A DNA stretch of 64,000 bases, taken from NCBI RefSeq assembly GCF_038957035.1, contig NZ_CP152412.1:2042501-2106500 (forward strand), in the 5' to 3' direction. The stretch's first letter is position 1, and the number at the start of each line of letters is the position of its first letter. The stretch is from Bradyrhizobium sp. B097. GTDB taxonomy: Bacteria; Pseudomonadota; Alphaproteobacteria; Rhizobiales; Xanthobacteraceae. This document shows positions 1 through 64,000 of the stretch, piece by piece. The notes beneath the pieces were generated by a model that saw only the letters and a program-made list of their open reading frames with translations, was not told where the DNA came from and searched no databases. Position numbers and translations under genes: made by a program.

Positions 1-2
1 TC

Positions 3-62
3 TCCGATATCCTCGGCGCCAACCTGACGGCGGTGCTCGGCGGATTCGAAGCCGCGCGCTAG
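3..62 (+). CDS. C-terminal end of an upstream gene (partial)
   Basis: An open frame enters from the left edge and ends at the TAG at 60-62, leaving 19 residues. They are too few to name a family. It precedes the sugar-oxidation genes on the same strand, so it may belong to the same pathway, but about 240 bases with a repeat separate them. Confidence 0.45.
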   Translation, partial: SDILGANLTAVLGGFEAAR

Positions 63-165
63 AGCGGTTTCGAATGATGCGGTGACCGGTTCGCGTGAAG
101 ATATCCTGCCAAAACAACAACCTGGAGCATCGGTTGTGATCGATCAGAACCGATGCCACCGCCGC
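59..165. repeat. Dispersed intergenic repeat, copy A
   Basis: It begins with TAGAGCGGTTTCGAAT and contains ACCGGTTCGCGTGAAGA, followed by an AT-rich step and an imperfect inverted pair (GCATCGGTT / AACCGATGC). The same core occurs at 6766-6825 (reverse) and 59544-59640. Boundaries are approximate. Confidence 0.6.
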
Positions 166-299
166 GCGCCGCACAACAAAGCGTCGTGGACTTGCGCCTT
201 TGCAACCAAAGTCGGAGCAAGCCGTTGGTATTCGGTGCTGGCTTATGATCCTGCCTGGCGGCATCGGCCGGCCAGGCGGGCAGCAACGCGAGGACGGCC

Positions 300-1229
300 A
301 TGAGCGATCTGCTTCGTATCGCCATCGTCGGTTTCGGGGAGATCGCGTGCCGGCAGCACGTGCCTGCGATCGCGAAGACATCAGGCGCCGCACTCGTCGC
401 GGTGGCCGATCCGGCCAAGAGCCCATCCGGCCTGCCGCATTTCCGCGATTTGCAGGAGTTGTTGCGCGACGGGCCGGAGATCGATGCCGTTGCGCTGTGC
501 ACGCCGCCGCAGGCGCGTCACGCGCAGGCCGCCGCGGCGCTAGCCGCAGGCAAGCATGTCCTGCTGGAGAAGCCACCTGGGTCTACGTTAAGCGAACTCA
601 CGCCGTTGATCGCGGCCGCGGGCGAGGCGGGCCGGACATTGTTTGCGGCATGGCACTCGCGCTACGCACCCGCGGTCGGACCGGCGCGGAAATTGCTCGC
701 CGGCCGCGCGATCAACAAGGTGACCGTCATCTGGAAGGAAGACGTCCGCGTCTGGCATCCAGGCCAGGCGTGGATCTTCGAGGCGGGTGGCTTCGGTGTG
801 TTCGATCCCGGCATCAACGCACTGTCGATCCTGACCGAGATCCTGCCGCGTTCGGTCTTTGTCAGAAGCGCGGTCCTGGACTTTCCCTCCAATCGGGAGA
901 CGCCGATTGCCGCAGCAGTCGAGCTGTCCGATGAGAGCGGCCTGCCGATCCACGCCGAATTCGATTTTCGCCAGACCGGGCCGCCGAGCTGGGACATCCT
1001 GTGCGAGACCGAGACCGGGTCTGTGACGCTGTCGAAAGGCGGACGGCAGCTGCGCGACGGCAGCAGGTTGGTGGTCGATGCCACGGACGAGGAATATCCC
1101 GCGCTGTACCGCCGCTTTGTCGCGCTGACGTCGGACGGAAAATCCGAGGTCGACCTCGCGCCCTTGCGGCTCGTCGCCGATAGCTTCATGCTGGGCCGAC
1201 GGCGCCCTGTCGAGGCGTTCGAGGACTGA
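300..1229 (+). CDS. D-galactose/L-arabinose 1-dehydrogenase-like (Gfo/Idh/MocA family)
   Basis: The 309-residue protein has a Rossmann NAD(P) fold with GFGEIA at residues 11-16 and the family EKP motif at 90-92, whose lysine is catalytic in Gfo/Idh/MocA enzymes. The WHSRYA segment near 119 resembles bacterial galactose 1-dehydrogenases. The expected reaction is aldose to aldonolactone. The mutarotase follows after 2 bases and a lactonase comes next, which supports a non-phosphorylating De Ley-Doudoroff-type sugar route. Whether galactose, arabinose or fucose is the real substrate cannot be read from the sequence. Confidence 0.82.
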   Translation: MSDLLRIAIVGFGEIACRQHVPAIAKTSGAALVAVADPAKSPSGLPHFRDLQELLRDGPEIDAVALCTPPQARHAQAAAALAAGKHVLLEKPPGSTLSELTPLIAAAGEAGRTLFAAWHSRYAPAVGPARKLLAGRAINKVTVIWKEDVRVWHPGQAWIFEAGGFGVFDPGINALSILTEILPRSVFVRSAVLDFPSNRETPIAAAVELSDESGLPIHAEFDFRQTGPPSWDILCETETGSVTLSKGGRQLRDGSRLVVDATDEEYPALYRRFVALTSDGKSEVDLAPLRLVADSFMLGRRRPVEAFED

Positions 1230-1231
1230 CA

Positions 1232-2302
1232 ATGACATCAGCCGGCATTGCTCGCGCGCCCTTCGGCACGTTGCCCGACGGCACCGTGGTCGACCGCGTG
1301 ACGCTGCGCGACGAACACGGCTTTGAGGCCAGCATCCTTCCCTTCGGCGCCACGCTGCAGGCGCTGCTCGCGCCCGATCGCGGCGGGCATTGCGACGACG
1401 TCGTGCTTGGCCACGACGCGTTCGACGGCTATCTCGCGCAGCGCAAATTCTTCGGCGCGACCATCGGGCGCTACGCCAACCGGATCGCCGCCGCGCGCTT
1501 CATGCTCGATGGCGAGACGGTGAAACTCGACGCCAACAACGGCCCCAACGCGCTGCATGGCGGCTTGCAGGGCTTTGATCGCAAGCTGTGGCGGATCGCC
1601 GAACTATCAGATGAACCAGGGCCGACGCTGGTGCTGGAGCGCGAAAGCCCGCATGGCGAAGAGGGCTACCCGGGCAATCTTCAGACGCGGGTGACCTATC
1701 GCGTGGGCGACCCGATGGAACTCTCGATCACCTATGAGGCGACCACCGACCGGCCGACATACGTCAACCTCACCAATCACAGCTTCTTCAATCTCGACGG
1801 CGCGCGCTCAGGCACGCAGATCCTCGATCATCTTTTGACGATCGCTTCCGATCATTTCCTCGCGGTCGACGCCACCGCGATCCCGCTATCGGGCCTGCCG
1901 CGGCCGGTTGACGGCACGCCGTTCGACTTTCGCAAGCCCACCGAGATCGGCGCGCGGATCAGGATGAACGACGAGCAGCTGCGGCTCGGGCGCGGCTATG
2001 ACCACAATTTCTGTCTGGCCGTGGGGACTGGCCTTCGCTTCGCCGCGCGCCTCGAGGCGCCGCACAGCGGCCGTGTGATGGAGCTGTTCACCGATCAGCC
2101 GGGGTTGCAGTTCTATTCCGGCAATTTCCTCGATGGCTCGAGCGCCGGCAAGGGCGATCTGCTCTATCGCCAATCCGATGCGCTATGTCTCGAGCCGCAC
2201 GCCTGGCCGGATACGCCGAACCGGCCCGACTTCCCGCCGGCGCGGCTCGATCCCGGACAGATCTATCGGCGTACCGCAGTTTATCGATTCTCGACCATGT
2301 GA
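1232..2302 (+). CDS. galM: Aldose 1-epimerase (mutarotase)
   Basis: At 356 residues it has the usual family length. Family landmarks are visible: NALHGG with the first catalytic His near residue 110, TNHSFFNLDG with the second His near 190, and CLEPHAWPD near the C-terminus carrying the general-base Glu. It interconverts alpha and beta anomers, supplying the anomer used by the dehydrogenase 2 bases upstream. The start is the ATG right after the dehydrogenase stop, so the genes are probably translationally coupled. Confidence 0.9.
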   Translation: MTSAGIARAPFGTLPDGTVVDRVTLRDEHGFEASILPFGATLQALLAPDRGGHCDDVVLGHDAFDGYLAQRKFFGATIGRYANRIAAARFMLDGETVKLDANNGPNALHGGLQGFDRKLWRIAELSDEPGPTLVLERESPHGEEGYPGNLQTRVTYRVGDPMELSITYEATTDRPTYVNLTNHSFFNLDGARSGTQILDHLLTIASDHFLAVDATAIPLSGLPRPVDGTPFDFRKPTEIGARIRMNDEQLRLGRGYDHNFCLAVGTGLRFAARLEAPHSGRVMELFTDQPGLQFYSGNFLDGSSAGKGDLLYRQSDALCLEPHAWPDTPNRPDFPPARLDPGQIYRRTAVYRFSTM

Positions 2303-2310
2303 GTGACGCC

Positions 2311-3216
2311 ATGACCGACCGTGCCGCCGAGCCGCTGATCGAAGAGGTGCCGACATCCGTGCTGTTGGCCGAGCGCTGTCATCTCGGCGAGGGCCCGACC
2401 TATGACGCGTTAGCCGACACCGCCTGGTGGTTCGACATCCGCGAGCGTCGCCTGTTCGAGCACCGTTTAGCGAGCGGCCGCACCGTCATTCACGAGCTGC
2501 CGTACATGGCGAGCGCGTTGGCGCGGATCGATGGCGAGCGACAGCTGATCCTCACCGAAAATGGGCTTTACGTCCGGCAGGTCGCCAGCGGGCGCATGGA
2601 GCTGTTCGTCGCGCTCGAAGCCGACAATCCGGCGACGCGCTCCAATGATGCGCGCGTGCATCCGTCGGGCACCTTCTGGCTCGGCACAATGGGGCGTCAA
2701 GCCGAGCAGGGCGCCGGCGCGATCTACGCGCTGCACCGGGGCCGCATCACGCGGCTCTATCCCGGGATCACGATCCCCAATGCGATCTGTTTTTCGCTCG
2801 CAGGCGACGTCGGCTATTTCGCCGATACCGCGACCAATGTGCTGCATCGCGTGCCGCTCGATCCATCGACTGGACTGCCGACGGGCGAACCGATCGACTT
2901 GATCAGACATCAAGGCACCGGCGGGCTCGACGGTGCGATTGTCGATGCCGATGGAAAGATCTGGAACGCGCGCTGGGGCGGTGGCTGCGTCGATGTCTAC
3001 GACCCCAGCGGCCGGCACCTGCGCATGCTGAGGGTGCCGGCGAAGCAGTCGAGCTGCCCGGCCTTTGTCGGCCGCGATTTCTCGCGCGTGCTGGTCACCT
3101 CGGCCTGGCAGGACATGGACGAGGCACAGCGCGCGGCCGATCCCGGCCATGGTCAAACCTTTCTGCTCGATGCCGCGGCACGCGGCCGTGCCGAGCCTGA
3201 CGTCAAACTGTCCTGA
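2311..3216 (+). CDS. SMP-30/gluconolactonase-family sugar lactonase
   Basis: This 301-residue beta-propeller protein of the SMP-30 family would hydrolyse the aldonolactone made by the upstream dehydrogenase. Metal-ligand positions of the family can be matched: Glu in HLGEGPTYD, Asn in IPNAICFS and Asp in GGLDGAIVDADG. The frame is open upstream into galM, but the ATG at 2311, 8 bases after the galM stop, fits the family N-terminus. The three genes form one operon. The substrate is probably galactono- or arabinonolactone, by context. Confidence 0.85.
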   Translation: MTDRAAEPLIEEVPTSVLLAERCHLGEGPTYDALADTAWWFDIRERRLFEHRLASGRTVIHELPYMASALARIDGERQLILTENGLYVRQVASGRMELFVALEADNPATRSNDARVHPSGTFWLGTMGRQAEQGAGAIYALHRGRITRLYPGITIPNAICFSLAGDVGYFADTATNVLHRVPLDPSTGLPTGEPIDLIRHQGTGGLDGAIVDADGKIWNARWGGGCVDVYDPSGRHLRMLRVPAKQSSCPAFVGRDFSRVLVTSAWQDMDEAQRAADPGHGQTFLLDAAARGRAEPDVKLS

Positions 3217-3253
3217 ACGCGGGCTTGCCGCCGCCTTGTTGACGTGACCTGAT

Positions 3254-3275
3254 TATTTGGACGATGGTGCAAATA
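3254..3275. promoter_or_regulatory. Candidate TetR operator overlapping the regulator start
   Basis: The inverted repeat TATTTGgAC-gatg-GTgCAAATA has 9-base arms with one mismatched position and a 4-base spacer. It covers the TTG (3257) and touches the ATG (3275) of the TetR gene. Size and position are typical of an autorepressing TetR-family operator. Binding is inferred. Confidence 0.55.
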
Positions 3276-4021
3276 TGGTCCGTAAACCTGCCAAGTCCGG
3301 CATGAAGGCCGACGCCAAGGCCGCCAGCACCCGCAAGCCGAACATGCGCGAGGCGATCCTCGCCGCGGCGGAGGAATTGTTCTCGACCTACGGCTTCAAC
3401 GCCGTCTCGGTACGCGACATCGCGCAGGCAGCCGGCGCCAATCCCGGCAGCGTGACCTATCACTTCAAGACCAAGGACGGCCTGCTGCTGGAGATCTATC
3501 GGCGGCATTGCGGCCCGATGAACCGGCGGCGCTCGGAGCTCCTGGCGGCGGCGCGGCGGGTCCGCGACCTGCAGGACCGGCTGGAGGCGATCGTGCGCGC
3601 CTATGTGCTGCCGGCCTTCACCTCGGGCAGCGATCTCGCCGGCGGCGGAACGCGGTTCACGCGATTGCGCGCGATCATGTCGGCCGAGGGCAACGAGGTC
3701 GTGCGCAAGATCATCGCGCAGACCTTCGACGACACCAGCCATGCCTTCATCGACGCGATCCATGACAGCCTGCCGCACGTTCCGCGCACCGATCTGGTCT
3801 GGCGCGGCCACTTCCTGCTCGGCGCGCTCTACTACACGCTCGTGACGCCGGAGCGCGTCTCGCGCCTGTCGCGCGGCAGCGCCGACGGCACCGATGCCGG
3901 TCATGCCGTCGAGGAGCTGGTGCGCGCGACGGTTGCGGCGCTGCAAGCCGCGCCGGTCGATCAACCAACACCTGTGCCGCGCAAGGCGTCGGGCGTGAAT
4001 CCAGGGCGCGCGCTGACCTGA
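3275..4021 (+). CDS. TetR/AcrR-family transcriptional regulator
   Basis: The protein has 248 residues from the ATG at 3275; a TTG at 3257 would add six. The N-terminal HTH (about residues 44-66, SVRDIAQAAGANPGSVTYHF) is a clear TetR DNA-binding domain. The C-terminal ligand domain resembles those of larger TetR regulators, with a basic, disordered tail. A near-perfect 22-bp inverted repeat over the start suggests autoregulation. It probably controls the following dehydrogenase and SDR genes, from which it is separated by a decarboxylase-like remnant. Confidence 0.85.
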   Translation: MVRKPAKSGMKADAKAASTRKPNMREAILAAAEELFSTYGFNAVSVRDIAQAAGANPGSVTYHFKTKDGLLLEIYRRHCGPMNRRRSELLAAARRVRDLQDRLEAIVRAYVLPAFTSGSDLAGGGTRFTRLRAIMSAEGNEVVRKIIAQTFDDTSHAFIDAIHDSLPHVPRTDLVWRGHFLLGALYYTLVTPERVSRLSRGSADGTDAGHAVEELVRATVAALQAAPVDQPTPVPRKASGVNPGRALT

Positions 4022-4060
4022 CCCCGCGGAGTTCGTCGCCATGGAGAAACTTCGGCTGCG

Positions 4061-4570
4061 CACGGCATCCTTGCCAACGATCATGGCGTGAACCTCGATC
4101 GGATCAACTGGGTCACGTTCGAGGACCCGCATGTCGCCGAATATGTCGACAGCACCGAACGTGCCCCGAAGGGCAGTGCCATCATCCAGATGCTGAAGGA
4201 CGGCGAGCTCGATGCCGTGCTGGGCGAGACCTCGAGCGATCCGGCGCTCAAGCCGTTGTTCGCCGATCCCGCCGCAGAGGCGGCGCGGTGGTACGCGCGG
4301 CACAGCGTCGTGCCGGTCAATCATCTGGTGGTGGTGACCAAGCGGCTTGCGACATCGCGCCCGGACGTGGTGCGCAGCCTCTACGAACTCCTCAAGCGCG
4401 CCAAGGCAGACGCCGGTTCCGCGAGTGCACCGGACCTGCTGCCATTCGGCGTCGAGGCGAACCGCAAGCCGCTCGAACTGATGATCGACTATTGCGTCCA
4501 GCAGGCGCTGATCCCCCGGCGCGTCACGGTCGATGAGCTGTTTGACGACACAACACGGGACTTGAACTGA
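4061..4570 (+). pseudogene. 5'-truncated 4,5-dihydroxyphthalate decarboxylase/NMT1-like remnant
   Basis: The frame continues from the tetR stop without another stop. From about HGILANDHGVNLDRINW it reads like the C-terminal half of a roughly 330-residue substrate-binding-fold protein annotated as 4,5-dihydroxyphthalate decarboxylase, through LDAVLGETSSDP, VPVNHLVVV and GVEANRKPLELMIDYC. The N-terminal half is missing. A GTG at 4088 could start a 160-residue product, but no start lies where the family begins. Its TGA overlaps the next ATG by one base (TGATG), so the remnant still lies in an operon-like arrangement. Confidence 0.7.
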
Positions 4571-5493
4571 TGACAATCTCCAGCGATCCGCGGCAGTGGC
4601 AGGTCGGCATGCTCGGTTATGGCGAGGTCGGACGCATCCTCGCCGAAGACCTGCGCCAGCAGGGCATCAAGGTCGCCGCCTACGACATCAAGCTCGACCG
4701 CGCGGAGGGCGCGGCGCTGCGCGCGCACGCGGCGGAGACCGGCGTCGCGCTCGCGCAGTCCCACGCCGATCTCGCGGCGCGGGCCGATTTCACCATCTCG
4801 GCGGTGACGGCAAGCCAGGCGGTGCCGGTAGCCGAGGCCTGCGCGCCCGCGATCCGGAACGGCGCCTGGTTTCTCGATTTCAATTCAGCCTCGCCCGGCG
4901 CCAAGCAGCGCGCGGCGGCCCACATCGATGGCGCCGGCGGCCGCTATGTCGAGGGCGCGGTGATGACCTCGCTGCCGCCCTACCGGATCAAGGTGCCGCT
5001 GCTCCTCGGCGGCCGCGGTGCGCGCGAGCTGGCGCCGCTGCTGGTGGCGCTCGGCTTCACGGCGAAGGTGGCGAGCGACGAGCTTGGCGTGTCCTCGGCG
5101 GTCAAGATGTGCCGTAGCATCATGATCAAGGGCCTTGAGGCCATGGTGATCGAGAGCTTTACCACCGCACGCGCCTATGGCGTCGAGGATGCGGTGCTCG
5201 CCTCGCTCAAGGAGACCTTTCCAGGCATCGATTGGGAGAAGCAGGGCGCCTATTTCTTCCAGCGGGTGATCGAGCATGGCCGGCGGCGTGCCGAGGAGGT
5301 GCGCGAGGTGGCGGAGACCGTGCGCGAAGCCGGACTGACGCCGTGGTCCGCGTCCGGCACCGCCGAGCGGCAGGGCTGGATCGCCGATCTTGCCGATGAC
5401 GGCGTGTTCGGGCCCAAGGGAACGCCGGAATTCGCCCGCAGCGCCGATTGGCGCACCGAGGCCGACCGGATTCTCGCGCGCATCAAGTCCTGA
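4570..5493 (+). CDS. NAD(P)-dependent dehydrogenase, 6-phosphogluconate dehydrogenase-like with DUF1932 domain
   Basis: The N-terminal Rossmann domain has GYGEVG at residues 16-21, and the middle follows the beta-hydroxyacid dehydrogenase pattern (DFNSASPG, then a Lys in SSAVKMCRS). The C-terminal part matches the DUF1932 domain found in a subgroup of these enzymes. Length is 307 residues. It should oxidise a 3-hydroxyacid-type substrate with NAD(P). Its ATG overlaps the stop of the truncated decarboxylase-like gene, and an SDR follows 86 bases on. The exact substrate is unknown. Confidence 0.75.
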   Translation: MTISSDPRQWQVGMLGYGEVGRILAEDLRQQGIKVAAYDIKLDRAEGAALRAHAAETGVALAQSHADLAARADFTISAVTASQAVPVAEACAPAIRNGAWFLDFNSASPGAKQRAAAHIDGAGGRYVEGAVMTSLPPYRIKVPLLLGGRGARELAPLLVALGFTAKVASDELGVSSAVKMCRSIMIKGLEAMVIESFTTARAYGVEDAVLASLKETFPGIDWEKQGAYFFQRVIEHGRRRAEEVREVAETVREAGLTPWSASGTAERQGWIADLADDGVFGPKGTPEFARSADWRTEADRILARIKS

Positions 5494-5579
5494 CCTCTCG
5501 CGCGGAGAATCCGCCGCGTTCCCTGCCGACGCGCAATGCGCTATTGCTCCGTGAACAGTTTTGGTCTGGAGGCACTCCC

Positions 5580-6362
5580 ATGAAGAATTCCGGCAAGGTC
5601 GTCGCCATCACCGGAGCGGCGCGCGGTATCGGCAAAGCCTGCGCCGCGCGCTTCCTGTCCGATGGCGCCAGGGTCGTGATCTCGGATGTCGATGCTGCGG
5701 GGCTCGTCCACGCCGCCCAGGAGCTCGGACATGAGGATCGGTTGCGGGCGGTCGAGGCCGACGTCAGCAAGCGCGCCGATGTCGATCGCATCGTGGCTCA
5801 CGCGGTGAAGGAGTTCGGTCGGCTCGACGTCATGGTCAACAATGCCGGCGTGGCGCGCAACCGCGACTTCCTCGATATCAGCGAGGCCGAATTCGACGAC
5901 GTGATGGGGATCAACCTCAAGGGCGCGTTCTTCGGCGTCCAGGCTGCGGCGCGCCAGATGATCGCGCAGGGCGGTGGCGGCGTCGTCGTCAACATGTCCT
6001 CGGTCAATGCGCTGCTCGCGATCCCCTCGCTTGCGACCTATGCGATGTCCAAGGGCGCGATGAAGCAGCTCACCTCGGTGGCCGCGGTGGCGCTGGCGGC
6101 GCACGGCATTCGCGTCGTGGCGGTCGGACCCGGCACGATCCTGACCGAGATGGTGGCGACGGCGATCTTCTCGTCGGAGGACGCGCGGCGCAGCGTGCTG
6201 TCGCGCACCCCGGCCGGCCGCTGCGGCGAGCCGAGCGAGGTCGCTTCCGTCGTGGCTTTCCTCGCCAGCGACGACGCCTCCTACATCACCGGCCAGACCA
6301 TCTATCCCGACGGCGGGCGGTTGATCCTCAACTACACGGTGCCGGTCAACGAGAAGAAGTAG
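5580..6362 (+). CDS. Short-chain dehydrogenase/reductase (SDR)
   Basis: This is a classical SDR of 260 residues with TGAARGIG (11-18), NNAG (87-90), Ser near 140 and YxxxK (Y154, K158). The PDGGRL segment near the end is also typical. The start is the ATG at 5580 behind a GGAGG ribosome-binding site; the longer frame from 5448 lacks family similarity. It is probably co-transcribed with the upstream dehydrogenase under the TetR regulator. Substrate not determinable. Confidence 0.88.
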   Translation: MKNSGKVVAITGAARGIGKACAARFLSDGARVVISDVDAAGLVHAAQELGHEDRLRAVEADVSKRADVDRIVAHAVKEFGRLDVMVNNAGVARNRDFLDISEAEFDDVMGINLKGAFFGVQAAARQMIAQGGGGVVVNMSSVNALLAIPSLATYAMSKGAMKQLTSVAAVALAAHGIRVVAVGPGTILTEMVATAIFSSEDARRSVLSRTPAGRCGEPSEVASVVAFLASDDASYITGQTIYPDGGRLILNYTVPVNEKK

Positions 6363-6823
6363 GCGGCGGCTTCAATCGCGAGCTCACTGCCAAAATATCG
6401 AAAACAACCCCATGCAAAGTAGCCGGCGGCTGCCGGCGTTCGTCACGGCTACTTGACATGTCGGGCAAATCAGGGATATTCTTCTAATATTCAGAAATCT
6501 CTCGACAGCATCACCTGTCATCGCCCGGTTCAACCGGGCGATCCAGTACGCCGCGGCCCATCGGCTCAAGCACAACCGCCTCTGGAATACTGGATCGCCC
6601 GGTCGAGCCGGGCGATGACAGTGTGTTGCGTGGCAACGACGACGGCGGGCTGGACCACCGCTGTTACCGCACTCTCAGCTGTCACTACCGGCGAAAGCAT
6701 GCGCGTGTGATGACACCGGATGGCTAGAGCCTTTTCCGTTCCGATGGAATCGGAACGGGCTCTAGATTCTTGTTTTGACGCGTTTCTTCGCGCGAACCGG
6801 TAGCCACTTCGCTTGAAAACGCT
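6363..6823. other. Intergenic region made mostly of repeats
   Basis: No gene is seen. It holds a long hairpin repeat (6515-6621) and a second palindrome plus repeat copy B (6724-6825), listed separately. The convergent SDR and crotonase-fold genes flank it. Confidence 0.7.
6515..6621. repeat. Long palindromic intergenic element
   Basis: Two arms of about 34 bases starting CTGTCATCGCCCGGTT and ending GGGCGATGACAG face each other across about 40 bases. Each arm contains its own small hairpin (CGCCCGGTTCAACCGGGCG; CGCCCGGTCGAGCCGGGCG). It resembles a small palindromic, MITE-like element and may also end transcription from both sides. Confidence 0.7.
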
Positions 6824-6825
6824 CT
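6724..6825 (-). repeat. Dispersed intergenic repeat, copy B, with palindrome
   Basis: A palindrome opens with CTAGAGCC and closes with GGGCTCTAG (6724-6765). It is followed by a reverse-oriented copy of the core seen at 59 and 59544 (ACCGGTTCGCGCGAAGAAACG on the minus strand). Confidence 0.6.
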
Positions 6826-7636
6826 ACCGGCCCTTGAACTGCGGCTTGCGCTTTTCCATGAAGGCGCTGCGGCCTTCGCGGAAATCCGCGCTGTCCATGC
6901 AGTCGATGCCGATCTGCTTGATCGCGGCCATGTCGCGATCGGCGGGATCCTTCAGCACCTGCGCGATGGTGATCTTGGCGGCCTTGATCGCCAGCGGCGC
7001 GTTGCCCGAAATGGTGCGCGCGATCTCCATGGTCGCGTCCCACAACTCGGCATCCGGCAGCACGCGATCGACGAGGCCGATCCGCAGCGCTTCCGCGGAG
7101 TCGATCCGCATGCCGGTATACATGATCAGCCGCGCCCAGGACGGGCCGACCAGCGACACCAGATGGCGCAGCCCGTCATAGCCGTAAGCGATGCCGAGCT
7201 TGGCGGCGGGAATGCCGAACTGCCCGCTCGTGCCGGAGATGCGGATATCGGTCAGCATCGCGACCTGCATGCCGCCGCCGAGGCAGAAGCCGCGGATGCA
7301 GGCGATGGTCGGCTTTGGGTAGTCGGCGAGCAAGGCGCGCTGGGCGGCGCTGCGCCGTGAATATTCCTCGGAGGCTTCCGCGTTGTGGCGGGTCTTCTCG
7401 AACTGGCTGATATCGGCGCCGGACACGAAGGCCTTGTCGCCCGCGCCGACCAGGACCACGACACGGACGACCGGATCGTCGCGCAAGGCGGTCAGCGCCT
7501 CGCCGAGCCCCTCCCACATCTCCAGCGACATCGCATTGCGCTTGTCGGGATTGTTGAAGGTGATGACGCCGACGCCGTCGACCACGCTTTGCAGGATCTT
7601 GCCGTCGGCAAGCGACTTGTCTGAGATGGTTGGCAT
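6824..7636 (-). CDS. Crotonase-fold (enoyl-CoA hydratase/isomerase family) protein, atypical active site
   Basis: The 270-residue crotonase-superfamily protein has the oxyanion-hole glycines in FCLGGGMQVAM and ends with the common MEKRKPQFKGR tail. Aligned by eye with rat crotonase, the catalytic Glu144 position is Gln (GGGMQVA) and Glu164 is Ala (FGIPAAKLG). Ordinary hydratase activity is therefore doubtful; another CoA-thioester reaction is possible. The start is ATG at 7636, whose upstream bases lack a strong ribosome-binding site. It ends just beside repeat copy B. Confidence 0.8.
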   Translation of the reverse strand: MPTISDKSLADGKILQSVVDGVGVITFNNPDKRNAMSLEMWEGLGEALTALRDDPVVRVVVLVGAGDKAFVSGADISQFEKTRHNAEASEEYSRRSAAQRALLADYPKPTIACIRGFCLGGGMQVAMLTDIRISGTSGQFGIPAAKLGIAYGYDGLRHLVSLVGPSWARLIMYTGMRIDSAEALRIGLVDRVLPDAELWDATMEIARTISGNAPLAIKAAKITIAQVLKDPADRDMAAIKQIGIDCMDSADFREGRSAFMEKRKPQFKGR

Positions 7637-8027
7637 AGGAGGATCCGGTCTGATTTCGGCCAAGGCTACGAGCAAGGCTAGCACCCGGTTGCAAGCCGAG
7701 GCAGGCGGTTTAGGGCACGGCGCGATTGCATCGGCGCGCGGCAGCTCTCCCGGTAGTTGTGCGGCTCGCAAAATAAACTGACGCGTAAGGGTCGCGTCAT
7801 AGACTGCGCCGCCCGCGCTCTGTCCCGGCTTAACTTTTTCCTAGTCTTTCGACGGTACAACCGTACGCACCTGCGCGCCAGGACGATGCGCGACGCGCTG
7901 GGACGCAACCCGCGGCCTTCCCGCTGCAATCGCGTCGGTAACGGAAGTCCCCGCCACCAGACCGACCGCCGATGTCGGTCAACCCCAGACCTCCGTGCAC
8001 TCAGATCGCCTCGGGCGAGGTCCAGTC
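7637..8027. other. Intergenic region, nothing firm
   Basis: A divergent intergenic region between the crotonase-fold gene and the PilZ gene. Overlapping frames here have no recognisable product. A small inverted repeat, ACGGTACAACCGT, lies near 7851. I cannot name a promoter. Confidence 0.4.
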
Positions 8028-8681
8028 GTGTCTGTCGAAAAGTTTCTCAAGCAACGCGCGGTCAGGATCATCGTCAACGGCAGCTACACGCTGCCGAACT
8101 GGTACGATGCGCAGGGCAAGCTGCGCACCTTCGCCTGCCGCACCACGCGCGTCTCGCCGTTCCGGATGATCGTGGACGTGCCTGTCGTCGGCAAGGTCGG
8201 CGACCGGCTGACGTCGTATTTCGAGGAGTTCGGCAAGTTCGAAGGCTGCATCACCGACACGATGAGCGGCAGCTTCCTGGTCGAGCTCGAGATGACGCAT
8301 GCCAGGCGCGAGAAGTTCGCCGGCAAGCTGACCTGGATCGAGAAGAAGCAGAAGGATCCGAGCGTCCGCGAGGCGCGCAACAATCCGCGTTTTGTGCCCG
8401 TCGCGCCGCATGCCATGCTGACGCTGGCGGACGGCACCATGCAGAGCTGCTTCATTATCGACATGTCGCTGTCGGGCGCGGCGGTGTCCTCCGAGCTGCA
8501 GCCGCCGGTCGGCATGCCGCTGGCGATCGGGGCCTGCGTCGGCCGCGTGGTCCGGCATCTGCCGAACGGATTCGCGATCAAGTTCGTCGAGACCTACAAG
8601 CAGGGCGATCTCGGCCGCCTGATCGCGCGCAAATCCAAGGACCTGCTGGTGGTGTCTGCCGACGCGGGTCCTGTTGCCTAG
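8028..8681 (+). CDS. PilZ-domain protein (putative c-di-GMP receptor)
   Basis: The 217-residue protein has a C-terminal PilZ domain with RNNPR (R117, R121) and DMSLSG (D145, S147, G150), the two c-di-GMP-binding signatures. The first 100 residues look like a second, degenerate PilZ-like barrel without the motif. The chosen start is GTG at 8028 after GCGAGG; GTG at 7995 is an alternative. No operon partners. Two GGDEF/EAL proteins elsewhere in the window could set its ligand level. Confidence 0.75.
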   Translation: MSVEKFLKQRAVRIIVNGSYTLPNWYDAQGKLRTFACRTTRVSPFRMIVDVPVVGKVGDRLTSYFEEFGKFEGCITDTMSGSFLVELEMTHARREKFAGKLTWIEKKQKDPSVREARNNPRFVPVAPHAMLTLADGTMQSCFIIDMSLSGAAVSSELQPPVGMPLAIGACVGRVVRHLPNGFAIKFVETYKQGDLGRLIARKSKDLLVVSADAGPVA

Positions 8682-9109
8682 GGGTCTTCATAAATCTGGT
8701 GCGCGCGTGCGGGGATAGCGGGGTCTGAGTTGTCCTCCAAAGCAGACATCGACGGACGCCTAAGTGAATGTCCGCAAAGGAACGGTAGCGGAAATTAACT
8801 TTGAAGTCTGCAACGCAGCGACGAGATTATGGACACGGCCGTGAACCCATAAATCGGCCGCGCTGACGACTCGCGAGAGTCCGCTATGCCCTGGTAGCGA
8901 TCAAATTCCGCAGCGCACCGAAATGTCGCGATGGGCCAAAAGACGACATTCGATCAGCTCGTCGGCGCGGCTAGGGATTGCCTGCGGATGTGGCACTGAG
9001 CGCTTTTGCGGCTTTGAAGTCGATGACAAGTTCGAATGTCGCGGGCGTCCGTACCGCAAGTCTGGCGATCGCGCTCTTTTGAGCGCGTACTATCCGACCG
9101 GTCTCGCCG
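8682..9109. other. Intergenic region with a decayed repeat-like coding fragment
   Basis: No intact gene. Around 8930-9085 one frame begins MGQKTTFDQLVGAA and another reads GFEVDDKFECRGRPYRK. These recall the 'QKRTFDHLVGA...LEVDDQFELGR' phrases that I recollect as a repeated intergenic fragment in Bradyrhizobium genomes. It is probably a decayed copy, by recollection only. Confidence 0.35.
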
Positions 9110-9916
9110 TCAGTTCGGCACCATCCCTCGCACCGCGCGGAACATCATGGGGAAGGACCGCGGCCCGTCCGGTCGGCCAAGCAGATATCCACCACGAACA
9201 TGCTCCTGCACTGTTCTCTGTACGTCGTCCGAGAGAGCCATCAGATACCTAGAGACGATGCCCTGACCGCTCGTAAACGTTGCCCAATAATCGGCGAATG
9301 ACGGATACTCGCAATCTACGACGACAGGAATCTCCGCAACATCTACGAGGCCCATCTTCCGCCACAGCGCCGCCTGTCCATTCGGCCAGAATTGCTGACG
9401 GCCCGCCCGAGCGTCTCGCACTTCGCGGATGCTGGCATCGAGAACGGCCGCTGTGTTGATCACGAGGTCGAACGCGGTCATGCCACCGAGGAACTGATGC
9501 ACGGCCGAGGCTACAATGCCGCCGGGGCGGGTGACGCGGTTCATCTCGGAAACCACTTGCTCGATCTCTGGGAGCACATCCAGCGCGAGCGTCGAAACGG
9601 CTGCATCGAAGGAGTTGTCGGTGAACTGCATCCGGCGAATGTCGCCGTCCTGGTAAGTGATATTGGGGTGAGTCCTATGACTACGCGCGCCGGCCAGGTA
9701 TCCTGCCGAGGCATCAACGCCGATCACACTCGCACCTGCTTCCGCGAGGGCTTTCGACAACACGCCGGTCCCGCAAGCGACGTCGAGCACGCGCGCGCCC
9801 GGGGCTATACCCGTGAAGTCGATGAATATCGGAGCGAGGAGTCCACTCCAGCGCCCCATGAATGCCTCATAGGCGTCGGCATCACTCCAGGCATACTGGG
9901 TGTTCGGTTCGGGCAT
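9110..9916 (-). CDS. SAM-dependent methyltransferase, class I
   Basis: The 268-residue protein has motif I VLDVACGTG (43-51), an acidic residue at the end of strand 2 (IGVDAS, D68) and the following DGDIRRMQF segment. These define a class I methyltransferase of the Methyltransf_11/25 kind. The ATG at 9916 follows an AAGGGG ribosome-binding site. It stands alone between decayed sequence and an IS5-type transposase, so it may be an acquired accessory gene. Substrate unknown. Confidence 0.82.
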   Translation of the reverse strand: MPEPNTQYAWSDADAYEAFMGRWSGLLAPIFIDFTGIAPGARVLDVACGTGVLSKALAEAGASVIGVDASAGYLAGARSHRTHPNITYQDGDIRRMQFTDNSFDAAVSTLALDVLPEIEQVVSEMNRVTRPGGIVASAVHQFLGGMTAFDLVINTAAVLDASIREVRDARAGRQQFWPNGQAALWRKMGLVDVAEIPVVVDCEYPSFADYWATFTSGQGIVSRYLMALSDDVQRTVQEHVRGGYLLGRPDGPRSFPMMFRAVRGMVPN

Positions 9917-10215
9917 GACTTTTCCCCTTTTGGCCGAGACGTAACATCGCGCGCATAGCCCTATGCACTAGAGCCTAGTTCAAATGCGGGGATCGGTAAA
10001 TTGCGGGGTCATCGGCTGAGGGCGCGGGCCCGTGAGGCCCATGTCTGGAAGGGGTCATTCGCGACGGGGCCGGGCCAGCAGCAAGTCCGGCAATGTCCCT
10101 TATGCCGCCGGAAGCGGAAGTAAATTCAGAGCATTGGCAGGACCGCGACCGGCCGTTGCGGGTTGGTGGCGCTGCCCGAGACGTGATTCAAGCTCCAAGA
10201 CCGGAGCCTCGAATC

Positions 10216-10978
10216 ATGCGCTACGAACTCAGCGACTACGAATGGACCACCATCAAACCGATGCTGCCGAACAAACCCCGTGGGGTCCGGCGTGTAAACG
10301 ACCGTCGTGTGCTCAATGGCATCTTCTGGGTCCTCCGCTCAGGTGCTCCATGGCGCGACCTGCCCGAGACCTATGGTCCCCGCACCACTTGTTACAATCG
10401 CTTCGTGTGGTGGCGGCGTGCTGGCGTCTGGGACCGGATCATGGATGCGCTGGCCGCCGGTCATGATGCGGCGGTGCAGATGATCGATACCTCCGTCGTG
10501 CGCGTGCACCGGCACGGAGCGTGTATCTCGGACAGCAATCACCAAGCTATGGGTCGCTCGCGAGGAGGGCTCACGAGCAAGATTCACGCGGTGGTGGACA
10601 CCAATGGCCTGCCGGTCCATCTCGCGCTCACGCCCGGTGAAGCGCATGACAATCGGCTGTGTTCGGTTCTCCTCAGCGCCTTGCTCCCACAAACGATGTT
10701 ACTCGCGGATCGTGGATACGACGCGGACCGGATCAGGGAGCTTGCGCGCCAGCAAGGAGCACGGGCGAACATTCCGCCGAAACGAAATCGCAAAGACCCG
10801 ATCTGCTTCAGCCCGCATCTGTATCGCGCGCGGAACTTGATCGAACGGTTCTTCAACAAGATCAAGCAATGTCGGCGTGTCGCAACCCGGTATGACAAAA
10901 CTCGCCGCCAACCATCTGGCGTTCGTCAAGCTCGCATCTATCCGAATTTGGCTGCGTGCTAATGAGTCCATGCTCTAA
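10216..10978 (+). mobile_element. IS5-family insertion sequence (coding part; ends not resolved)
   Basis: A single-transposase IS of the IS5 family, probably the IS427 group by similarity of the protein. I could not define terminal inverted repeats or a target duplication. The coordinates therefore cover only the transposase reading region, with a corrected frame to the TAA at 10976-10978. Confidence 0.7.
10216..10978 (+). pseudogene. IS5-type DDE transposase with a C-terminal frameshift
   Basis: From the ATG at 10216 the protein carries the DDE residues D91 (MIDTSV), D165 (LADRGYDAD) and E210 (NLIERFFN), with the IS5 signature CRRVATRYDK. At 10897-10900 a run of four A replaces the three expected. 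As read, the frame then ends at 10962 with an unrelated tail. Dropping one A restores the family ending (LAANHLAFVKLASIR...) and a 253-residue protein. The catalytic core is intact, so this may be a recent inactivation, a ribosomal slip at A4, or a sequencing error. Confidence 0.75.
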
Positions 10979-10981
10979 GTG

Positions 10982-10995
10982 TTGATCTGGATCAA
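10982..10995. promoter_or_regulatory. Perfect FixK/FNR-type box 1
   Basis: TTGATCTGGATCAA matches the FNR/FixK consensus TTGAT-N4-ATCAA in all ten fixed positions. It starts four bases after the transposase stop and lies about 200 bases before the small secreted protein at 11193. A site centred at -41.5 would place transcription start near 11030. Downstream flank AGTCnGGT is shared with box 2. Confidence 0.65.
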
Positions 10996-11192
10996 GTAAG
11001 TCGGGTTGAGAGGTGAGCTGATGCGCGCGCAGATCAAGATCGAACGGGCACCTTGGTGGAACTGGCTAATTGCACTTGGCCGCTTTTAGTGGGAACCTCC
11101 GCAACCCACAACGTCATTGCCGAAGGTGCATAGCGCGAGAAGCTCTTTCTTGTTGTACTCCGGTAGCCTATTGACCATTTGAGGAGAGTGTC

Positions 11193-11591
11193 ATGAGAGC
11201 CTTCAATCCGTTGGTGGTCTTAGCACTTCTAGTTACAGAATCGGCCTCAGCACAGGCTGCGGATTTGAACGGAGCTTGGACCGATGACGCCTCGGCCTGC
11301 AGTCAGATCTTTACCAAAAAGAACAGCAAACTTGCGTTCAAGCAAGATGCTGATCTCCACGCGGGCGGTTTAATCGTTCAAGGAAAGCAAATAACCGGCA
11401 CATTTCAAAAATGCACTGTCAAATCGTTGCACGATGACGGGGCGGATCTGAAAGTGATTGCGTCGTGCTCGGATGGCGTCGCGGTTTCAGACGTGCCATT
11501 TGACGTGAAAGTCACCGGAGAGAACAGCATCACACTCAGCTCCAAGAAGCCGGTGCCAATGGAAACGCAGTATATTCGCTGCTCGATGTGA
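11193..11591 (+). CDS. Small secreted protein of unknown function
   Basis: The 132-residue protein has a signal peptide ending near AQAADLNG. The mature part starts 'LNGAWTDDASACSQIF' and has four cysteines that could form disulfides, one of them in the RCSM ending. I do not recognise the family beyond a likely periplasmic single domain. A GAGGAG ribosome-binding site precedes the ATG. A FixK-type box lies upstream, suggesting induction when oxygen is low. The convergent sulfatase operon follows. Confidence 0.7.
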   Translation: MRAFNPLVVLALLVTESASAQAADLNGAWTDDASACSQIFTKKNSKLAFKQDADLHAGGLIVQGKQITGTFQKCTVKSLHDDGADLKVIASCSDGVAVSDVPFDVKVTGENSITLSSKKPVPMETQYIRCSM

Positions 11592-11807
11592 TGTCCGCGG
11601 GGGAAGACTTGAGGAATACGTGGATGAATGATCCGGCCGTCGAGCCTAGGAGCGTAGCGTCGTAGGCTTGACTTCCGCTCCGGGGCAGATCCGGAAGAAC
11701 TCGGGTTAAGCTTATCAAGTCCACTTCACACCCAAGGAGCGGGCATGGAGCGGACATGCCGGGTCGGCCGCTCAGGGCCAGCAGGAGACATTTCCCCGGT
11801 GCTGCGC

Positions 11808-11829
11808 GGGGCGGCCTAGAGGCCGCCCC
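11808..11829. terminator. Strong stem-loop between convergent genes
   Basis: GGGGCGGCC-TAGA-GGCCGCCCC is a perfect 9-bp GC stem with a 4-base loop, between the small secreted protein and the end of the sulfatase gene. There is no clear U tract on either strand, so it may be a terminator or an mRNA-stabilising hairpin. Confidence 0.5.
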
Positions 11830-11853
11830 CACCATGCCGATCATGAGTACATG

Positions 11854-13569
11854 TTATTTTGCCATCGCCGTCCTGGCGGCCTCGATTTTCGCCTTCACGG
11901 CATCGAGATTGAAACTCGCGCCTTTCTGCATCGGCGGAAACTCGATCGCCGTCATCGCCAGCTTTTCCACCTGCTGCTGAACAAACACAAAGCGCCAGAA
12001 TTCGAATTTGAACCAGTCGAAGTATTGTTGCGCACCGTATTTCGTCCCGCTATCGGGCCATCCCGTTCGCTCGAAAGGATCGAGGCGAAGGTTAATCAGG
12101 TAGGGCACGTCAGGCTTGGTTTTTTCACCCAGCCAGCCTCCAGGCTGGTCGATGAAGCGATACTTGTAGTCGTCGATGCGCACGGCACCCAGCTCGCTTT
12201 CCCCGAAGTACCAGATTTCGTGCCGGTTCGACGGCCCCTTGCCGGTAATCATGTCCATCTGGTTATAGCCGTCCAGATGACATTTGTAGGTCGTGTCACC
12301 GATCTGCTTGCCCTTCTTCAGCTCTTCGACAATGTTCGGGTTGCCGGCCGCCGCAAGGAGGGTCGGAAACCAGTCCAGCCCGGAGATGATGCCGTTCTCG
12401 ACCTTGCCCGCCGGCACTTTGCCCGGCCAGCGGATCATCGCCGGCGCGCGGAAGCCGCCTTCCAAGACCGTGCCCTTGCTCTGCGCGAATGGCGTCTGTC
12501 CACCATCAGGCCAGGTGAATACCTCGGTGCCGTTGTCGGTAGTGAAGATCACGATGGTGTTGTCGTCGACGCCCATGTCCTTGAGTTTCTTCATCACGAT
12601 GCCGACGTCGTCGTCGAGCTGCGCCATGCCGGCCTCATGGATGGACCAGCCGTTCTTGGAGTTGCGCAGCGCTTCGTACTTCGGCGACAGATGGGTGACG
12701 ATGTGCATGCGGGTCGGATTGAGCCACAGGAAGAACGGCTTGTTGTCGGCCTTGGCCTTGTCGATGAACTTGAGCGCAAAGTCGCGGATTTCGTCGTCCA
12801 CGGTTTCCATCCGCTTAGGATAGAGCGTGCCCGCGTCCTCGATCTTCTGTTTGCCGACCTTGCCCCAGCGCGGATCCACGGTGGCGTCGTCGACATTGGT
12901 CGCATAACAATGGAGCATGTTGCGCGGACCGACGGTGTTCAGCAACTCCTGAGGATAGGCGGGATGCGCTGGATCTTCCATCGCATCGAGGTGATACAGG
13001 TAGCCGAAGAACTCGTCGAAACCGTGCACCGTCGGCAGAAACTCGTTTTTGTCGCCAAGGTGGTTCTTGCCGAACTGGCCGGTGGCGTAGCCCATTCCTT
13101 TCAGCGCGGTAGCCATGGTTACGGCCTGCGCGGGTATGCCTGTGGGTGCGCCGGCCTGGCCGACCGTGGTCATGCCGGTCCGGATCGGCAGCTCGCCGGT
13201 GATGAAGTTGGCGCGGCCCGCTGTGCAGCTCGCCTCGGCGTAGTAATCGGTGAACAGCATGCCCTCGGCGGCGATCTGATCGAGATTCGGAGTCCGGCCC
13301 GCCATCATGCCGCGGTGGTAGGCGCCGATATTCCAGATGCCGATGTCGTCACCCATGATGACGACGATATTGGGCCGCTGTCCGGCCGGCGCGGGCACCG
13401 GGGCGGACGCTGGTTGCTGCGCTTGTGCAAAGCTTGCCGCACCAGCGGCTGAGAGTGCTGAAGCGGCGACGAGCGAACTACCACTCAACAACAGATCGCG
13501 GCGTTTCAATCCTGCGCTGGTGGGTCCCGTGCTCATCTCAGGCTTTTCCGGAATCGTATCGTTACTCAT
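11854..13569 (-). CDS. Tat-exported arylsulfatase-type sulfatase
   Basis: The 571-residue sulfatase has a twin-arginine signal (KRRDLLL at 22-28, cleavage near FAQA at 47-50) and metal-site aspartates in MGDD (D74, D75). Its catalytic motif is CTAGR, with C115 the residue to be converted to formylglycine. The motif has Ala in place of the usual Pro of CxPxR. Its ATG overlaps the stop of the upstream formylglycine-generating enzyme by four bases (ATGA). It would release sulfate from an organic sulfate ester in the periplasm; the substrate is unknown. Confidence 0.88.
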   Translation of the reverse strand: MSNDTIPEKPEMSTGPTSAGLKRRDLLLSGSSLVAASALSAAGAASFAQAQQPASAPVPAPAGQRPNIVVIMGDDIGIWNIGAYHRGMMAGRTPNLDQIAAEGMLFTDYYAEASCTAGRANFITGELPIRTGMTTVGQAGAPTGIPAQAVTMATALKGMGYATGQFGKNHLGDKNEFLPTVHGFDEFFGYLYHLDAMEDPAHPAYPQELLNTVGPRNMLHCYATNVDDATVDPRWGKVGKQKIEDAGTLYPKRMETVDDEIRDFALKFIDKAKADNKPFFLWLNPTRMHIVTHLSPKYEALRNSKNGWSIHEAGMAQLDDDVGIVMKKLKDMGVDDNTIVIFTTDNGTEVFTWPDGGQTPFAQSKGTVLEGGFRAPAMIRWPGKVPAGKVENGIISGLDWFPTLLAAAGNPNIVEELKKGKQIGDTTYKCHLDGYNQMDMITGKGPSNRHEIWYFGESELGAVRIDDYKYRFIDQPGGWLGEKTKPDVPYLINLRLDPFERTGWPDSGTKYGAQQYFDWFKFEFWRFVFVQQQVEKLAMTAIEFPPMQKGASFNLDAVKAKIEAARTAMAK

Positions 13570-14600
13570 GACGTGATCCTCTTCCTGGTGATGCACCTGA
13601 AGCCGACATGGCTTGCTGAGGTGTCGATCGGCTCGGCATGACGCGCGGCCGGACGATAGCGGCGGCAGTAGTTGGGGGCGCAAAGATGCGAGCCGCCTTT
13701 AAGCACCTTGCGTGGAATCCTGAGGTTCGGCTGACGAGAGTCGTAGCTCGCGCCCTCGGACCCGCCGCGAGGATTTTGCGGGATGCAGCAGGCTTTCGGG
13801 GCGTCTGCGTCGTGCTTCTGTGAATACCAATCGGCCGTCCATTCCCAGACATTGCCGATCATGTCATGAAGGCCGTAGCCATTGACCGGGAATGCGGTGA
13901 CGGGCGAGGTGCGTTCGAAGCCATCAGCCACCAGATTCTGGTGCGGGAAATTGCCCTGCCAGGTATTCGCCATGTGCCTGCCGCCGGGAAGTTGCTCGTC
14001 ACCCCATGCGAATTCCGCGCCGTCGAGTCCGCCGCGCGCGGCAAACTCCCATTCGGCTTCGGTCGGCAAGTCCTTGCCAGCCCACGCCGCGTAGGCCTCA
14101 GCATCACGATAGGCAATGTGGACCACGGGATGATCGTCGAGGCCGCTGATCGAACTGCGGGGGCCGTATGGCCGGCGCCAGTTGGCGCCAAATTTGAAAC
14201 TCCACCATTGCGACCAGTCGCGCAAATCGACCGGATGCTTCGGTGGCGTGAAAACCAGCGAGCCTGCCTTGAGCATGTGCGGCAGTGCGCCCGGATAGTC
14301 CTTTGCGTCAGGCCGCGTCTCCGCGAGTGTCACGTAGCCTGTTGCGTTGACGAACTTGCGAAAATCGCGATTGGTGACCGGCGTTGCATCCATCCAGAAG
14401 CCGCTCACCGAGACGCGATGGACCGGCGCCTCTTCGGCATAGTGCCTGTCGGACCCCATGCGGAACATGCCGCCCGGAATCCAGATCATGCCCCTTTGAC
14501 CGGGTCCATCCGACAAAGGTACGCCTGCCGCAACGCCAACGTCGTGCATGGGCCGCCCGCAGTGAACGAGATTCAAGGTTACCAACGCCGCCCCGAGCAA
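13566..14600 (-). CDS. Formylglycine-generating enzyme (SUMF1/FGE-type)
   Basis: The 344-residue protein carries the FGE-sulfatase fold (GGMFRMGS, PTEAEWEFAARGG, GNVWEWTADWY). Near the C-terminus KGGSHLCAPNYCRRYR places cysteines at 307 and 312, with the same spacing as the copper-binding Cys336/Cys341 of human SUMF1. It should therefore be a true aerobic FGE and not an EgtB/PvdO relative. The start is unsure: TTG 14600 gives a short hydrophobic N-terminus, ATG 14549 removes it. It is the first gene of the pair and presumably activates the overlapping sulfatase. Confidence 0.85.
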   Translation of the reverse strand: MLGAALVTLNLVHCGRPMHDVGVAAGVPLSDGPGQRGMIWIPGGMFRMGSDRHYAEEAPVHRVSVSGFWMDATPVTNRDFRKFVNATGYVTLAETRPDAKDYPGALPHMLKAGSLVFTPPKHPVDLRDWSQWWSFKFGANWRRPYGPRSSISGLDDHPVVHIAYRDAEAYAAWAGKDLPTEAEWEFAARGGLDGAEFAWGDEQLPGGRHMANTWQGNFPHQNLVADGFERTSPVTAFPVNGYGLHDMIGNVWEWTADWYSQKHDADAPKACCIPQNPRGGSEGASYDSRQPNLRIPRKVLKGGSHLCAPNYCRRYRPAARHAEPIDTSASHVGFRCITRKRITS

Positions 14601-14988
14601 GAAGCTCTCGGCAGCTTTCTAGCTCGCCGATTGCTTCGGGGAACGGTTTAACGCCTCGGTCAGTCAAAAAGACGATCGAGTATCTGAAGCGCGACTACAA
14701 AGCGTCCACAACCTAGACAAGATAACAAGATAAGATGCTTCCAGCAACGCATCCTTCTTATGTTGATCCAGATCAATCGAGTCAGGTCGCGTCTTCCTTA
14801 TCAAGAGCCCCTGACGACTATGCAAAAACTGCCAAGGCTGTGGCGTCATGGACACAGCCTTTCAATAAAGGGCAGGCTGAACGCAAGTATTCCGATTTCG
14901 CATGGACCAACGGCAGCGTTAGCTTACTCTCTCCGAGTTTCTACCCCGCCGGAGCAATGGCGGGATTGCGAGAGTCGGGGGATCGGCG
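14601..14988. other. Divergent promoter region of the sulfatase and outer-membrane genes
   Basis: No credible gene. The region holds a perfect FixK-type box (14763-14776), placed so that it could serve the outer-membrane protein (+) or the FGE-sulfatase pair (-). Confidence 0.6.
14763..14776. promoter_or_regulatory. Perfect FixK/FNR-type box 2
   Basis: TTGATCCAGATCAA matches TTGAT-N4-ATCAA fully. With transcription starting 41-42 bases away, leaders would be about 178 bases (to 14989, +) or 128 bases (to 14600, -). On the + strand it is followed by AGTCAGGT, as box 1 is by AGTCGGGT, which favours rightward use. Confidence 0.65.
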
Positions 14989-16080
14989 ATGCGGTACCTT
15001 GGATCGGGTTTGGGACGCAGATTTTTTTCGCAGTGGCATTTGGGTGTTGGGGCGCTTGCCGCTCTACTCGTGCTTTCCAACCAAGTGGCTCGTGCCGATG
15101 AAGGCGGCGTGAGCTTTTGGGTACCCGGATTTTTTGGCAGCCTCGCGGCTGTTCCTCAGCAGGCGCCGGGCTGGTCGGTGACCTCGATTTATTATCACAC
15201 CTCTGTTTCCGCCGGCGGCGACGTGGCACGGTCGCGCGAAATCACGCTCGGTCGCTTTCCCGCGAATCTGACGGCCACCGTGAACGCGAACGTCAATGCC
15301 AACGTGAACCTTGGCTTTCTGGCCGGGACTTATACTTTTGCGACACCCGTGCTTGGTGGTCAGGCCTCTGCCACCCTGTTGGCGGCCTACGGATCCAACT
15401 CCACCTCGCTCGCTGGATCGCTTGCGGGGACATTGACGGGACCGGGCGGCGCCACGTTCCCCTTCTCCCGGTTTGACAGCATCGACAGCTCGCTCATTGC
15501 ATTCGGCGACCTGATCCCGCAGTTCGCGCTGCGCTGGAATGCCGGTGTCAACAATTACATGACGTACATTACCGCCGACCTCCCGGCCGGCGCCTACCAG
15601 TCGACCCGCCTAGCGAATTTGGGGATTGGGCACTGGGCAATCGACGCGGGCGGCGGCTACACCTATTTCGATCCAAAGACCGGGCATGAATTTTCGGCGG
15701 TGCTGGGATTCACCTACAACTTCGTCAACCCCTCCACTGAATATCAAAGCGGCGTCGACATGCACCTCGACTGGGGCGCGTCGCAATTCCTGACCAAGCA
15801 GTGGCAGGTCGGCCTCGTCGGTTACCTCTATCAGGGGCTCGGATGCGACAGCGGCTCCGGCGATCGCGTCGGCTGCTTTCGGTCGCGCGTGGCCGGCGTC
15901 GGCCCGCAGGTCGGCTACATTTTCCCGGTGGGTGACATGCAGGGATATCTGAACCTGAAGGGCTACGGCGAATTCGCCAATGAAAATCGGCCGGCAGGCT
16001 GGAACGTCTGGCTGACGTTCAATCTTCAGCCCGCGGCGCCAACGCCGCCGACATCCACAAGGCCAAGATTCACAAAGTAG
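14989..16080 (+). CDS. Outer-membrane beta-barrel protein, MetA-pathway/SphA-like transporter family
   Basis: The 363-residue protein has a signal region (residues ~17-36) ending ARADEGG. A mature part rich in aromatic-ended amphipathic strands follows (YMTYITADLPAG, HWAIDAGGGYTYFDPKTGHEFSAV, VGLVGYLYQ). This pattern fits the phenol MetA-pathway (PF13557-like) outer-membrane family, thought to pass aromatic or hydrophobic compounds. It is divergent from the FGE/sulfatase pair and shares a FixK-type box with it, so it may bring in the sulfated substrate. Confidence 0.75.
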   Translation: MRYLGSGLGRRFFSQWHLGVGALAALLVLSNQVARADEGGVSFWVPGFFGSLAAVPQQAPGWSVTSIYYHTSVSAGGDVARSREITLGRFPANLTATVNANVNANVNLGFLAGTYTFATPVLGGQASATLLAAYGSNSTSLAGSLAGTLTGPGGATFPFSRFDSIDSSLIAFGDLIPQFALRWNAGVNNYMTYITADLPAGAYQSTRLANLGIGHWAIDAGGGYTYFDPKTGHEFSAVLGFTYNFVNPSTEYQSGVDMHLDWGASQFLTKQWQVGLVGYLYQGLGCDSGSGDRVGCFRSRVAGVGPQVGYIFPVGDMQGYLNLKGYGEFANENRPAGWNVWLTFNLQPAAPTPPTSTRPRFTK

Positions 16081-16146
16081 CGGCGCCGGTGACGCTGCCA
16101 CCGGTGCCGTGCGCACCCTAATCTGCGGCCGCGCGTCCGATTCGCG

Positions 16147-16881
16147 CTACGTCAGCTCTTCCGGATCGTCAGCAACGCGCATGCGCGCAATACCGTCTTC
16201 GGTCGCCGCCGCGCCGGCTGCGGCGATCGCGATCTCGCGCGCCAAATTGGTGCACTCGGCCCACAGCAGGAAGAACACCAGCGGCGGCCGCTCGCGCGCC
16301 TCCAGCATCTGCCGGCAGCGCTCCGCGGCGCCGTCGAGCGCCCACCACTGCCGGGCGACGACCATGACCTTGCGGAAGCTGCGCAGTGTGCCCGAGAATT
16401 TCTGCGGATCGGCACCCACGATGGCGCCGCAATGGTTCAGCCAGTTCAGCGCCGCATAGATCGCGATGCCGTAATCCTCGATCGCCGTTCCCGTGAAATC
16501 GACGACGGTGTTGTCGTGCGCGCGCTGGCGCAGGAAGGCGTCGATCATCTCGGCCTGGCGCACCGGATCGACCAGCAGCGAGGTGTCTTTCCGCGGCACC
16601 ATCGGGACATAGCGCATCGCTTCGAGCCGCGTGTGCTCCCAGATCGCCCTGACATCGCCGAGCAAGTCGCCGGGCTTGCGCTTGCAAGCCGGATAGACCA
16701 GCACGCCATTGTCGGCGAGATCGAGATAGCGCGGCACCACCTTGTCGAGCGCGGCGAGAAACGCGCAGGGATCGGTGAGGCCGCGCAAGTCGCTGGCGGC
16801 GTCGTCCGCTTGTGCAGGCTTGTTGCCGCGTGTCCAGCCGAAATTGGCCATCCCCGGACGCCCCGATCTCAACCTCGCCAT
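16147..16881 (-). CDS. Conserved hypothetical protein
   Basis: The 244-residue soluble protein (214-234 if a later ATG such as 16851 is used) has no signal peptide. It is mostly alpha-helical by composition, with repeated Trp, Arg and Leu (AIWEHTRLEAMRYVPMV, ARQWWALDGAAERCRQMLEARERPP). I do not recognise a catalytic motif. It is divergent from the methyltransferase at 17036. Confidence 0.6.
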   Translation of the reverse strand: MARLRSGRPGMANFGWTRGNKPAQADDAASDLRGLTDPCAFLAALDKVVPRYLDLADNGVLVYPACKRKPGDLLGDVRAIWEHTRLEAMRYVPMVPRKDTSLLVDPVRQAEMIDAFLRQRAHDNTVVDFTGTAIEDYGIAIYAALNWLNHCGAIVGADPQKFSGTLRSFRKVMVVARQWWALDGAAERCRQMLEARERPPLVFFLLWAECTNLAREIAIAAAGAAATEDGIARMRVADDPEELT

Positions 16882-17035
16882 CAGGTTAAATGGAAAATGC
16901 GGCGATGCAAATGCGGCATTTGCTGCTGCGCAGCCGTGCGCGTCGGCTGCTGCCGGTTGACGCGGGAGACCGCCGCGCCTAGCTCATGGTTAATGGTGCG
17001 CAACGCGGGTTGTCGCCGCTTCGGGACGTATCGCC

Positions 17036-17656
17036 ATGACCGCTTCTGATCGACAATCGCATTGGCAGACTGTCTATCTGACCAAGGGCGAGCAGCAGGT
17101 GAGCTGGTCGCAGGCCGATCCGCAGCCCTCGCTGCGTCTGATCGAATCCGCCGCGCCCGGCCGCGACGCGTCGATCATCGACATCGGCGGCGGGGCTTCG
17201 CGCCTCGTCGATGCGCTGCTGGCGAGGGGCTTTCATGATCTGACCGTGCTCGATCTCTCGGAAGCCGCGCTGACGAGCGCGCGGGAACGGATCGGCGCGA
17301 CCGGCGCGGCGGTGCGCTGGGTTGCCGACGATGCGACGGTCTGGCAGCCGCAGCAGGCTTTCGACATCTGGCACGATCGTGCGGCGTTTCATTTTCTCGT
17401 CGCGGAGAGCGACCGCGCGGCCTATCTCGAGAGACTGCATCGCGGCGTCAAGGCAGGCGGCCACGCCGTGATCGGTACCTTCGCGCTCGACGGTCCGGAA
17501 AAATGCAGCGGCCTGCCGGTGCAGCGCTATGATCCCGCGACGCTCAGCCGGACCATCGGCCCGGCATTCGAGTTGATCGCGCATGAGGCGCATCGGCACG
17601 TCACGCCCTGGGGCGCGACGCAGTCGTTCCAGTTCAGTGTACTGCGGCGGAAGTGA
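17036..17656 (+). CDS. SAM-dependent methyltransferase (small, TPMT/TehB-like)
   Basis: The 206-residue class I methyltransferase has motif [10 protein letters not shown] (47-55) and D73 at the end of strand 2 (VLDLSE). [10 protein letters not shown] follows, as in small thiopurine/tellurite-type methyltransferases. The N-terminus, [18 protein letters not shown], is typical of this bacterial subgroup. The next gene starts 23 bases after its stop. Substrate unknown. Confidence 0.8.
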
Positions 17657-17679
17657 CCGGCCGCGGAAGGAGAGGCGAG

Positions 17680-18090
17680 ATGACGGACGGGCCACGGACG
17701 ATCGGCGAGATCGCGAGCTATCACGCCCATGTCTATTACGATCCCGCCACCAGCCGCGGCGAGGCCGAACGCCTGCGCAACTGGATGGGCGAGCGCTTCC
17801 TGGTCACGCTCGGGCGTTGGCACGACGTCAAGGTCGGCCCGCACGACCAGGCGATGTATCAGGTGGCGTTTGCGGCCGAGCTGTTTCCGACCCTGGTGCC
17901 GTGGCTGATGCTGAACCACGGCAGCCTGAGCATCCTGGTCCATCCCAACACGACGAATCCGCGCCGCGATCATCGCGACGATCCGCTCTGGATCGGCACG
18001 CCGCTTGCCGTCCATGCCGACAAGCTGCCCGAAGAGTCCGAAATGGAGCAGGCGCCGGCCCCGAACACGTCGCCGACATTGCGTCCCTGA
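17680..18090 (+). CDS. DOPA 4,5-dioxygenase-family protein
   Basis: The 136-residue protein matches the DOPA-dioxygenase-like family (PF08883): YHAHVYYDP at the start, then [20 protein letters not shown] and [12 protein letters not shown]. The conserved histidines would bind iron and catechol. The ATG at 17680 follows GGAGAGG; the GTG at 17653 overlapping the previous stop is less likely. Bacterial members are small and often have no assigned substrate. It is probably co-transcribed with the methyltransferase. Confidence 0.75.
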
Positions 18091-18234
18091 GCGCCGGCTC
18101 CGGTCGACCGGATGGGTAAAGTTTGACGCAATTGCGTTACAGCCAAGTCGTTTCAAACTCATCGCGTTTTGCAACGTGAGGTTAAGCCGGCATTCCTAGG
18201 CTTACCCGACATTTCAGGGTCGGGCGCATTAGGC

Positions 18235-20616
18235 ATGTTCTTTTCGTTTCGAAGCTGGTCACTGTGGCGGGTGGTCGGGCCTCTGCTCGCCATCGTGTTG
18301 CTGCTGGGCGGTCTGTCCGCCGGCAGCCTGCAGGTGATGTCCGCGGTGCGCGCCTATGTGGCGGGCGAGAGCCTGTGGTCGAAGGGGCAGAAGGACGCCA
18401 TTCACGACCTTCAGATCTATATCAGCACCGGCGCACCGCTCTATCTGCAGAAGTTCGATGCCGCGATCGCGGTGCCGCTGGCCGATCGCACGGCGCGGCG
18501 CGCGCTGGAAGCGCCAGGCAACAACGACGCCGTGGCGAGGAGTGGCTTCGCCAAAGCGGGCAATCATGACGACGACATTGGCGGCCTGATCTGGCTGTTC
18601 AAATATTTCCGCACGATGCACCACGTGGCCGGTGCGGTGACGGCCTGGCGGAATTCGGACGCGTTGCTCGATCAGCTGATCGAAATCAGGAACGAGGCCG
18701 CCAACGACGTCGCGCTGCATGATCCCTCGGCCGCGACCATCAAACACTGGGCCGAGCGGATCGGTGCGGTCGACGCTGCGCTGAGCACGCTCGCCGTCGA
18801 TTTCTCCGACCAGTTGGGAAAGGCGTCGCGTCAGGTCTCAGCGCTGCTGCTGCTGGTCAATCTCGTGATCGCGGCCTGCCTGGCCGGCATCGTCCTGTTC
18901 CACACAAGGCGGATGCTGTGGCGGCGCTGGCTTGCCGAGACCGCGCTCGCTGTCGAGAAGGAGCGCGCCCAGCTCACGCTGGCCTCGATCGGCGACGCGG
19001 TCATCGTGACGACGCAGGACGATCGCGTCGGCTACATGAACGGCGCCGCGCAACGGCTGATCGCCTTTGGGCTCGACGTGACCGGATGGCAGCTTTCATC
19101 GCTGTTCAACATCGCGGAGCAGCCGGTGCGCGGATCGTTCCAGAGCGCCGACGCCGACGACGAAAGCCGGCCGCAGCAGCGGCTGCTGGTGCGGCCGGAT
19201 CATTCCAGCGTGCCGGTCTCGGTGGTCGAGACCCCGATCGTGCATGCCGGCGAGCCGGCCGGCCGCGTCATGATCATTCACGACATGACCGCCGAGCGGC
19301 GGCTGGTCGAGGAACTGGCATGGGCTGCCTCCCATGACGCGCTCACCGGCCTTGCCAACCGGCGGCAGTTCGAGTTCGAGCTGCACAAGGCGATGTCGGG
19401 GTCGCCGGTCGTGGGCGCCGATCTGATGCTGATCGACCTCGACCAGTTCAAGATCGTCAACGACACCTGCGGCCACATGGCGGGTGACCGGTTGCTGAAG
19501 CAGGTAGCGAAGATGCTGGCGGCCGAGGTCGGCGACAGCGGGCTGGTTGCGCGTCTTGGCGGCGACGAATTCGGCATTCTGCTGCACGACGATGGCTCCG
19601 CTACACACGACGTCGCTGCCGACGTCGCGGAGCGGATCAGGGCGGTGGTCGAGCAGTCGAGCTTCGTCCATGAGGGCTCGAGCTTCCGGATCAGCGCGAG
19701 CATCGGCCTGGTCGCGCTTGCCGACAGCGCCGGCGTGCAGGACGCGTTGCGGCTTGCCGACGTCGCCTGCTTCCTCGCCAAGGACAAGGGACGCAATCGC
19801 GTCCAGGAACACCGTCCGTCCGATACCGGCATGGCGGTGCGTGTCGCCGAGATGAGCTGGGTCAATCGCATCCGGAAGGGATTGGATGAGGGACGCTTCT
19901 GCCTCTACGAGCAGGAGATCCGTCCGATCAGCGGTGCGCTGAAGGGCAATGAGCGGCGCGAATTGCTGCTGCGGCTGCGCGACGAGAACGGTGCGCTGGT
20001 GCCGCCCGGCAGCTTCCTGCCCGCGGCCGAACGCTACGGGCTGATGCCGCTGATCGACCGCTGGGTGGTTCGCCGCGCCTTCGAGATCATCGCCGAGCGC
20101 AAGTACCACCCGCGCAAGATTGCGAGCTACGCCATCAATCTCTCGGGCGCCACGATCGGGGACGGCGACTTCGTCGACTTCGTCGCCGAACTGTTCGCGC
20201 AGCATGATGTTTCGCCGGCATTGGTGTGTTTCGAGATCACCGAGACCAGCGCCATCTCGAATCTCGACGAGGCGCAGACGTTCATCGCGCGGCTGCGCGA
20301 GATCGGCTGCAGCTTCTCGCTCGACGATTTCGGCACCGGCATGTCCTCGATCGCGTATCTGAAGCACCTGCCGGTCGACATCATCAAGATCGACGGCTCG
20401 TTCGTGAAGGAGATCCTGAACAGCAAGGTCGATCGCGCGATGGTCGAGATGATCACCAAGACCGCGAAGATCATGCAGAAGCAGGTGGTCGCCGAATTCG
20501 TCGAGAGCCTCGCGATCCTGGACGAATTACGCCAGATCGGGGTCGACTACGCGCAGGGTTACGCCATCGGCAAGCCGGTCCCGGTGCTCACCCTCCGGGA
20601 AGAAAAGATCGCCTGA
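18235..20616 (+). CDS. Membrane GGDEF/EAL c-di-GMP enzyme
   Basis: From ATG 18235 (a TTG at 18169 is less likely) the protein has 793 residues. Order: TM helix (~10-32), periplasmic sensor region (~33-190), second TM (~195-218), PAS-like domain, GGDEF domain with intact RLGGDEF near 441, and EAL domain. The EAL motif reads ELLLRL near 576, with NLSG, FEITETS, DDFGTGMSS and KIDGSFVK all present, so phosphodiesterase activity is plausible. The usual YQP before EAL is EQEIRPI. It probably adjusts c-di-GMP in response to a periplasmic signal. Confidence 0.88.
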   Translation: MFFSFRSWSLWRVVGPLLAIVLLLGGLSAGSLQVMSAVRAYVAGESLWSKGQKDAIHDLQIYISTGAPLYLQKFDAAIAVPLADRTARRALEAPGNNDAVARSGFAKAGNHDDDIGGLIWLFKYFRTMHHVAGAVTAWRNSDALLDQLIEIRNEAANDVALHDPSAATIKHWAERIGAVDAALSTLAVDFSDQLGKASRQVSALLLLVNLVIAACLAGIVLFHTRRMLWRRWLAETALAVEKERAQLTLASIGDAVIVTTQDDRVGYMNGAAQRLIAFGLDVTGWQLSSLFNIAEQPVRGSFQSADADDESRPQQRLLVRPDHSSVPVSVVETPIVHAGEPAGRVMIIHDMTAERRLVEELAWAASHDALTGLANRRQFEFELHKAMSGSPVVGADLMLIDLDQFKIVNDTCGHMAGDRLLKQVAKMLAAEVGDSGLVARLGGDEFGILLHDDGSATHDVAADVAERIRAVVEQSSFVHEGSSFRISASIGLVALADSAGVQDALRLADVACFLAKDKGRNRVQEHRPSDTGMAVRVAEMSWVNRIRKGLDEGRFCLYEQEIRPISGALKGNERRELLLRLRDENGALVPPGSFLPAAERYGLMPLIDRWVVRRAFEIIAERKYHPRKIASYAINLSGATIGDGDFVDFVAELFAQHDVSPALVCFEITETSAISNLDEAQTFIARLREIGCSFSLDDFGTGMSSIAYLKHLPVDIIKIDGSFVKEILNSKVDRAMVEMITKTAKIMQKQVVAEFVESLAILDELRQIGVDYAQGYAIGKPVPVLTLREEKIA

Positions 20617-20825
20617 GTCGCCAAAATTGTCTCGAATCGGGACTTTTTAGGCCGTTTCAGCCCTCCCGGTGCTGATTCTCGGGCACTTTCCATCCGAAAA
20701 ACGTTTAAAAATCCTGTCGTTGCCCGCTTCGTCTCGATTATGCCTTACTCTAATTCCCTGATATAATGAGCGAACGGTGAATCCAGCGTGGGCCGGGTAA
20801 CAGGCCCCAGAGCACCGACTTGGGG

Positions 20826-21866
20826 ATGATGGGTCAACGTACGACGAAAGCAGCCGCGCGTAAGTCGAACCGCGGCGTGTCTCTGGTGGGCAGCACGGCG
20901 TTCGCCGTGAGCGCGCTCGTCCTGTCGTCTGGCCTTGCCGCCTGGATGGTCGGCATCGACCCTACCGCATGGCTGCATGGACCGGCATTCGCCAACACCA
21001 CCGCCTCGCTGAATTTCGACGATCGCTTCGGCTCTCGCTCCACGATCAACACGGCCTCACTCTATTATCCCCTGCGCCGCGGGTTCCGTTCGAGCCGCGG
21101 CGATTTCAATTCCGAGTTCGGTCAGATCGAGGACGCGCTGGCCGGCCAGCTGCGTGACACCCAGACCGAGCTGCCGACCAGCCAGCCGGCGACGGCATCG
21201 GTCGCGGCCACGACCACGACCGCGGCATCCGCCGTGCCGATGCCGCGATCGCGGCCGGTCGAGGCCAATCTGCTCGCGCGCAACGATCAGCCGCTGCCGC
21301 CGCAGGCGCCGGTGCAGCAGGGCGACAACCGGACGTTCCTGCAGAAGATCGCCGACATGATGCCGGGCAAGCTGCAACTGGCCTCGATCGATCCGAATGA
21401 TGGCTTGTTGTCCGGCCCGAGCCTCGATCTCGGTGCGCTCGGTTATGACAGCACCACGGCGGTCTACGACATCACCGGCCGCATCGTGTACATGCCCGAC
21501 GGCACGAAGTTCGAAGCGCATTCGGGGCTCGGCAATCTGCTCGACGATCCGTCGCATGTGACCGCCCGCAACGCCGGTGCGACGCCGCCCGGCGTCTACG
21601 AGATGAAGCCGCGCGAGAAGCTGTTCCACGGCGTGCCCGCGCTGCGCATGACCCCGGTCGATGGCAGCGATACGTTCGGGCGTGTCGGCCTGCTCGTGCA
21701 CAGCTACATGCTCGGGCCGAACGGCGACTCCAACGGCTGCATCTCGGTCAAGCACTACGACAAATTCCTGCAGGCCTATCGCAGCGGCTCGATCAAGCGC
21801 ATCGCCGTCGTGGTCAGCATCAAGGACGTCAAGTCGGCCTCGACCCGCGCGGCGTCGAACTCGTAA
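20826..21866 (+). CDS. DUF2778/L,D-transpeptidase-like exported protein
   Basis: The roughly 346-residue protein has an N-terminal membrane anchor (SLVGSTAFAVSALVLSSGLA) and a low-complexity Thr/Ala/Pro linker (about 110-165). The C-terminal catalytic-like domain contains VHSYMLGPNG and SNGCISV. His, Ser-x-Gly-Cys and the glycine match the L,D-transpeptidase/YkuD-like active site seen in DUF2778 proteins. The likely role is peptidoglycan cross-linking or editing in the periplasm. Starts at 20820 (TTG), 20826 and 20829 are all possible. Confidence 0.72.
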   Translation: MMGQRTTKAAARKSNRGVSLVGSTAFAVSALVLSSGLAAWMVGIDPTAWLHGPAFANTTASLNFDDRFGSRSTINTASLYYPLRRGFRSSRGDFNSEFGQIEDALAGQLRDTQTELPTSQPATASVAATTTTAASAVPMPRSRPVEANLLARNDQPLPPQAPVQQGDNRTFLQKIADMMPGKLQLASIDPNDGLLSGPSLDLGALGYDSTTAVYDITGRIVYMPDGTKFEAHSGLGNLLDDPSHVTARNAGATPPGVYEMKPREKLFHGVPALRMTPVDGSDTFGRVGLLVHSYMLGPNGDSNGCISVKHYDKFLQAYRSGSIKRIAVVVSIKDVKSASTRAASNS

Positions 21867-22016
21867 GCCGCACGCCGGCACGGCCGGTTGTTCATCGAAC
21901 CCCCTCAAATCCTCTGTGAGTCACCTCGCCTCCAGCGCGGCAAGCGCCGGACGATGAGCTGTTGGCGCAGCGGAATGCCCCGGCACTGCTCCCGCCGCTG
22001 ATTAATATCGCAAGGT

Positions 22017-22030
22017 TGTATACTGGAATG
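22017..22030. promoter_or_regulatory. Second GTATAC site upstream of vanA (weak)
   Basis: TGTATACTGGAATG carries the GTATAC core of the main operator, 62 bases (about six helical turns) upstream of it, with an ATGTAT half-site just after. It could be an auxiliary operator for the FCD regulator. Confidence 0.4.
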
Positions 22031-22058
22031 TATGATATAGGTATTTAGTTACTCCGAC

Positions 22059-22089
22059 TTGCTAAAATATTGGATTGATGTATACATCA
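22059..22089 (+). promoter_or_regulatory. vanA promoter with palindromic operator
   Basis: A possible -35 TTGCTA (22059-22064) and -10 TATACA (22081-22086) are 16 bases apart. The perfect 14-base palindrome TGATGTATACATCA (22076-22089) covers the -10 box. This is the expected arrangement for repression by the GntR/FCD regulator encoded between vanA and vanB. Confidence 0.6.
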
Positions 22090-22120
22090 GGTATCCGAAA
22101 AGACCCTAAGAGGGCGACCG

Positions 22121-23170
22121 ATGCCAAAACCCTTTCCAATGAACGCGTGGTACGCGGCCGGTTGGGATGCCGAGATCAAGCACGCGCTGCTGCCGCGGAC
22201 GATCTGCGGCAGGCATGTCGTGATGTACCGGAAGGGCGACGGCGAGGTCGTAGCGCTCGAGGATGCCTGCTGGCATCGCCTCGTGCCGCTCTCCAAGGGC
22301 CGGCTCGACGGCGATACCGTGGTCTGCGGCTATCACGGCCTGAAATACAATGCGCAGGGCCGCTGCACCTTCATGCCCTCGCAGGAGACGATCAATCCAT
22401 CGGCCTGCGTGCGTGCCTATCCCGTCGTCGAGCGCCATCGCTTCATCTGGCTCTGGATGGGCGATCCCGCGCTGGCCGATCCCGCGCTGGTGCCCGACAT
22501 GCACTGGAATCACGATCCGGCCTGGGCCGGCGACGGCAAGACCATTCACGTCAAATGCGACTACCGCCTCGTCGTCGACAATCTGATGGACCTGACCCAC
22601 GAGACCTTCGTGCACGGCTCGAGCATCGGCAATGATGCGGTCGCCGAAGCGCCGTTCGACGTCACCCATGGCGAGAAGACCGTGACCGTCACGCGCTGGA
22701 TGAGGGGCATCGAGGCGCCGCCGTTCTGGGCCAAGCAGTTGCAGAAGCCGGGCCCGGTCGATCGCTGGCAGATCATCCGCTTCGAAGCGCCGTGCACCGT
22801 CAACATCGACGTCGGTGTCGCGCCGGCCGGATCCGGCGCGCCGGAGGGCGATCGCTCACAGGGCGTCAACGGCTATGTGCTCAACACCATCACGCCGGAG
22901 ACCGAGAAGACCTGCCACTACTTCTGGGCCTTCGTCCGCAACCACCGCATCACCGAGCAGCGCCTGACCAGTGAAATCCGCGACGGCGTCGCCGGCATCT
23001 TCCACGAGGACGAGATCATCCTGGAAGCGCAACAGCGCGCGATGGACGAAAATCCGGACCGCGTGTTCTACAATCTCAACATCGATGCAGGTGCGATGTG
23101 GGCGCGCCGCGTCATCGACCGCATGGTGGCGAAGGAAAATCCGCCACAGCAGTTGCAGGCCGCCGAGTAG
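22121..23170 (+). CDS. vanA: Vanillate O-demethylase-type Rieske oxygenase subunit
   Basis: The 349-residue protein has an N-terminal Rieske [2Fe-2S] site (C50, H52, C69, H72) and a mononuclear iron site in DNLMDLTHETFVH (H160, H165 and a nearby Asp). Size and sequence match the VanA class of aromatic-ring O-demethylases, which convert vanillate to protocatechuate and formaldehyde. An FCD regulator and a VanB-type reductase follow at 9 and 12 bases. A related methoxy-aromatic or other aromatic substrate is possible. Confidence 0.87.
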   Translation: MPKPFPMNAWYAAGWDAEIKHALLPRTICGRHVVMYRKGDGEVVALEDACWHRLVPLSKGRLDGDTVVCGYHGLKYNAQGRCTFMPSQETINPSACVRAYPVVERHRFIWLWMGDPALADPALVPDMHWNHDPAWAGDGKTIHVKCDYRLVVDNLMDLTHETFVHGSSIGNDAVAEAPFDVTHGEKTVTVTRWMRGIEAPPFWAKQLQKPGPVDRWQIIRFEAPCTVNIDVGVAPAGSGAPEGDRSQGVNGYVLNTITPETEKTCHYFWAFVRNHRITEQRLTSEIRDGVAGIFHEDEIILEAQQRAMDENPDRVFYNLNIDAGAMWARRVIDRMVAKENPPQQLQAAE

Positions 23171-23179
23171 GAGCAAACC

Positions 23180-23926
23180 ATGGCGGAACGCGAAGCCGAT
23201 CGCTCAGTGTCGCACACCGTGCGGGCGCAGCTCGCGCTGCGCGACCTGGTTCTCTCCGGCCGGCTGCGGCCGGGCGAGCGCATCTCGGAACTGCAGGCGG
23301 TCGAGATCACCGGGGTGTCGCGCACGCCGGTGCGGATGGCGCTGGTCCGGCTGGAGGAGGAAGGCCTGCTGGAGGCGATCCCGTCCGGCGGATTCATGGT
23401 CAAGGCGTTCTCCGAACGCGACATTCTCGATTCGATCGAGCTGCGCGGCACGCTGGAGGGCCTTGCCGCGCGCTTTGCCGCCGAGCGCGGCGTCTCGTCG
23501 CGCGATCTCGAGCCGCTGAAGGAATGCCTCAACGAGATCGACGGCCTGGTGCGGCAGGATTCGATCTCGGTTGAAGCCTTTTCGTCCTATGTCGCGCTCA
23601 ATGCACGCTTCCACGCACTGCTGACCGAGCTGTCGCGCAGCCCGCCACTGATCCGGCAGATCGACCGCGCCTCGGCGCTGCCATTCGCCTCGCCGAGCGG
23701 CTTCGTGATGGCGCAATCGGCCTTGCCCGAGGCGCGCCAGATCCTGCTGATCGCGCAGGACCATCATCGCGTGGTGGTCGACGCCATCGAGAATCGCGAG
23801 GGCGCGCGCGCCGAAGCGATCATGCGCGAGCATGCCCGGCTGGCGGCACGCAATCTGCGGCTGGCGCTGCGCAACCGCACGCACCTTGATCTGCTGCCGG
23901 CATTGGCGCTGGTCACGGCCGGCTGA
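23180..23926 (+). CDS. vanR: GntR/FCD transcriptional regulator of the van operon
   Basis: The 248-residue protein has an N-terminal winged HTH (RLRPGERISELQAVEITGVSRTPVR) and a C-terminal FCD helical ligand domain with metal-type histidines (ARFHALL, DHHRVVVDAI, REHARLA). It sits inside the van operon between oxygenase and reductase genes. The palindrome TGATGTATACATCA over the vanA promoter is the likely target. A substrate- or product-relieved repressor is expected for this family. Confidence 0.85.
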   Translation: MAEREADRSVSHTVRAQLALRDLVLSGRLRPGERISELQAVEITGVSRTPVRMALVRLEEEGLLEAIPSGGFMVKAFSERDILDSIELRGTLEGLAARFAAERGVSSRDLEPLKECLNEIDGLVRQDSISVEAFSSYVALNARFHALLTELSRSPPLIRQIDRASALPFASPSGFVMAQSALPEARQILLIAQDHHRVVVDAIENREGARAEAIMREHARLAARNLRLALRNRTHLDLLPALALVTAG

Positions 23927-23938
23927 ACGGAGCGCGCG

Positions 23939-24919
23939 ATGCGATTCATTGAAACCTGGACCTCCGCCACGCTGCTTGCGACGCGCGACCTCACGCCCGG
24001 CATCTGCGAATTCCTGCTGCGGCCGGATAATTTCACCGCCGCGCCCTATCCCGTCGGCAGCCACATCGACGTCGGCGTCACCATCGAGGGCCAGCCGCAG
24101 ACCCGGTCCTATTCGCTGGTCGGCGAAGTCGATCCGCAAGGTTTTCGAATCGCGGTGCGGCACGCAGCGGATTCCCGCGGCGGCTCGCGCTACATGTGGT
24201 CGCTCGCGCCGGGGGCGCGGCTCGCCATCACGCAGCCCGCCTCGCTGGTGCAGCTCGACTGGACGCGGCGGCATTTCTGCCTGATCGCGGGTGGTGTCGG
24301 CATCACGCCGATCGTCGGCGCGGCGCAGGTGCTGGCCCGCCGCGATGCCGCGGTGACCTTGCACTATGCGGTGCGCACGCGCGGCGACGCGGCCTACCTC
24401 GATACACTCGAGCGTCTGCTCGGCGACCGCCTCATCGTCCATGCCGGCGACGAAGGCGGGCGGCTCGACCTCGACGGCGTCTTCGCAGGCTTGCCGCAGG
24501 ATACGATGACGTTGTTCTGCGGCCCGATGCGGATGCTGGATGCGGCGCGGCGTGCCTGGGAAGCGTCCGGCCGAGCGATGACCGATCTGCGCTACGAGAC
24601 CTTTGGATCGAGCGGGCTGCTGCCGACCGAGGCGTTCCGCGTGCGGCTCAGAGGTGAGGGGACCGAGTTCGTGATCCCGCGCGACCGCTCGATGCTGGAC
24701 GTGCTCAACGAAGCCGGCCATGAGGTGATGAGCGACTGCCGGCGCGGCGAATGCGGCGTCTGTGCGATAGACGTGGTCGATGTCGACGGCGAAATCGACC
24801 ATCGCGACGTCTTCTTCAGCGATCACCAGAAGCAGGAGAGCCGCAAGATCTGCACGTGCGTCTCGCGTGTCCGCGGCACCATCACGGTGGACACCTTGCA
24901 TCGCGCCGACGCGCTCTGA
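23939..24919 (+). CDS. vanB: Vanillate O-demethylase-type reductase (FMN/NAD and 2Fe-2S)
   Basis: The 326-residue electron-transfer protein is ordered as flavin-binding domain (RSYSLVGE near 60), NAD-binding domain (GGVGITPIVG near 121; CGPMRMLDAA) and C-terminal plant-type ferredoxin. The ferredoxin cysteines are in CRRGECGVC and CTCVSR. It passes NAD(P)H electrons to the VanA Rieske centre. It is the last gene of the operon. Confidence 0.88.
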   Translation: MRFIETWTSATLLATRDLTPGICEFLLRPDNFTAAPYPVGSHIDVGVTIEGQPQTRSYSLVGEVDPQGFRIAVRHAADSRGGSRYMWSLAPGARLAITQPASLVQLDWTRRHFCLIAGGVGITPIVGAAQVLARRDAAVTLHYAVRTRGDAAYLDTLERLLGDRLIVHAGDEGGRLDLDGVFAGLPQDTMTLFCGPMRMLDAARRAWEASGRAMTDLRYETFGSSGLLPTEAFRVRLRGEGTEFVIPRDRSMLDVLNEAGHEVMSDCRRGECGVCAIDVVDVDGEIDHRDVFFSDHQKQESRKICTCVSRVRGTITVDTLHRADAL

Positions 24920-24937
24920 AGGGGCGCCCGATCGGCG

Positions 24938-26899
24938 CTACGCCGCGTGCTCCGAGCGCTGCGGATTGCGATCGAGCAGCGCGGAGATATCGCTGCCCGA
25001 CATCGGCCGGCCGATCAGATAGCCCTGCACCTCGTCGCAACTGGTCTGGCGCAGATATTCGAGCTGATCCGCGGTCTCGACGCCTTCGGCCACGACGCCG
25101 ATCTGCAGGTCCTGCGCGAGGCTAATCACCGATTTGACGATTGCGGCGCAATCCGGCTGGGTCAGCATGTCCCGGATGAAGGATTGATCGATCTTGATGC
25201 GGCTGAACGGCAGTTTGCGCAGATAGGTCAGCGACGAGAACCCGGTGCCGAAATCGTCGAGCGCGACCGTCAGGCCGAGCTCGAGCAGCCCGTTCAGGAT
25301 CGCCGGCGCCGATCCGTATTTCGAGATCAGCATCGATTCGGTGATTTCGATCTCCAACCGGTTCGGCGCGACGTTCGCCTCGGCAAGCGCCTCGACGATG
25401 GTCTGCAGGATGCCGACGTTCTGGAACTGGACCGCGGAGAAATTCACCGCGATCCTGATGTCGTCAGGCCAGCGCGACAGCATCGCGCAGGCGCGACGGA
25501 TCACCCACTCGCCGAGCTGGTGGATCAGTCCGCTCTCCTCGGCGATCGGAATGAAGACGCTGGGCGGGATCAGACCACGCGTCGGATGCTGCCAGCGCAG
25601 CAGCGCCTCGAAGCCGGTAACGCGGCCTTCGCGGATGTCGAGGAACGGCTGGTAGACCAGAAACAGCTGGTCGGCCTCGATGGCCTGTTCCAAATCGCGC
25701 TGCAGCGCGCGGCGGTCGCGCGCCGATTGGTCGTCGCTGGCCTCGAAGAAGCAGATGGTGCCGGGGCCGGATTTCTTCGCCCGGTAGAGCGCGATGTCGA
25801 CATGCTTGAGCAGATCGTGGGACGTGTTGCCGTCCCGCGGCGCGAGCACGATGCCGATGCTGATCGCGCTGGTGATCTCGAACCCGTCGATCGGGAACGG
25901 ATCGGCGAACGCCGCAACGAACCGCTCGGCAATCGCGAGCGCGTCCTCCGGCCGCGTCAGATTGGACATGATCAGCGCGAATTCGTCACCGCCGATCCGC
26001 GCGACATGCTCGGCCGCGCGTGTGCAGCGCTGCAACCTCGCCGCAAGCTGCACCAGGAGTTCGTCGCCCGCCGGATGGCCGAACCTGTCGTTGATCTCCT
26101 TGAGGCGATCGAGATCGAGCAGCAGCACCGCGAATTCCTCGCCCGAGCGCTCCAGCCGGCTCAGCGCAGCATTGAGCGCCTCGTTGAAGGCGACGCGGTT
26201 CGGCAGATGCGTCAACGGATCCTGCCGCACCGTCCGTTCGGCCTCGTGCTGGGCGATGATGCGACGCCTGAATTCGAATGCGTTGAGGAACACGCCGCGC
26301 AGCAGCACGGAGCCGTAGACCAGGACGAGCACGGCCATCAGCAGATAGATGAAGTCGCCGTCCCTGCCGAGGCAGATCGCCGTGCCGACGAAGATCGGCC
26401 CGGTGAAGGCAATGGCGGCGATCGGGATGGTGGAGAAGGCGAAGGCGCCGCCGGCCAGCATGCCGGCGCAAAGACAGGTGATCACCAACTGGGCGCCGCT
26501 CGATGCGTTCGCGAAGAATGCGACCGGGACGACGCCCCAGGCCGCGCCGAGCGCCAGCGCATTGCGCACCAGCCGGTACATGGTCCGGCGCGACACGAAT
26601 TGCGGCTTGGCGATGCGGCGCGATGCGCGCACCTGCATGCCGAAGAACAGCGCCGCGCTGCTCACCGCGGCGGCCCACACCAGCGCGAACGCCCAATCCG
26701 GCGATTGCCACAGCGCAACCGCGAGCACCAGCGCGTTGCAGGCGTTGGCTAGCATGATGCCGAAGGAATAGCCGAGCACGAGCGAAACCTGCTCGGCGCG
26801 GATGTGGCCGGCAAGCGCTTCGTCCGTCGGTGGTGCGCCGAAGGCCGCGAGGTCACCCGCGAACAGGGTCGCGAAATATGATCTGAGATCGATACGCAT
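24938..26899 (-). CDS. Membrane GGDEF/EAL c-di-GMP enzyme
   Basis: The 653-residue protein from ATG 26899 (26929 or 26956 are alternatives) starts with a hydrophobic region of about five to seven TM helices. A GGDEF domain (RIGGDEFALI) and an EAL domain (FEALLRW, NFSAVQF, EITESM, DDFGTGFSS, KIDQSFI) follow. Both motifs are intact, so it may be bifunctional, or a phosphodiesterase tuned by its GGDEF domain. It is convergent with vanB and only 18 bases from it. Confidence 0.9.
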   Translation of the reverse strand: MRIDLRSYFATLFAGDLAAFGAPPTDEALAGHIRAEQVSLVLGYSFGIMLANACNALVLAVALWQSPDWAFALVWAAAVSSAALFFGMQVRASRRIAKPQFVSRRTMYRLVRNALALGAAWGVVPVAFFANASSGAQLVITCLCAGMLAGGAFAFSTIPIAAIAFTGPIFVGTAICLGRDGDFIYLLMAVLVLVYGSVLLRGVFLNAFEFRRRIIAQHEAERTVRQDPLTHLPNRVAFNEALNAALSRLERSGEEFAVLLLDLDRLKEINDRFGHPAGDELLVQLAARLQRCTRAAEHVARIGGDEFALIMSNLTRPEDALAIAERFVAAFADPFPIDGFEITSAISIGIVLAPRDGNTSHDLLKHVDIALYRAKKSGPGTICFFEASDDQSARDRRALQRDLEQAIEADQLFLVYQPFLDIREGRVTGFEALLRWQHPTRGLIPPSVFIPIAEESGLIHQLGEWVIRRACAMLSRWPDDIRIAVNFSAVQFQNVGILQTIVEALAEANVAPNRLEIEITESMLISKYGSAPAILNGLLELGLTVALDDFGTGFSSLTYLRKLPFSRIKIDQSFIRDMLTQPDCAAIVKSVISLAQDLQIGVVAEGVETADQLEYLRQTSCDEVQGYLIGRPMSGSDISALLDRNPQRSEHAA

Positions 26900-27053
26900 C
26901 TCACTACGTTGCCTGCGCGGTTTGGCCATGGCGCAATGGCGAAGAATTCTCTGCAAACCTTTGACAAACTATGAACTATTGGAACGGACCGTGCCACGGC
27001 GGGCTCACGTTTTGGTTCCACCGGCAGGCATTGCTAACAAATCGATACAAATG

Positions 27054-27088
27054 CGTGACGGGTGTCGCGGCGGGCCGTGACGGGTGTC
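27054..27088. repeat. Short direct repeat pair
   Basis: CGTGACGGGTGTC occurs at 27054-27066 and again at 27076-27088, a period of 22 bases, about two helical turns. It lies upstream of the broken VOC gene and could be an old operator. Confidence 0.4.
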
Positions 27089-27184
27089 ACGGACCGGCCA
27101 AGCTTGCCCCCGCGCGGCTTGATCCTCCGCCGGTTTTTCGCAATGACTTGAGTTCCCGCGACCGGCAAGAACCAGAAGGTGCGC

Positions 27185-27466
27185 ATGAGCCTCCCGATCA
27201 CGAACCATGATCCCGGGTTTCGGATCACGCGGGCCAGCCACGTCGTCCTTGATGTCCGTGATCTCGCGGCAAGCCGGAGGTTCTACGAGAACGTGATCGG
27301 GCTGATCCTGACCGCGGAGGAGGGCGTTGCTGCCGCGCCGCCCGGGCCGAGGTGCCGCATCAGGGCCGCAGGCAGCGCCGACGAGCTCAATATGCTCGCC
27401 GGGCAACTGCTCGAAGGTCTCGGTGCGAGACATCAGTCGTTCCCGGCGACATCAGTCACTTCTTGA
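27185..27466 (+). pseudogene. Truncated VOC/extradiol dioxygenase-like gene, 5' part only
   Basis: After an AGAAGG ribosome-binding site, the ATG at 27185 opens a frame whose first ~42 residues (HDPGFRITRASHVVLDVRDL, then SRRFYENVIGLILTAEE) match the N-terminus of catechol 2,3-dioxygenase-like VOC proteins. After LTAEE (about 27321) the similarity stops and the frame runs on, antisense to other sequence, to 27466. A full member has about 300 residues, so only the first fragment survives. The frame overlaps the GlcG-like gene end. Confidence 0.6.
27322..27433 (-). pseudogene. 5' fragment of an unidentified gene after the GlcG-like gene
   Basis: On the minus strand an ATG at 27433, 22 bases after the GlcG-like stop, starts MSRTETFEQLPGEHIELVGA. 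After about 38 codons the frame runs into the antisense of the VOC fragment. It looks like the start of the next operon gene, cut by the same deletion that truncated the VOC gene. I cannot name the family. Confidence 0.45.
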
Positions 27467-27929
27467 TGTCGGCCGCGACCAGCACACGATGGCCGCGCAG
27501 CAGCTCTTGCAACGCCTGCAGGGCTGCGACGCCGCATTGGGTGTCCTGCTCGCCGTTGCCGCCGCTCAACCCGATGCCGCCGACAACCTCGTCGTCGACG
27601 ACGATCGGAAAGCCGCCGACGAACACGGCGAATTTTCCGTCGAAACTCCACTGGATGCCGAAGGCCTCGTTGCCGGGCAGGGCAGGTCCATTCGGCGGCT
27701 GGTTGAACAAATGGGTGGAGCGCTTGTGTCCGGCCGCCGTGAACGCCTTGTTCCAGGCGATCTGGGGACCGGTGATCCGCGCGCCATCCATCCGCTCCAG
27801 CGCCAGCGGATAGCCGCCGTCATCGGTCACGCAGACCGTCTCCGCAACGCCGATCTCGGCGGATTTGCGGATCGCGGCCGCGATCATGTGGCGGGCTTCG
27901 GCAAGTTCGAGTTTGAAAGTCTGTCTCAT
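27456..27929 (-). CDS. GlcG/HbpS-family (DUF336) protein
   Basis: The 157-residue protein is of the GlcG/HbpS fold (PF03928): GVAETVCVTDDGGYPLALERMDGA, then WNKAFTAAGHKRST and FVGGFPIVVDDEVVGGIGLSGG. Members are found with glycolate, alcohol and diol oxidation genes and some bind haem or cobalamin; the exact role is rarely known. It is the last intact gene of a minus-strand operon after the transporter and aldehyde dehydrogenase. Confidence 0.8.
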   Translation of the reverse strand: MRQTFKLELAEARHMIAAAIRKSAEIGVAETVCVTDDGGYPLALERMDGARITGPQIAWNKAFTAAGHKRSTHLFNQPPNGPALPGNEAFGIQWSFDGKFAVFVGGFPIVVDDEVVGGIGLSGGNGEQDTQCGVAALQALQELLRGHRVLVAADIKK

Positions 27930-27968
27930 CGCTTTGGTCCGGGATTGGAGTGGGCCTTCGACCGCGGC

Positions 27969-29474
27969 TCAGGTGCCGCGGTAGACCGTCTTGATCTGGG
28001 TGTAGAATTCGAGGCCGGTGCGGCCGGACTCGCGGAAGGTCGACGTGCTCGACCGCTTCAATCCGCCGAACGGCGCGTTGATCAAATTTCCGGTGGTGGT
28101 GCGGTTGATCTTCACCGTTCCGGACTGGATGTCATTGGCGAAATCGTGCATCGCGCGCGGGCTGCGCGTCACGATCGCGGCCGACAGGCCGTACTCGCTG
28201 GCATTGGCCTTGGCGATCGCGTCGGCATAGCTATCGACCTCGATGATCGCGATGACCGGGCCGAAGATTTCCTCGCGTGCGATCGTCATGTCCTGGGTCA
28301 CATCGCTGAAGATCGCGGGTGAGACGAAGTATCCGCCGTCATAGGCGGCACCGGTGAGCCGGTCGCCGCCATAGAGGTGCGTCGCTTCCTTTTTCCCGAT
28401 CGCGACGTAGCGCAGCACGGTTTCGAGCTGCCTCGCCGTGGCCAGCGGCCCCATCTCCATCCCGCCTGTGAGGCCGCTGCCGATCTTGATCGCCTTCACC
28501 TTGGCGAGGAGCCGTGCGGTGAACTCGGCGCGCACCTGCTTCATGACCAGGACGCGGCTGGTGCCGGTGCAGGCCTGGCCGGCCAGCGAGAGGCCGCCTT
28601 TGACGGTCAAATCGACCGCCAGATCGAGGTCGGCGTCGTCCATGACGATCAGCGGGTTCTTGCCGCCGAGCTCCATCTGCGTGCGGGTCGTGAAGCTGAC
28701 CGCGCGGCAAATCTGTTCGCCGGCGGATGTCGACCCGGTGAAGGAAATCGCCCGAATGACCGGCGGCTCGGTGATCGCAGGCCCGATCTCGCCGGCCTTG
28801 CCGGTGATGAAGTTGAGCGCGCCATTCGGCAGGCCCGCCGCAATCAGCGCCTCCGCCAGACGATAGCCGCTGAGCGGCGCATCGGACGATGGTTTGAACA
28901 CCACCGTATTGCCGGTGATGAGGGCCGGCGCGATCTTGCGCGCCGGGATGGAGATCGGAAAATTCCAGGGCGTGATCACCGACACGATGCCGAGCGGCTC
29001 GCGCAACGTATAGACCGTCATGTCTGCATCGTCGTTCGGAAACACCTCGCCGGTGAGCGACTGTCCCTCGACGGCATAGAACCGCAGGGTCTGCGCCGAG
29101 CGCAGCACTTCGTCGCGCGCGAGGCCGAGCGATTTGCCCATTTCCCGCGTCATCTCCCGGGCGATGTGATCGGCGCGGGCCTCGAGACGATCCGCGGCCC
29201 GGTTCAGGATGGCGGCGCGTTTGGAGATCGGCGTCCGCCGCCAGCCTTCGAACGCGGCGGCCGCGGCATCGACGGCCGCTTGCGCATCGGCGGCGGTCGA
29301 TTCCTGGAAGCGTCCGACCAGGTCGCTGGTGTCGGCGGGATTGACGTTCACGAACAGTCTGCCGGAGGCGCTTGCGGTCCGCTCGCCGGCGATCAGGTTC
29401 GGAAATTCCTCGATCCCTGCGCTGCCCTCCGTGGAAGGGGGCGCGTGGCGTATCGTCGTTTCAGCTATCGTCAC
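27969..29474 (-). CDS. NAD(P)-dependent aldehyde dehydrogenase
   Basis: The 501-residue ALDH has TPWNFP, KPSSDAP, the FTGST nucleotide site, the general base in MELGGK and the catalytic Cys in GQACTGTSR. Everything needed for aldehyde-to-acid oxidation is present. It lies directly after the transporter gene (gap 10 bases). By context it would oxidise an aldehyde made from an alcohol by the GMC enzyme encoded at 34226-35857. Confidence 0.9.
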   Translation of the reverse strand: MTIAETTIRHAPPSTEGSAGIEEFPNLIAGERTASASGRLFVNVNPADTSDLVGRFQESTAADAQAAVDAAAAAFEGWRRTPISKRAAILNRAADRLEARADHIAREMTREMGKSLGLARDEVLRSAQTLRFYAVEGQSLTGEVFPNDDADMTVYTLREPLGIVSVITPWNFPISIPARKIAPALITGNTVVFKPSSDAPLSGYRLAEALIAAGLPNGALNFITGKAGEIGPAITEPPVIRAISFTGSTSAGEQICRAVSFTTRTQMELGGKNPLIVMDDADLDLAVDLTVKGGLSLAGQACTGTSRVLVMKQVRAEFTARLLAKVKAIKIGSGLTGGMEMGPLATARQLETVLRYVAIGKKEATHLYGGDRLTGAAYDGGYFVSPAIFSDVTQDMTIAREEIFGPVIAIIEVDSYADAIAKANASEYGLSAAIVTRSPRAMHDFANDIQSGTVKINRTTTGNLINAPFGGLKRSSTSTFRESGRTGLEFYTQIKTVYRGT

Positions 29475-29484
29475 AGGACTCTCC

Positions 29485-31026
29485 TCAATGCCAGATCAGC
29501 ACCGCGCAGACGGTCGACACCGCGAGCCCGGTCAATACGGGGACCATCGCCGTCCGCACGATCTGGAAGACGGGGACGCGCGCGAAGCCGGCCACTGCGA
29601 TCAGCGACGACCAGGCCACCAGCGTGCCGCCGCCGGTCCACACCGCGCCCATCTGGCCGATCGCGGCGAGCGTCGCCGGCTCCATTCCGACCGACGGTGC
29701 CAGCGCGCCCGACAGTGAGCCGGTCAGCGGCAAGCCGGCAAAGCCCGAGCCGTCGATGCCGGTGATCATGCCTGATATCAGGATGCCGAAGGCGACGAAA
29801 ATCTCGTTGCCGGGGATCCAGGCCTGCGCGGTCTGGATCAGTTCGAACAGGAGGCTCGGCGCCTGGGCCGCGGGTACCCCGAGGATCGGGGCAGACAGGC
29901 TCGGCTCGGCGCCGAGAAAGAAGAAGCCCGCGATCGGCAGCACGGAGCCCATCGCCTTGAATGCGAAGACGAAGCCTTCGGTGACATGGTCGGCGCTGGT
30001 GTCGAGGAATTTGCGCAAATCATCGGTGATGAAGGATGCGCAGATCATCAGGATCGCGGCGACGCCGCCGACCAGTGCGGCAGCGTCGCCGCCCTTGAGG
30101 TCGTGGCCGACGCCGAGCTTGGCCAGCACCATCACCGCGATGACGCAGAGAAAGGCGAGCGGGGTCGCAACCGCAAAGAATTTCGACCAGCCTTCGCGGC
30201 GCGTCGGTACTCCGGCGAGCTCCTTGTCGATCTGCGCCTGGGTCGCGAGCGGCCGCTGGCCGTCGGCGGTGCCGCGTGCGATCTCCGCCTTGTCGAAGCT
30301 GCCTTCCTGCTCCAGCCGTGCCAATTCGCCATTGCTCGACTGCGCCTGCCAGCGCTCCAGCAGCCGCTCGTCGGGCTTGGTGATCGACTTGCGGATCGAA
30401 AGATAGGCGAGCGTCAACGCGATGCCGCCGGTGATGAGGGACAGCACCAGCGCGCGGTCCGCGACGGTGGCGGCGCTGACCGCGGCGCCGGCCGCCTTGG
30501 CGCTGATCCCGGGCGCAACGCCGATCACATAGTCCGACGACAGCGCCATGCCCTGTCCGGCGATCGCGATCGCAATGGCACCGCCGAGCGGCGACAGGCC
30601 GGCCGCAATCGCCGCGGGCAGCAGCACCGCGGAGACCAGCGGCACTGCCGGTGTCGGCCAGAAGAACAGCGAGATCACATAGGTGATGGCGGCAAGCACG
30701 AAGTAGGCGGTGTGTCCGCTTTTCATGATGGCGCGGAACGGTTCGACCATGCGAATGTCCGAGCGCAGCACCTTGAGCGCGTTCAGCAGCGCCGTCATCA
30801 GCGCGATCACCAGGAAGATGTTGAACAGCTCCTTGGCGGCGGTGAAGCTCGCGTTGAAGACGCTGGCGAGCGCTGCGACCGGGCTGTGCGTCCAGGCCAG
30901 CGCGACCAGGAGTGTCGCGACCACCGACGGCACCACGACGTTGGCGCGCCAGATCATGGTGAGAACGATGACGGCGACGCCGAGCAAATAGACCCAGTGC
31001 GCGGCAACGATCGGAGCGTGCTGCAT
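29485..31026 (-). CDS. Multi-helix organic-anion transporter-like membrane protein
   Basis: The 513-residue protein has about 12 hydrophobic helices and a hydrophilic loop in the middle (about 230-290, rich in Gln/Glu/Arg). Gly/Pro-rich re-entrant-like stretches (WPTPAVPLVSAVLLPAA; ITGIDGSGFAGLPLTGSL) recall ion-transporter-superfamily carriers such as DcuC, GntP or CitM types. The exact family is not clear to me. The start is ATG 31026 after GAGGGG; the longer frame is unlikely. First gene of the minus operon, transcribed from an operator-bearing divergent promoter. Confidence 0.75.
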   Translation of the reverse strand: MQHAPIVAAHWVYLLGVAVIVLTMIWRANVVVPSVVATLLVALAWTHSPVAALASVFNASFTAAKELFNIFLVIALMTALLNALKVLRSDIRMVEPFRAIMKSGHTAYFVLAAITYVISLFFWPTPAVPLVSAVLLPAAIAAGLSPLGGAIAIAIAGQGMALSSDYVIGVAPGISAKAAGAAVSAATVADRALVLSLITGGIALTLAYLSIRKSITKPDERLLERWQAQSSNGELARLEQEGSFDKAEIARGTADGQRPLATQAQIDKELAGVPTRREGWSKFFAVATPLAFLCVIAVMVLAKLGVGHDLKGGDAAALVGGVAAILMICASFITDDLRKFLDTSADHVTEGFVFAFKAMGSVLPIAGFFFLGAEPSLSAPILGVPAAQAPSLLFELIQTAQAWIPGNEIFVAFGILISGMITGIDGSGFAGLPLTGSLSGALAPSVGMEPATLAAIGQMGAVWTGGGTLVAWSSLIAVAGFARVPVFQIVRTAMVPVLTGLAVSTVCAVLIWH

Positions 31027-31060
31027 GGTTGTTGCTTTCCCCTCTAATGCGGCGAATAAT

Positions 31061-31073
31061 GTATACTGTATTC
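31061..31073. promoter_or_regulatory. Operator A: GTATAC-T-GTATTC
   Basis: One mismatch from the palindrome GTATAC-N-GTATAC. It lies 35 bases upstream of the transporter start and its centre is 189 bases (18 x 10.5) from operator B. The likely ligand is the GntR/FCD regulator encoded at 33239. Confidence 0.6.
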
Positions 31074-31231
31074 CGCAATGGCAAGCGCAAATTGCGAGCT
31101 GGCGATCCATGCGTCGAAGAAGGATGGGAGCGTCTCCGACCGCATTTTTGTGCAACGGAAGCACAAAATAGCGGCGATTCAATGCGGTCGGTGTCGGGTG
31201 GGAGGGATGGCGGGGAACCCGGCCTTCGATG

Positions 31232-31262
31232 TTGACAGGCGCAAAGATAGTATACAGTATAC
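31232..31262 (+). promoter_or_regulatory. Operator B and promoter of the HDO operon
   Basis: A consensus -35 TTGACA (31232-31237) is followed by the perfect 13-base palindrome GTATACaGTATAC (31250-31262), which covers the expected -10 region (18-base spacer to AGTATA). This fits repression of the rightward operon, with a leader of about 65 bases to the ATG at 31336. Confidence 0.65.
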
Positions 31263-31335
31263 CGAAATAGCCGACCGAAACGGACCGATGGTCCGTTGCC
31301 GGGCGGCGATTTCTTCACGGCACAGGAGCGCCACG

Positions 31336-32103
31336 ATGCAAAAGCTGATGGATCACGTGGAATTTCGAGCGGCCCTCGAAAATGCCATCAAGGGAAAGAG
31401 CGCCAACAAGGCTCCGTTCAGCGTCGCCTGGGCGAGCGGCAAGCTCAGCCGCGCGCATCTCGCGCGCTGGGCCGAGAACCACTACCACTATGTCGGTCCG
31501 TTCGCCGACTACCTCGGCTACATCTATGCGCGGATGCCGGAGCAGTACCAGGAAGCCAAGGACTTCCTGCTCGCCAATATGTATGAGGAAGAGATCGGGG
31601 GCGACCGTCACACCGATCTGCTGATCCGCTTCGCGGAGGCCTGCGGCACGACCGCGGCGCGCATCAAGAACCCCGACAACATGACGCCGACGACGCGCGG
31701 GCTGCAGAGCTGGTGTTATGCGGTCGCGATGCGCGAGGATCCGATCGTCGCAGTGGCCGGCCTCGTGGTCGGTCTGGAGTCGCAGGTCCCCTCGATCTAT
31801 CGCAAGCAGACGCCGACCCTGCGCGAGAAGTACAAATTCACCGACGAGGAAGTCGAGTTCTTCGACCTTCACATCGTGTCGGACGAGATTCACGGCGAGC
31901 GCGGCTACCAGATCGTGCTCGAGCATGCCAATACGGTCGAGCTGCAGCAGCGTTGCCTCAAGATCTGCGAGATCGGCGCACAGATGCGGCTGCTCTATAC
32001 CACCGCGCTGTACCACGACTATGTCGCAAACGACATTCCGCTGGCGGAGCTCGATCTGGCCAGCGGTGTGTCCGCTAAAGAACGCGTGCTGTTGCAGGCC
32101 TGA
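31336..32103 (+). CDS. Haem-oxygenase-like diiron oxidase (PqqC/CADD/TenA-like superfamily)
   Basis: The 255-residue all-helical protein starts at the ATG behind AGGAG. A full six-ligand diiron set is visible: E85-x6-H92 (EEIGGDRH), E148 (VGLESQVP) and H179-x3-D183-x2-H186 (HIVSDEIH). The spacing is nearly that of CADD (E81, H88, E142, H174, D178, H181, from memory). It is therefore probably an O2-activating HDO and not a TenA thiaminase or cofactorless PqqC. Two ferredoxins encoded downstream could supply electrons. Substrate and reaction are unknown. Confidence 0.8.
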   Translation: MQKLMDHVEFRAALENAIKGKSANKAPFSVAWASGKLSRAHLARWAENHYHYVGPFADYLGYIYARMPEQYQEAKDFLLANMYEEEIGGDRHTDLLIRFAEACGTTAARIKNPDNMTPTTRGLQSWCYAVAMREDPIVAVAGLVVGLESQVPSIYRKQTPTLREKYKFTDEEVEFFDLHIVSDEIHGERGYQIVLEHANTVELQQRCLKICEIGAQMRLLYTTALYHDYVANDIPLAELDLASGVSAKERVLLQA

Positions 32104-32124
32104 GTCGCGGGGAGCAGCGGCGCG

Positions 32125-32469
32125 ATGCCCAACGTCATCTTTCACCGCAACGGCGAGACCTTTGTCGGCGAGGTCAAGGAGAACACCAATCTGGTGGTCC
32201 GCGCCGGCATCCGCCAGTTTCCCTATCCCAACTTCCTTTACGGCTGCGGGATGGGGAAGTGCGGGAAGTGCGCGTCGCTCATCATCAAGGGCGGCGAGCA
32301 CTTGCCGGAGCCGAACTGGAAGGAAAAGAAGCGCCTCGGTGCCAGGATCGAGCAGGGATATCGCCTCGCCTGCCAGCTCTGGCTCACGCATGACGTTGAA
32401 CTGTCGCAGGAGGCAGCCCCGCTGGTCGACGTCGTCGCGCCGGCCGGCGCCGCGGTTGGGAGGACGTGA
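32125..32469 (+). CDS. [2Fe-2S] ferredoxin 1 of the HDO operon
   Basis: The 114-residue protein has the plant-type cluster motif C41-x4-C46-x2-C49 with C83 completing the set. The Lys-rich surface (KKRLGARIEQGYR) and acidic C-terminal half suit protein docking. It starts 21 bases after the HDO gene and is probably translated from the same mRNA. No reductase is encoded in the cluster, so it must be reduced by a shared reductase or by the GMC or other partner. Confidence 0.87.
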   Translation: MPNVIFHRNGETFVGEVKENTNLVVRAGIRQFPYPNFLYGCGMGKCGKCASLIIKGGEHLPEPNWKEKKRLGARIEQGYRLACQLWLTHDVELSQEAAPLVDVVAPAGAAVGRT

Positions 32470-32472
32470 CCG

Positions 32473-32769
32473 ATGTACGTGATACTGACGAGCAAGCCGG
32501 GGCAGTTTCGCACCGAGATCGCTGACGGCCTGCGGCCGCTCGCGGCCTACGACTACCTGTTCTACGGCATCAGGAAGGCGACGTTCGTGATCGCCGAGCT
32601 GCTCGAGGAGACCAAGGTCAGGGTGATCGACGAGGCCTGGTCGCCGCCGATCGTGAACGAGGTGCCCTCGAAATTCCTCGAGAAGTTCGAGACGCCCGAG
32701 CGGGCGCTGCACGAACTCGAGCACCTCATCACATTCGGTCACATGGACACCAAGCTGCGCAAGCGCTGA
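32473..32769 (+). CDS. Small unrecognised protein between two ferredoxins
   Basis: The 98-residue soluble protein starts MYVILTSKPGQFRTE and has mixed alpha/beta character, one short hydrophobic strand (ATFVIAELL) and a charged C-terminus. It has no cysteines and no signal peptide. I do not recognise the family. It begins 3 bases after ferredoxin 1 and ends 12 bases before ferredoxin 2, so it is firmly part of the operon. A role as an oxidase or ferredoxin effector subunit is a guess. Confidence 0.75.
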   Translation: MYVILTSKPGQFRTEIADGLRPLAAYDYLFYGIRKATFVIAELLEETKVRVIDEAWSPPIVNEVPSKFLEKFETPERALHELEHLITFGHMDTKLRKR

Positions 32770-32781
32770 GCGGATGGCGGG

Positions 32782-33111
32782 ATGATCGAAGTCACGTTTC
32801 TGACCAATGGCGGGAAAACCGTCACTGCCGCGGAGAACAGCAATCTGCTGCGCGTCTCGCTGCGCGAGCAGGGCGGCATTCCGTTCAAGTGCGGCGGCGG
32901 CCTGTGCGGAACCTGCAAATGCCTGATCGAGAAGGGCATCGAGAACACCGATGCGATCAAGCCGAAGGAGCGAAAGCACCTCACCGACGCGCAGTTCGCC
33001 GCCGGCTATCGGATGGCGTGCCAGACCTTTCTCACCGGCAGCGTGAGCGTGTCGTGGGTGCCGAAAGCCGCGGTGCCGGCGGCTCGACCTGTAGCTGTTG
33101 ACGGCGAATGA
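32782..33111 (+). CDS. [2Fe-2S] ferredoxin 2 of the HDO operon
   Basis: The 109-residue plant-type ferredoxin has C37-x4-C42-x2-C45 and C80; an extra C47 follows the loop. It differs clearly from ferredoxin 1 in the cluster loop (CGGGLCGTC against CGMGKCGKC), so the two are not a recent duplication. It probably serves a second electron step or partner of the HDO enzyme. Confidence 0.87.
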   Translation: MIEVTFLTNGGKTVTAAENSNLLRVSLREQGGIPFKCGGGLCGTCKCLIEKGIENTDAIKPKERKHLTDAQFAAGYRMACQTFLTGSVSVSWVPKAAVPAARPVAVDGE

Positions 33112-33238
33112 GCGCGGCTTGATGGCATGCAGCCGGCGGTCTAAATACGCAACAGCGGTCATTCGGCCAGGACTCTGGCAGCTCGTTGGACCTCCGGTGT
33201 CCATGCATTGAGCGAAGCGCGGCCGGACAGGTCGGTTC

Positions 33239-34048
33239 ATGGCAGGCAAGCTCGGAAGCTCCAAACGTCTCGGCGACGACTACCTCTCCCTCCACGGCAG
33301 GGTGATCGAGGAGCTGCGGCAGGCGATCCTGAGCCGGCGGCTGAAGCCCGGCGAGCGGCTCGTCGAGGGCCGCCTCGCCGATGAGCTCGGTGTTTCCCGC
33401 AATCCGGTGCGCGAAGCGATCCGCGTGCTGGAGTCGGAGGGGCTCGTCGAGGTGACCGCGCGGCGCGGTGCCTCGGTCATCACGATGAGCGATGAGGAAG
33501 CGCGCGAGACGGTCGAAGTCCGCGCGCTGCTCGAGGGACAAAACGCGCGCCTGGCTGCGCGGCGCCGCGAAGAGAGCATCATCAAGCGGATCGCGGCGGT
33601 GTTGAAGCAGGGCAACGAGGCGGTCGCGGGACGGCGCTACGACCTGTTGTCGGATCTCAACCAGCAATTCCATCATGAATTGGCGGAGGCCGGCCGCAAC
33701 CGCGTGCTCGCCGATCTGCTGAAGCGGCTGCGCGAACGCACGGCGATGCTGTTCTCGCCCACCGATCCGGTGCGCCAGGCGCGGACCTGGGATGAGCACG
33801 CCGCGATCCTGCGCGCCATCATCGCCGGCGACGAGCGCGCCGCCGCCACGCTTGCCGCCGAGCATGTGATGCGCGCCGGTGCGGATTTTCTCTCGAGCCT
33901 CCATGTGCCCGATGAGGAGACCTCGCTGGAGGCGGCGTCGGCGAAATACGGCCTGCCGTCCGGCTCCCGCGTGGATCAGACGGCGACCAAGCCGGCGCGC
34001 CGGAACCAGCAGCGCGCCGGTACGCGGCGGCGAAAAGCAGAGAGCTGA
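33239..34048 (+). CDS. GntR/FCD transcriptional regulator of the HDO cluster
   Basis: The 269-residue protein has an N-terminal winged HTH (LKPGERLVEGRLADELGVSRNPVREAI), an FCD domain with QQFHHELAE, EHAAILRAI and AAEHVMRA, and a long basic tail (ARRNQQRAGTRRRK). It sits between the ferredoxins and the GMC gene on the same strand. The GTATAC-type palindromes at 31061 and 31250 are its likely operators, by analogy with the FCD-controlled van operon in this window. Confidence 0.85.
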   Translation: MAGKLGSSKRLGDDYLSLHGRVIEELRQAILSRRLKPGERLVEGRLADELGVSRNPVREAIRVLESEGLVEVTARRGASVITMSDEEARETVEVRALLEGQNARLAARRREESIIKRIAAVLKQGNEAVAGRRYDLLSDLNQQFHHELAEAGRNRVLADLLKRLRERTAMLFSPTDPVRQARTWDEHAAILRAIIAGDERAAATLAAEHVMRAGADFLSSLHVPDEETSLEAASAKYGLPSGSRVDQTATKPARRNQQRAGTRRRKAES

Positions 34049-34225
34049 ACGCGCCCGTCGCATTGATGGTTTGTGGCCGCCGATCCTGCGGTGAAAGGTC
34101 CGGTGGTACCGCTCCGGATCGCCGGCTAACTTTCTTGACCGTATCTGCCACGCTCGCTACGTCTCTTCCCAATGCTGGGCAGGGGCGCAACTCTGCCGGC
34201 CGCGCCGCATGGCCGGGGGAAACCA

Positions 34226-35857
34226 ATGAACAACAACAAGGATGGCGCATCGACGAACGATGTCGCCGAGTATGATTACGTGATCGTCGGCGCCGGCTCG
34301 GCCGGCTGCGTGCTCGCCAACCGCCTGAGCGCCGACGGCAGGCACTCGGTGCTGCTGCTCGAGGCCGGGCCGAAGGACACTAACATCTGGATCCATGTCC
34401 CGCTCGGCTACGGCAAGCTGTTCAAGGAAAAATCCGTCAACTGGATGTACCAGACCGAGCCCGAGCCCGGCCTGAACGGACGCCAAGTTTTCCAGCCGCG
34501 TGGAAAAGTGCTCGGCGGCTCCAGCTCGATCAACGGGCTGCTCTATGTGCGCGGCCAGCAAGAGGACTATGACCGCTGGCGGCAGCGCGGCAATGCCGGC
34601 TGGGGCTATGACGACGTGCTGCCCTATTTCAGGAAGGCGGAGGATCAGCAGCGCGGCGGCGACAAATATCACGGCGCGGGCGGCCCGCTGCCGGTGTCGG
34701 ACTGGCGGCACCACGATCCGCTGTCGGAAGCCTTCGTGCATGCCGCGGCCGAGGTCGGCATCCCGACCAATCCGGATTTCAACGGCGCGACCCAGGAGGG
34801 CGCGGGCTTCTTCCAGACCACGACGCGGCGCGGCCGGCGCGCCTCGACGGCGCGGTCCTACCTGCGGCCGGCGCTGACGCGCGGCAATCTGCATGTCGAG
34901 ACCTCGGCGCTGGCGCAGCGCATCCTGTTCGACGGCAAGCGCGCGAGCGGCGTCGCGTACAGGCACAACGGACAGTTGCGGACGGCCAAGGCACGCAAGG
35001 AAGTTCTGGTGTCGAGCGGCGCGTATAACTCGCCGCAATTGCTGCAGCTCTCCGGCGTCGGCCCCGCCGATCTGTTGAAGCAGCACGGTATCGAGGTTCT
35101 GCTCGATGCGCCCGGCGTCGGCAACGACCTACAGGATCACATGCAGGTGCGCATCGTCACGCGCTGCGCCCAGAGCGTCACGCTGAACGACGTCATCAAC
35201 AATCCGGTGCGCCGCGTCATGGCCGGCCTGCGCTACGCGGCGTTGCGCAAGGGGCCACTGACCATCGCGGCCGGCACGTCGGGGGCGTTCTTCAAGACCA
35301 GTCCGCGGCTGGCGTCGCCGGACATCCAGATCCACTTTCTGCCGTTCTCGACCGACAAGATGGGCGAGAAGCTGCATGCGTTCTCGGGCTTCACGGCTTC
35401 GGTCTGCCAGCTGCGCCCGGAGAGCCGCGGCTCCTTGAAGATCCGGAGCGCGGACCCGGGCGTGCCGCCGGAGATCCGCATCAACTACCTGGCGACTGAG
35501 ACCGATCGCCGCGCCTTCATCGACGGCATCCGCATCCTGCGCAAGATCCTGGCGGCGCCGGCGCTGAAGTCATACTCGGTCGGGGAAGTCGATCCCGGCG
35601 CCAAGGTGGTGAGCGACGACGATTTGCTCGATTTCTGCCGCCGAACCGGCAGCACGGTCTATCATCCGACCTCGACCTGCCGGATGGGCAGCGATGCGCT
35701 TGCGGTCGTCGACCAGCGGCTCAAGGTGCGCGGTGTCGAGGGTCTGCGCGTCGTCGATGCGTCGGTCATGCCGGACCTGATGTCGGGCAATACCAACGCG
35801 CCGACGATCATGATCGCGGAGAAGGCGTCGGATATGATTCTGGAGGATGCAAGGTAA
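34226..35857 (+). CDS. GMC-family FAD alcohol dehydrogenase/oxidase (choline dehydrogenase-like)
   Basis: The 543-residue protein from ATG 34226 behind GGGGGAAA has the FAD motif DYVIVGAGSAGCVLANRLS, the GMC signature GKVLGGSSSINGLLYVRG and SSGAYNSPQLLQLSGVGP. The catalytic His is in VYHPTSTCRMG and the catalytic Asn in GNTNAPTIM. It oxidises a primary alcohol to an aldehyde, with FAD at the active site. In context the aldehyde would go to the ALDH encoded across the divergent promoter. Weaker link than the HDO genes: it follows the regulator after 177 bases and may have its own promoter. Confidence 0.88.
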   Translation: MNNNKDGASTNDVAEYDYVIVGAGSAGCVLANRLSADGRHSVLLLEAGPKDTNIWIHVPLGYGKLFKEKSVNWMYQTEPEPGLNGRQVFQPRGKVLGGSSSINGLLYVRGQQEDYDRWRQRGNAGWGYDDVLPYFRKAEDQQRGGDKYHGAGGPLPVSDWRHHDPLSEAFVHAAAEVGIPTNPDFNGATQEGAGFFQTTTRRGRRASTARSYLRPALTRGNLHVETSALAQRILFDGKRASGVAYRHNGQLRTAKARKEVLVSSGAYNSPQLLQLSGVGPADLLKQHGIEVLLDAPGVGNDLQDHMQVRIVTRCAQSVTLNDVINNPVRRVMAGLRYAALRKGPLTIAAGTSGAFFKTSPRLASPDIQIHFLPFSTDKMGEKLHAFSGFTASVCQLRPESRGSLKIRSADPGVPPEIRINYLATETDRRAFIDGIRILRKILAAPALKSYSVGEVDPGAKVVSDDDLLDFCRRTGSTVYHPTSTCRMGSDALAVVDQRLKVRGVEGLRVVDASVMPDLMSGNTNAPTIMIAEKASDMILEDAR

Positions 35858-35867
35858 GACGTGATCC

Positions 35868-35972
35868 GTCATCCTGAGGTGCGAGCGCAGCGAGCCTCGA
35901 AGGATGCACGGCCACAGACGGGCCGTCGACCCTTCGAGGGCCGCTGAAGGAGCGGCCACCTCAGGGTGACGG
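35868..35972. repeat. Palindromic intergenic repeat (GTCATCCTGAGGTGCGAGC family)
   Basis: One arm reads CGTCATCCTGAGGTGCGAGC and the other closes with GCCACCTCAGGGTGACGG. The inner pair TCGAAGGATGCACGGCC / GGGCCGTCGACCCTTCGA lies between them. A shortened relative (CGACCCTTCGAG...AAGGGTGACGG) follows at 36055-36085. Confidence 0.7.
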
Positions 35973-35990
35973 TGAGACGGCGGTGTCGTG

Positions 35991-36019
35991 GCCCGGATGG
36001 AGCGAAGCGTAATCCGGGG
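35991..36019. repeat. Short palindromic repeat
   Basis: CCCGGATGGAGCGAAGCG TAATCCGGG is an imperfect hairpin of a second, short family set between the two GTCATCCTGAGG relatives. Confidence 0.5.
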
Positions 36020-36127
36020 CCGGTCCATCGACGGAGGAGGGAGAGCCGGGCCGTCGACCCTTCGAGACGCGCGCAAGGGTGACGGTGATAGAGTGGGCTA
36101 CGGGCCGATAGGCCGGGCTATCAGGCC

Positions 36128-37174
36128 TCACCCCTTATACGCGCGGACCCGTGCGACCATCTGCTCGACATGGGCGATCGGCGTCTCCGGCAGGATGCCG
36201 TGGCCGAGATTGAAGATCAGCCGCCCCTTGCCAAAGTTCTCCAGCACATCGTCCACCGCGCGGTCGAGCGCGGCGCCGCCGGCGATCAGGGCCAGCGGAT
36301 CGAGATTGCCCTGCACGGCGACGCGACTCTGCACGCGCTCGCGGATCATCGACGGCTCGGCGGCCCAATCGATCGAGACGGCATCGACGCCGGTTTGCTC
36401 GACATAGGCCGGCAGCATGCCCGCCGCGCCGCGCGGAAAGCCGATGATCCTGGCACCGGGGACCTGCTTGCGCACCCCGGCGACGATGCGCCGGGTCGGC
36501 TCGATCGACCAGCGGGCGAACTCGCGTGGCGGCAGCACGCCGGCCCAGGTGTCGAAGATCTGCAGGCAATCGGCGCCGGCCTTGAGCTGCCCGACGAGAT
36601 AGTGGATCGAGTTCTCGACCAGGACGTCGATGATCTTGGCGAAGGCGTCCGGATGGCGGTAGGCGAGCATCCGCGCCGGCGCCTGGTCCGGCGTGCCCTG
36701 TCCGGCCACCATGTAGGTCGCGACCGTCCATGGCGCGCCGCAGAAGCCGATCAACGTAATGTTCGGCGCAAGCTCGCGGCGGACGCGGCGCAGAGTTTCA
36801 AAGACCGGCTCGAGCTTGTCGAAATTGGCCTGGGTGGCCAGCGTCGCGATCTCGCCGGGCGTTGCCAGCGGATCGAGCCGCGGCCCTTCGCCGGCCTCGA
36901 AGCGCACCGAACGGCCGAGCGCGTAGGGGATCACCAGGATGTCGGAGAAGATGATCGCGGCGTCGAAGTTGAACCGGCGGATCGGCTGCAGCGTGATCTC
37001 GGTGGCGAATTCGGGCGTGAAGCAGAGATCGAGGAAGCCGCCAGCCTTGGCGCGCAGCTCGCGATATTCCGGCAGATAGCGGCCGGCCTGCCGCATCATC
37101 CAGAGCGGCGGCACGGCTTGCCGGTGGCCCGACAGGAGGTCGATGAGCGGCTTTGTGGTGGGATCCTGGGGCAC
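36128..37174 (-). CDS. hemE: Uroporphyrinogen decarboxylase
   Basis: The 348-residue enzyme of haem biosynthesis converts uroporphyrinogen III to coproporphyrinogen III. Family signatures are present: [31 protein letters not shown] with the catalytic Asp, [13 protein letters not shown] and [11 protein letters not shown]. The start is GTG 37174 after CAGGAA; the frame continues 63 codons further upstream without family similarity. It stands alone on the minus strand here. Confidence 0.93.
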
Positions 37175-37522
37175 GCGAAAGTTCCTGATCAAGGTCAAAA
37201 TTTGGCCCCTGATACACGCTGCGGCGCAATGGGCCAAGGCGGTTCTGGAACCCCGGTTTGCGCGGGCGCGCTGCAAGGCCGGATTGGAGGATCCCTTCCC
37301 GGCCTCCGATCCGGTCAGTGCCACGCAGCCGGCGCCGTTGAGGCACGACGGCAATCCGGACAATTAGCTGGTATATCCCGGGGATCGCTAACCACGATGC
37401 GAAATGAGTTCAGCCATGCGAGAACGGCTCACTGCGGAGCGGTGGTTCGAAGCGCACCGCGCCCGCGGTGTGGGGCGCGATCGTCGCGGCAGGAATCGCC
37501 GTATCGTGATGCGCTGGACCGG
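37175..37522. other. Region upstream of hemE, no gene recognised
   Basis: No credible protein. The hemE frame is open through most of it by composition only. The sequence TTGACCTTGATCAG (minus strand, 37185-37198) resembles an FNR half-match but sits 11 bases from the start codon and I do not call it. Confidence 0.4.
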
Positions 37523-37813
37523 CTAGACCGGACCGCTTTCGGGGCGCTGCACCCGGTCAAATTCGAAGGTCACGCCGAGCCGGCGCTCCAGCCGCCAGAC
37601 CAGAATGCAGTGCCGCCGGATCGGTTCGCTCTCGATCTCGAGATCGAACGCGAACGGAATTGCGACGTCGCTTTCCACGGCCAGCCCCGCGCCGCCGGTC
37701 GAGATGTTGAGCACAAGACATCCGACGCTGGTGGTGCGGAAGAAGATCGTTCCGCGCTTCATCAGGACGGTTCGCTGGCTGTCGGTCTTGTATCTTTTTA
37801 TTGTTGTACTCAC
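37523..37813 (-). CDS. Small PilZ-domain protein
   Basis: The 96-residue single PilZ domain has an N-terminal basic stretch (QRTVLMKRG) in place of a clear RxxxR, and NISTGG as the N-x-S-x-x-G motif near residue 36. c-di-GMP binding is plausible but the arginine motif is weak. It ends close to a hemE-side intergenic region and its start faces the end of the TadG-like gene 43 bases away. Confidence 0.7.
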   Translation of the reverse strand: MSTTIKRYKTDSQRTVLMKRGTIFFRTTSVGCLVLNISTGGAGLAVESDVAIPFAFDLEIESEPIRRHCILVWRLERRLGVTFEFDRVQRPESGPV

Positions 37814-37856
37814 GCCAGTCTCCTACCCCGATGTGATGCCCGTCGCGCTCAGTCCC

Positions 37857-39527
37857 CTAGTTCACCAGCACCGCGCCGTCGCAGCGAACGCCCAGCACCC
37901 AGACGTCGACCTGGCCGAGCCCGATGCCGAGCGTCGAGAGCAGCGTCGCCAGCACCTGATCGATCGGGCTCGTCACGGCGTTGAGGATGCCCATGACGAG
38001 CGCGCCCAGTCCCGGGATCGGGAGCCCGAGCGGGCCGACATTGATGGTGAGCGAGAGGTCGCCGAGCAGGGTTGATGTGAGCGACGTGAGGAAGTTGGTG
38101 GTCGTCACCGTCTTCTTCGTGCCCGACTGGATGTCGCTGTAGCTGAAATTGACGTTGGTCGGCGTGGTGTTGCCCATGCCGGCATGGGCGAGGCCGGTGA
38201 CGGTGACGAGGCCAAGATTGACCAGCAGCGCCGGCGGCGGATTGGGCTTGGTCGTGAAGTTGGTCATGTCGGCAACCGTGACGTTGCCGATCCAGGCGTC
38301 GACGATTCCCGGCGTCACGCCGATCGTGACCTGCGAGGTGTTGATGTTCGGATGGCCGCAGGACACCGCGTTGAGCGTCGCGGTGCCCGAGGCGACCTCG
38401 ACATAGACCGGGAGGTTGATCGCGGAAACGCTGCCGGAGCCGAGCACATTGATGGTCGCCAGGATCCTCGTCTGCGCGGTGTGGACGCTGACGCCCTGGG
38501 TGCCCATCGCGATCCAGCTCGAGCCGACCGGACGCTCGCCGATCGTTGCGATCACGGATACGTTGGCGATGCCGGGCAGGCCGAGATTGATCGAGGTTGC
38601 GATCTGATGGTTGCCGTTGGCGATCTGCGCCACCGTGTTGATGAGGTCGAAGACCGAAACGCTGGCGCCGACCTTCGGTTTCTGGCCCACCGTGAGGTTG
38701 GCGAAGGGGCCGAGATCGACCAGGGTGCCCGGCGAAATCTTGGTTGAGGAGCCGGTGACGGCCTGGGAGATCGTCGACAGTGCGGTCGTCGCCGCGCCCG
38801 CGCCGTTGGTGATCTGCTGTGTGGTCAGCGCGGCCGCCATGATATCGCCGACCTTGAGGTTGCTGCTCAGGAGGTCGCTATAGGTGACGCCGGTCAGGTT
38901 GACCCGGGTTGCCAGCGCCGACAGGAAGTCGAGGGCATCGATCTTGGCGCTGATCAGCGAATTGTAGTCCATCACCGAGAGCGACAGCGTGGTGCCGAGC
39001 ATGGAGCCGAGCAGCGCGTTGAGCGCCCCGCCGTTGACGGAGAGCAGCCGCGACCCGATCGCGAACGAGGCCATTTCGGTTGACGTCGCGGTCGCGGTCG
39101 TCGTGATGTTGAAGCTGCTCGCGCCGGTCAGATAGCGCGCGAAGTAGAGCGGGGTCTTGGTTGTCAACGTGACGCGCGCGGCGTTCGGAATGCCGACCGC
39201 CGGGGTCACGAAGCGGGCCTGCGGCGCGATGGCGCTGCTTGCGGTGTAGGTCCCGGTCTCGACCTTGACCAGCGCGCTGGCCGGATAGTTGTTCTGCGTC
39301 ACCGTCGCGGAGGCGGCGTTGACCGGATTGCTCAGATTGGCGGCTGCGACGATCGCGGCGAGGTCGGCGGTGCTCTGGGTCTTGCGCCGGTCGGCGAAGA
39401 TCGTGCCGAGATCGATGGCAAGCCCGGCGCACCCGATCAGGAGCGTCATCAGGCCGGCCGAGATCATCGCGAAGTTTCCTCGTTCGTCGGCGCCGAAGCG
39501 CCGCATCAGCATGAGGATGCCCCTCAT
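37857..39527 (-). CDS. TadG-like pilus assembly/secreted protein
   Basis: The 556-residue protein has the Tad N-terminus: basic start, then GNFAMISAGLMTLLIGCAGLAIDLG and RRKTQSTADLAAIVAAANL, as in TadG-family pseudopilin-like proteins. The long periplasmic part is rich in Thr, Ser, Asn and Gly and ends CDGAVLVN. It starts 1 base after the TadE-like gene, so the two are co-transcribed. No TadABC, secretin or prepilin genes are in the window. Confidence 0.82.
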   Translation of the reverse strand: MRGILMLMRRFGADERGNFAMISAGLMTLLIGCAGLAIDLGTIFADRRKTQSTADLAAIVAAANLSNPVNAASATVTQNNYPASALVKVETGTYTASSAIAPQARFVTPAVGIPNAARVTLTTKTPLYFARYLTGASSFNITTTATATSTEMASFAIGSRLLSVNGGALNALLGSMLGTTLSLSVMDYNSLISAKIDALDFLSALATRVNLTGVTYSDLLSSNLKVGDIMAAALTTQQITNGAGAATTALSTISQAVTGSSTKISPGTLVDLGPFANLTVGQKPKVGASVSVFDLINTVAQIANGNHQIATSINLGLPGIANVSVIATIGERPVGSSWIAMGTQGVSVHTAQTRILATINVLGSGSVSAINLPVYVEVASGTATLNAVSCGHPNINTSQVTIGVTPGIVDAWIGNVTVADMTNFTTKPNPPPALLVNLGLVTVTGLAHAGMGNTTPTNVNFSYSDIQSGTKKTVTTTNFLTSLTSTLLGDLSLTINVGPLGLPIPGLGALVMGILNAVTSPIDQVLATLLSTLGIGLGQVDVWVLGVRCDGAVLVN

Positions 39528-39528
39528 G

Positions 39529-39942
39529 CTAGAATCCCCCGTACTGGATCGCCGCGGAGCGGACGATGGTGCTCGCCGGAGCGGGGACGAAAGGCAGCTT
39601 GTAGATGAAGTTGCCGGCCGCGTTGTAGTTGACCGTCACGACGTAGACGTTGGCGTTCAATGGGGATGGTGCGGCATTGACGGTGAGATTGCTGGCGACG
39701 AGCAGCGGATAGGTCGAGGCGTTGGCGGTGACGTAGCTCGTCGCGAGGCTGTTGCGTTCAGTGTCGGTCATTCCGGCGATCGACGACCGCGCCGCTTCGG
39801 CGGCGAGTTGCTGGACGCCATGCACCATCGCGAGATACGAACCGAATACAATGATGCCGAAAATGAAGGCGAGAAACAGCGGCAGCATCAGCGCAAATTC
39901 GACAGCAGAAGCGCCGCTTCGACAGCGAAATAACCTGGTCAT
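39529..39942 (-). CDS. TadE-like pseudopilin
   Basis: The 137-residue protein has a basic N-terminus followed by GASAVEFALMLPLFLAFIFG, the TadE consensus hydrophobic segment with the conserved Glu. The start is ATG 39942 after GAGGTG; the frame is open for 30 more codons upstream without similarity. It probably works with the adjoining TadG-like protein in a Tad pilus encoded elsewhere. Confidence 0.85.
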   Translation of the reverse strand: MTRLFRCRSGASAVEFALMLPLFLAFIFGIIVFGSYLAMVHGVQQLAAEAARSSIAGMTDTERNSLATSYVTANASTYPLLVASNLTVNAAPSPLNANVYVVTVNYNAAGNFIYKLPFVPAPASTIVRSAAIQYGGF

Positions 39943-40337
39943 GGCACACCTCGAAACGCAAACAGGGCGCCACGTTGCGAGGCTTTGATTAAGGAAAACT
40001 ATGAAAACGCTTCCGCGAATCAGTGACGTCAATTCAGATGAATGGCAGCGTTCAAACTTATTGGGTGGGCGACACGTTATGGGGCGATCAGGATTTTTGA
40101 TGCCGTGTCCGCAGAAACCCGGGGTCTGATTGTGTTGAGGTGCTGCATGCGCGTGCAGATGCAGTCGTCCGATACCGTAGCACTACGTGGCAATGCACGT
40201 AACAATACATATGACCTGCATTCACGGCGCCGTCGCGACAAATTGAAACTAAACGAAAGTGCAACCAAATGTTAGTATAGCTGAATCACATACTGGAGAA
40301 CGTAATTGCGTCCCGTGCTGAGATTGGAGGGCTCGCG
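39943..40337. other. Divergent region between TadE-like and LysR genes
   Basis: No gene. It is AT-richer than its surroundings, as expected for promoters, and contains ATATGACCTGCATTCACGG and a run of adenine tracts near 40240-40270. No operator with clear symmetry was found. Confidence 0.45.
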
Positions 40338-41225
40338 ATGCACAGACCACGTCAGCATTTGAATATTCCTACAGAGATCGTTCGCACCGTCGTTGCGATT
40401 GCGGAGACGGGAAGTCTATCGAAGGCCGGCGAGCGTCTCGGCCTCAGTCAGCCGGCGATCAGTTCGCAGGTCAAGCGACTGCAGAGCCTGGTCGGCGGTG
40501 CGCTCTTCGTCAGAACGGCGAACGGCACCACGACGACGGAGCTCGGCAAGGTTGCCGTGCAGCAGGCAAGGCGAATCCTCGAAGCGAACGACCAACTGCT
40601 TCGGCTCGGCGGCAATCACGAAGGACCGCAGCCGTTGCGGCTCGGAATGAGCACGATGCTCGCCGACGAATTCCTCAAGCTGCATCCGGCCGACGCACTC
40701 GCCGACGTGCTGGTTCACGCCGACATGTCGCCGATCGTCATCAGAGGATTGATCGACGGCTACATCGACATCGCCTTCGTCTACAGCAACCCTTCGCTGG
40801 AGAACGAAGACGAGGTGACGATCGCCGCCGAGGCCGACGAGCGCTCGGTATGGGTGCGATCACGCGATTTTGTTCTGCGGCCGGGCGCCCCGATCCCGAT
40901 CCTGGCGTGGCCGGGTGACGACTGGATGATCCGGACGCTCACCAAGCACAACATCTCGTACAAGATCGTGTTCAGGAGCCCGAACCATCAGCTGCGACTC
41001 GAAGCCGCACGGGCCGGATACGGCCTGACGGCGTGCCCCGAGCGGATGATCCCGTCCTCGCTGATTTCGGCGAAGGACTATTATCTGCCGGAGCTTCCGC
41101 TGCAGAAGCGCATGCTGTGTGTTCGCCCGGGCCTCGAGGGAAGCCGCGCAACGGCGATGGTGCAGCGGTTGTCCAGCCTGTTCTTCAGCGGCGCGAAGCC
41201 GATGCGTCAGGTGAGCAACATGTAA
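40338..41225 (+). CDS. LysR-family transcriptional regulator
   Basis: The 295-residue protein has an N-terminal winged HTH (TGSLSKAGERLGLSQPAISSQVKRLQ, residues ~26-51) and a LysR substrate-binding domain. It is divergent from the Tad genes and followed by the convergent slyX-trhO pair, so its target is unclear. Neither neighbour is a typical catabolic partner. Confidence 0.87.
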   Translation: MHRPRQHLNIPTEIVRTVVAIAETGSLSKAGERLGLSQPAISSQVKRLQSLVGGALFVRTANGTTTTELGKVAVQQARRILEANDQLLRLGGNHEGPQPLRLGMSTMLADEFLKLHPADALADVLVHADMSPIVIRGLIDGYIDIAFVYSNPSLENEDEVTIAAEADERSVWVRSRDFVLRPGAPIPILAWPGDDWMIRTLTKHNISYKIVFRSPNHQLRLEAARAGYGLTACPERMIPSSLISAKDYYLPELPLQKRMLCVRPGLEGSRATAMVQRLSSLFFSGAKPMRQVSNM

Positions 41226-41255
41226 TCCGGCGCCGCCGGGCTCCGGCGGCACCGA

Positions 41256-41471
41256 TCAGTAGTGCGGTGGGCGCTCGTTGGCGGGGCCCGGCGCCTGGCG
41301 TTCGGCCTCCTGAAGCCGGTCGCGCAGCTCGGCGAGCTGGCGCGTCAGCGCGTCGATCTGCTTCCATTGTGCCGTGATGGTCTGGTTCAGCGTCTCGATG
41401 GCTTCATCCTGGTAGGTCAGGCGGACCTCCAGCGCATCGATCCGTTCGTTCAGCTTTGCCGCGTCATTCAT
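41256..41471 (-). CDS. slyX: SlyX-family coiled-coil protein
   Basis: The 71-residue protein is predicted to be almost all coiled coil: LNERIDALEVRLTYQDEAIE with further heptads and the Pro-rich ending RPPHY, which is the SlyX signature. Function is poorly defined. Its first eight bases overlap the end of trhO, so translation is probably coupled. Confidence 0.88.
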   Translation of the reverse strand: MNDAAKLNERIDALEVRLTYQDEAIETLNQTITAQWKQIDALTRQLAELRDRLQEAERQAPGPANERPPHY

Positions 41472-42216
41472 GCACGGCGTCCTCGCGTTCACGTTCACGC
41501 AGGCCGTGGCCGAGCGCGACCCGTTCGTCGAACACAAAACAGTCGCCGCGCCAGCGGCTGTCCTGCCGCGGCGTTTCCTCGAGATATTTCAGGATGCCGC
41601 CCTTGAGGTGATAGACCTCGCTGAAGCCTTGCGCGAGCAGATAGGCGCTCGCCTTCTCGCAGCGGATGCCGCCGGTGCAGAACATTGCAATCCTGCGGTG
41701 CTTCGCGGGATCGAGCTGCCGCGCGGCGAATTCCTTGAATTGTCCGAAGCTCGCGATCTTGGGATCGACCGCGCCTTCGAAACTGCCCATCGCGACCTCG
41801 AACGCGTTGCGGGTGTCGAGCACCATGACGTCAGGCGAGGCGATGAGCTCGTTCCAGTCGACGGCGTCGACATAGGTGCCGACCTGCCGCGTCGGATCGA
41901 CCGTGGTGTCGCCGAGCGTCACGATCTCCTTCTTCAGCCGCACCTTGAGCCGCTGGAACGGCATCTGCGCGGCTTCGGAGAATTTCAGCTCGAGATTGTC
42001 GAGGCGGCCGCCGAACAGCGGCCCGTCCTTAAGCTCCGCGACGAAGCCATCGACGGCTTCGTCGCTGCCGGCGATGGTGCCGTTGATGCCCTCATGTGCG
42101 AGCAGCACGCTGCCCTTGAGATCAAGGTTGGTGCAGAGCGCGCGCAGCGGCTCGCGCAATGCGCGGAAGTCGGGCAGCGCGGCGAACTGGTAGAAGGCGG
42201 CGACCTTGAGGGGCAT
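41464..42216 (-). CDS. trhO: tRNA U34 5-hydroxylase, rhodanese family
   Basis: The 250-residue protein has an N-terminal acylphosphatase-like domain (HEGINGTIAG) and a rhodanese domain with the active loop CTGGIRCEKASAYL (C180). These match TrhO/YceA, which hydroxylates wobble uridine in tRNA using O2 and a prephenate-independent route. It is the first gene of the trhO-slyX pair. Confidence 0.9.
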   Translation of the reverse strand: MPLKVAAFYQFAALPDFRALREPLRALCTNLDLKGSVLLAHEGINGTIAGSDEAVDGFVAELKDGPLFGGRLDNLELKFSEAAQMPFQRLKVRLKKEIVTLGDTTVDPTRQVGTYVDAVDWNELIASPDVMVLDTRNAFEVAMGSFEGAVDPKIASFGQFKEFAARQLDPAKHRRIAMFCTGGIRCEKASAYLLAQGFSEVYHLKGGILKYLEETPRQDSRWRGDCFVFDERVALGHGLREREREDAVHE

Positions 42217-42399
42217 GGCCGGGGTTTATCAGGCCAGCCAGACCGGCGAAACCCCGCAAAGCCATGCATTATCGGGATAATTCCTCTGGCATACCATGCA
42301 TTGCCCTGCCAGGGATGAATGTGCCATGTACGTCGCATTCCCTTGGCATCCACCCGCCGCAGCAGCATCAGACCCTCACGATCAAGCGAGCTCTCCGTT

Positions 42400-43986
42400 A
42401 TGAGGAATTTCCACTTCGCCGGCCGTTCCACGGTCCACGCCCAGAACGCGATGGTCGCAACGTCGCATCCGGAAGCGGCGCTGGTGGCCATCGACGTGAT
42501 GCGCGCGGGCGGCACCGCCGCGGACGCTGCGGTTGCGGCCTGCGCGCTGCTCGGTGTCATCGAGCCGCAATCGACCGGCATCGGCGGCGACTGCTTTGCG
42601 CTGATCCAGCCGAAGGGCGAGGGCAAGATCACGGCCTATAATGGCAGCGGCCGGGCGCCGATGGCGGCCACCGCCGAGTGGTATCTCGAACGCAAGATCC
42701 ATTCGGTGCCGCTGACCTCGGCGCATGCCGTCAGCATTCCCGGCGCGATCGACGCCTGGGACGTGATCCTCAGGGATCATGGCAAGTTCGGCTTCGACCG
42801 GCTGCTGCAGCCCGCGATCAAGGCCGCCGAGGAGGGCTATGTCGTCGCTCCGCGCATCGCCTTCGACTGGAAGAACGGTTTTGAGAAGCTGAAGAACGGC
42901 ACCAACACCGAGCGCTATCTGCTGCCGCACGGCAAGCCTGCGGTCGCCGGCGACGTGATCCGCCAGCCCGAACTCGGCAAGACGCTGCGCGCGATCGCGC
43001 AAAAGGGTCGCGACGCCTTCTATAGCGGCGAGATCGCCGCCGACATGGTCGACACGCTGCGCGGTATCGGCGGCCTGCATACGCTGGAGGACTTTGCGGC
43101 GCATTCGACCGAGACGACCTCGCCGATCGGCACGATGTACAAGGGCTATGACGTCTGGCAGTGCCCGCCGAACGGCCCCGGCATCACCATGCTGGTCATG
43201 CTCAACATCCTGTCGCGCTTCGACCTGACCAAGTTCAAGCCGCTCAGCATCGAGCGCTTCCACCTCGAGGCCGAGGCGGCACGCATCGCCTACATGATGC
43301 GCGAGCAGTACATCGGCGATCCCCAGCACGCCCATGTCGATGTCGCCGGTATCCTCTCCAAGGAGTTCGCCGACGAGCACATCAGGAACATCCGGATGGA
43401 CCGGCTGCTCGAATTGCCGAACGTCGCGCCGCCGATGAATCCCTCGACCGTCTACATCACGGTGGTCGACAAGGACCGCAACGTCTGCTCCTTCATCAAC
43501 TCGATCGCGCACTCGTTCGGCTCGGCGATCGTCTCCAACAAGACCGGCGTCCTGCTGCAGAACCGCGCCGGCGGATTCCGCATCCAGCCCGGCCATCCGA
43601 ACTGCATCGCGCCGGGCAAGCGTCCGCTGCACACCATCATCCCGGCGCTAGCCACAAAAAACGGCCGCGCGGTGATGCCGTATGGCGTCATGGGCGGGCA
43701 GTATCAGCCGGTCGGCCAGACCCGCGTGCTGACCAACATGCTCGACTATGGCTGCGACATTCAGGAGGCGATCGACATGCCGCGCGGCCTGCATTACGAG
43801 GGCGTCTACCAGCTCGAGCACAGCGTGCCGGCGGAGATCGTCGAAGGCCTGAAGAAGATCGGCCACAAGACCACCAGCGTGGTCGCGCCGCTCGGCGGCG
43901 GCCAGGGCATCTGGATCGATTGGGAGAAGGGCACGCTGACCGGCGGCTCCGATCCGCGCAAGGACGGCTGCGCGCTCGGCTACTGA
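42400..43986 (+). CDS. Gamma-glutamyltransferase-family protein
   Basis: The 528-residue Ntn-hydrolase has the autocleavage region at [11 protein letters not shown], where the Thr would be the new N-terminal nucleophile, and downstream GGFRIQPG and [14 protein letters not shown] blocks. There is no obvious signal peptide, unlike most GGTs, so it may be cytosolic and closer to the YwrD/oxamate-amidohydrolase-like branch. ATG 42400 was chosen over the longer frame at 42319. Substrates are uncertain. Confidence 0.82.
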
Positions 43987-44020
43987 TCGGATCAACATCA
44001 ATCAAGGAAGGACGTCCCAG

Positions 44021-44479
44021 ATGCACTCTTCACGACGCACGATCATCACGACTGCATTCGCCGGCCTTGCGGCGGCAGTCTCCACGTCCATTGCCGGCAG
44101 GACGGCAATGGCCCAAACCGCAGGAAAGCCCATGACCACAGCTTCAGGCCTTCAGATCATCGACAGCAAGGTCGGCACCGGCGCCTCGCCGAAGACCGGC
44201 CAGACCTGCGTCATGCACTATACCGGCTGGCTCTACGAAAACGGCCAGAAGGGCAAGAAATTCGACTCCTCCGTCGACCGCAACGAGCCGTTCGAGTTTC
44301 CGATCGGCCAGGGCCACGTGATCAAGGGCTGGGACGAGGGTGTCGCCACCATGAAGGTCGGCGGCAAGCGCACGCTGATCATCCCGCCGAACCTCGGCTA
44401 TGGCGCGCGCGGCGCCGGCGGCGTGATCCCGCCGAATGCCACGCTGATGTTCGACGTCGAACTGCTTGGCGTAAAATAA
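44021..44479 (+). CDS. Exported FKBP-type peptidyl-prolyl isomerase
   Basis: The 152-residue protein has a signal starting with [14 protein letters not shown] (Tat-like) and cleaved near AMAQTAG. One FKBP domain follows, with [36 protein letters not shown] and [12 protein letters not shown]. It should catalyse prolyl isomerisation in the periplasm. It starts 34 bases after the GGT-like gene. Confidence 0.9.
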
Positions 44480-44524
44480 CCGGATGGCCGTCAAGTAACC
44501 GGCCCGTAACAAGAGGGCGCAGCG

Positions 44525-45514
44525 ATGAAGATTTCGATCCTCGACGATTATTTCGACACGCTGCGCACCCTCGATTGCTTCCGCAAGCTCGACGGCTACG
44601 ACGTCACGATCTGGAACGATCATGTCCAGGACGTCGATGCGCTCGCCGAACGGCTGCGCGACACCGATGCGCTGGTGCTGATCCGCGAACGCACCCTGAT
44701 CCGCACCCCGCTGCTTGAACGGCTGCCGAAATTGAGGCTGATCAGCCAGCGCAGCGTCTATCCGCATATCGACATCGACACCTGCACGCGGCTCGGCATC
44801 ATCGTGTCGTCGGGCCAGCACGCCGATACGCCGTCCTATGCCACCGCCGAATTCACCTGGGGCCTGATCCTCGCGGCGATGCGCGCGATCCCGCAACAGA
44901 TGGCGGCGCTGAAGGCCGGCAAATGGCAGATCGGCGTCGGCCATACGTTGCGCGGCAAGACACTCGGCATCTACGGCTATGGGCGCATCGGTGCCGTGGT
45001 CGCGGGCTATGGCAAAGCGTTCGGCATGAACGTGCTGGTCTGGGCGCGCGAGGCGGCGCTGGCGAAGGCGCGCGCCGATGGTTATGAGACCGCCGCCAGC
45101 AAGGCCGATTTCTTTGCCCGCTGCGACGTGCTGTCGCTGCATATGCGGCTGGTCGACGCCACGCGCGGCATCGTCAAGGCGGAAGACCTCGCGCGAATGA
45201 AAGACACCGCGCTGATCGTCAACACCAGCCGCGCGCCGCTGATCGAGCCGGGCGCACTGGTCAACGCGCTGCGCGCCGGCCGGCCCGGCATGGCCGCGAT
45301 CGACGTCTACGAGAAGGAGCCGCTGCGCGACACGTCGGATCCGCTGCTCAACATGGACAATGTGGTCTGCACGCCGCATCTCGGCTACGTCTCGCGCGAC
45401 GAGTACGAAATCCAGTTCACCGACATCTTCGATCAGGTCGTGGCCTACGCCGCCGGTACGCCGACCAATGTCGTCAATCCGGATGTGCTGGCACATCCGC
45501 GCCCCCGCGGCTGA
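44525..45514 (+). CDS. D-isomer-specific 2-hydroxyacid dehydrogenase
   Basis: The 329-residue protein has the Rossmann motif GYGRIG near 155 and the catalytic triad of the family: Arg in NTSRAPLI, Glu in YEKEPL and His in TPHLGY. It reduces a 2-oxoacid with NAD(P)H or runs the reverse reaction. It follows the FKBP gene after 45 bases and may be co-transcribed. Substrate unknown. Confidence 0.87.
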
Positions 45515-45568
45515 CCAGTCGCTCATGCTTGAACGGCGGCTCGATGGGCCGGCCGTCTCATCTCTCGT

Positions 45569-45784
45569 TCAGCGGGTCCAGTGAGCCGCGGCGGTCACTC
45601 TGCTGACGGCATGTCTGACGATCCTCTTGACGCCGCCGAGTGCCTTCTGTCCCTTGCCCTTGGCTTCCAGGATCGCGCCTCTGCCCTGCATCGCCGGAGA
45701 ACCGGTGACCTTGCCAAGACGCCGCTTGAACCTGCCGATTGCCTCGTTGGCCGTGCCCTTGACCCTGTCGGTCGTGCTACCCAT
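45569..45784 (-). CDS. CsbD-family stress protein
   Basis: The 71-residue basic protein shows the CsbD pattern DRVKGTANEAIGRFKRRLGKV and KGKGQKALGG. Such proteins accumulate under general stress; the mechanism is unknown. It lies alone between a dehydrogenase and a cupin gene. Confidence 0.82.
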   Translation of the reverse strand: MGSTTDRVKGTANEAIGRFKRRLGKVTGSPAMQGRGAILEAKGKGQKALGGVKRIVRHAVSRVTAAAHWTR

Positions 45785-45931
45785 GAAATTACTCCTTCAG
45801 AATACGCTGACACAACGCGCCGGCACATGGCGATGTTCCGATTTGGCAATGTTCCGATTTTGCGCTCGCCTGCGGGGGTGCTTTTCGGTAGCGTTCCAGG
45901 CCACGAAACTTGACCAACGAAAGCAAGAACG

Positions 45932-46450
45932 ATGAGCGGTTCCCACGATCACACCCATTCCCAAGATCATCACCATCACGACGACGAGCGCTGGAAGCAC
46001 GACGGCGTCCGGGTGATTCCGGGTAACCAGCTCGATCCGAATGTGCCGTCGACCGCCGGCATGGACCGCAAGGCCGCGATCAACTTCGCCCGGGTCGGCG
46101 CGCAGAAATTGTGGGCCGGCACCGTCAGCATCAAGCCGGACGCCAAGACCGGCGCGCATCATCACGGCCATCTCGAAAGCATCATTTATGTCGTGAAGGG
46201 CAAGGCGCGGATGCGCTGGGGCGAGAAGCTGCAGTTCACTGCCGAGGCCGGTCCCGGCGATTTCATCTTCGTGCCGCCCTACGTGCCGCACCAGGAGATC
46301 AACGCCAGTCCCGACGAGGTGCTGGAATGCGTGCTGGTGCGTTCCGACGGCGAGGCGGTTGCGATTAATCTCGACATCGAGCCGGTCGAGAAGCCGGAGA
46401 ACGTGCTCTGGGTCGATCCGGTGCACCGGCATCCCGACGAGAAGAAATAA
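45932..46450 (+). CDS. Cupin-domain protein with His-rich N-terminus
   Basis: The 172-residue protein begins SHDHTHSQDHHHHDD, a metal-binding type stretch. A cupin barrel follows, with TGAHHHGHLESIIYVVKGKARM (motif 1) and PGDFIFVPPYVPHQEIN (motif 2), so a metal site of His/Glu residues is expected. Enzyme or sensor role unknown. The crotonase gene follows after 54 bases. Confidence 0.8.
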   Translation: MSGSHDHTHSQDHHHHDDERWKHDGVRVIPGNQLDPNVPSTAGMDRKAAINFARVGAQKLWAGTVSIKPDAKTGAHHHGHLESIIYVVKGKARMRWGEKLQFTAEAGPGDFIFVPPYVPHQEINASPDEVLECVLVRSDGEAVAINLDIEPVEKPENVLWVDPVHRHPDEKK

Positions 46451-46504
46451 CGTCGCGGCGCAGCCGCGACGAAAGACAATAACAACAAAAGCAGGGAGGC
46501 CAGC

Positions 46505-47242
46505 ATGACGCTCGTTCGTTACGAGAGCGCCGACCACATTGCGACCATCACGATGGAACGCAACGATAAGCACAATGCGCTCAACAACGCGTTGTGTACC
46601 GAGCTGCGTGACGCTTGGCTGCGGTTTCGGGACAGCGACGATCGTGTCGCGGTGCTGGCTTCGTCGGAGGAAAGGTATTTCTCAGTCGGCGCCGATGTTG
46701 GTGATCTCCCCGCCAACATGTGGCACGCCGTGCCTGGCCTCGGCGTCGAACTGGACAAGCCGGTGATTGCCGCGACATCCGGCTGGGTCGTGGGTGGCGC
46801 CTTCGTGCTGGTCCAGATGGCCGATCTGTGTGTGGCGTCGGAGACGACGCGCTTCATCTACCCCGAGGGAAAGATCGGCACCACCGCGGGCGGCGTCTCA
46901 TCGGTGATGGCGCGGATGCCGCACAAGATCGCGATGGAGTTTCTGTTGGTCGGCGACGAGATGTCGGCGGAACGCGCCTTCCAGATCGGTTTCGTCAACA
47001 AGGTCGCGCCGAAAGGTCAGCACCTCGCGCTGGCGCAGGAAATGGCTGCGAAGATCGCCGGCAATGCACCGCTGGTGGTCCGCGCGTTGAAGAAGCTGGC
47101 CCGCGAGGCGATGCCGAAGGGCCCCCTTGAAACAGTCGCCGACGCGCGGCGGCTGCTCGATGAGGTCAGGGACAGCGAGGATCTCAAGGAGGGCGTGAAG
47201 GCCTTCGCCGAGAAGCGGAAGCCGAAGTTTACGGGAAAGTAG
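46505..47242 (+). CDS. Enoyl-CoA hydratase/isomerase-family protein
   Basis: The 245-residue crotonase-fold protein has the oxyanion-hole region GGAFVLVQMADL and ends EKRKPKFTGK. The Glu164-equivalent is present (YPEGKIG), but the Glu144-equivalent is Val (GGAFVLV). An isomerase-like or thioesterase-like reaction is possible. It is preceded by the AGGGAGG ribosome-binding site. Confidence 0.8.
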   Translation: MTLVRYESADHIATITMERNDKHNALNNALCTELRDAWLRFRDSDDRVAVLASSEERYFSVGADVGDLPANMWHAVPGLGVELDKPVIAATSGWVVGGAFVLVQMADLCVASETTRFIYPEGKIGTTAGGVSSVMARMPHKIAMEFLLVGDEMSAERAFQIGFVNKVAPKGQHLALAQEMAAKIAGNAPLVVRALKKLAREAMPKGPLETVADARRLLDEVRDSEDLKEGVKAFAEKRKPKFTGK

Positions 47243-47268
47243 GGCGAGAGGGCGTTCTCGCTGTTTTC

Positions 47269-47394
47269 GTCATTCCCCGGTGCGCAATAGCGCACCTGAG
47301 GGCTCGCGAAGCGAGAGCCCGGAATCCATCCCACCACACAATATGCGGCCAAATGGATTCCGGGCTCGACGCTTGCGCGTCCCCCCGGAACGAC
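47269..47394. repeat. Palindromic intergenic repeat between convergent genes
   Basis: Outer arms GTCATTCCCCGG and CCCCGGAACGAC, inner arms GAGCCCGGAATCCATC / AAATGGATTCCGGGCTC. It lies between the ends of the crotonase and amidohydrolase genes and may also act as a two-way terminator. Confidence 0.65.
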
Positions 47395-47398
47395 TGGT

Positions 47399-48925
47399 TC
47401 AAGCAAACACCCGGTGATCGATCGCCCCGTTCGGCACCACATAGCCGTAACGCGTGTTCGACGGCTCTACGCCGGCCTTCTCGTACTGCGCCTTCATCAT
47501 CGCAAAGCGATCACCCTTGATGTCGAGCATCGCGCGCTTCGGCTGGATGTTGTAGAGCCGGGCATTGTTGTCGCCGAAGATAGCCGTCTTCACCGGTCCA
47601 TCGGCGGGTCCAAGCGGCGCATAGCCGAACTTCTTCTGCATCACTTCGGGGATTTCCAGCCGCCGCAGGCCCTCGATCTGCCATTGCGGCGCGCCGGTCC
47701 ACAGCGCGTCGGTGCCCCAGCAGACGTGGTCGACGCCGAGGCCCTTGATCAGGGTGCCCATCAGCGCGGCGCAGACATTGGGCTCGGCGACCAGCGTGGT
47801 CGCGAACAATTGCCCGACGTCGCCGTAGACATTGTTGACGCCGTATTGCGCCGGGATGTCGGCGAGGTCGGAGGTCCAGGCGATCCGGCCGGTGCGCTCG
47901 AATTCGGCCAGCGCGACCTTGGGATCGCCACCGACATGGCGATAGGCCGAGTGGTAGATGACGAAGTTGAGCTGCGGCCAGTCCTTGGCCGCCTTGCCGA
48001 CGTCGGCAACGTCGGCGAAGCCGCGCAAATTCGGATACTGCTTCTCGATCCCGGGGGGAAACAGTCCCTTGTGCACGCAGACATTCTTGATGCCCGCCTT
48101 GACCATCTTCTCATAACCCTTGTAGGCGACCTTCTCGTCGTCCAGCCGCCAGGGATAGCGGCTGATCTCCTTGTGGGTGTTGTCGCCGATCGTGTAGCCC
48201 TTGCAGGATTCCGGCTTCAAGGCCAGCGCAGCATCGAGCTTGTCGAGCCAGCCGGGCTGGCCGGGCGTGAAGATCGCGTGGCAGAACACGCGGCGCGAGC
48301 CGGCCTCGTCGTTCATCTGCTTGCGCGCATCGGCCATCTGCTCGTTGGTCAGGAACCAGTCCTGCTCGATGTCCGACGGCGCCGAGGAGATCAGCGCGAT
48401 CTTGGTGTCGGAATCGAGAAACATCTCCTTCTTGTAGTTGTTGAACTTCAGATCCTCGATGGTCTGCTCGTGAACGTTGAGCTCCTTGTTCCAGCCGGCC
48501 TTGCCGACCGCCTTGCGCATTTCCACAAAACCCATGATGCGGGTGTCGTCGCGCAGGAAATGCGTGTGCATGTCCATGATGAACTGGTCTTTCAATCCGT
48601 TGGCGCGCTCCTGCGCCATCGCAGGCGTTGCGGCCTCGGCCGGCGTGACGTCGAACAACGGGCCATAGACCTGGTTCATCGCGACAAAGGAAGCGGCCAT
48701 GCCGGCCGCGGTCTGGAAGAATTTTCGGCGATCGAGACCCTGTTTGCCGCCGAGATCGTCGGCCATCGCCAGCAGACGTGCCTCGACCTCGCGCTGCCGT
48801 TCGTTCTGCGGGTCGGGATAGAACTCGTCGCTGGAGACGATCTGGGTCGGGATCGGCGTCTGGTACTGGCACAGTTCGGAGGGCATCAAGGCGGCAAGTT
48901 CTTCGTCGGTGAGATTGCTGCTCAT
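47399..48925 (-). CDS. Tat-exported amidohydrolase (amidohydrolase 2/PF04909-like)
   Basis: The 508-residue protein has a long hydrophilic leader, then DRRKFFQTAAGMAASFVAMN (twin-arginine-like) near residue 67. The metal-binding MDMHTHF (HxH), a conserved His in VIYHSAYRH and Asp in WGTDALW are those of the amidohydrolase-2 group. Family members include decarboxylases and hydrolases of cyclic acids. ATG 48925 was chosen. It is divergent from another Tat-exported hydrolase at 49210. Confidence 0.8.
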   Translation of the reverse strand: MSSNLTDEELAALMPSELCQYQTPIPTQIVSSDEFYPDPQNERQREVEARLLAMADDLGGKQGLDRRKFFQTAAGMAASFVAMNQVYGPLFDVTPAEAATPAMAQERANGLKDQFIMDMHTHFLRDDTRIMGFVEMRKAVGKAGWNKELNVHEQTIEDLKFNNYKKEMFLDSDTKIALISSAPSDIEQDWFLTNEQMADARKQMNDEAGSRRVFCHAIFTPGQPGWLDKLDAALALKPESCKGYTIGDNTHKEISRYPWRLDDEKVAYKGYEKMVKAGIKNVCVHKGLFPPGIEKQYPNLRGFADVADVGKAAKDWPQLNFVIYHSAYRHVGGDPKVALAEFERTGRIAWTSDLADIPAQYGVNNVYGDVGQLFATTLVAEPNVCAALMGTLIKGLGVDHVCWGTDALWTGAPQWQIEGLRRLEIPEVMQKKFGYAPLGPADGPVKTAIFGDNNARLYNIQPKRAMLDIKGDRFAMMKAQYEKAGVEPSNTRYGYVVPNGAIDHRVFA

Positions 48926-49050
48926 TCTTCGCTCCCGCATCGCGCCGGATTTTTCCGGTCGGAACGCGGCGGAGACTAGGACCAAGTCCGTCCATCGTCC
49001 GCGCCGATTGCCGGAAACCGCGTTCACAAAATCGTGCGCTGCATTTGCTG

Positions 49051-49136
49051 TCATTGCGAGGAGCGTAAGCGACGAAGCAATCCATACTCTTGATGCAAGC
49101 GGCGCCATGGATTGCTTCGCTTGCGCTCGCAATGAC
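49051..49136. repeat. Palindromic intergenic repeat (TCATTGCGAGGAGC family)
   Basis: Arms TCATTGCGAGGAGCGTAAGC and GCTTGCGCTCGCAATGAC, with inner pair GAAGCAATCCAT / ATGGATTGCTTC. A shortened relative, GTCATTGCGA...TCGCAATGAC, is at 61973-62001. It sits in the promoter region of two divergent genes, which is unusual for a terminator. Confidence 0.7.
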
Positions 49137-49209
49137 GGTTGTGGATGCTAACGTCGTGCAAAACCCGAGGGGCCGAACGAAGCCCCATCGCTCAGAGGGG
49201 AGGCGAACC

Positions 49210-50226
49210 ATGACGCCAGCAGACCATTCGCGGCGCACCATCATCAAGGGTATCGGCGTTGCGACGGCAGCCGGTGTGCTCGGCGCAGCGCCGGCGCAGG
49301 CCGCGACCGCCGTTCCTGCCGAGGGAGAAATATGGAGCAACGAATATTGGGCGAAGAAGGGTGACATCCCGCTGTGGATGTTCCGCAAGCGGATCGGCGC
49401 GCCCAAACCGGGCGAGCCGGCGCGGCCCGTGGCGTTCTTCGTCCACGGCTCGTCGGTGACGTCGAGGGTGTTCGACCTCACGGTGCCCGGCAAGGGCGAG
49501 TATTCGCTGCTCAATGTCTTTGCGCGCTACGGCTTCGATTGCTGGACCATGGATCACGAGAACTACGGCAAGTCGGGCCGCACCTCGGGCAATGCGGATA
49601 TCGCAAGCGGCGTCGAGGACCTGAAGGCCGCGGTCGAGGTGATCGCGCGCGAGACCGGCGAGAAGCGATATCACTTCATCGGTGAATCCTCCGGCGCGCT
49701 GCGGGCAGGTGCCTTCGCGATGGCCGCGCCCGAGCGCATCGACCGCCTGGTGTTCGCCGCCTTCACCTACAAGGGCGAGGGCTCGCCGACACTGGCCAAG
49801 CGCGCCGAGCAACTGGCGTATTATCGTAGCCACAACATGCGCAAACGCGACCGCGACATGATCCGCTCGATCGCGACCCGCGACAGGCCAGGCACGTCGG
49901 ACCCCGCCGTGATGGAAGCCCTGGCCGATGTCGAGATGCAGTTCGGCGACCAGATCCCGACCGGCACCTATCTCGACATGACCGCCAATCTGCCGGTGGT
50001 GCATCCGGAGAAGGTGCTTGCGCCGGTGCTGTTGGTCCGCGGCGAATATGACGGGATCGCGGCGGTCCCCGATCTCGAGGAGTTCTTCAACAAGCTGCCG
50101 AATGGCGACCGGCAGTTCATCATCCTGCCCGGCACCGCCCATTCGGTGGCGCTGGCCATCAATCGTGAGCTGTTCTGGCATGTGACACGGGCATTTCTGA
50201 CCATGCCGACGCCGATCGTAACCTGA
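49210..50226 (+). CDS. Tat-exported alpha/beta hydrolase
   Basis: The 338-residue protein has a Tat signal (SRRTIIKGIG, then cleavage near PAQAATA) and an alpha/beta-hydrolase catalytic triad: nucleophile Ser in GESSGA, Asp in GEYDG and His in GTAHSV. The FFVHGSSV oxyanion region is present. ATG 49210 follows GAGGGGAGG. Divergent from the amidohydrolase; both act outside the cytoplasm, so they may attack the same compound. Substrate unknown. Confidence 0.85.
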   Translation: MTPADHSRRTIIKGIGVATAAGVLGAAPAQAATAVPAEGEIWSNEYWAKKGDIPLWMFRKRIGAPKPGEPARPVAFFVHGSSVTSRVFDLTVPGKGEYSLLNVFARYGFDCWTMDHENYGKSGRTSGNADIASGVEDLKAAVEVIARETGEKRYHFIGESSGALRAGAFAMAAPERIDRLVFAAFTYKGEGSPTLAKRAEQLAYYRSHNMRKRDRDMIRSIATRDRPGTSDPAVMEALADVEMQFGDQIPTGTYLDMTANLPVVHPEKVLAPVLLVRGEYDGIAAVPDLEEFFNKLPNGDRQFIILPGTAHSVALAINRELFWHVTRAFLTMPTPIVT

Positions 50227-50330
50227 AGCCGCCTGCGGCAGGACGCCGCAAGAAAAATCTGCGCGGCGATGTCGGGATCCGGCTATGCGGTTCGTCCTCG
50301 GGGCACAACCCGCAAAAAGGAGCGCCTTTC

Positions 50331-50765
50331 ATGGCCAAGCCGACAATGATCTTCGTCAACCTGCCGGTCAGCAATCTCGCCCGTGCCACCGCCTTTTACG
50401 AGGCGATCGGCGCGACGAAAAATCCGCAATTCTCCGACGACACCGCCTCCGGCATGGTGATCTCCGAGACCATCCACGTCATGTTGCTGACACACGACAA
50501 GTTCCGGCAGTTCACGCCGAAGGCAATCGCCGATGCCAGGACCACGAGCGAGGTGCTGATCTGCCTCTCCGCCGAGAGCCGCGAGGCCGTTGACAGCTAT
50601 GTGACCAGGGCGAAGGGCGCGGGCGGCACCGCCGATCCGTCGCCGCAGCAGGATTACGGCTTCATGTACGGCCGCAGCTTCGAGGATCCCGATGGTCACA
50701 TCTGGGAGGTGATGTGGATGGATGTCGAGGCCGCGATGAAGGCGCAGTCTGCAGCCACCGCGTGA
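50331..50765 (+). CDS. VOC-superfamily (glyoxalase-like) protein
   Basis: The 144-residue protein has the PhnB/glyoxalase-like start FVNLPVSNLARATAFYEAIG and the C-terminal FEDPDGHIWEVMWMD. A metal-site Glu and His are expected. It is of the lactoylglutathione lyase-like type often seen as a small stand-alone gene. AGGAG precedes the ATG. Confidence 0.85.
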   Translation: MAKPTMIFVNLPVSNLARATAFYEAIGATKNPQFSDDTASGMVISETIHVMLLTHDKFRQFTPKAIADARTTSEVLICLSAESREAVDSYVTRAKGAGGTADPSPQQDYGFMYGRSFEDPDGHIWEVMWMDVEAAMKAQSAATA

Positions 50766-50813
50766 GCCGCCGCGCCATGCAGGCGTTCGAAGCCGACCAT
50801 AAGCGACAGTTGG

Positions 50814-50832
50814 CAATCCGCCTGACGGATTG
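50814..50832. terminator. Stem-loop between convergent genes
   Basis: CAATCCG-CCTGA-CGGATTG, a perfect 7-bp stem, lies between the ends of the VOC gene (+) and the sensor kinase (-). No strong U tract. Confidence 0.45.
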
Positions 50833-50842
50833 AGACAGCACT

Positions 50843-52291
50843 TCAGGCTGCGGAGATGCCGTCCGGCCGGACTTCGGTCATGGCCTGGACGGCTTTTCTC
50901 CCCTGTGGCAGGTCGGCTTGCCGGCAGCCTGGGACCGGAAAGTTCAGTTCGACCGTGGTGCCGCCTCCAGGCGTCTCGCAGAGGGAAACGGTGCCGCCGT
51001 GGGTGGTCATCACCTGGGAGACGATCGAAAGCCCTAGCCCCGTTCCTTCCGCGCGGGTGTTGCCGCGCTTGAAGGGCTCAAGCAGCAATTCGGGCTGACC
51101 GAGTTGGAGCCCCGATCCGTAGTCGATAACGCTCAACCGCGCCGGTGCTCCGACCTCGATGAGGACGGAGCCACCGGCGCCGCCATGCGTCACGGCGTTT
51201 CGGATCAGGTTCGAGAGCGCGACGGCGATCGCGGTTTCCGAGCCGCGCACCCAGACCGGGTGACGAGGCTCGGTGAACTCGACGTCGCTTCCGTTCTTCA
51301 ACGCCATCGGCACGTGTTCGGCCGCAACCCTGCGCGCCAGCGCCGCAAGATCCATCTCGATCAGTTCGGCAGGTTCCGCGGAGATGCGCGCGAGCTGGAG
51401 CAGCATGGTGACGATCGACGACAGCTTCTGGTTCTCGGCGATCAGCCTGGCACGCAACGGAGCGTCCTCGACCTGCTCGAGTATGGTGCGCGCATTGGTC
51501 AAGGGCGTGCGGAGTTCGTGTGCCGCATTCGACAGGAAATTTCGTTGCGATTTCGACGCGACGTCTATTCGCGATAGCGCGCGATTGAAAGCCGCGACCA
51601 GAGGCAAGAGTTCGGCCGGTGCATCTTGTTCCGGCAGTCGGCGGCCATCCGAGACCCCATCGATCATCTCGGCGGCCGCCGCGACGGCCCGGACGGGGCG
51701 CGCGATGAGCGTCGGCACGAAAACCATCGCGGTAAACGCCGTCGCCGCCAGGACCAGGATGATGGGGAGCGCGACAATCGTCGCATCGGTGAGCATTCCG
51801 GTCGTCAGTTGCGCGGCCGTGTAGGCCACGCCACCGGTTTCAATCCACACCTCGCCCACGGGCGTGTTTCTGACGGCCGACATCTTCTTCAGATTGGTGG
51901 TTTCGCCGTCGAACGCGTAGGCGAGGAAACTCGTCCCGTCACGCGATGTCTGAGTCTTTTGCGGACGCCACTTCGGGATCGGGCCGTAGCTGACCTCTCC
52001 ACTCTTGTCGGACACGACATACCAGAATGTCGGGAAATTGCGGGTGATCTCGTCCAGCCTCGACGTCCGCTTGAGCGCCAGCTGCCCGGTCTCGTTGCGG
52101 ATGACGGCTTCCTTCAATGCATCGGCGACGTCGGCGGCGGCCCAGGTGCCGTCATCGTCGCCGCCAAATCGGATCAGCAAGGCTGCCGCGCAGAGCAGCA
52201 TGATGGTCGTCACGGCGCCGATCAGCGTCGCGGACAGCACCGCGATCGAGCGATGGACACGCTTGAGCCTTTGCCACTTCAAAATCATCAT
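50843..52291 (-). CDS. Sensor histidine kinase
   Basis: The 482-residue protein has two TM helices (about 16-42 and 168-195) around a periplasmic sensor domain of ~125 residues and a HAMP-like linker. The H-box SNAAHELRTPLTN has the phospho-accepting H258, and the ATPase domain follows, with N box (LSNLIRNAV), G1 (DYGSGL) and G2 (GTGLGLSI). The ATG overlaps the response-regulator stop by four bases (ATGA), so the pair is coupled. Signal unknown. Confidence 0.92.
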   Translation of the reverse strand: MMILKWQRLKRVHRSIAVLSATLIGAVTTIMLLCAAALLIRFGGDDDGTWAAADVADALKEAVIRNETGQLALKRTSRLDEITRNFPTFWYVVSDKSGEVSYGPIPKWRPQKTQTSRDGTSFLAYAFDGETTNLKKMSAVRNTPVGEVWIETGGVAYTAAQLTTGMLTDATIVALPIILVLAATAFTAMVFVPTLIARPVRAVAAAAEMIDGVSDGRRLPEQDAPAELLPLVAAFNRALSRIDVASKSQRNFLSNAAHELRTPLTNARTILEQVEDAPLRARLIAENQKLSSIVTMLLQLARISAEPAELIEMDLAALARRVAAEHVPMALKNGSDVEFTEPRHPVWVRGSETAIAVALSNLIRNAVTHGGAGGSVLIEVGAPARLSVIDYGSGLQLGQPELLLEPFKRGNTRAEGTGLGLSIVSQVMTTHGGTVSLCETPGGGTTVELNFPVPGCRQADLPQGRKAVQAMTEVRPDGISAA

Positions 52292-52959
52292 TCGCCACTC
52301 AAGAGATATCCGAGGCCACGGACCGGTTTGATGACGACCTTGCAATTGGCCGCGCGGAGGCGCCGGCGCAGCCGCGAAACGTGAGCCTCGATCGCGTTTG
52401 ATTGAATCTCGTCATCAAAGCTGTAAGCGGCAACTTCAAGGGTCTCGCGCAGGACGACGCGTCCAATGCGCCGGACCATCGCTTCCAGAATCGCCAGTTC
52501 ACGCCGCGGGACAACAATGGGCGCGTGATCGACGCAGACCTCGCGATTGAGGACGTCGTAGCTCAGATTGCCGATGCGAACGATCGCCCCTCTATCGAGA
52601 AAGAGACGGCGCAGCACCGCCTTGGCCCGCGCGATCAGCTCGATCGGTTCGAATGGCTTGGCCACGTAGTCGTCCGCCCCGTCGTCGAGGGCGCGCGCAA
52701 TATCGAGGGGGTCATCAAGCGCCGTCAGCACGATCGTCGCGGGGCTGGGCTTCTGCTGCTTCAGGTCGCGCAGCAAGGCCAGACCGTCGCCATCCGGCAG
52801 TCCACGGTCGATCACCACGAGTTCAAAGCTTCGCACGGCGACTGCGGCGCGCCCCTCTTCAAGCGTCGTGACCATGTCGGATGCGCCGAAGGCCGTAGCC
52901 AAGGTATCCCGCAGCCATGGCCCAAGCTGAGGGTCATCCTCCACGACCAGAACTCGCAC
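52288..52959 (-). CDS. OmpR-family response regulator
   Basis: The 223-residue protein from GTG 52959 after GGGAG has a receiver domain (VEDD acidic pair, phospho-acceptor D51 in VVIDRGLPDG, Lys in VAKPF) and a winged-helix domain (PRRELAILEAMV, IEAHVSRLRRRL). The alternative ATG at 52995 lies inside the repeat operator, so GTG is preferred. It is transcribed away from the ArnT-like gene. Confidence 0.88.
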   Translation of the reverse strand: MRVLVVEDDPQLGPWLRDTLATAFGASDMVTTLEEGRAAVAVRSFELVVIDRGLPDGDGLALLRDLKQQKPSPATIVLTALDDPLDIARALDDGADDYVAKPFEPIELIARAKAVLRRLFLDRGAIVRIGNLSYDVLNREVCVDHAPIVVPRRELAILEAMVRRIGRVVLRETLEVAAYSFDDEIQSNAIEAHVSRLRRRLRAANCKVVIKPVRGLGYLLSGE

Positions 52960-53346
52960 CGCATTCTCCCAAGTGTGAACAATTGTTTCTATCATTACGG
53001 ACGGATTACAATAAGATTACGGCCGGGAAGAAAACCGCGGTGTCCACACGAATGCGTTGATGTGATTGGTCTTTTCCTTGTGACTCTGGAGGCATTCTCG
53101 AACGGCCGCGGTGATCGGATCGACACCTGATGGGGGCTCGTCCGAAAGACTCAATCAGGGGTGCCGCGCACATCAGCGCTCCAGGGCCGATCAGCGTCAT
53201 GACAGCGAGCGAGCTTTCGCATGCGCATCCCCTCTCAGCGATGTCCCCGCCAGAGGCGTCGATCAACATGACCGGTGAATGACGGCGCGTCGGCGCGCGC
53301 AAGAATAGGTCGGGAGGCGTGAACGGAGCCACGTCAGGCTGTCGTA
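52960..53346. other. Divergent region between regulator and glycosyltransferase genes
   Basis: Apart from the repeat array at 52994-53020 and the palindrome AACAATTGTT at 52979-52988, nothing is recognised. An antisense open frame (53006-53332) has no credible product. Confidence 0.5.
52994..53020. promoter_or_regulatory. Three-fold ATTAC direct repeat, OmpR-type binding array
   Basis: ATTAC occurs at 52994, 53005 and 53016, an exact 11-base period (on the minus strand GTAAT-N6-GTAAT-N6-GTAAT). Eleven-base spacing of direct half-sites is how PhoB/PmrA/OmpR-type regulators bind. It lies 35-60 bases upstream of the GTG start of the response regulator, so autoregulation is likely. Confidence 0.65.
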
Positions 53347-55194
53347 ATGGTCACTGTGAAAAGCATGGCGGACAACGCGGCTCGCATCGCGCTCTCCGAT
53401 CTCCGTCCCCAGGCTTCCGAACATATGCCGGTCGATTTTGCGTTCTCAGCGATGGCCAAGCGGTCGGATCGCAGCCCGGCGTCATGGCGCCGTCCGTTCA
53501 ATCGATGGTTGGAGGGAATAGAGGCAGGGTGGTCGGTGCCGCTGCTGCTCGCCTGCTTCGTCGGCATCTGGACGGTGTATCTGTCGGTGGCCTATCACGG
53601 CGCCGGCCTGCATCCGGACGTGCTGGAGACCTGGACGTATGGCAGGCATTTCGCATGGGGTTATCCCAAGCATCCGCCGTTGATGGGGTGGACGACCGGC
53701 GCGTGGACCTCGGTCTTTCCGCTGACCGACTGGTCGTTGCAGCTGATGGCGATGACCAATGCGGCGTTGGCTTTATGGTTCGTCGATCTCATCGCAAGAA
53801 GGTTTGTGACCGGGCACAAGCGCCTGATCGTGCTGCTGCTGCTGATGCTGACCCCGGCATACCAGTTTCACGCGCAGCGCTTCAACGCCAACGCCGTGTT
53901 GCTCGCGGTCTGGCCGCTTGCAACCTACTGCTTCCTGCGCGCCTTTGAAACGAGGGCGCCGCTCTGGGCGATTGCTGCGGGTATCACGGCGTCGCTTGCA
54001 ATGCTGGGCAAGTATTACTCCATCTTCCTGATCGCCAGCTTCGTGTTGTCGGCAATCATCCATCCCTCGCGACGAGCCTATTTCACGTCCAGTTCGCCCT
54101 GGATATCCACTGCCGTCGGGCTGATTGCGCTATCTCCGCATCTGCACTGGCTGGCCACGACAGGCGCCGAGCCCATCCATTATGCCGCGACGCATGTGGG
54201 GGCCGGTTTTCCTGCGTCGCTGCCGGATGCCGTCAATTTCCTGTTGGGCCTTGCTGCGGCGACGAGTGTGTCCGCCGTGACGTGGGCGATGATCGCCGGG
54301 TATCGAATCAAGCGGCTTCCGCGCGATCTCGCGGCGGCGGACCCCAACCTGAAGCTCATCGGCCACGTCGCGATCGGCACGATCGCTCTTCCTTTCATCA
54401 CGTCCATCTTGCTCGGCACCGACTTGCCGTCGCTATGGGCGCTTCAGGGATTGTTCCTGCTCGCGGTGCCGGTCGTGTGCAGCACGCGTTATCCGATCGA
54501 GCGGTTCTACACGGTCAATGCAGCGCTGCTGGTTGCCGGAATAGCAATCGTTGCCGCCGTGATGGCGGCCCCAGCCCATGCGCTCTACCGCAACAGCTAC
54601 GGCTATGAGGAAGGGCGAAACGTCTATCACCAGGCGGCAGACAAACTCACCCGGCTGTGGCACGAGCAGATGGGCACGCCGCTGTCGATCGTCGGCGGCA
54701 ACGATAGCCTTGGGGTTGCGGTGGCCTTCTACAGCGCCGATCACCCGCATTATGGCGACCCTTTCGCCTACCAATATTCATTGGCATTGCCTCGCGAGGT
54801 GACGCCGGAGCGCGGCTGGGCGGCGCTCTGTTTCGATGATCAGGACGATTGCCTTGAATGGACCGGGCGAATGGCAGCTCACGCCGGAAGCCATGTCAAA
54901 CGCGAGTTTTCCGTTCAATCGAGCCTGTTCGGAATTCCAGGCATCAAGCGAAACCTCGTTGCATTCCTGGTGGCACCGCTTCGTGAGCCGGACGATGCAC
55001 CGTCAAGCCTCGTCAATGATGCCGGTCAGGGCGGAGGATATGTCTCTCCGCAAGCAGATCCGCCGCCACGCGCGGAGCCGGATGTCGCGCTGCCGGAAAA
55101 TCAGCCGCCGGGAAATGCGCCGCAGACGAACGATCCAGGAGCCAACATGCTCGTGGATCAGCGAGCCATAAGGCTCTTCGTCGTGCTGCGTTGA
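53347..55194 (+). CDS. Glycosyltransferase 39/ArnT-like membrane protein
   Basis: The 615-residue protein has about 10 to 12 TM helices and the luminal acidic motif HPDVLETWTYG (D91, E94) of GT39/GT83-type enzymes that use polyprenyl-phosphate sugars. KHPPLMGW and LGKYYSIFL are further family blocks. The C-terminal ~60 residues are hydrophilic and Pro-rich. It is divergent from a two-component system with a PmrA-like array, so lipid A or envelope glycan modification is plausible. The substrate is not known. Confidence 0.82.
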   Translation: MVTVKSMADNAARIALSDLRPQASEHMPVDFAFSAMAKRSDRSPASWRRPFNRWLEGIEAGWSVPLLLACFVGIWTVYLSVAYHGAGLHPDVLETWTYGRHFAWGYPKHPPLMGWTTGAWTSVFPLTDWSLQLMAMTNAALALWFVDLIARRFVTGHKRLIVLLLLMLTPAYQFHAQRFNANAVLLAVWPLATYCFLRAFETRAPLWAIAAGITASLAMLGKYYSIFLIASFVLSAIIHPSRRAYFTSSSPWISTAVGLIALSPHLHWLATTGAEPIHYAATHVGAGFPASLPDAVNFLLGLAAATSVSAVTWAMIAGYRIKRLPRDLAAADPNLKLIGHVAIGTIALPFITSILLGTDLPSLWALQGLFLLAVPVVCSTRYPIERFYTVNAALLVAGIAIVAAVMAAPAHALYRNSYGYEEGRNVYHQAADKLTRLWHEQMGTPLSIVGGNDSLGVAVAFYSADHPHYGDPFAYQYSLALPREVTPERGWAALCFDDQDDCLEWTGRMAAHAGSHVKREFSVQSSLFGIPGIKRNLVAFLVAPLREPDDAPSSLVNDAGQGGGYVSPQADPPPRAEPDVALPENQPPGNAPQTNDPGANMLVDQRAIRLFVVLR

Positions 55195-55309
55195 TCAGGC
55201 TTGTTCCCGGAATGCCGCCGTGATGATCGCACCCGTAATCTTGCGGTAATCGGCTCCCGCTTTATCGGCGGCGGGGTCAAGGGCGTCGTATCACGAAGGA
55301 TAGCGGTCC

Positions 55310-55633
55310 ATGCTTATCAGGTTGGTTTGCATCAGCCTCGGCGTTTGCGGAGTCATCGGTGCCACCGCGGTCGCGCAGACATCTCCATCAACGACCGGTT
55401 CAACTCACCCGGCAACCGCAACACGGCCATCGATCAGTCGCGCCGACAAGATCAACCTCAACACCGCTCCTGTCAGCGAGCTGGTGAAGCTTCCGCATCT
55501 CAGCGTGCGCGGCGTCACTGCGATCACGGAGGCGAGAGCAAAGTCAAAGTTCAAGGATTGGAATGATTTCGTGGCCCGACGGGTTGTGCCGCGATTCGTC
55601 AGGAGCGAGCTCAAGGAGCTCGTTACGTTCTAG
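55310..55633 (+). CDS. Exported helix-hairpin-helix (ComEA-like) protein
   Basis: The 107-residue protein has a signal sequence ending AVAQTSP and one HhH domain (DKINLNTAPVSELVKLPHLS). The INLNTA motif is characteristic of ComEA-like DNA-binding proteins. The domain is short and stands alone, so a role in DNA uptake cannot be assumed. Confidence 0.75.
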   Translation: MLIRLVCISLGVCGVIGATAVAQTSPSTTGSTHPATATRPSISRADKINLNTAPVSELVKLPHLSVRGVTAITEARAKSKFKDWNDFVARRVVPRFVRSELKELVTF

Positions 55634-55693
55634 AGGGCCTCTGTCGATCGCTGCCAAGGCGCGGTCGTTGAACGCGAACAAGGATACGCTTCA

Positions 55694-56020
55694 ATGAAAC
55701 GAGTAGCTGTTTTTGCCACCATGGCGGTGATCGCTGCGGGATGTCTTGCGTCGACGGAAGCCACGGCAGGTGGCCGGCGGGGAGATGCGGTGGCTTTGGG
55801 CATCGTCGGCGGCTTGGCCGTCGGCACGCTGTTGGGCTCCACCATGGCTGCCAGTGCGGCTCCAGCCTATGTCTACGAGAGGCACTATTATTCGCCGGCC
55901 CCTGTCGTCCACTATCGTCACGTGTACGAATACGGCGACGAATATCCGGGCGGATATGATTACGGCTATCGATCCGGGTACCGGGAAGGCTACTCGGACG
56001 GCTATTGGGACCACGATTGA
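55694..56020 (+). CDS. Small Tyr/Gly-rich exported protein
   Basis: The 108-residue protein has a signal peptide with a possible lipobox (VIAAGCLA, cysteine at 17) and a Gly-zipper-like stretch. A C-terminal half of repeated Tyr, Gly, Glu and Asp follows (YEYGDEYPGGYDYGYRSG). It is typical of small surface-associated proteins of unknown function. It follows the HhH gene and may share its transcript. Confidence 0.65.
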   Translation: MKRVAVFATMAVIAAGCLASTEATAGGRRGDAVALGIVGGLAVGTLLGSTMAASAAPAYVYERHYYSPAPVVHYRHVYEYGDEYPGGYDYGYRSGYREGYSDGYWDHD

Positions 56021-56086
56021 ATGGAGATCAGCGTCGTCGCTGATCCGGTCGCTCGACCGTGCGGGTCCGAACGAGCGGCCCCGGTC

Positions 56087-57244
56087 CTAATAACTGATCC
56101 GCAGCCCGACGCCGCCGTGAAGCGTGTTGCCGACCGGCTGCGGTCCGGCGGTGCCGTTGAGGAAGAGGTCGGCGATCCAGCCCTTGGTGATGCGGAAGCC
56201 GACGCGGCCGCCATATTCGAACCAGCCCTGGTTGCCGATGGTCGGCACGATGGTGCCATCGCCGGTGACGGTGGCGACGATGCCGGAATGGGTGGCGAAG
56301 GATTGCACCCAGCCGCCATTGATGTTGGTTTCGATGTTCGATCCGAACAGATGCGTCCACTGGCCGCCGATCTTGACCAGGCTGGTGCGATCGGTGCCGT
56401 CGGCGATGGTCGCATCGAACGGATTGAAGGCAATTGCAGGATCGCTATAGCCCTTGACGCGCTGCCAGAGCTGCCAGACCTCGACCGAAGCCGCGACCTC
56501 GTCGCGCGCCGACAGCCGGTTGATCCAGCCCGCGCGCCCATAGACGCCGTAATTCTCGCTCGAGGTCTCGCCGGTGACCGACACCGGGCCGAGACTGGTC
56601 GCGTAGCTGCGGGTGTAGCGCACCTTCTCCGACGGCGAGAGGATGGTGCCAATATCGAAGAACGGCCGCGACGAGCCCCAGTCGACGAAGTCGTAGCGCA
56701 GCGCGAACGCGCCGATCGGCGCGCTGGTGACGTTGTAGCCGCCCTCGCCATACTGCGTGTAGGCGATGCCGGCGAGCAGCGACAAGTTCGGCGTAATGGT
56801 CTTGCGGCCATGGATGCCGGCCGAGAACGAGCCGGCGGAGCCGAAGGCGCTGATGCAGTCGTCGCAATTGACCTGCTCGTTGACGCCGAGCAGCACCGAT
56901 CCGAGCACGCGGTTGGTGATCATCTGGTTGAAGCGCTGGTCGGCGAGGTTGTTGATCGAACTGCCGCTCGACGGCGCGCCGGTGATCGGTGTCGGCGACG
57001 GGCTGGGCGTGGGTGTCGGCGTGGGCACAGGCGTAGGTGTCGGCGTTGGCGATGGTGTGGCAGTCGGTGTCGGCGTCGGCGTGGGGGTCGATGTACAGTT
57101 CGACGAAAACGAATCGGGATTCGAGGTGCAGTTCGGCGTCGGAGACTGCGCCTCGGCCGGCGCAGCCAGCGCATGGAGCATCGCGAGCGACAGCGTCATT
57201 GTCAGCGCCGCCGACAGGATCAAATGATGGATGCGCCGTAGCAT
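56087..57244 (-). CDS. Outer-membrane beta-barrel protein with Thr/Pro-rich linker
   Basis: The 385-residue protein has a signal peptide (about 8-33), then a Thr/Ser/Pro-rich stretch (51-86) of repeated TP dipeptides with almost no other residues. A C-terminal beta-barrel-like domain follows (autotransporter/OMP pattern, ending LRISY with a C-terminal aromatic). It starts 2 bases after the FecR gene stop (TGAGCATG), so the pair is one operon. The TP stretch resembles a mucin-like, O-glycosylated linker. Confidence 0.8.
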   Translation of the reverse strand: MLRRIHHLILSAALTMTLSLAMLHALAAPAEAQSPTPNCTSNPDSFSSNCTSTPTPTPTPTATPSPTPTPTPVPTPTPTPSPSPTPITGAPSSGSSINNLADQRFNQMITNRVLGSVLLGVNEQVNCDDCISAFGSAGSFSAGIHGRKTITPNLSLLAGIAYTQYGEGGYNVTSAPIGAFALRYDFVDWGSSRPFFDIGTILSPSEKVRYTRSYATSLGPVSVTGETSSENYGVYGRAGWINRLSARDEVAASVEVWQLWQRVKGYSDPAIAFNPFDATIADGTDRTSLVKIGGQWTHLFGSNIETNINGGWVQSFATHSGIVATVTGDGTIVPTIGNQGWFEYGGRVGFRITKGWIADLFLNGTAGPQPVGNTLHGGVGLRISY

Positions 57245-57246
57245 GC

Positions 57247-57954
57247 TCACCGTCCGCACAGCATGCCGGTCGGGTCGTCGACCGGCGGCGTCACCGGCGA
57301 GGCATCCGCGAATTGGGTGACGGTGCAGAGGCCCGCGGCCTGGGTGCAGGTCGCGGCGAAGGTCCATGGCGGATTGTTGGTCTTCTGGATCGTGGTGCGG
57401 CCGCCGCTCGAGGTGATGATCGCGGTGTCGCCGGGCTGCGTCAGGTCGATGCATTGCCGGTTCGACGTACACACCGTCGATGCGCCTTCCTGCAACACCA
57501 CGGTGGTCTTGCCGCGTTGCGACAGGATGTCGAGCACCGTGCCGCGAACGCCGATGGTCGCGAGCGGCGTCGTGATCGTGTAGGCGGCCTTGTTGGAGTG
57601 GCCGGTGACGAAGCGAAACGCTCCCGACGTCAGGCGGATCGCAACATCGCGATAGTGATGCTCGTCGTCGAACACGGTGCGATCGAGCTTGAGCGAGGCG
57701 TTCGGTCCAAGCGACAGGTTGGTGCTGTCGGCCATCACCAGCCGCGCGGCGCTCTCGAGGCCGGTGCGTACCGTCTCGTCGCGCAGCAGCGCGTCGCCGA
57801 CATTGATCGGTGTGGTCGCGGCCGCAACGCGGACGACCTCGTTCTTCACCATCGCCGCTTCGCCGACGCGGGTTTGCGCCTGAACGGGATGAGCCGTCAG
57901 TGCGACCGCAAGACCGAGTGCAAGGAGGGAGAAAAAGCTGTGGCGCGAATTCAT
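57247..57954 (-). CDS. FecR-domain periplasmic protein
   Basis: The 235-residue protein has a signal peptide (cleaved near PVQAQT) and a FecR domain (VGDALLRDETVRTGLESAARLVMADSTNL, then TPLATIGVRGTVLDI). A Cys-containing tail follows (CTSNRQC; CTQAAGLC). No FecI sigma factor is next to it, so it is the adhesin-associated type and not a siderophore regulator. The barrel gene follows directly. Confidence 0.82.
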   Translation of the reverse strand: MNSRHSFFSLLALGLAVALTAHPVQAQTRVGEAAMVKNEVVRVAAATTPINVGDALLRDETVRTGLESAARLVMADSTNLSLGPNASLKLDRTVFDDEHHYRDVAIRLTSGAFRFVTGHSNKAAYTITTPLATIGVRGTVLDILSQRGKTTVVLQEGASTVCTSNRQCIDLTQPGDTAIITSSGGRTTIQKTNNPPWTFAATCTQAAGLCTVTQFADASPVTPPVDDPTGMLCGR

Positions 57955-58107
57955 TGCAATACCAATCGACTTAACCCTCTCATCGTACCGGATCGCCGAC
58001 GCAGCTGATATTGTATAATTGTCACAAGCCGTGTTGAGTTGCGCCGAATGCTGAGTGTCGATGGATTCGAAAATGCTCGCGGCTGCGGACATCAACGTGA
58101 GATTTGA

Positions 58108-58163
58108 TCACACTCGTCACATACATCACACTCGCGGTCGTCGTAGCTCACACTTCGCTCACA
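58108..58163. repeat. Cluster of TCACA direct repeats upstream of the mannosyltransferase-like gene
   Basis: TCACA occurs at 58108, 58117, 58126, 58148 and 58159. The first three are adjacent 9-base units (TCACACTCG, TCACATACA, TCACACTCG), the last two are 11 bases apart. It lies in the 237-base region shared with the FecR gene. Confidence 0.5.
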
Positions 58164-58191
58164 CTGGTTCCCCTCGCAGCGTGCTCGCCCT

Positions 58192-59496
58192 TTGATCATC
58201 GCATCCGAATCTCCTTCTGTTCTGCGGCGTCCGGTCGCGCGCACGGCGATCGTCGCGGCCATCATCTTCGTCGTCGCCCATGTCGTGCTGCTGCTCGGGA
58301 TCACCACGCCGGACAAGCTCTATTTCGATGAGGTGCATTACGTGCCGGCGGCGCGCCAGATGCTGTTGCCGGTGATCGGGGGCCCGATCCTCAACCCGAT
58401 GCATCCGCCGCTCGCCAAGGAGATCATCGCGCTGTCGATCAAGGCATTCGGCGACGTGCCGCTCGGATGGCGCTATCCCGCTGCGCTGTTCGGCGCGCTC
58501 GCGCTGATCGCCGTCTATCTCGGCGCCCTCGTGCTGTTCGCCTCGCAGGAGCGCGCCATCGCGGCCGTGCTGCTCGCCTTCTTCAACCAGATGCTGTTCG
58601 TGCAGTCGCGGATCGCGATGCTGGATATTTTCGCGCTCGCCTTCTGTCTGTTCGCGATCGCCGCCTTCATCCACGGCTTCAGGCAGAAGCGGCCGCAGTC
58701 TGCGTTCGCGCTCACGGGCGTATTCGCAGGGCTTGCCTGTGCCTGCAAATGGAGCGGGTTGTTCGTGCTCGCGACCTGCATCGCGATCGTGGCGGTGATC
58801 CGCCTGATGCAAGGCTGGCGCACGCGCTTCGCTGAGGCCAATGCGGAGGACTGGTACCGGCCGGACCTGTGGCCGGATTTCCGTCTTCCCCACTTCATCG
58901 CCTGTTTCGTGCTGATCCCGTCGGCCGTCTATCTCGCGAGCTTCGTGCCGGTCTACGGCTTCTCGTTCACCGACCTCGTCGAGGCACAACGCCGTATCTT
59001 TGCCGACAACACCACGACCGCGATCGCTGGCCACACCTATATGAGCTCATGGCCGTCCTGGCCGTTCCTGGTGCGTCCGGTCTGGTATCTGTTCGAGAAG
59101 GCCGGCGATGACAGGTTCGCCGCGATCGTGTTTCTCGGCAACCCGCTGATATTGTGGCCGGCGTTGATCGCGCTGATCGTCGCGCTGCGCGACTGGATCG
59201 TGACCCGCAGCCGCGATGCGTTTCTCGTGCTGGCGTTCTATCTCGGCCCCTATCTCGCCTGGGCGCTGCTGCCGCGCACGCTCGGTTTCATCTATTACTA
59301 CCTGCCGGCAGCGATTACCGCGAGCTTCGTGCTGGTCTACGCATTGACGCGAAAAGGGGCGCCGCGCTGGCTGTTGTGGGCCTTCGTGGCCGTCGGATGC
59401 GCAGGCTTCATCGCGATGCTGCCGATCACGGTTGCCGCCATCGGGACGTCGATGGCGACCTTCAACCGGCTGATGCTGTTCCAGAGCTGGATTTGA
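58192..59496 (+). CDS. Protein O-mannosyltransferase-like (PMT/GT39) membrane protein
   Basis: The 434-residue protein has about 9 to 11 TM helices, the acidic motif FDEVHY (D46, E47), NPMHPPLAKE and QSRIAMLDIFALAF, all hallmarks of the PMT family. These enzymes transfer mannose or another hexose from a polyprenyl-phosphate sugar to Ser/Thr of exported proteins. It is divergent from the operon encoding a Thr/Pro-rich barrel protein, a natural candidate acceptor. The start is a TTG at 58192; no better one is seen. Confidence 0.82.
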   Translation: MIIASESPSVLRRPVARTAIVAAIIFVVAHVVLLLGITTPDKLYFDEVHYVPAARQMLLPVIGGPILNPMHPPLAKEIIALSIKAFGDVPLGWRYPAALFGALALIAVYLGALVLFASQERAIAAVLLAFFNQMLFVQSRIAMLDIFALAFCLFAIAAFIHGFRQKRPQSAFALTGVFAGLACACKWSGLFVLATCIAIVAVIRLMQGWRTRFAEANAEDWYRPDLWPDFRLPHFIACFVLIPSAVYLASFVPVYGFSFTDLVEAQRRIFADNTTTAIAGHTYMSSWPSWPFLVRPVWYLFEKAGDDRFAAIVFLGNPLILWPALIALIVALRDWIVTRSRDAFLVLAFYLGPYLAWALLPRTLGFIYYYLPAAITASFVLVYALTRKGAPRWLLWAFVAVGCAGFIAMLPITVAAIGTSMATFNRLMLFQSWI

Positions 59497-59543
59497 ATCT
59501 CTCAGAGACAAGCGATCCGCCTGCCGGGCGTGGCAAGCGGCTC

Positions 59544-59640
59544 CATAGCGTTTTCGAGCGAAGTGGACGCCGGTTCGCGTGAAGAAAACGCGTTCAGGTG
59601 AAAGGCGGAGCTTCGGTTCAATCTGAACCAAAGCTCCAGG
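59544..59640 (+). repeat. Dispersed intergenic repeat, copy C
   Basis: Starts ATAGCGTTTTCGAGCGAAGT and contains GCCGGTTCGCGTGAAGAAAA, then a pair GGAGCTTCGGTTCA / TGAACCAAAGCTCC. It shares the core CCGGTTCGCGTGAAGA with copies at 59 and 6766. Confidence 0.65.
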
Positions 59641-59650
59641 CTGCGCGAGA

Positions 59651-60283
59651 TTACTGCGACGCCGTCTTGGTATCCATGTTGACGACCTGCACGCGACGGT
59701 TGGTCGGGTCCATCGGCGCGCTCGGATCCTTCGGCCGGGTCTTGCCATAGCCGACGGTCACGAGATCAGAGCCGTTCAGGCCGTAATGCTCGACCAGATA
59801 GTTCTTGATGGTGTCGGCGCGGCGCTCCGAGAGATCCTGGTTATAGGCCTCGCTGCCGATCGCATCGGTGTGGCCGGCGACGACGAAGGTCGTGCCCTTC
59901 ATGCTGGCGTCCGACAGCGCCTTGCCGAGCTCCTGCACCGCCTGGGTCGAGCCCTTGGCGATCTCAGCCGAGTTGTAGTCGAAGTGAATTTCCAGATCGA
60001 TCTTCGGTTTGTTGGCGGCGATGTCGGCGATCTCCTGGCGTTCGCCCAATGACAGCGAGCGGGTCTGCCGGTTGCGAACGGTGTTGAGGAAGCTCGCTTC
60101 CTTGGCCGAAGCGGCCGGGTCGACCTGCGTGCCGGCGGAGAGGCCGCGGGTGGCCGACTTCGGCTTCAGCGCATTGAGGATCTGGGCGGCCGGAACGGTA
60201 TCGCTGCCGGCCAGTGCGACGCCCGCCGTCATCGACAGCGCAGCGCCGATCGTCAAAAGAGACAGGGAACGAGAGCGGGTCAT
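59651..60283 (-). CDS. OmpA-family outer-membrane/peptidoglycan-binding protein
   Basis: The 210-residue protein has a signal peptide (cleaved near ALAGSDT). The C-terminal OmpA domain has IHFDYNSAEI and VVAGHTDAIGSEAYNQDLSERRADTIKNYL-type elements that contact peptidoglycan. The N-terminal half is helical and not a barrel. It is probably a soluble or lipid-linked anchor between envelope layers. Confidence 0.85.
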   Translation of the reverse strand: MTRSRSLSLLTIGAALSMTAGVALAGSDTVPAAQILNALKPKSATRGLSAGTQVDPAASAKEASFLNTVRNRQTRSLSLGERQEIADIAANKPKIDLEIHFDYNSAEIAKGSTQAVQELGKALSDASMKGTTFVVAGHTDAIGSEAYNQDLSERRADTIKNYLVEHYGLNGSDLVTVGYGKTRPKDPSAPMDPTNRRVQVVNMDTKTASQ

Positions 60284-60369
60284 GGTTTTGGTCCTTAAAT
60301 ATCAGGCCAGCCAATCCGGCTGTTGTCGTTTTGATGCTGGGAACCTAGGACCGGTTCAAATCCGGGAAT

Positions 60370-60383
60370 GTGATCTAGATCAC
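60370..60383. promoter_or_regulatory. CRP/FNR-type palindrome
   Basis: GTGATCTAGATCAC is a perfect 14-base palindrome, and TGTGATCTAGATCACG is one base short of the CRP/Vfr consensus TGTGA-N6-TCACA. It lies between the OmpA-like gene (start 60283, -) and the small gene at 60441 (+) and could act on either. Confidence 0.5.
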
Positions 60384-60440
60384 GGATGAGTGTCCCGGGG
60401 CCCGTGCCGGGCAGGGGCCGGCGACGGAGAGGAGAACATC

Positions 60441-60683
60441 TTGGCCCACGTCAATCGCGTCCTCCGTTCGATCAATGACGAAGGTGCTTCGCGCTGTGTC
60501 GATATCTTCGTTCGCCCGGAAGGGACCATCGGCTTCGAGGAATATCGCCGGGACGTGGAGGATGGCCGCGGTTGGTTTCCGGTTGGCGGTCATTCGTCCC
60601 GGGTTTTCCATGAGGAAAAGGCAGCGCTCGCGGCGGCGATGGCGGACGTTCCCTGGTTGCGGCGGGCCGTTGGATCGCAGTAG
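60441..60683 (+). CDS. Small unrecognised soluble protein
   Basis: The 80-residue protein starts at TTG behind a strong GGAGAGGAG site; the frame is open upstream, but no other start has such a site. It is acidic-to-neutral with a conserved-looking block (DIFVRPEGTIGFEEYRRD). I do not recognise it. It lies 58 bases downstream of the CRP/FNR-type palindrome. Confidence 0.55.
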   Translation: MAHVNRVLRSINDEGASRCVDIFVRPEGTIGFEEYRRDVEDGRGWFPVGGHSSRVFHEEKAALAAAMADVPWLRRAVGSQ

Positions 60684-60788
60684 CCGGTCCGAAGCGCCCC
60701 ACACGTCCAGGCGCCGATGATCATGCGCGGCTGATTTGCGCCGCGTGGCACTCCACAGCTCCGCGAATCTCACTACATTGCCTGGGCA

Positions 60789-61952
60789 ATGCCCCGCGCC
60801 GCCGAACCCTTATCCCTGAACAATGCCGCCGCCCGCCATATCTGGCTGCGCGCGCAACGGCTCGATACGACGGCGCCGTTCGGGGAGGGGGCGTCAGCCG
60901 TGGCGGCCGCCGTCGATCATCTCGGCTATGTGCAGATCGACACCATCAACGTGATCGAGCGCTGCCACCACCACATCCTGTTCACGCGGATTCCGGACTA
61001 CCGCCGCGCCGACCTCAAGCAGGCGCAGAGCCAGGACAAGAGCGTGTTCGAGTACTGGACGCACGCGCTGTCCTACGTGCCGTCCAAGGACATCAACATC
61101 TTCCTGCCGGCGATGAAGGCGCATAAGCGCGAGGGCCACAAATGGTTCTCGTCGGTGACGCCGTCGGATACCCGCAAGGTGCTGCGGCTGCTGCGAGCCG
61201 GTCCGCTGACCATCCGCGACATCGAGGACGATGTGCTGACCGAGAAGGAGCATCTCTGGCAGAGCCGGAAACCCTCCAAGCGCGCGCTGCAACTCGCCTT
61301 CTATGGCGGCGTGGTCACGATCAGCGAGCGCGCCGGCATGCTGAAGACCTACGAGCTGATGGCCAGGCATTTCGGCTGGGACAAGCCGCCGAAGCCCGCA
61401 CCGGCCTCGTCGCGGATCGCCTATCTGCTCGACCGCGCGTTGCGCTCACAGGGCATCGTCAGCCTGGACTCGATCTGCCATCTGGACGCGCCGAGCAAGA
61501 AGGCGGTGCGCGCCCTGATCGAGGCGAGGGTGCGCCGCAAGGAGCTGGTCCGGATCGCGCTCGATGGCGCCGGCAAGCAGGAGCATTGGGCGCGGCCCGA
61601 AGTGCTGGAGGAGACCGGCGAGGGTGATCCTGCCCTGGTTCACATCCTCTCGCCGTTCGATCCGCTGATCATCCAGCGCAAGCGCACCGAGCTGTTCTTC
61701 GGCTACGGCCACAGATTCGAGGCCTATGTGCCGAAGGAGAAGCGCCTGTTCGGCTATTTCGCGCTGCCGGTGTTGGTCGGCGACGATATCGTTGCCGCCC
61801 TCGACCTGAAGACCGACCGGCAGAACCGGAAGCTGCTGATGCAGAAATGGAGCTGGGTCGGCAACGGCAAGAAGCAGGCGGCGCGCAAGGAGCTGAAGCA
61901 CCGCATCGAGGAGGAGCTCGACCGCTTCGAGCGCTTCCAGCTGGCCGAGTAG
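60789..61952 (+). CDS. AlkZ/YcaQ-type DNA glycosylase-like winged-helix protein
   Basis: The 387-residue protein of the HTH_42/YcaQ family has the glycosylase QxD motif at Q49-I-D51 (LGYVQIDTI) and HALSYVPSKDI; tandem winged helices are expected by homology. E. coli YcaQ opens interstrand crosslinks and removes alkylated bases. Length and motif fit a genuine member. It stands alone before a short intergenic hairpin. Confidence 0.85.
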   Translation: MPRAAEPLSLNNAAARHIWLRAQRLDTTAPFGEGASAVAAAVDHLGYVQIDTINVIERCHHHILFTRIPDYRRADLKQAQSQDKSVFEYWTHALSYVPSKDINIFLPAMKAHKREGHKWFSSVTPSDTRKVLRLLRAGPLTIRDIEDDVLTEKEHLWQSRKPSKRALQLAFYGGVVTISERAGMLKTYELMARHFGWDKPPKPAPASSRIAYLLDRALRSQGIVSLDSICHLDAPSKKAVRALIEARVRRKELVRIALDGAGKQEHWARPEVLEETGEGDPALVHILSPFDPLIIQRKRTELFFGYGHRFEAYVPKEKRLFGYFALPVLVGDDIVAALDLKTDRQNRKLLMQKWSWVGNGKKQAARKELKHRIEEELDRFERFQLAE

Positions 61953-61972
61953 GGCTGGCTTTCTCCATTCGT

Positions 61973-62001
61973 CATTGCGACCCGTTGGCTCGCAATGACA
62001 G
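61973..62001. repeat. Short hairpin related to the TCATTGCGAG repeat
   Basis: GTCATTGCGA-cccgttggc-TCGCAATGAC, with 10-base arms. It is a deleted relative of the element at 49051 and may terminate the AlkZ-like transcript. Confidence 0.6.
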
Positions 62002-62120
62002 GGATGGCCGGCGGGGCGCTGCCCGGGCTTCCGTCTGGCCTGTGTGCTATGAGTTTTTGCCATTGCCCAATGCGGGGCTACCCAATAATCCTCAGGGCAA
62101 GATAGCCTTGGGGGGAACAG

Positions 62121-63446
62121 ATGAGCCAGTCCGCAACCGTCGCGCCCGATCGCGGAGCCCGCAGCGAGGTCGAGACGTCCACAATCCGCGCGATCTCCTG
62201 GCGGCTGATCCCGTTCCTGATCCTGGCCTACTTCTTCTCCTACCTCGATCGCGTCAATCTCTCGTTCGCCGCGCTGCAAATGAATGCGGAGCTGAAGTTC
62301 TCGCCGGTGGTGTTCTCGTTCGGCGCCGGCATCTTCTTCATCGGCTATTTCATTTTCGAGGTGCCGAGCAATCTGGCGCTGGAGCGATTCGGCGCCAGCA
62401 AGTGGATCGCCCGCATCATGGTGAGCTGGGGCATCCTCTCGGCGTTGATGGCGGCAGTCTATGACGAGCACAGCTTCTATGCGTTGCGCTTCTTCCTCGG
62501 TGTCGCCGAGGCCGGCTTCTTCCCCGGCATCATCCTCTATCTCACTTACTGGTACCCGGCCGAGTATCGCGCGCGCTTCCTCGCCGCCTTCGCGCTTGCC
62601 GTGCCGATTTCGACCGTGATCGGCGCCCCGATCTCCGGCCTGTTGCTCGGGCTCGACGGCGTGATGGGGCTGAAGGGCTGGCAGTGGCTGTTCGTGATCG
62701 AGGGCATCCCCTCGGTGCTGCTCGGCATCGTCACCTGGTTCTATCTCACCGACCGGCCGGAGAAGGCCAATTGGCTCTCGGCCGAGCAGAGGGCCTGGCT
62801 GAAGGCGAAGCTCGATGCCGAGGTCGCGGCCAAGCAGGCGGCGCAGCACTTCACGCTCGGCCAGGCGCTGTCCTCGCCGAAGGTGCTGGCGCTCAGCGCG
62901 ATCTATTTCGGCTTCGTCGCCTCGCTCTATGGCATGCAGTTCTGGCTGCCGCAGATCGTCAAGGCGTTCGGTCTCACCAACGCGCAGACCGGCTTCGTCA
63001 CCGCGATCCCCTATGTGTTCGGCACCGTCGCGATGATCCTGTGGGCGCGCCGTTCCGACGCCACGCGGGAGCGCGTGTTTCATGTCGGCGCGCCGCTTTT
63101 GCTCACGGCGCTGTCGCTCGCCATCTCCAGCTACATCACCGATCCGACCATGACCATGGTCGTGCTGACGGTTGCCGCGATCGGCGTGTTCTGCACCTTC
63201 GCGGTGTTCTGGACGCTGCCGACCGCCTGGCTGTCAGGCACCGCCGCTGCCGGCGCGATCGCGCTGATCAACTCGATCGGCAACCTCGCCGGTTTCGGCG
63301 GGCCCTATCTGATCGGCTGGGTGAAGGAGACGACCGGCAGCACGTCGACCGGCCTCCTGGTGCTGTCGCTGCTGCCGCTCGCGGCCGGCCTGCTGGTTTT
63401 CCTCGGCAGCCACGAGACCAAGACCGAGTTCGCGGGCGCGAAATAG
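62121..63446 (+). CDS. MFS transporter, anion:cation symporter (ACS) family
   Basis: The 441-residue protein has 12 predicted TM helices, the ACS start RLIPFLILAYFFSYLDRVNLSFAALQM and the FEVPSNLALERFGASKWI and PGIILYLTYWYPAEYRAR blocks seen in phthalate, tartrate and glucarate carriers. It would import an organic anion with protons. No catabolic genes lie beside it, so the substrate is open. A GGGG site precedes the ATG. Confidence 0.88.
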   Translation: MSQSATVAPDRGARSEVETSTIRAISWRLIPFLILAYFFSYLDRVNLSFAALQMNAELKFSPVVFSFGAGIFFIGYFIFEVPSNLALERFGASKWIARIMVSWGILSALMAAVYDEHSFYALRFFLGVAEAGFFPGIILYLTYWYPAEYRARFLAAFALAVPISTVIGAPISGLLLGLDGVMGLKGWQWLFVIEGIPSVLLGIVTWFYLTDRPEKANWLSAEQRAWLKAKLDAEVAAKQAAQHFTLGQALSSPKVLALSAIYFGFVASLYGMQFWLPQIVKAFGLTNAQTGFVTAIPYVFGTVAMILWARRSDATRERVFHVGAPLLLTALSLAISSYITDPTMTMVVLTVAAIGVFCTFAVFWTLPTAWLSGTAAAGAIALINSIGNLAGFGGPYLIGWVKETTGSTSTGLLVLSLLPLAAGLLVFLGSHETKTEFAGAK

Positions 63447-63458
63447 GGTAACGGCTGC

Positions 63459-63541
63459 GTAGGATGGGTAGAGCGAAGCGAAACCCATCGTTCATGGTCT
63501 GAGGCGAGACGATGGGTTTCGCTTCGCTCTACCCATCCTAC
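63459..63541. repeat. Long hairpin repeat
   Basis: GTAGGATGGGTAGAGCGAAG and its complement CTTCGCTCTACCCATCCTAC form arms of about 34 bases with GCGAAACCCATCG / CGATGGGTTTCGC inside. It lies between convergent genes and may serve as a two-way terminator as well as a dispersed element. Confidence 0.72.
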
Positions 63542-63553
63542 ATTTCTTGGCTG

Positions 63554-63835
63554 CTAGACCGGGTATCGCCACTTCAGCGAACGGCGCACGAAGAAGATCG
63601 CAACCAGCGTGACGCCCAGCGCTGCAAGCCACGTCCACATCAGGATGCCGCCCTGCGCCAGGGCGTAGCGCTCGGAGAGCGTGAGCGCGACCAGAACGCC
63701 GATGAGCCCGGCACCCGACCAATAGAGCGGCGAGCGCAGCATTCCCGTCGTGGCGTGCTCAGCCGCGCGTTCGCGTGCCCGGCCGACGGACCAGATCAGG
63801 AAGCCTGCGTAACCAAGGGCCAATATCCATGACAT
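63554..63835 (-). CDS. Small membrane protein, three TM helices
   Basis: The 93-residue protein has hydrophobic segments at about 3-17, 36-55 and 64-82 and a basic ending (RRSLKWRYPV). I do not recognise a family. It is convergent with the MFS gene beyond the hairpin. Confidence 0.6.
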   Translation of the reverse strand: MSWILALGYAGFLIWSVGRARERAAEHATTGMLRSPLYWSGAGLIGVLVALTLSERYALAQGGILMWTWLAALGVTLVAIFFVRRSLKWRYPV

Positions 63836-64000
63836 GGCGGCAACCTCGCATGCCGCTGCTTCCGTGACCGTAAACGGCCGCGGCCAGAGTCGACGTATCG
63901 GGGCGAAAGAGGCCGATTCCGGCCCGTCCTCACGAATTGGTTACTAATGACGAATATTGACATTCATCAGTGATAAATCGATACTCTTCATCAGTCGTCA
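63836..64000. other. Right-edge region, no gene; direct repeat
   Basis: No coding sequence is visible. TTCATCAGT is repeated at 63963-63971 and 63987-63995 (24-base period) in an AT-rich stretch that could be the promoter of a gene beyond the edge. Confidence 0.35.

Follow-up and report, generated by a model that had tools for sequence, protein, structure and literature searches.

A conserved Bradyrhizobium gene cluster encoding a putative heme-oxygenase-like diiron oxygenase, two ferredoxins and a small protein of no recognised family

A divergent gene cluster of the soil bacterium Bradyrhizobium sp. B097, built around a heme-oxygenase-like diiron enzyme (HDO), two ferredoxins and a 98-residue protein (u98), was found to be widespread, with its gene set spanning alpha- and betaproteobacteria. 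The cluster is reasonably likely to be a catabolic regulon in which the HDO functions as the oxygenase of a multicomponent system, u98 serves as an accessory protein and a GntR/FCD regulator acts at GTATAC operators. It apparently breaks down a nitrogen-containing organic acid with O2, the substrate class and the reaction being what we infer from the partner genes.

Gene content of the cluster

The window, i.e. the whole stretch of 64,000 nt that was analysed, covers positions 2,042,501-2,106,500 of NZ_CP152412.1 (assembly GCF_038957035.1). The minus strand encodes a GlcG/HbpS-like protein of 157 aa (27456..27929; PF03928, 6e-34), an aldehyde dehydrogenase (ALDH) of 501 aa (27969..29474; PF00171, 5e-160), whose best NCBIfam model is alpha-ketoglutaric semialdehyde dehydrogenase (551.7 bits, below the cut-off of 770), and a transporter (TR) of 513 aa from its likely start (29485..31026). 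TR was matched by no Pfam model; its predicted structure resembles the ion-transporter (IT) superfamily, with the fold of the DASS/TRAP/ArsB group, and TR is predicted to be an anion-type member. The plus strand encodes the HDO (31336..32103, 255 aa; PF14518, 7e-37), ferredoxin 1 (fd1; 32125..32469; PF00111, 3.7e-6), u98 (32473..32769), ferredoxin 2 (fd2; 32782..33111; PF00111, 4.5e-13), the GntR/FCD regulator (33239..34048; PF00392, PF07729) and a choline-dehydrogenase-like GMC oxidoreductase (34172..35857; PF00732/PF05199). A sequence-only reading of this DNA had placed these genes correctly, and its FCD, ALDH, HbpS/GlcG and GMC assignments agree with the Pfam matches. The shared, operator-bearing promoter that it proposed was also located, with operator-like sites at 31061..31071 (GTATACTGTAT, plus strand, 35 bp upstream of the TR start) and 31250..31262 (GTATACAGTATAC, strand unassigned, 74 bp upstream of the HDO start).

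Conservation of the core genes and the role of u98

The comparison comprised 83 loci (80 fetched of the 112 found in GTDB genomes, and three plasmid records); those extending 8 kb or more on each side of u98 were treated as full loci (n=58). Cluster-bearing strains include members of Cupriavidus, Variovorax and Paraburkholderia. The genes for fd1, u98 and fd2 are adjacent in 83/83 loci, with u98 in the middle, and the HDO is present in 82/83, the exception (L065) being cut off by a contig end 250 bp ahead of fd1. The gene order is conserved in other genomes, which supports the earlier reading of these genes as a divergent cluster that combines an HDO, two ferredoxins and an unrecognised 98-residue protein. 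The HDO and u98 are present or absent together: one family has both in 6 of 198 genomes and another has both in 36 of 200, the 36 representing three genera and not independent events. Among six parts compared between Bradyrhizobium and the betaproteobacteria, the HDO has the highest mean identity (85.4%) and u98 the lowest (54.7%).

Both ferredoxins match Fer2, as had been read from the sequence, and are of the [2Fe-2S] type; the cysteines of fd1 (41/46/49/83) are invariant in 84/84 aligned rows and those of fd2 in 82/82. u98, previously noted as unrecognised, likewise returned no match in Pfam (searched up to E 10) or in the NCBIfam and PDB-sequence searches, and 766 homologues were obtained at E<=0.001. 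Its AlphaFold2 model (pLDDT 95.6) predicts a beta-rich protein with one helix. At least 51 of 84 u98 rows are without any Cys, no Cys is conserved and no His is conserved at 95% in the 84-row alignment, so that u98 has little to hold iron. The Pfam search to E 10 gave no match to the MmoB/DmpM effector family, and fold comparison gave no clear sign for or against an MmoB/DmpM-like fold, so that no fold evidence links u98 to a known effector.

u98 is best read as a cofactor-free accessory protein of the HDO. It would be obligatory for the enzyme, most likely as an effector or coupling protein and, next to that, as an iron-site assembly factor. Phenol hydroxylases have small assembly proteins, and the same system with u98 as an iron-delivery or cluster-assembly factor instead of a catalytic effector is a somewhat unlikely alternative. 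The low conservation of u98 and its place within the ferredoxin trio would suit such a factor, as would the cluster lability noted for many HDOs in the available part of a review; however, the strict pairing of the HDO with u98 fits either role, and the scarcity of conserved Cys and His argues against iron handling.

A reductase partner with Fer2, FAD and NAD domains, of the BenC/MmoC type and also T4MO-like, was identified in 34/83 loci. The Caballeronia copy matches the BenC and MmoC models as well as the solved structures of BenC and of the toluene 4-monooxygenase and methane monooxygenase reductases; Cupriavidus metallidurans CH34 and a Variovorax laboratory strain are further examples with a clustered reductase. 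The majority of the Bradyrhizobium loci carry no clustered reductase, and none of the BenC/MmoC type was found in the window cluster; the best matches in the strain's own genome are 32% identical or partial, and the strain would presumably borrow a reductase from elsewhere.

The GTATAC operator and the wider gene set

The divergent gaps, 21.5 kb in total, contain 172 GTATAC sites, or 8.0 per kb; the density in the rest of the loci is 0.093 per kb, which makes the enrichment about 86-fold. Counts for the 23 remaining palindromes of identical composition range from 0 to 9 in the same gaps. In the strain's own genome, GTATACNGTAT is found only at the promoter of this cluster. A long operator form, followed in seven cluster-bearing genomes, lies at the cluster in three (G000, G138, G169), only away from it in G071 and G517 and nowhere in G004 and G446. 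The operator precedes the FCD gene in 30/77 cases, and the FCD regulator is presumed to be the protein that binds it. The palindrome offers a handle for identifying the inducer.

The full loci carry GlcG in 57/58, the FCD regulator (at least 40% identity) in 57/58 and ALDH in 46/58. Minority partners are TauE (23/83 loci), amide hydrolases of three kinds (18/85) and OCD; the amidase, NMT1, isochorismatase and MHS seeds of this wider set were picked after operators had been noticed beside them. GMC (at least 60% identity) is peripheral, because it was found in only 10/83 loci, all of them labelled Bradyrhizobium, and has the operator upstream in 0/10; the alcohol-to-aldehyde step earlier assigned to it is not supported, the gene being neither conserved nor operator-linked. 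A reductase clustered in other genomes, the strict HDO-u98 pairing and the wider operator-marked gene set are observations that go beyond the sequence-only reading.

An organosulfonate pathway was considered, in which the oxygenase frees sulfite and an aldehyde, ALDH takes the aldehyde and TauE exports the sulfite. The presence of ALDH, of anion-type and NMT1-type importers and of TauE, with the operator upstream in 11/24, is consistent with it. It is nevertheless improbable, since TauE is missing from 60/83 loci, TauE-family proteins are able to export other anions, and the amide hydrolases and OCD are left unaccounted for.

In the favoured nitrogen-compound scheme, the anion transporter would import a nitrogen-containing organic acid, and any linked amide bond would be cut by whichever amidohydrolase the host has. 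Electrons from NADH would pass through the flavin/[2Fe-2S] reductase, clustered in many relatives, and the two ferredoxins to the diiron site, where an O2-dependent attack, by hydroxylation or by breaking a C-N or C-C bond, would yield an aldehyde for oxidation by ALDH, with control by the FCD regulator at the GTATAC palindromes. Against this scheme stand the loss of ALDH and TR, each from 12/58 full loci, the lack of a reductase in the window cluster, the minority status of the amide hydrolases, OCD and TauE, and the uneven distribution of the long operator form.

The oxygenase and its relation to known systems

Residues E85, H92, E148, H179, D183 and H186 of the HDO occupy the expected diiron positions, constitute the 3H/3C metal ligand motif of the HDO superfamily and are invariant in 83/83 aligned sequences; their alignment with the ligand positions of CADD confirms the earlier assignment. 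The heme-oxygenase-like fold is indicated by the sequence model PF14518 (127.3 bits, cut-off 28.9), and the TENA_THI-4 model PF03070 is matched as well, at 38.5 bits (cut-off 22); these were the only Pfam matches at E<=0.001, with none to a ferritin-like diiron hydroxylase. The protein is predicted to be a heme-oxygenase-like diiron enzyme that activates O2 at its dimetal site.

A pyrimidine- or thiamine-type salvage or breakdown route with a TenA-like instead of a diiron enzyme would explain the PF03070 match, and the NMT1/THI5-like binding proteins and RutB-like hydrolase (below cut-off) seen in some loci. It is very improbable, as the six ligands are invariant, PF14518 and the CADD-like sequence give higher scores, the ferredoxins would be left without a role and Rfam, at gathering cut-off over 26500-36500, gave no match. 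That the HDO is a p-aminobenzoate synthase, or serves the biosynthesis of some other cofactor, is scarcely credible: 4-aminobenzoate synthases are the best solved relatives and their ligands align, but the HDO scores 92.7 bits against a CADD family cut-off of 200, has Ser29 and Gln158 (invariant in 83 rows) at what we take to be the positions of the sacrificial Tyr and partner Lys of CADD, and is accompanied by a transporter, ALDH and FCD regulator indicative of catabolism.

PqqC and TenA belong to the same superfamily, as the PF03070 match reflects, but the PqqC equivalog score is far under its cut-off (48.9 against 240 bits), and PQQ and thiazole synthesis on this type of fold are described as metal-independent in the available part of a review. 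MboA/MboB of mangotoxin biosynthesis, presented in a 2026 paper (PMC13185094) as what may be the first dedicated pair of an HDO and its redox partner, likewise includes an NAD(P)H/flavin/[2Fe-2S] reductase devoted to the HDO; it differs in being a biosynthetic acetylenase acting on a tripeptide, and the accessible text notes no separate ferredoxins or u98-like protein. About a dozen HDOs have been characterised, mostly on fatty or amino acids, and none of the HDOs studied so far requires a protein effector, according to the accessible part of a 2026 review; that most are biosynthetic counts against a catabolic role here. A simpler unit occurs in one genome (G333, locus L108), where an HDO 44-46% identical is adjacent to GlcG and FCD genes; no ferredoxin or u98 seed match was found within 19 kb, and a search with the u98 profile, which had hits in 36 genomes, gave none in G333.

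The literature searched gave no description of such an HDO cluster with two ferredoxins and u98 and no pathway assigned to this gene set, in keeping with the earlier claim that the cluster is undescribed. Conservation of the whole HDO partner set extends across alpha- and betaproteobacteria. Whether O2 activation by HDOs is gated by proteins, and which parts uncharacterised HDO clades play in the breakdown of carbon and nitrogen compounds, can now be tested directly. A diiron oxygenase, [2Fe-2S] carriers and a small cofactor-free protein are combined in the bacterial multicomponent monooxygenases (sMMO, T4MO, phenol hydroxylase). The architecture of the present system is alike and its reductase is MmoC/T4MO-like, whereas its oxygenase belongs to the heme-oxygenase-like superfamily and u98 has no Pfam match. 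The system may, tentatively, be an independently evolved HDO counterpart of these monooxygenases, gated by u98, served by its own reductase-ferredoxin chain and devoted to catabolism rather than natural-product synthesis.

Conservation and pairing of the HDO cluster

The genes of the cluster lie in the window where the sequence-only reading had placed them. The heme-oxygenase-like diiron enzyme (HDO; 31336-32103, 255 aa; PF14518, 7e-37), the sole PF14518 match in the 9.25-Mb genome of the strain, carries the six predicted diiron ligands (E85, H92, E148, H179, D183, H186), which align with those of its relative CADD, a p-aminobenzoate synthase, in a solved-structure sequence search. Both ferredoxins (fd1 and fd2) are Fer2 proteins as claimed, the assignments of the FCD regulator, GMC oxidoreductase, HbpS/GlcG-like protein (GlcG) and aldehyde dehydrogenase (ALDH) are correct, and the 98-residue protein between the ferredoxins (u98), described as unrecognised, gave no matches in Pfam (even at E 10), NCBIfam or PDB sequences.

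A search with u98 retrieved 766 homologues. A scan of GTDB genome contigs yielded 112 u98-encoding stretches, of which 80 were kept; these come, going by their record titles, from Bradyrhizobium, from further Alphaproteobacteria (Acetobacteraceae among them) and from Betaproteobacteria (Cupriavidus, Achromobacter, Variovorax, Hydrogenophaga, Bordetella and others). Adding 3 of 6 close plasmid hits brought the set to 83 loci. The proposed gene order is conserved in these genomes: among the seed matches, fd1, u98 and fd2 are neighbours in 83/83 loci, and HDO is present in 82/83, in 73 of them within two positions of u98. All six HDO ligands are invariant (83/83 rows), as are the ferredoxin cysteines (fd1, 84/84 rows; fd2, 82/82). 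Where u98 is flanked on each side by 8 kb or more (58 loci), HDO was found, using an identity threshold for each gene, in 58, GlcG and FCD in 57 each, ALDH and the divergent transporter (TR) in 46 each, the BenC/MmoC-like reductase RED2 in 29, OCD in 19, TauE in 17, GMC in 8 and gamma-glutamyltranspeptidase (GGT) in 7. A GGT-family gene also lies in the window about 6.5 kb downstream of the cluster (42319-43986), and a distant relative (35%) recurs in betaproteobacterial loci. A locus of Cupriavidus basilensis (L036, 4686-12500) has two HDO copies, one with ALDH-GlcG-reductase and the other with fd1-u98-fd2.

Among 198 genomes of the family to which the window belongs, the same 6 encode both u98 (E<=0.001) and HDO (E<=1e-15), and among 200 of a betaproteobacterial family the same 36 do; these 36 span three genera and are thus not 36 independent events; neither was found without the other in the 398 genomes of both families at these cut-offs. 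A phylum-wide sample gave HDO matches at E<=1e-8 in 17/398 genomes; four of them are 87-100% identical, one is 46% and the rest are 31% or less. In the genome with the 46% match (G333), HDO, GlcG and FCD stand side by side, with no ferredoxin or u98 seed matches in the 19 kb of its locus (L108) and no match to a u98 profile in the whole genome; we infer that HDO-GlcG-FCD may be the older unit. This sister system (L108, 8429-11150; HDO 44-46% identical, with GlcG and an FCD regulator) has a divergent Rieske-like protein upstream, and an insertion separates the first Glu and His ligands of its HDO.

The GTATAC palindrome and its putative regulon

The 83 divergent intergenic gaps of 78 loci, 21.5 kb in total, contain 172 copies of GTATAC (8.0 per kb), compared with 136 copies (0.093 per kb) in the other 1.47 Mb of the loci, and 81/83 gaps have at least one copy. 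The gaps are 54% G+C, and since intergenic gaps can be A+T-richer than genes, same-composition palindromes were counted in the same gaps as a control: among 24 such hexamers the next two after GTATAC reach 9 each, and all 960 hexamers of its composition average 4.3. Putative operator sites in the window lie at 31061 and 31250-31262. An extended version, GTATACNGTAT, matches the strain's genome only at this promoter (three matches); its reversed control gives five matches in the genome. Counting against it, the long form is at the cluster in only 3/7 cluster-bearing genomes (G000, G138, G169).

Within 450 bp upstream of genes in 85 loci, GTATAC precedes HDO in 75/85 and TR in 62/64, followed by FCD (30/77), u98 (20/85), fd1 (18/84), ALDH (12/56), TauE (11/24), OCD (6/26), GGT (5/11), RED2 (0/35) and GMC (0/10); operon-internal genes score low in such a count. 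Values for the NMT1 binding protein (5/6), amidase (4/4) and isochorismatase type (1/7) are biased, their seeds having been taken from loci with sites. In a family relative of the strain (L126, 8296-12024), a second operator pair (9142, 9272) sits between a divergent isochorismatase-type hydrolase and an NMT1-type ABC importer.

Proposed electron supply

A Fer2-FAD-NAD reductase adjoins GlcG in 34/83 loci, mostly betaproteobacterial, with Bradyrhizobium L018, Hyphomicrobiales MAG L029 and Azospirillum L037 also represented. The Caballeronia copy matched the models of BenC, AntC and MmoC, in each case below cut-off, and solved structures of a cytochrome P450 reductase (5ogx), BenC, the toluene 4-monooxygenase electron-transfer component, carbazole ferredoxin reductase and methane monooxygenase component C. 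The cluster in the window lacks a gene of this kind, and the nearest relatives in the strain's genome are 32% identical or partial. Upstream of the cluster (22121-24919), the window encodes a VanA-like Rieske oxygenase and then a FAD-NAD-Fer2 reductase (at 23939), with an FCD-like match (34%) between them; this reductase is also present in L008-L012 and L016.

u98 and comparison with known systems

Among the 120 HDO homologue matches listed, many are named pyrroloquinoline-quinone synthase, some TenA family transcriptional regulator and others iron-containing redox enzyme, names that may hide the cluster; one name in the list is a gammaproteobacterium (Billgrantia). Some u98 homologues (P0010, P0011, P0103, P0106) are named ferredoxin, although the family lacks conserved cysteines, and the name may derive from neighbouring genes.

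The HDO cluster is real and conserved, and is undescribed within the literature searched, full-text searches judged by title and start of abstract having found no published description of HDO-fd1-u98-fd2. It would best be read as a catabolic, multicomponent HDO system.

The AlphaFold2 model of the 98-residue u98 (68 sequences, pLDDT 95.6) is that of a well-ordered domain, rich in beta structure and with a single helix; fold comparison of the model named no relative, which does not in itself prove a new fold. Mean identity of u98 between Bradyrhizobium and Betaproteobacteria is 54.7%, the lowest of six parts compared (HDO, 85.4%), and at least 51/84 rows are without any Cys. Effector/assembly proteins of multicomponent monooxygenases are small, cofactor-free partners of the oxygenase, and u98 resembles them, by analogy, in being small, strictly paired, without obvious cofactor and encoded between the two putative electron carriers of the oxygenase. 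Gating by u98 as a candidate effector would be the boldest part of the reading, and is cleanly testable. For the HDO system of the window, the nearest functional precedent is the mangotoxin HDO and reductase pair MboA/MboB (PMC13185094).
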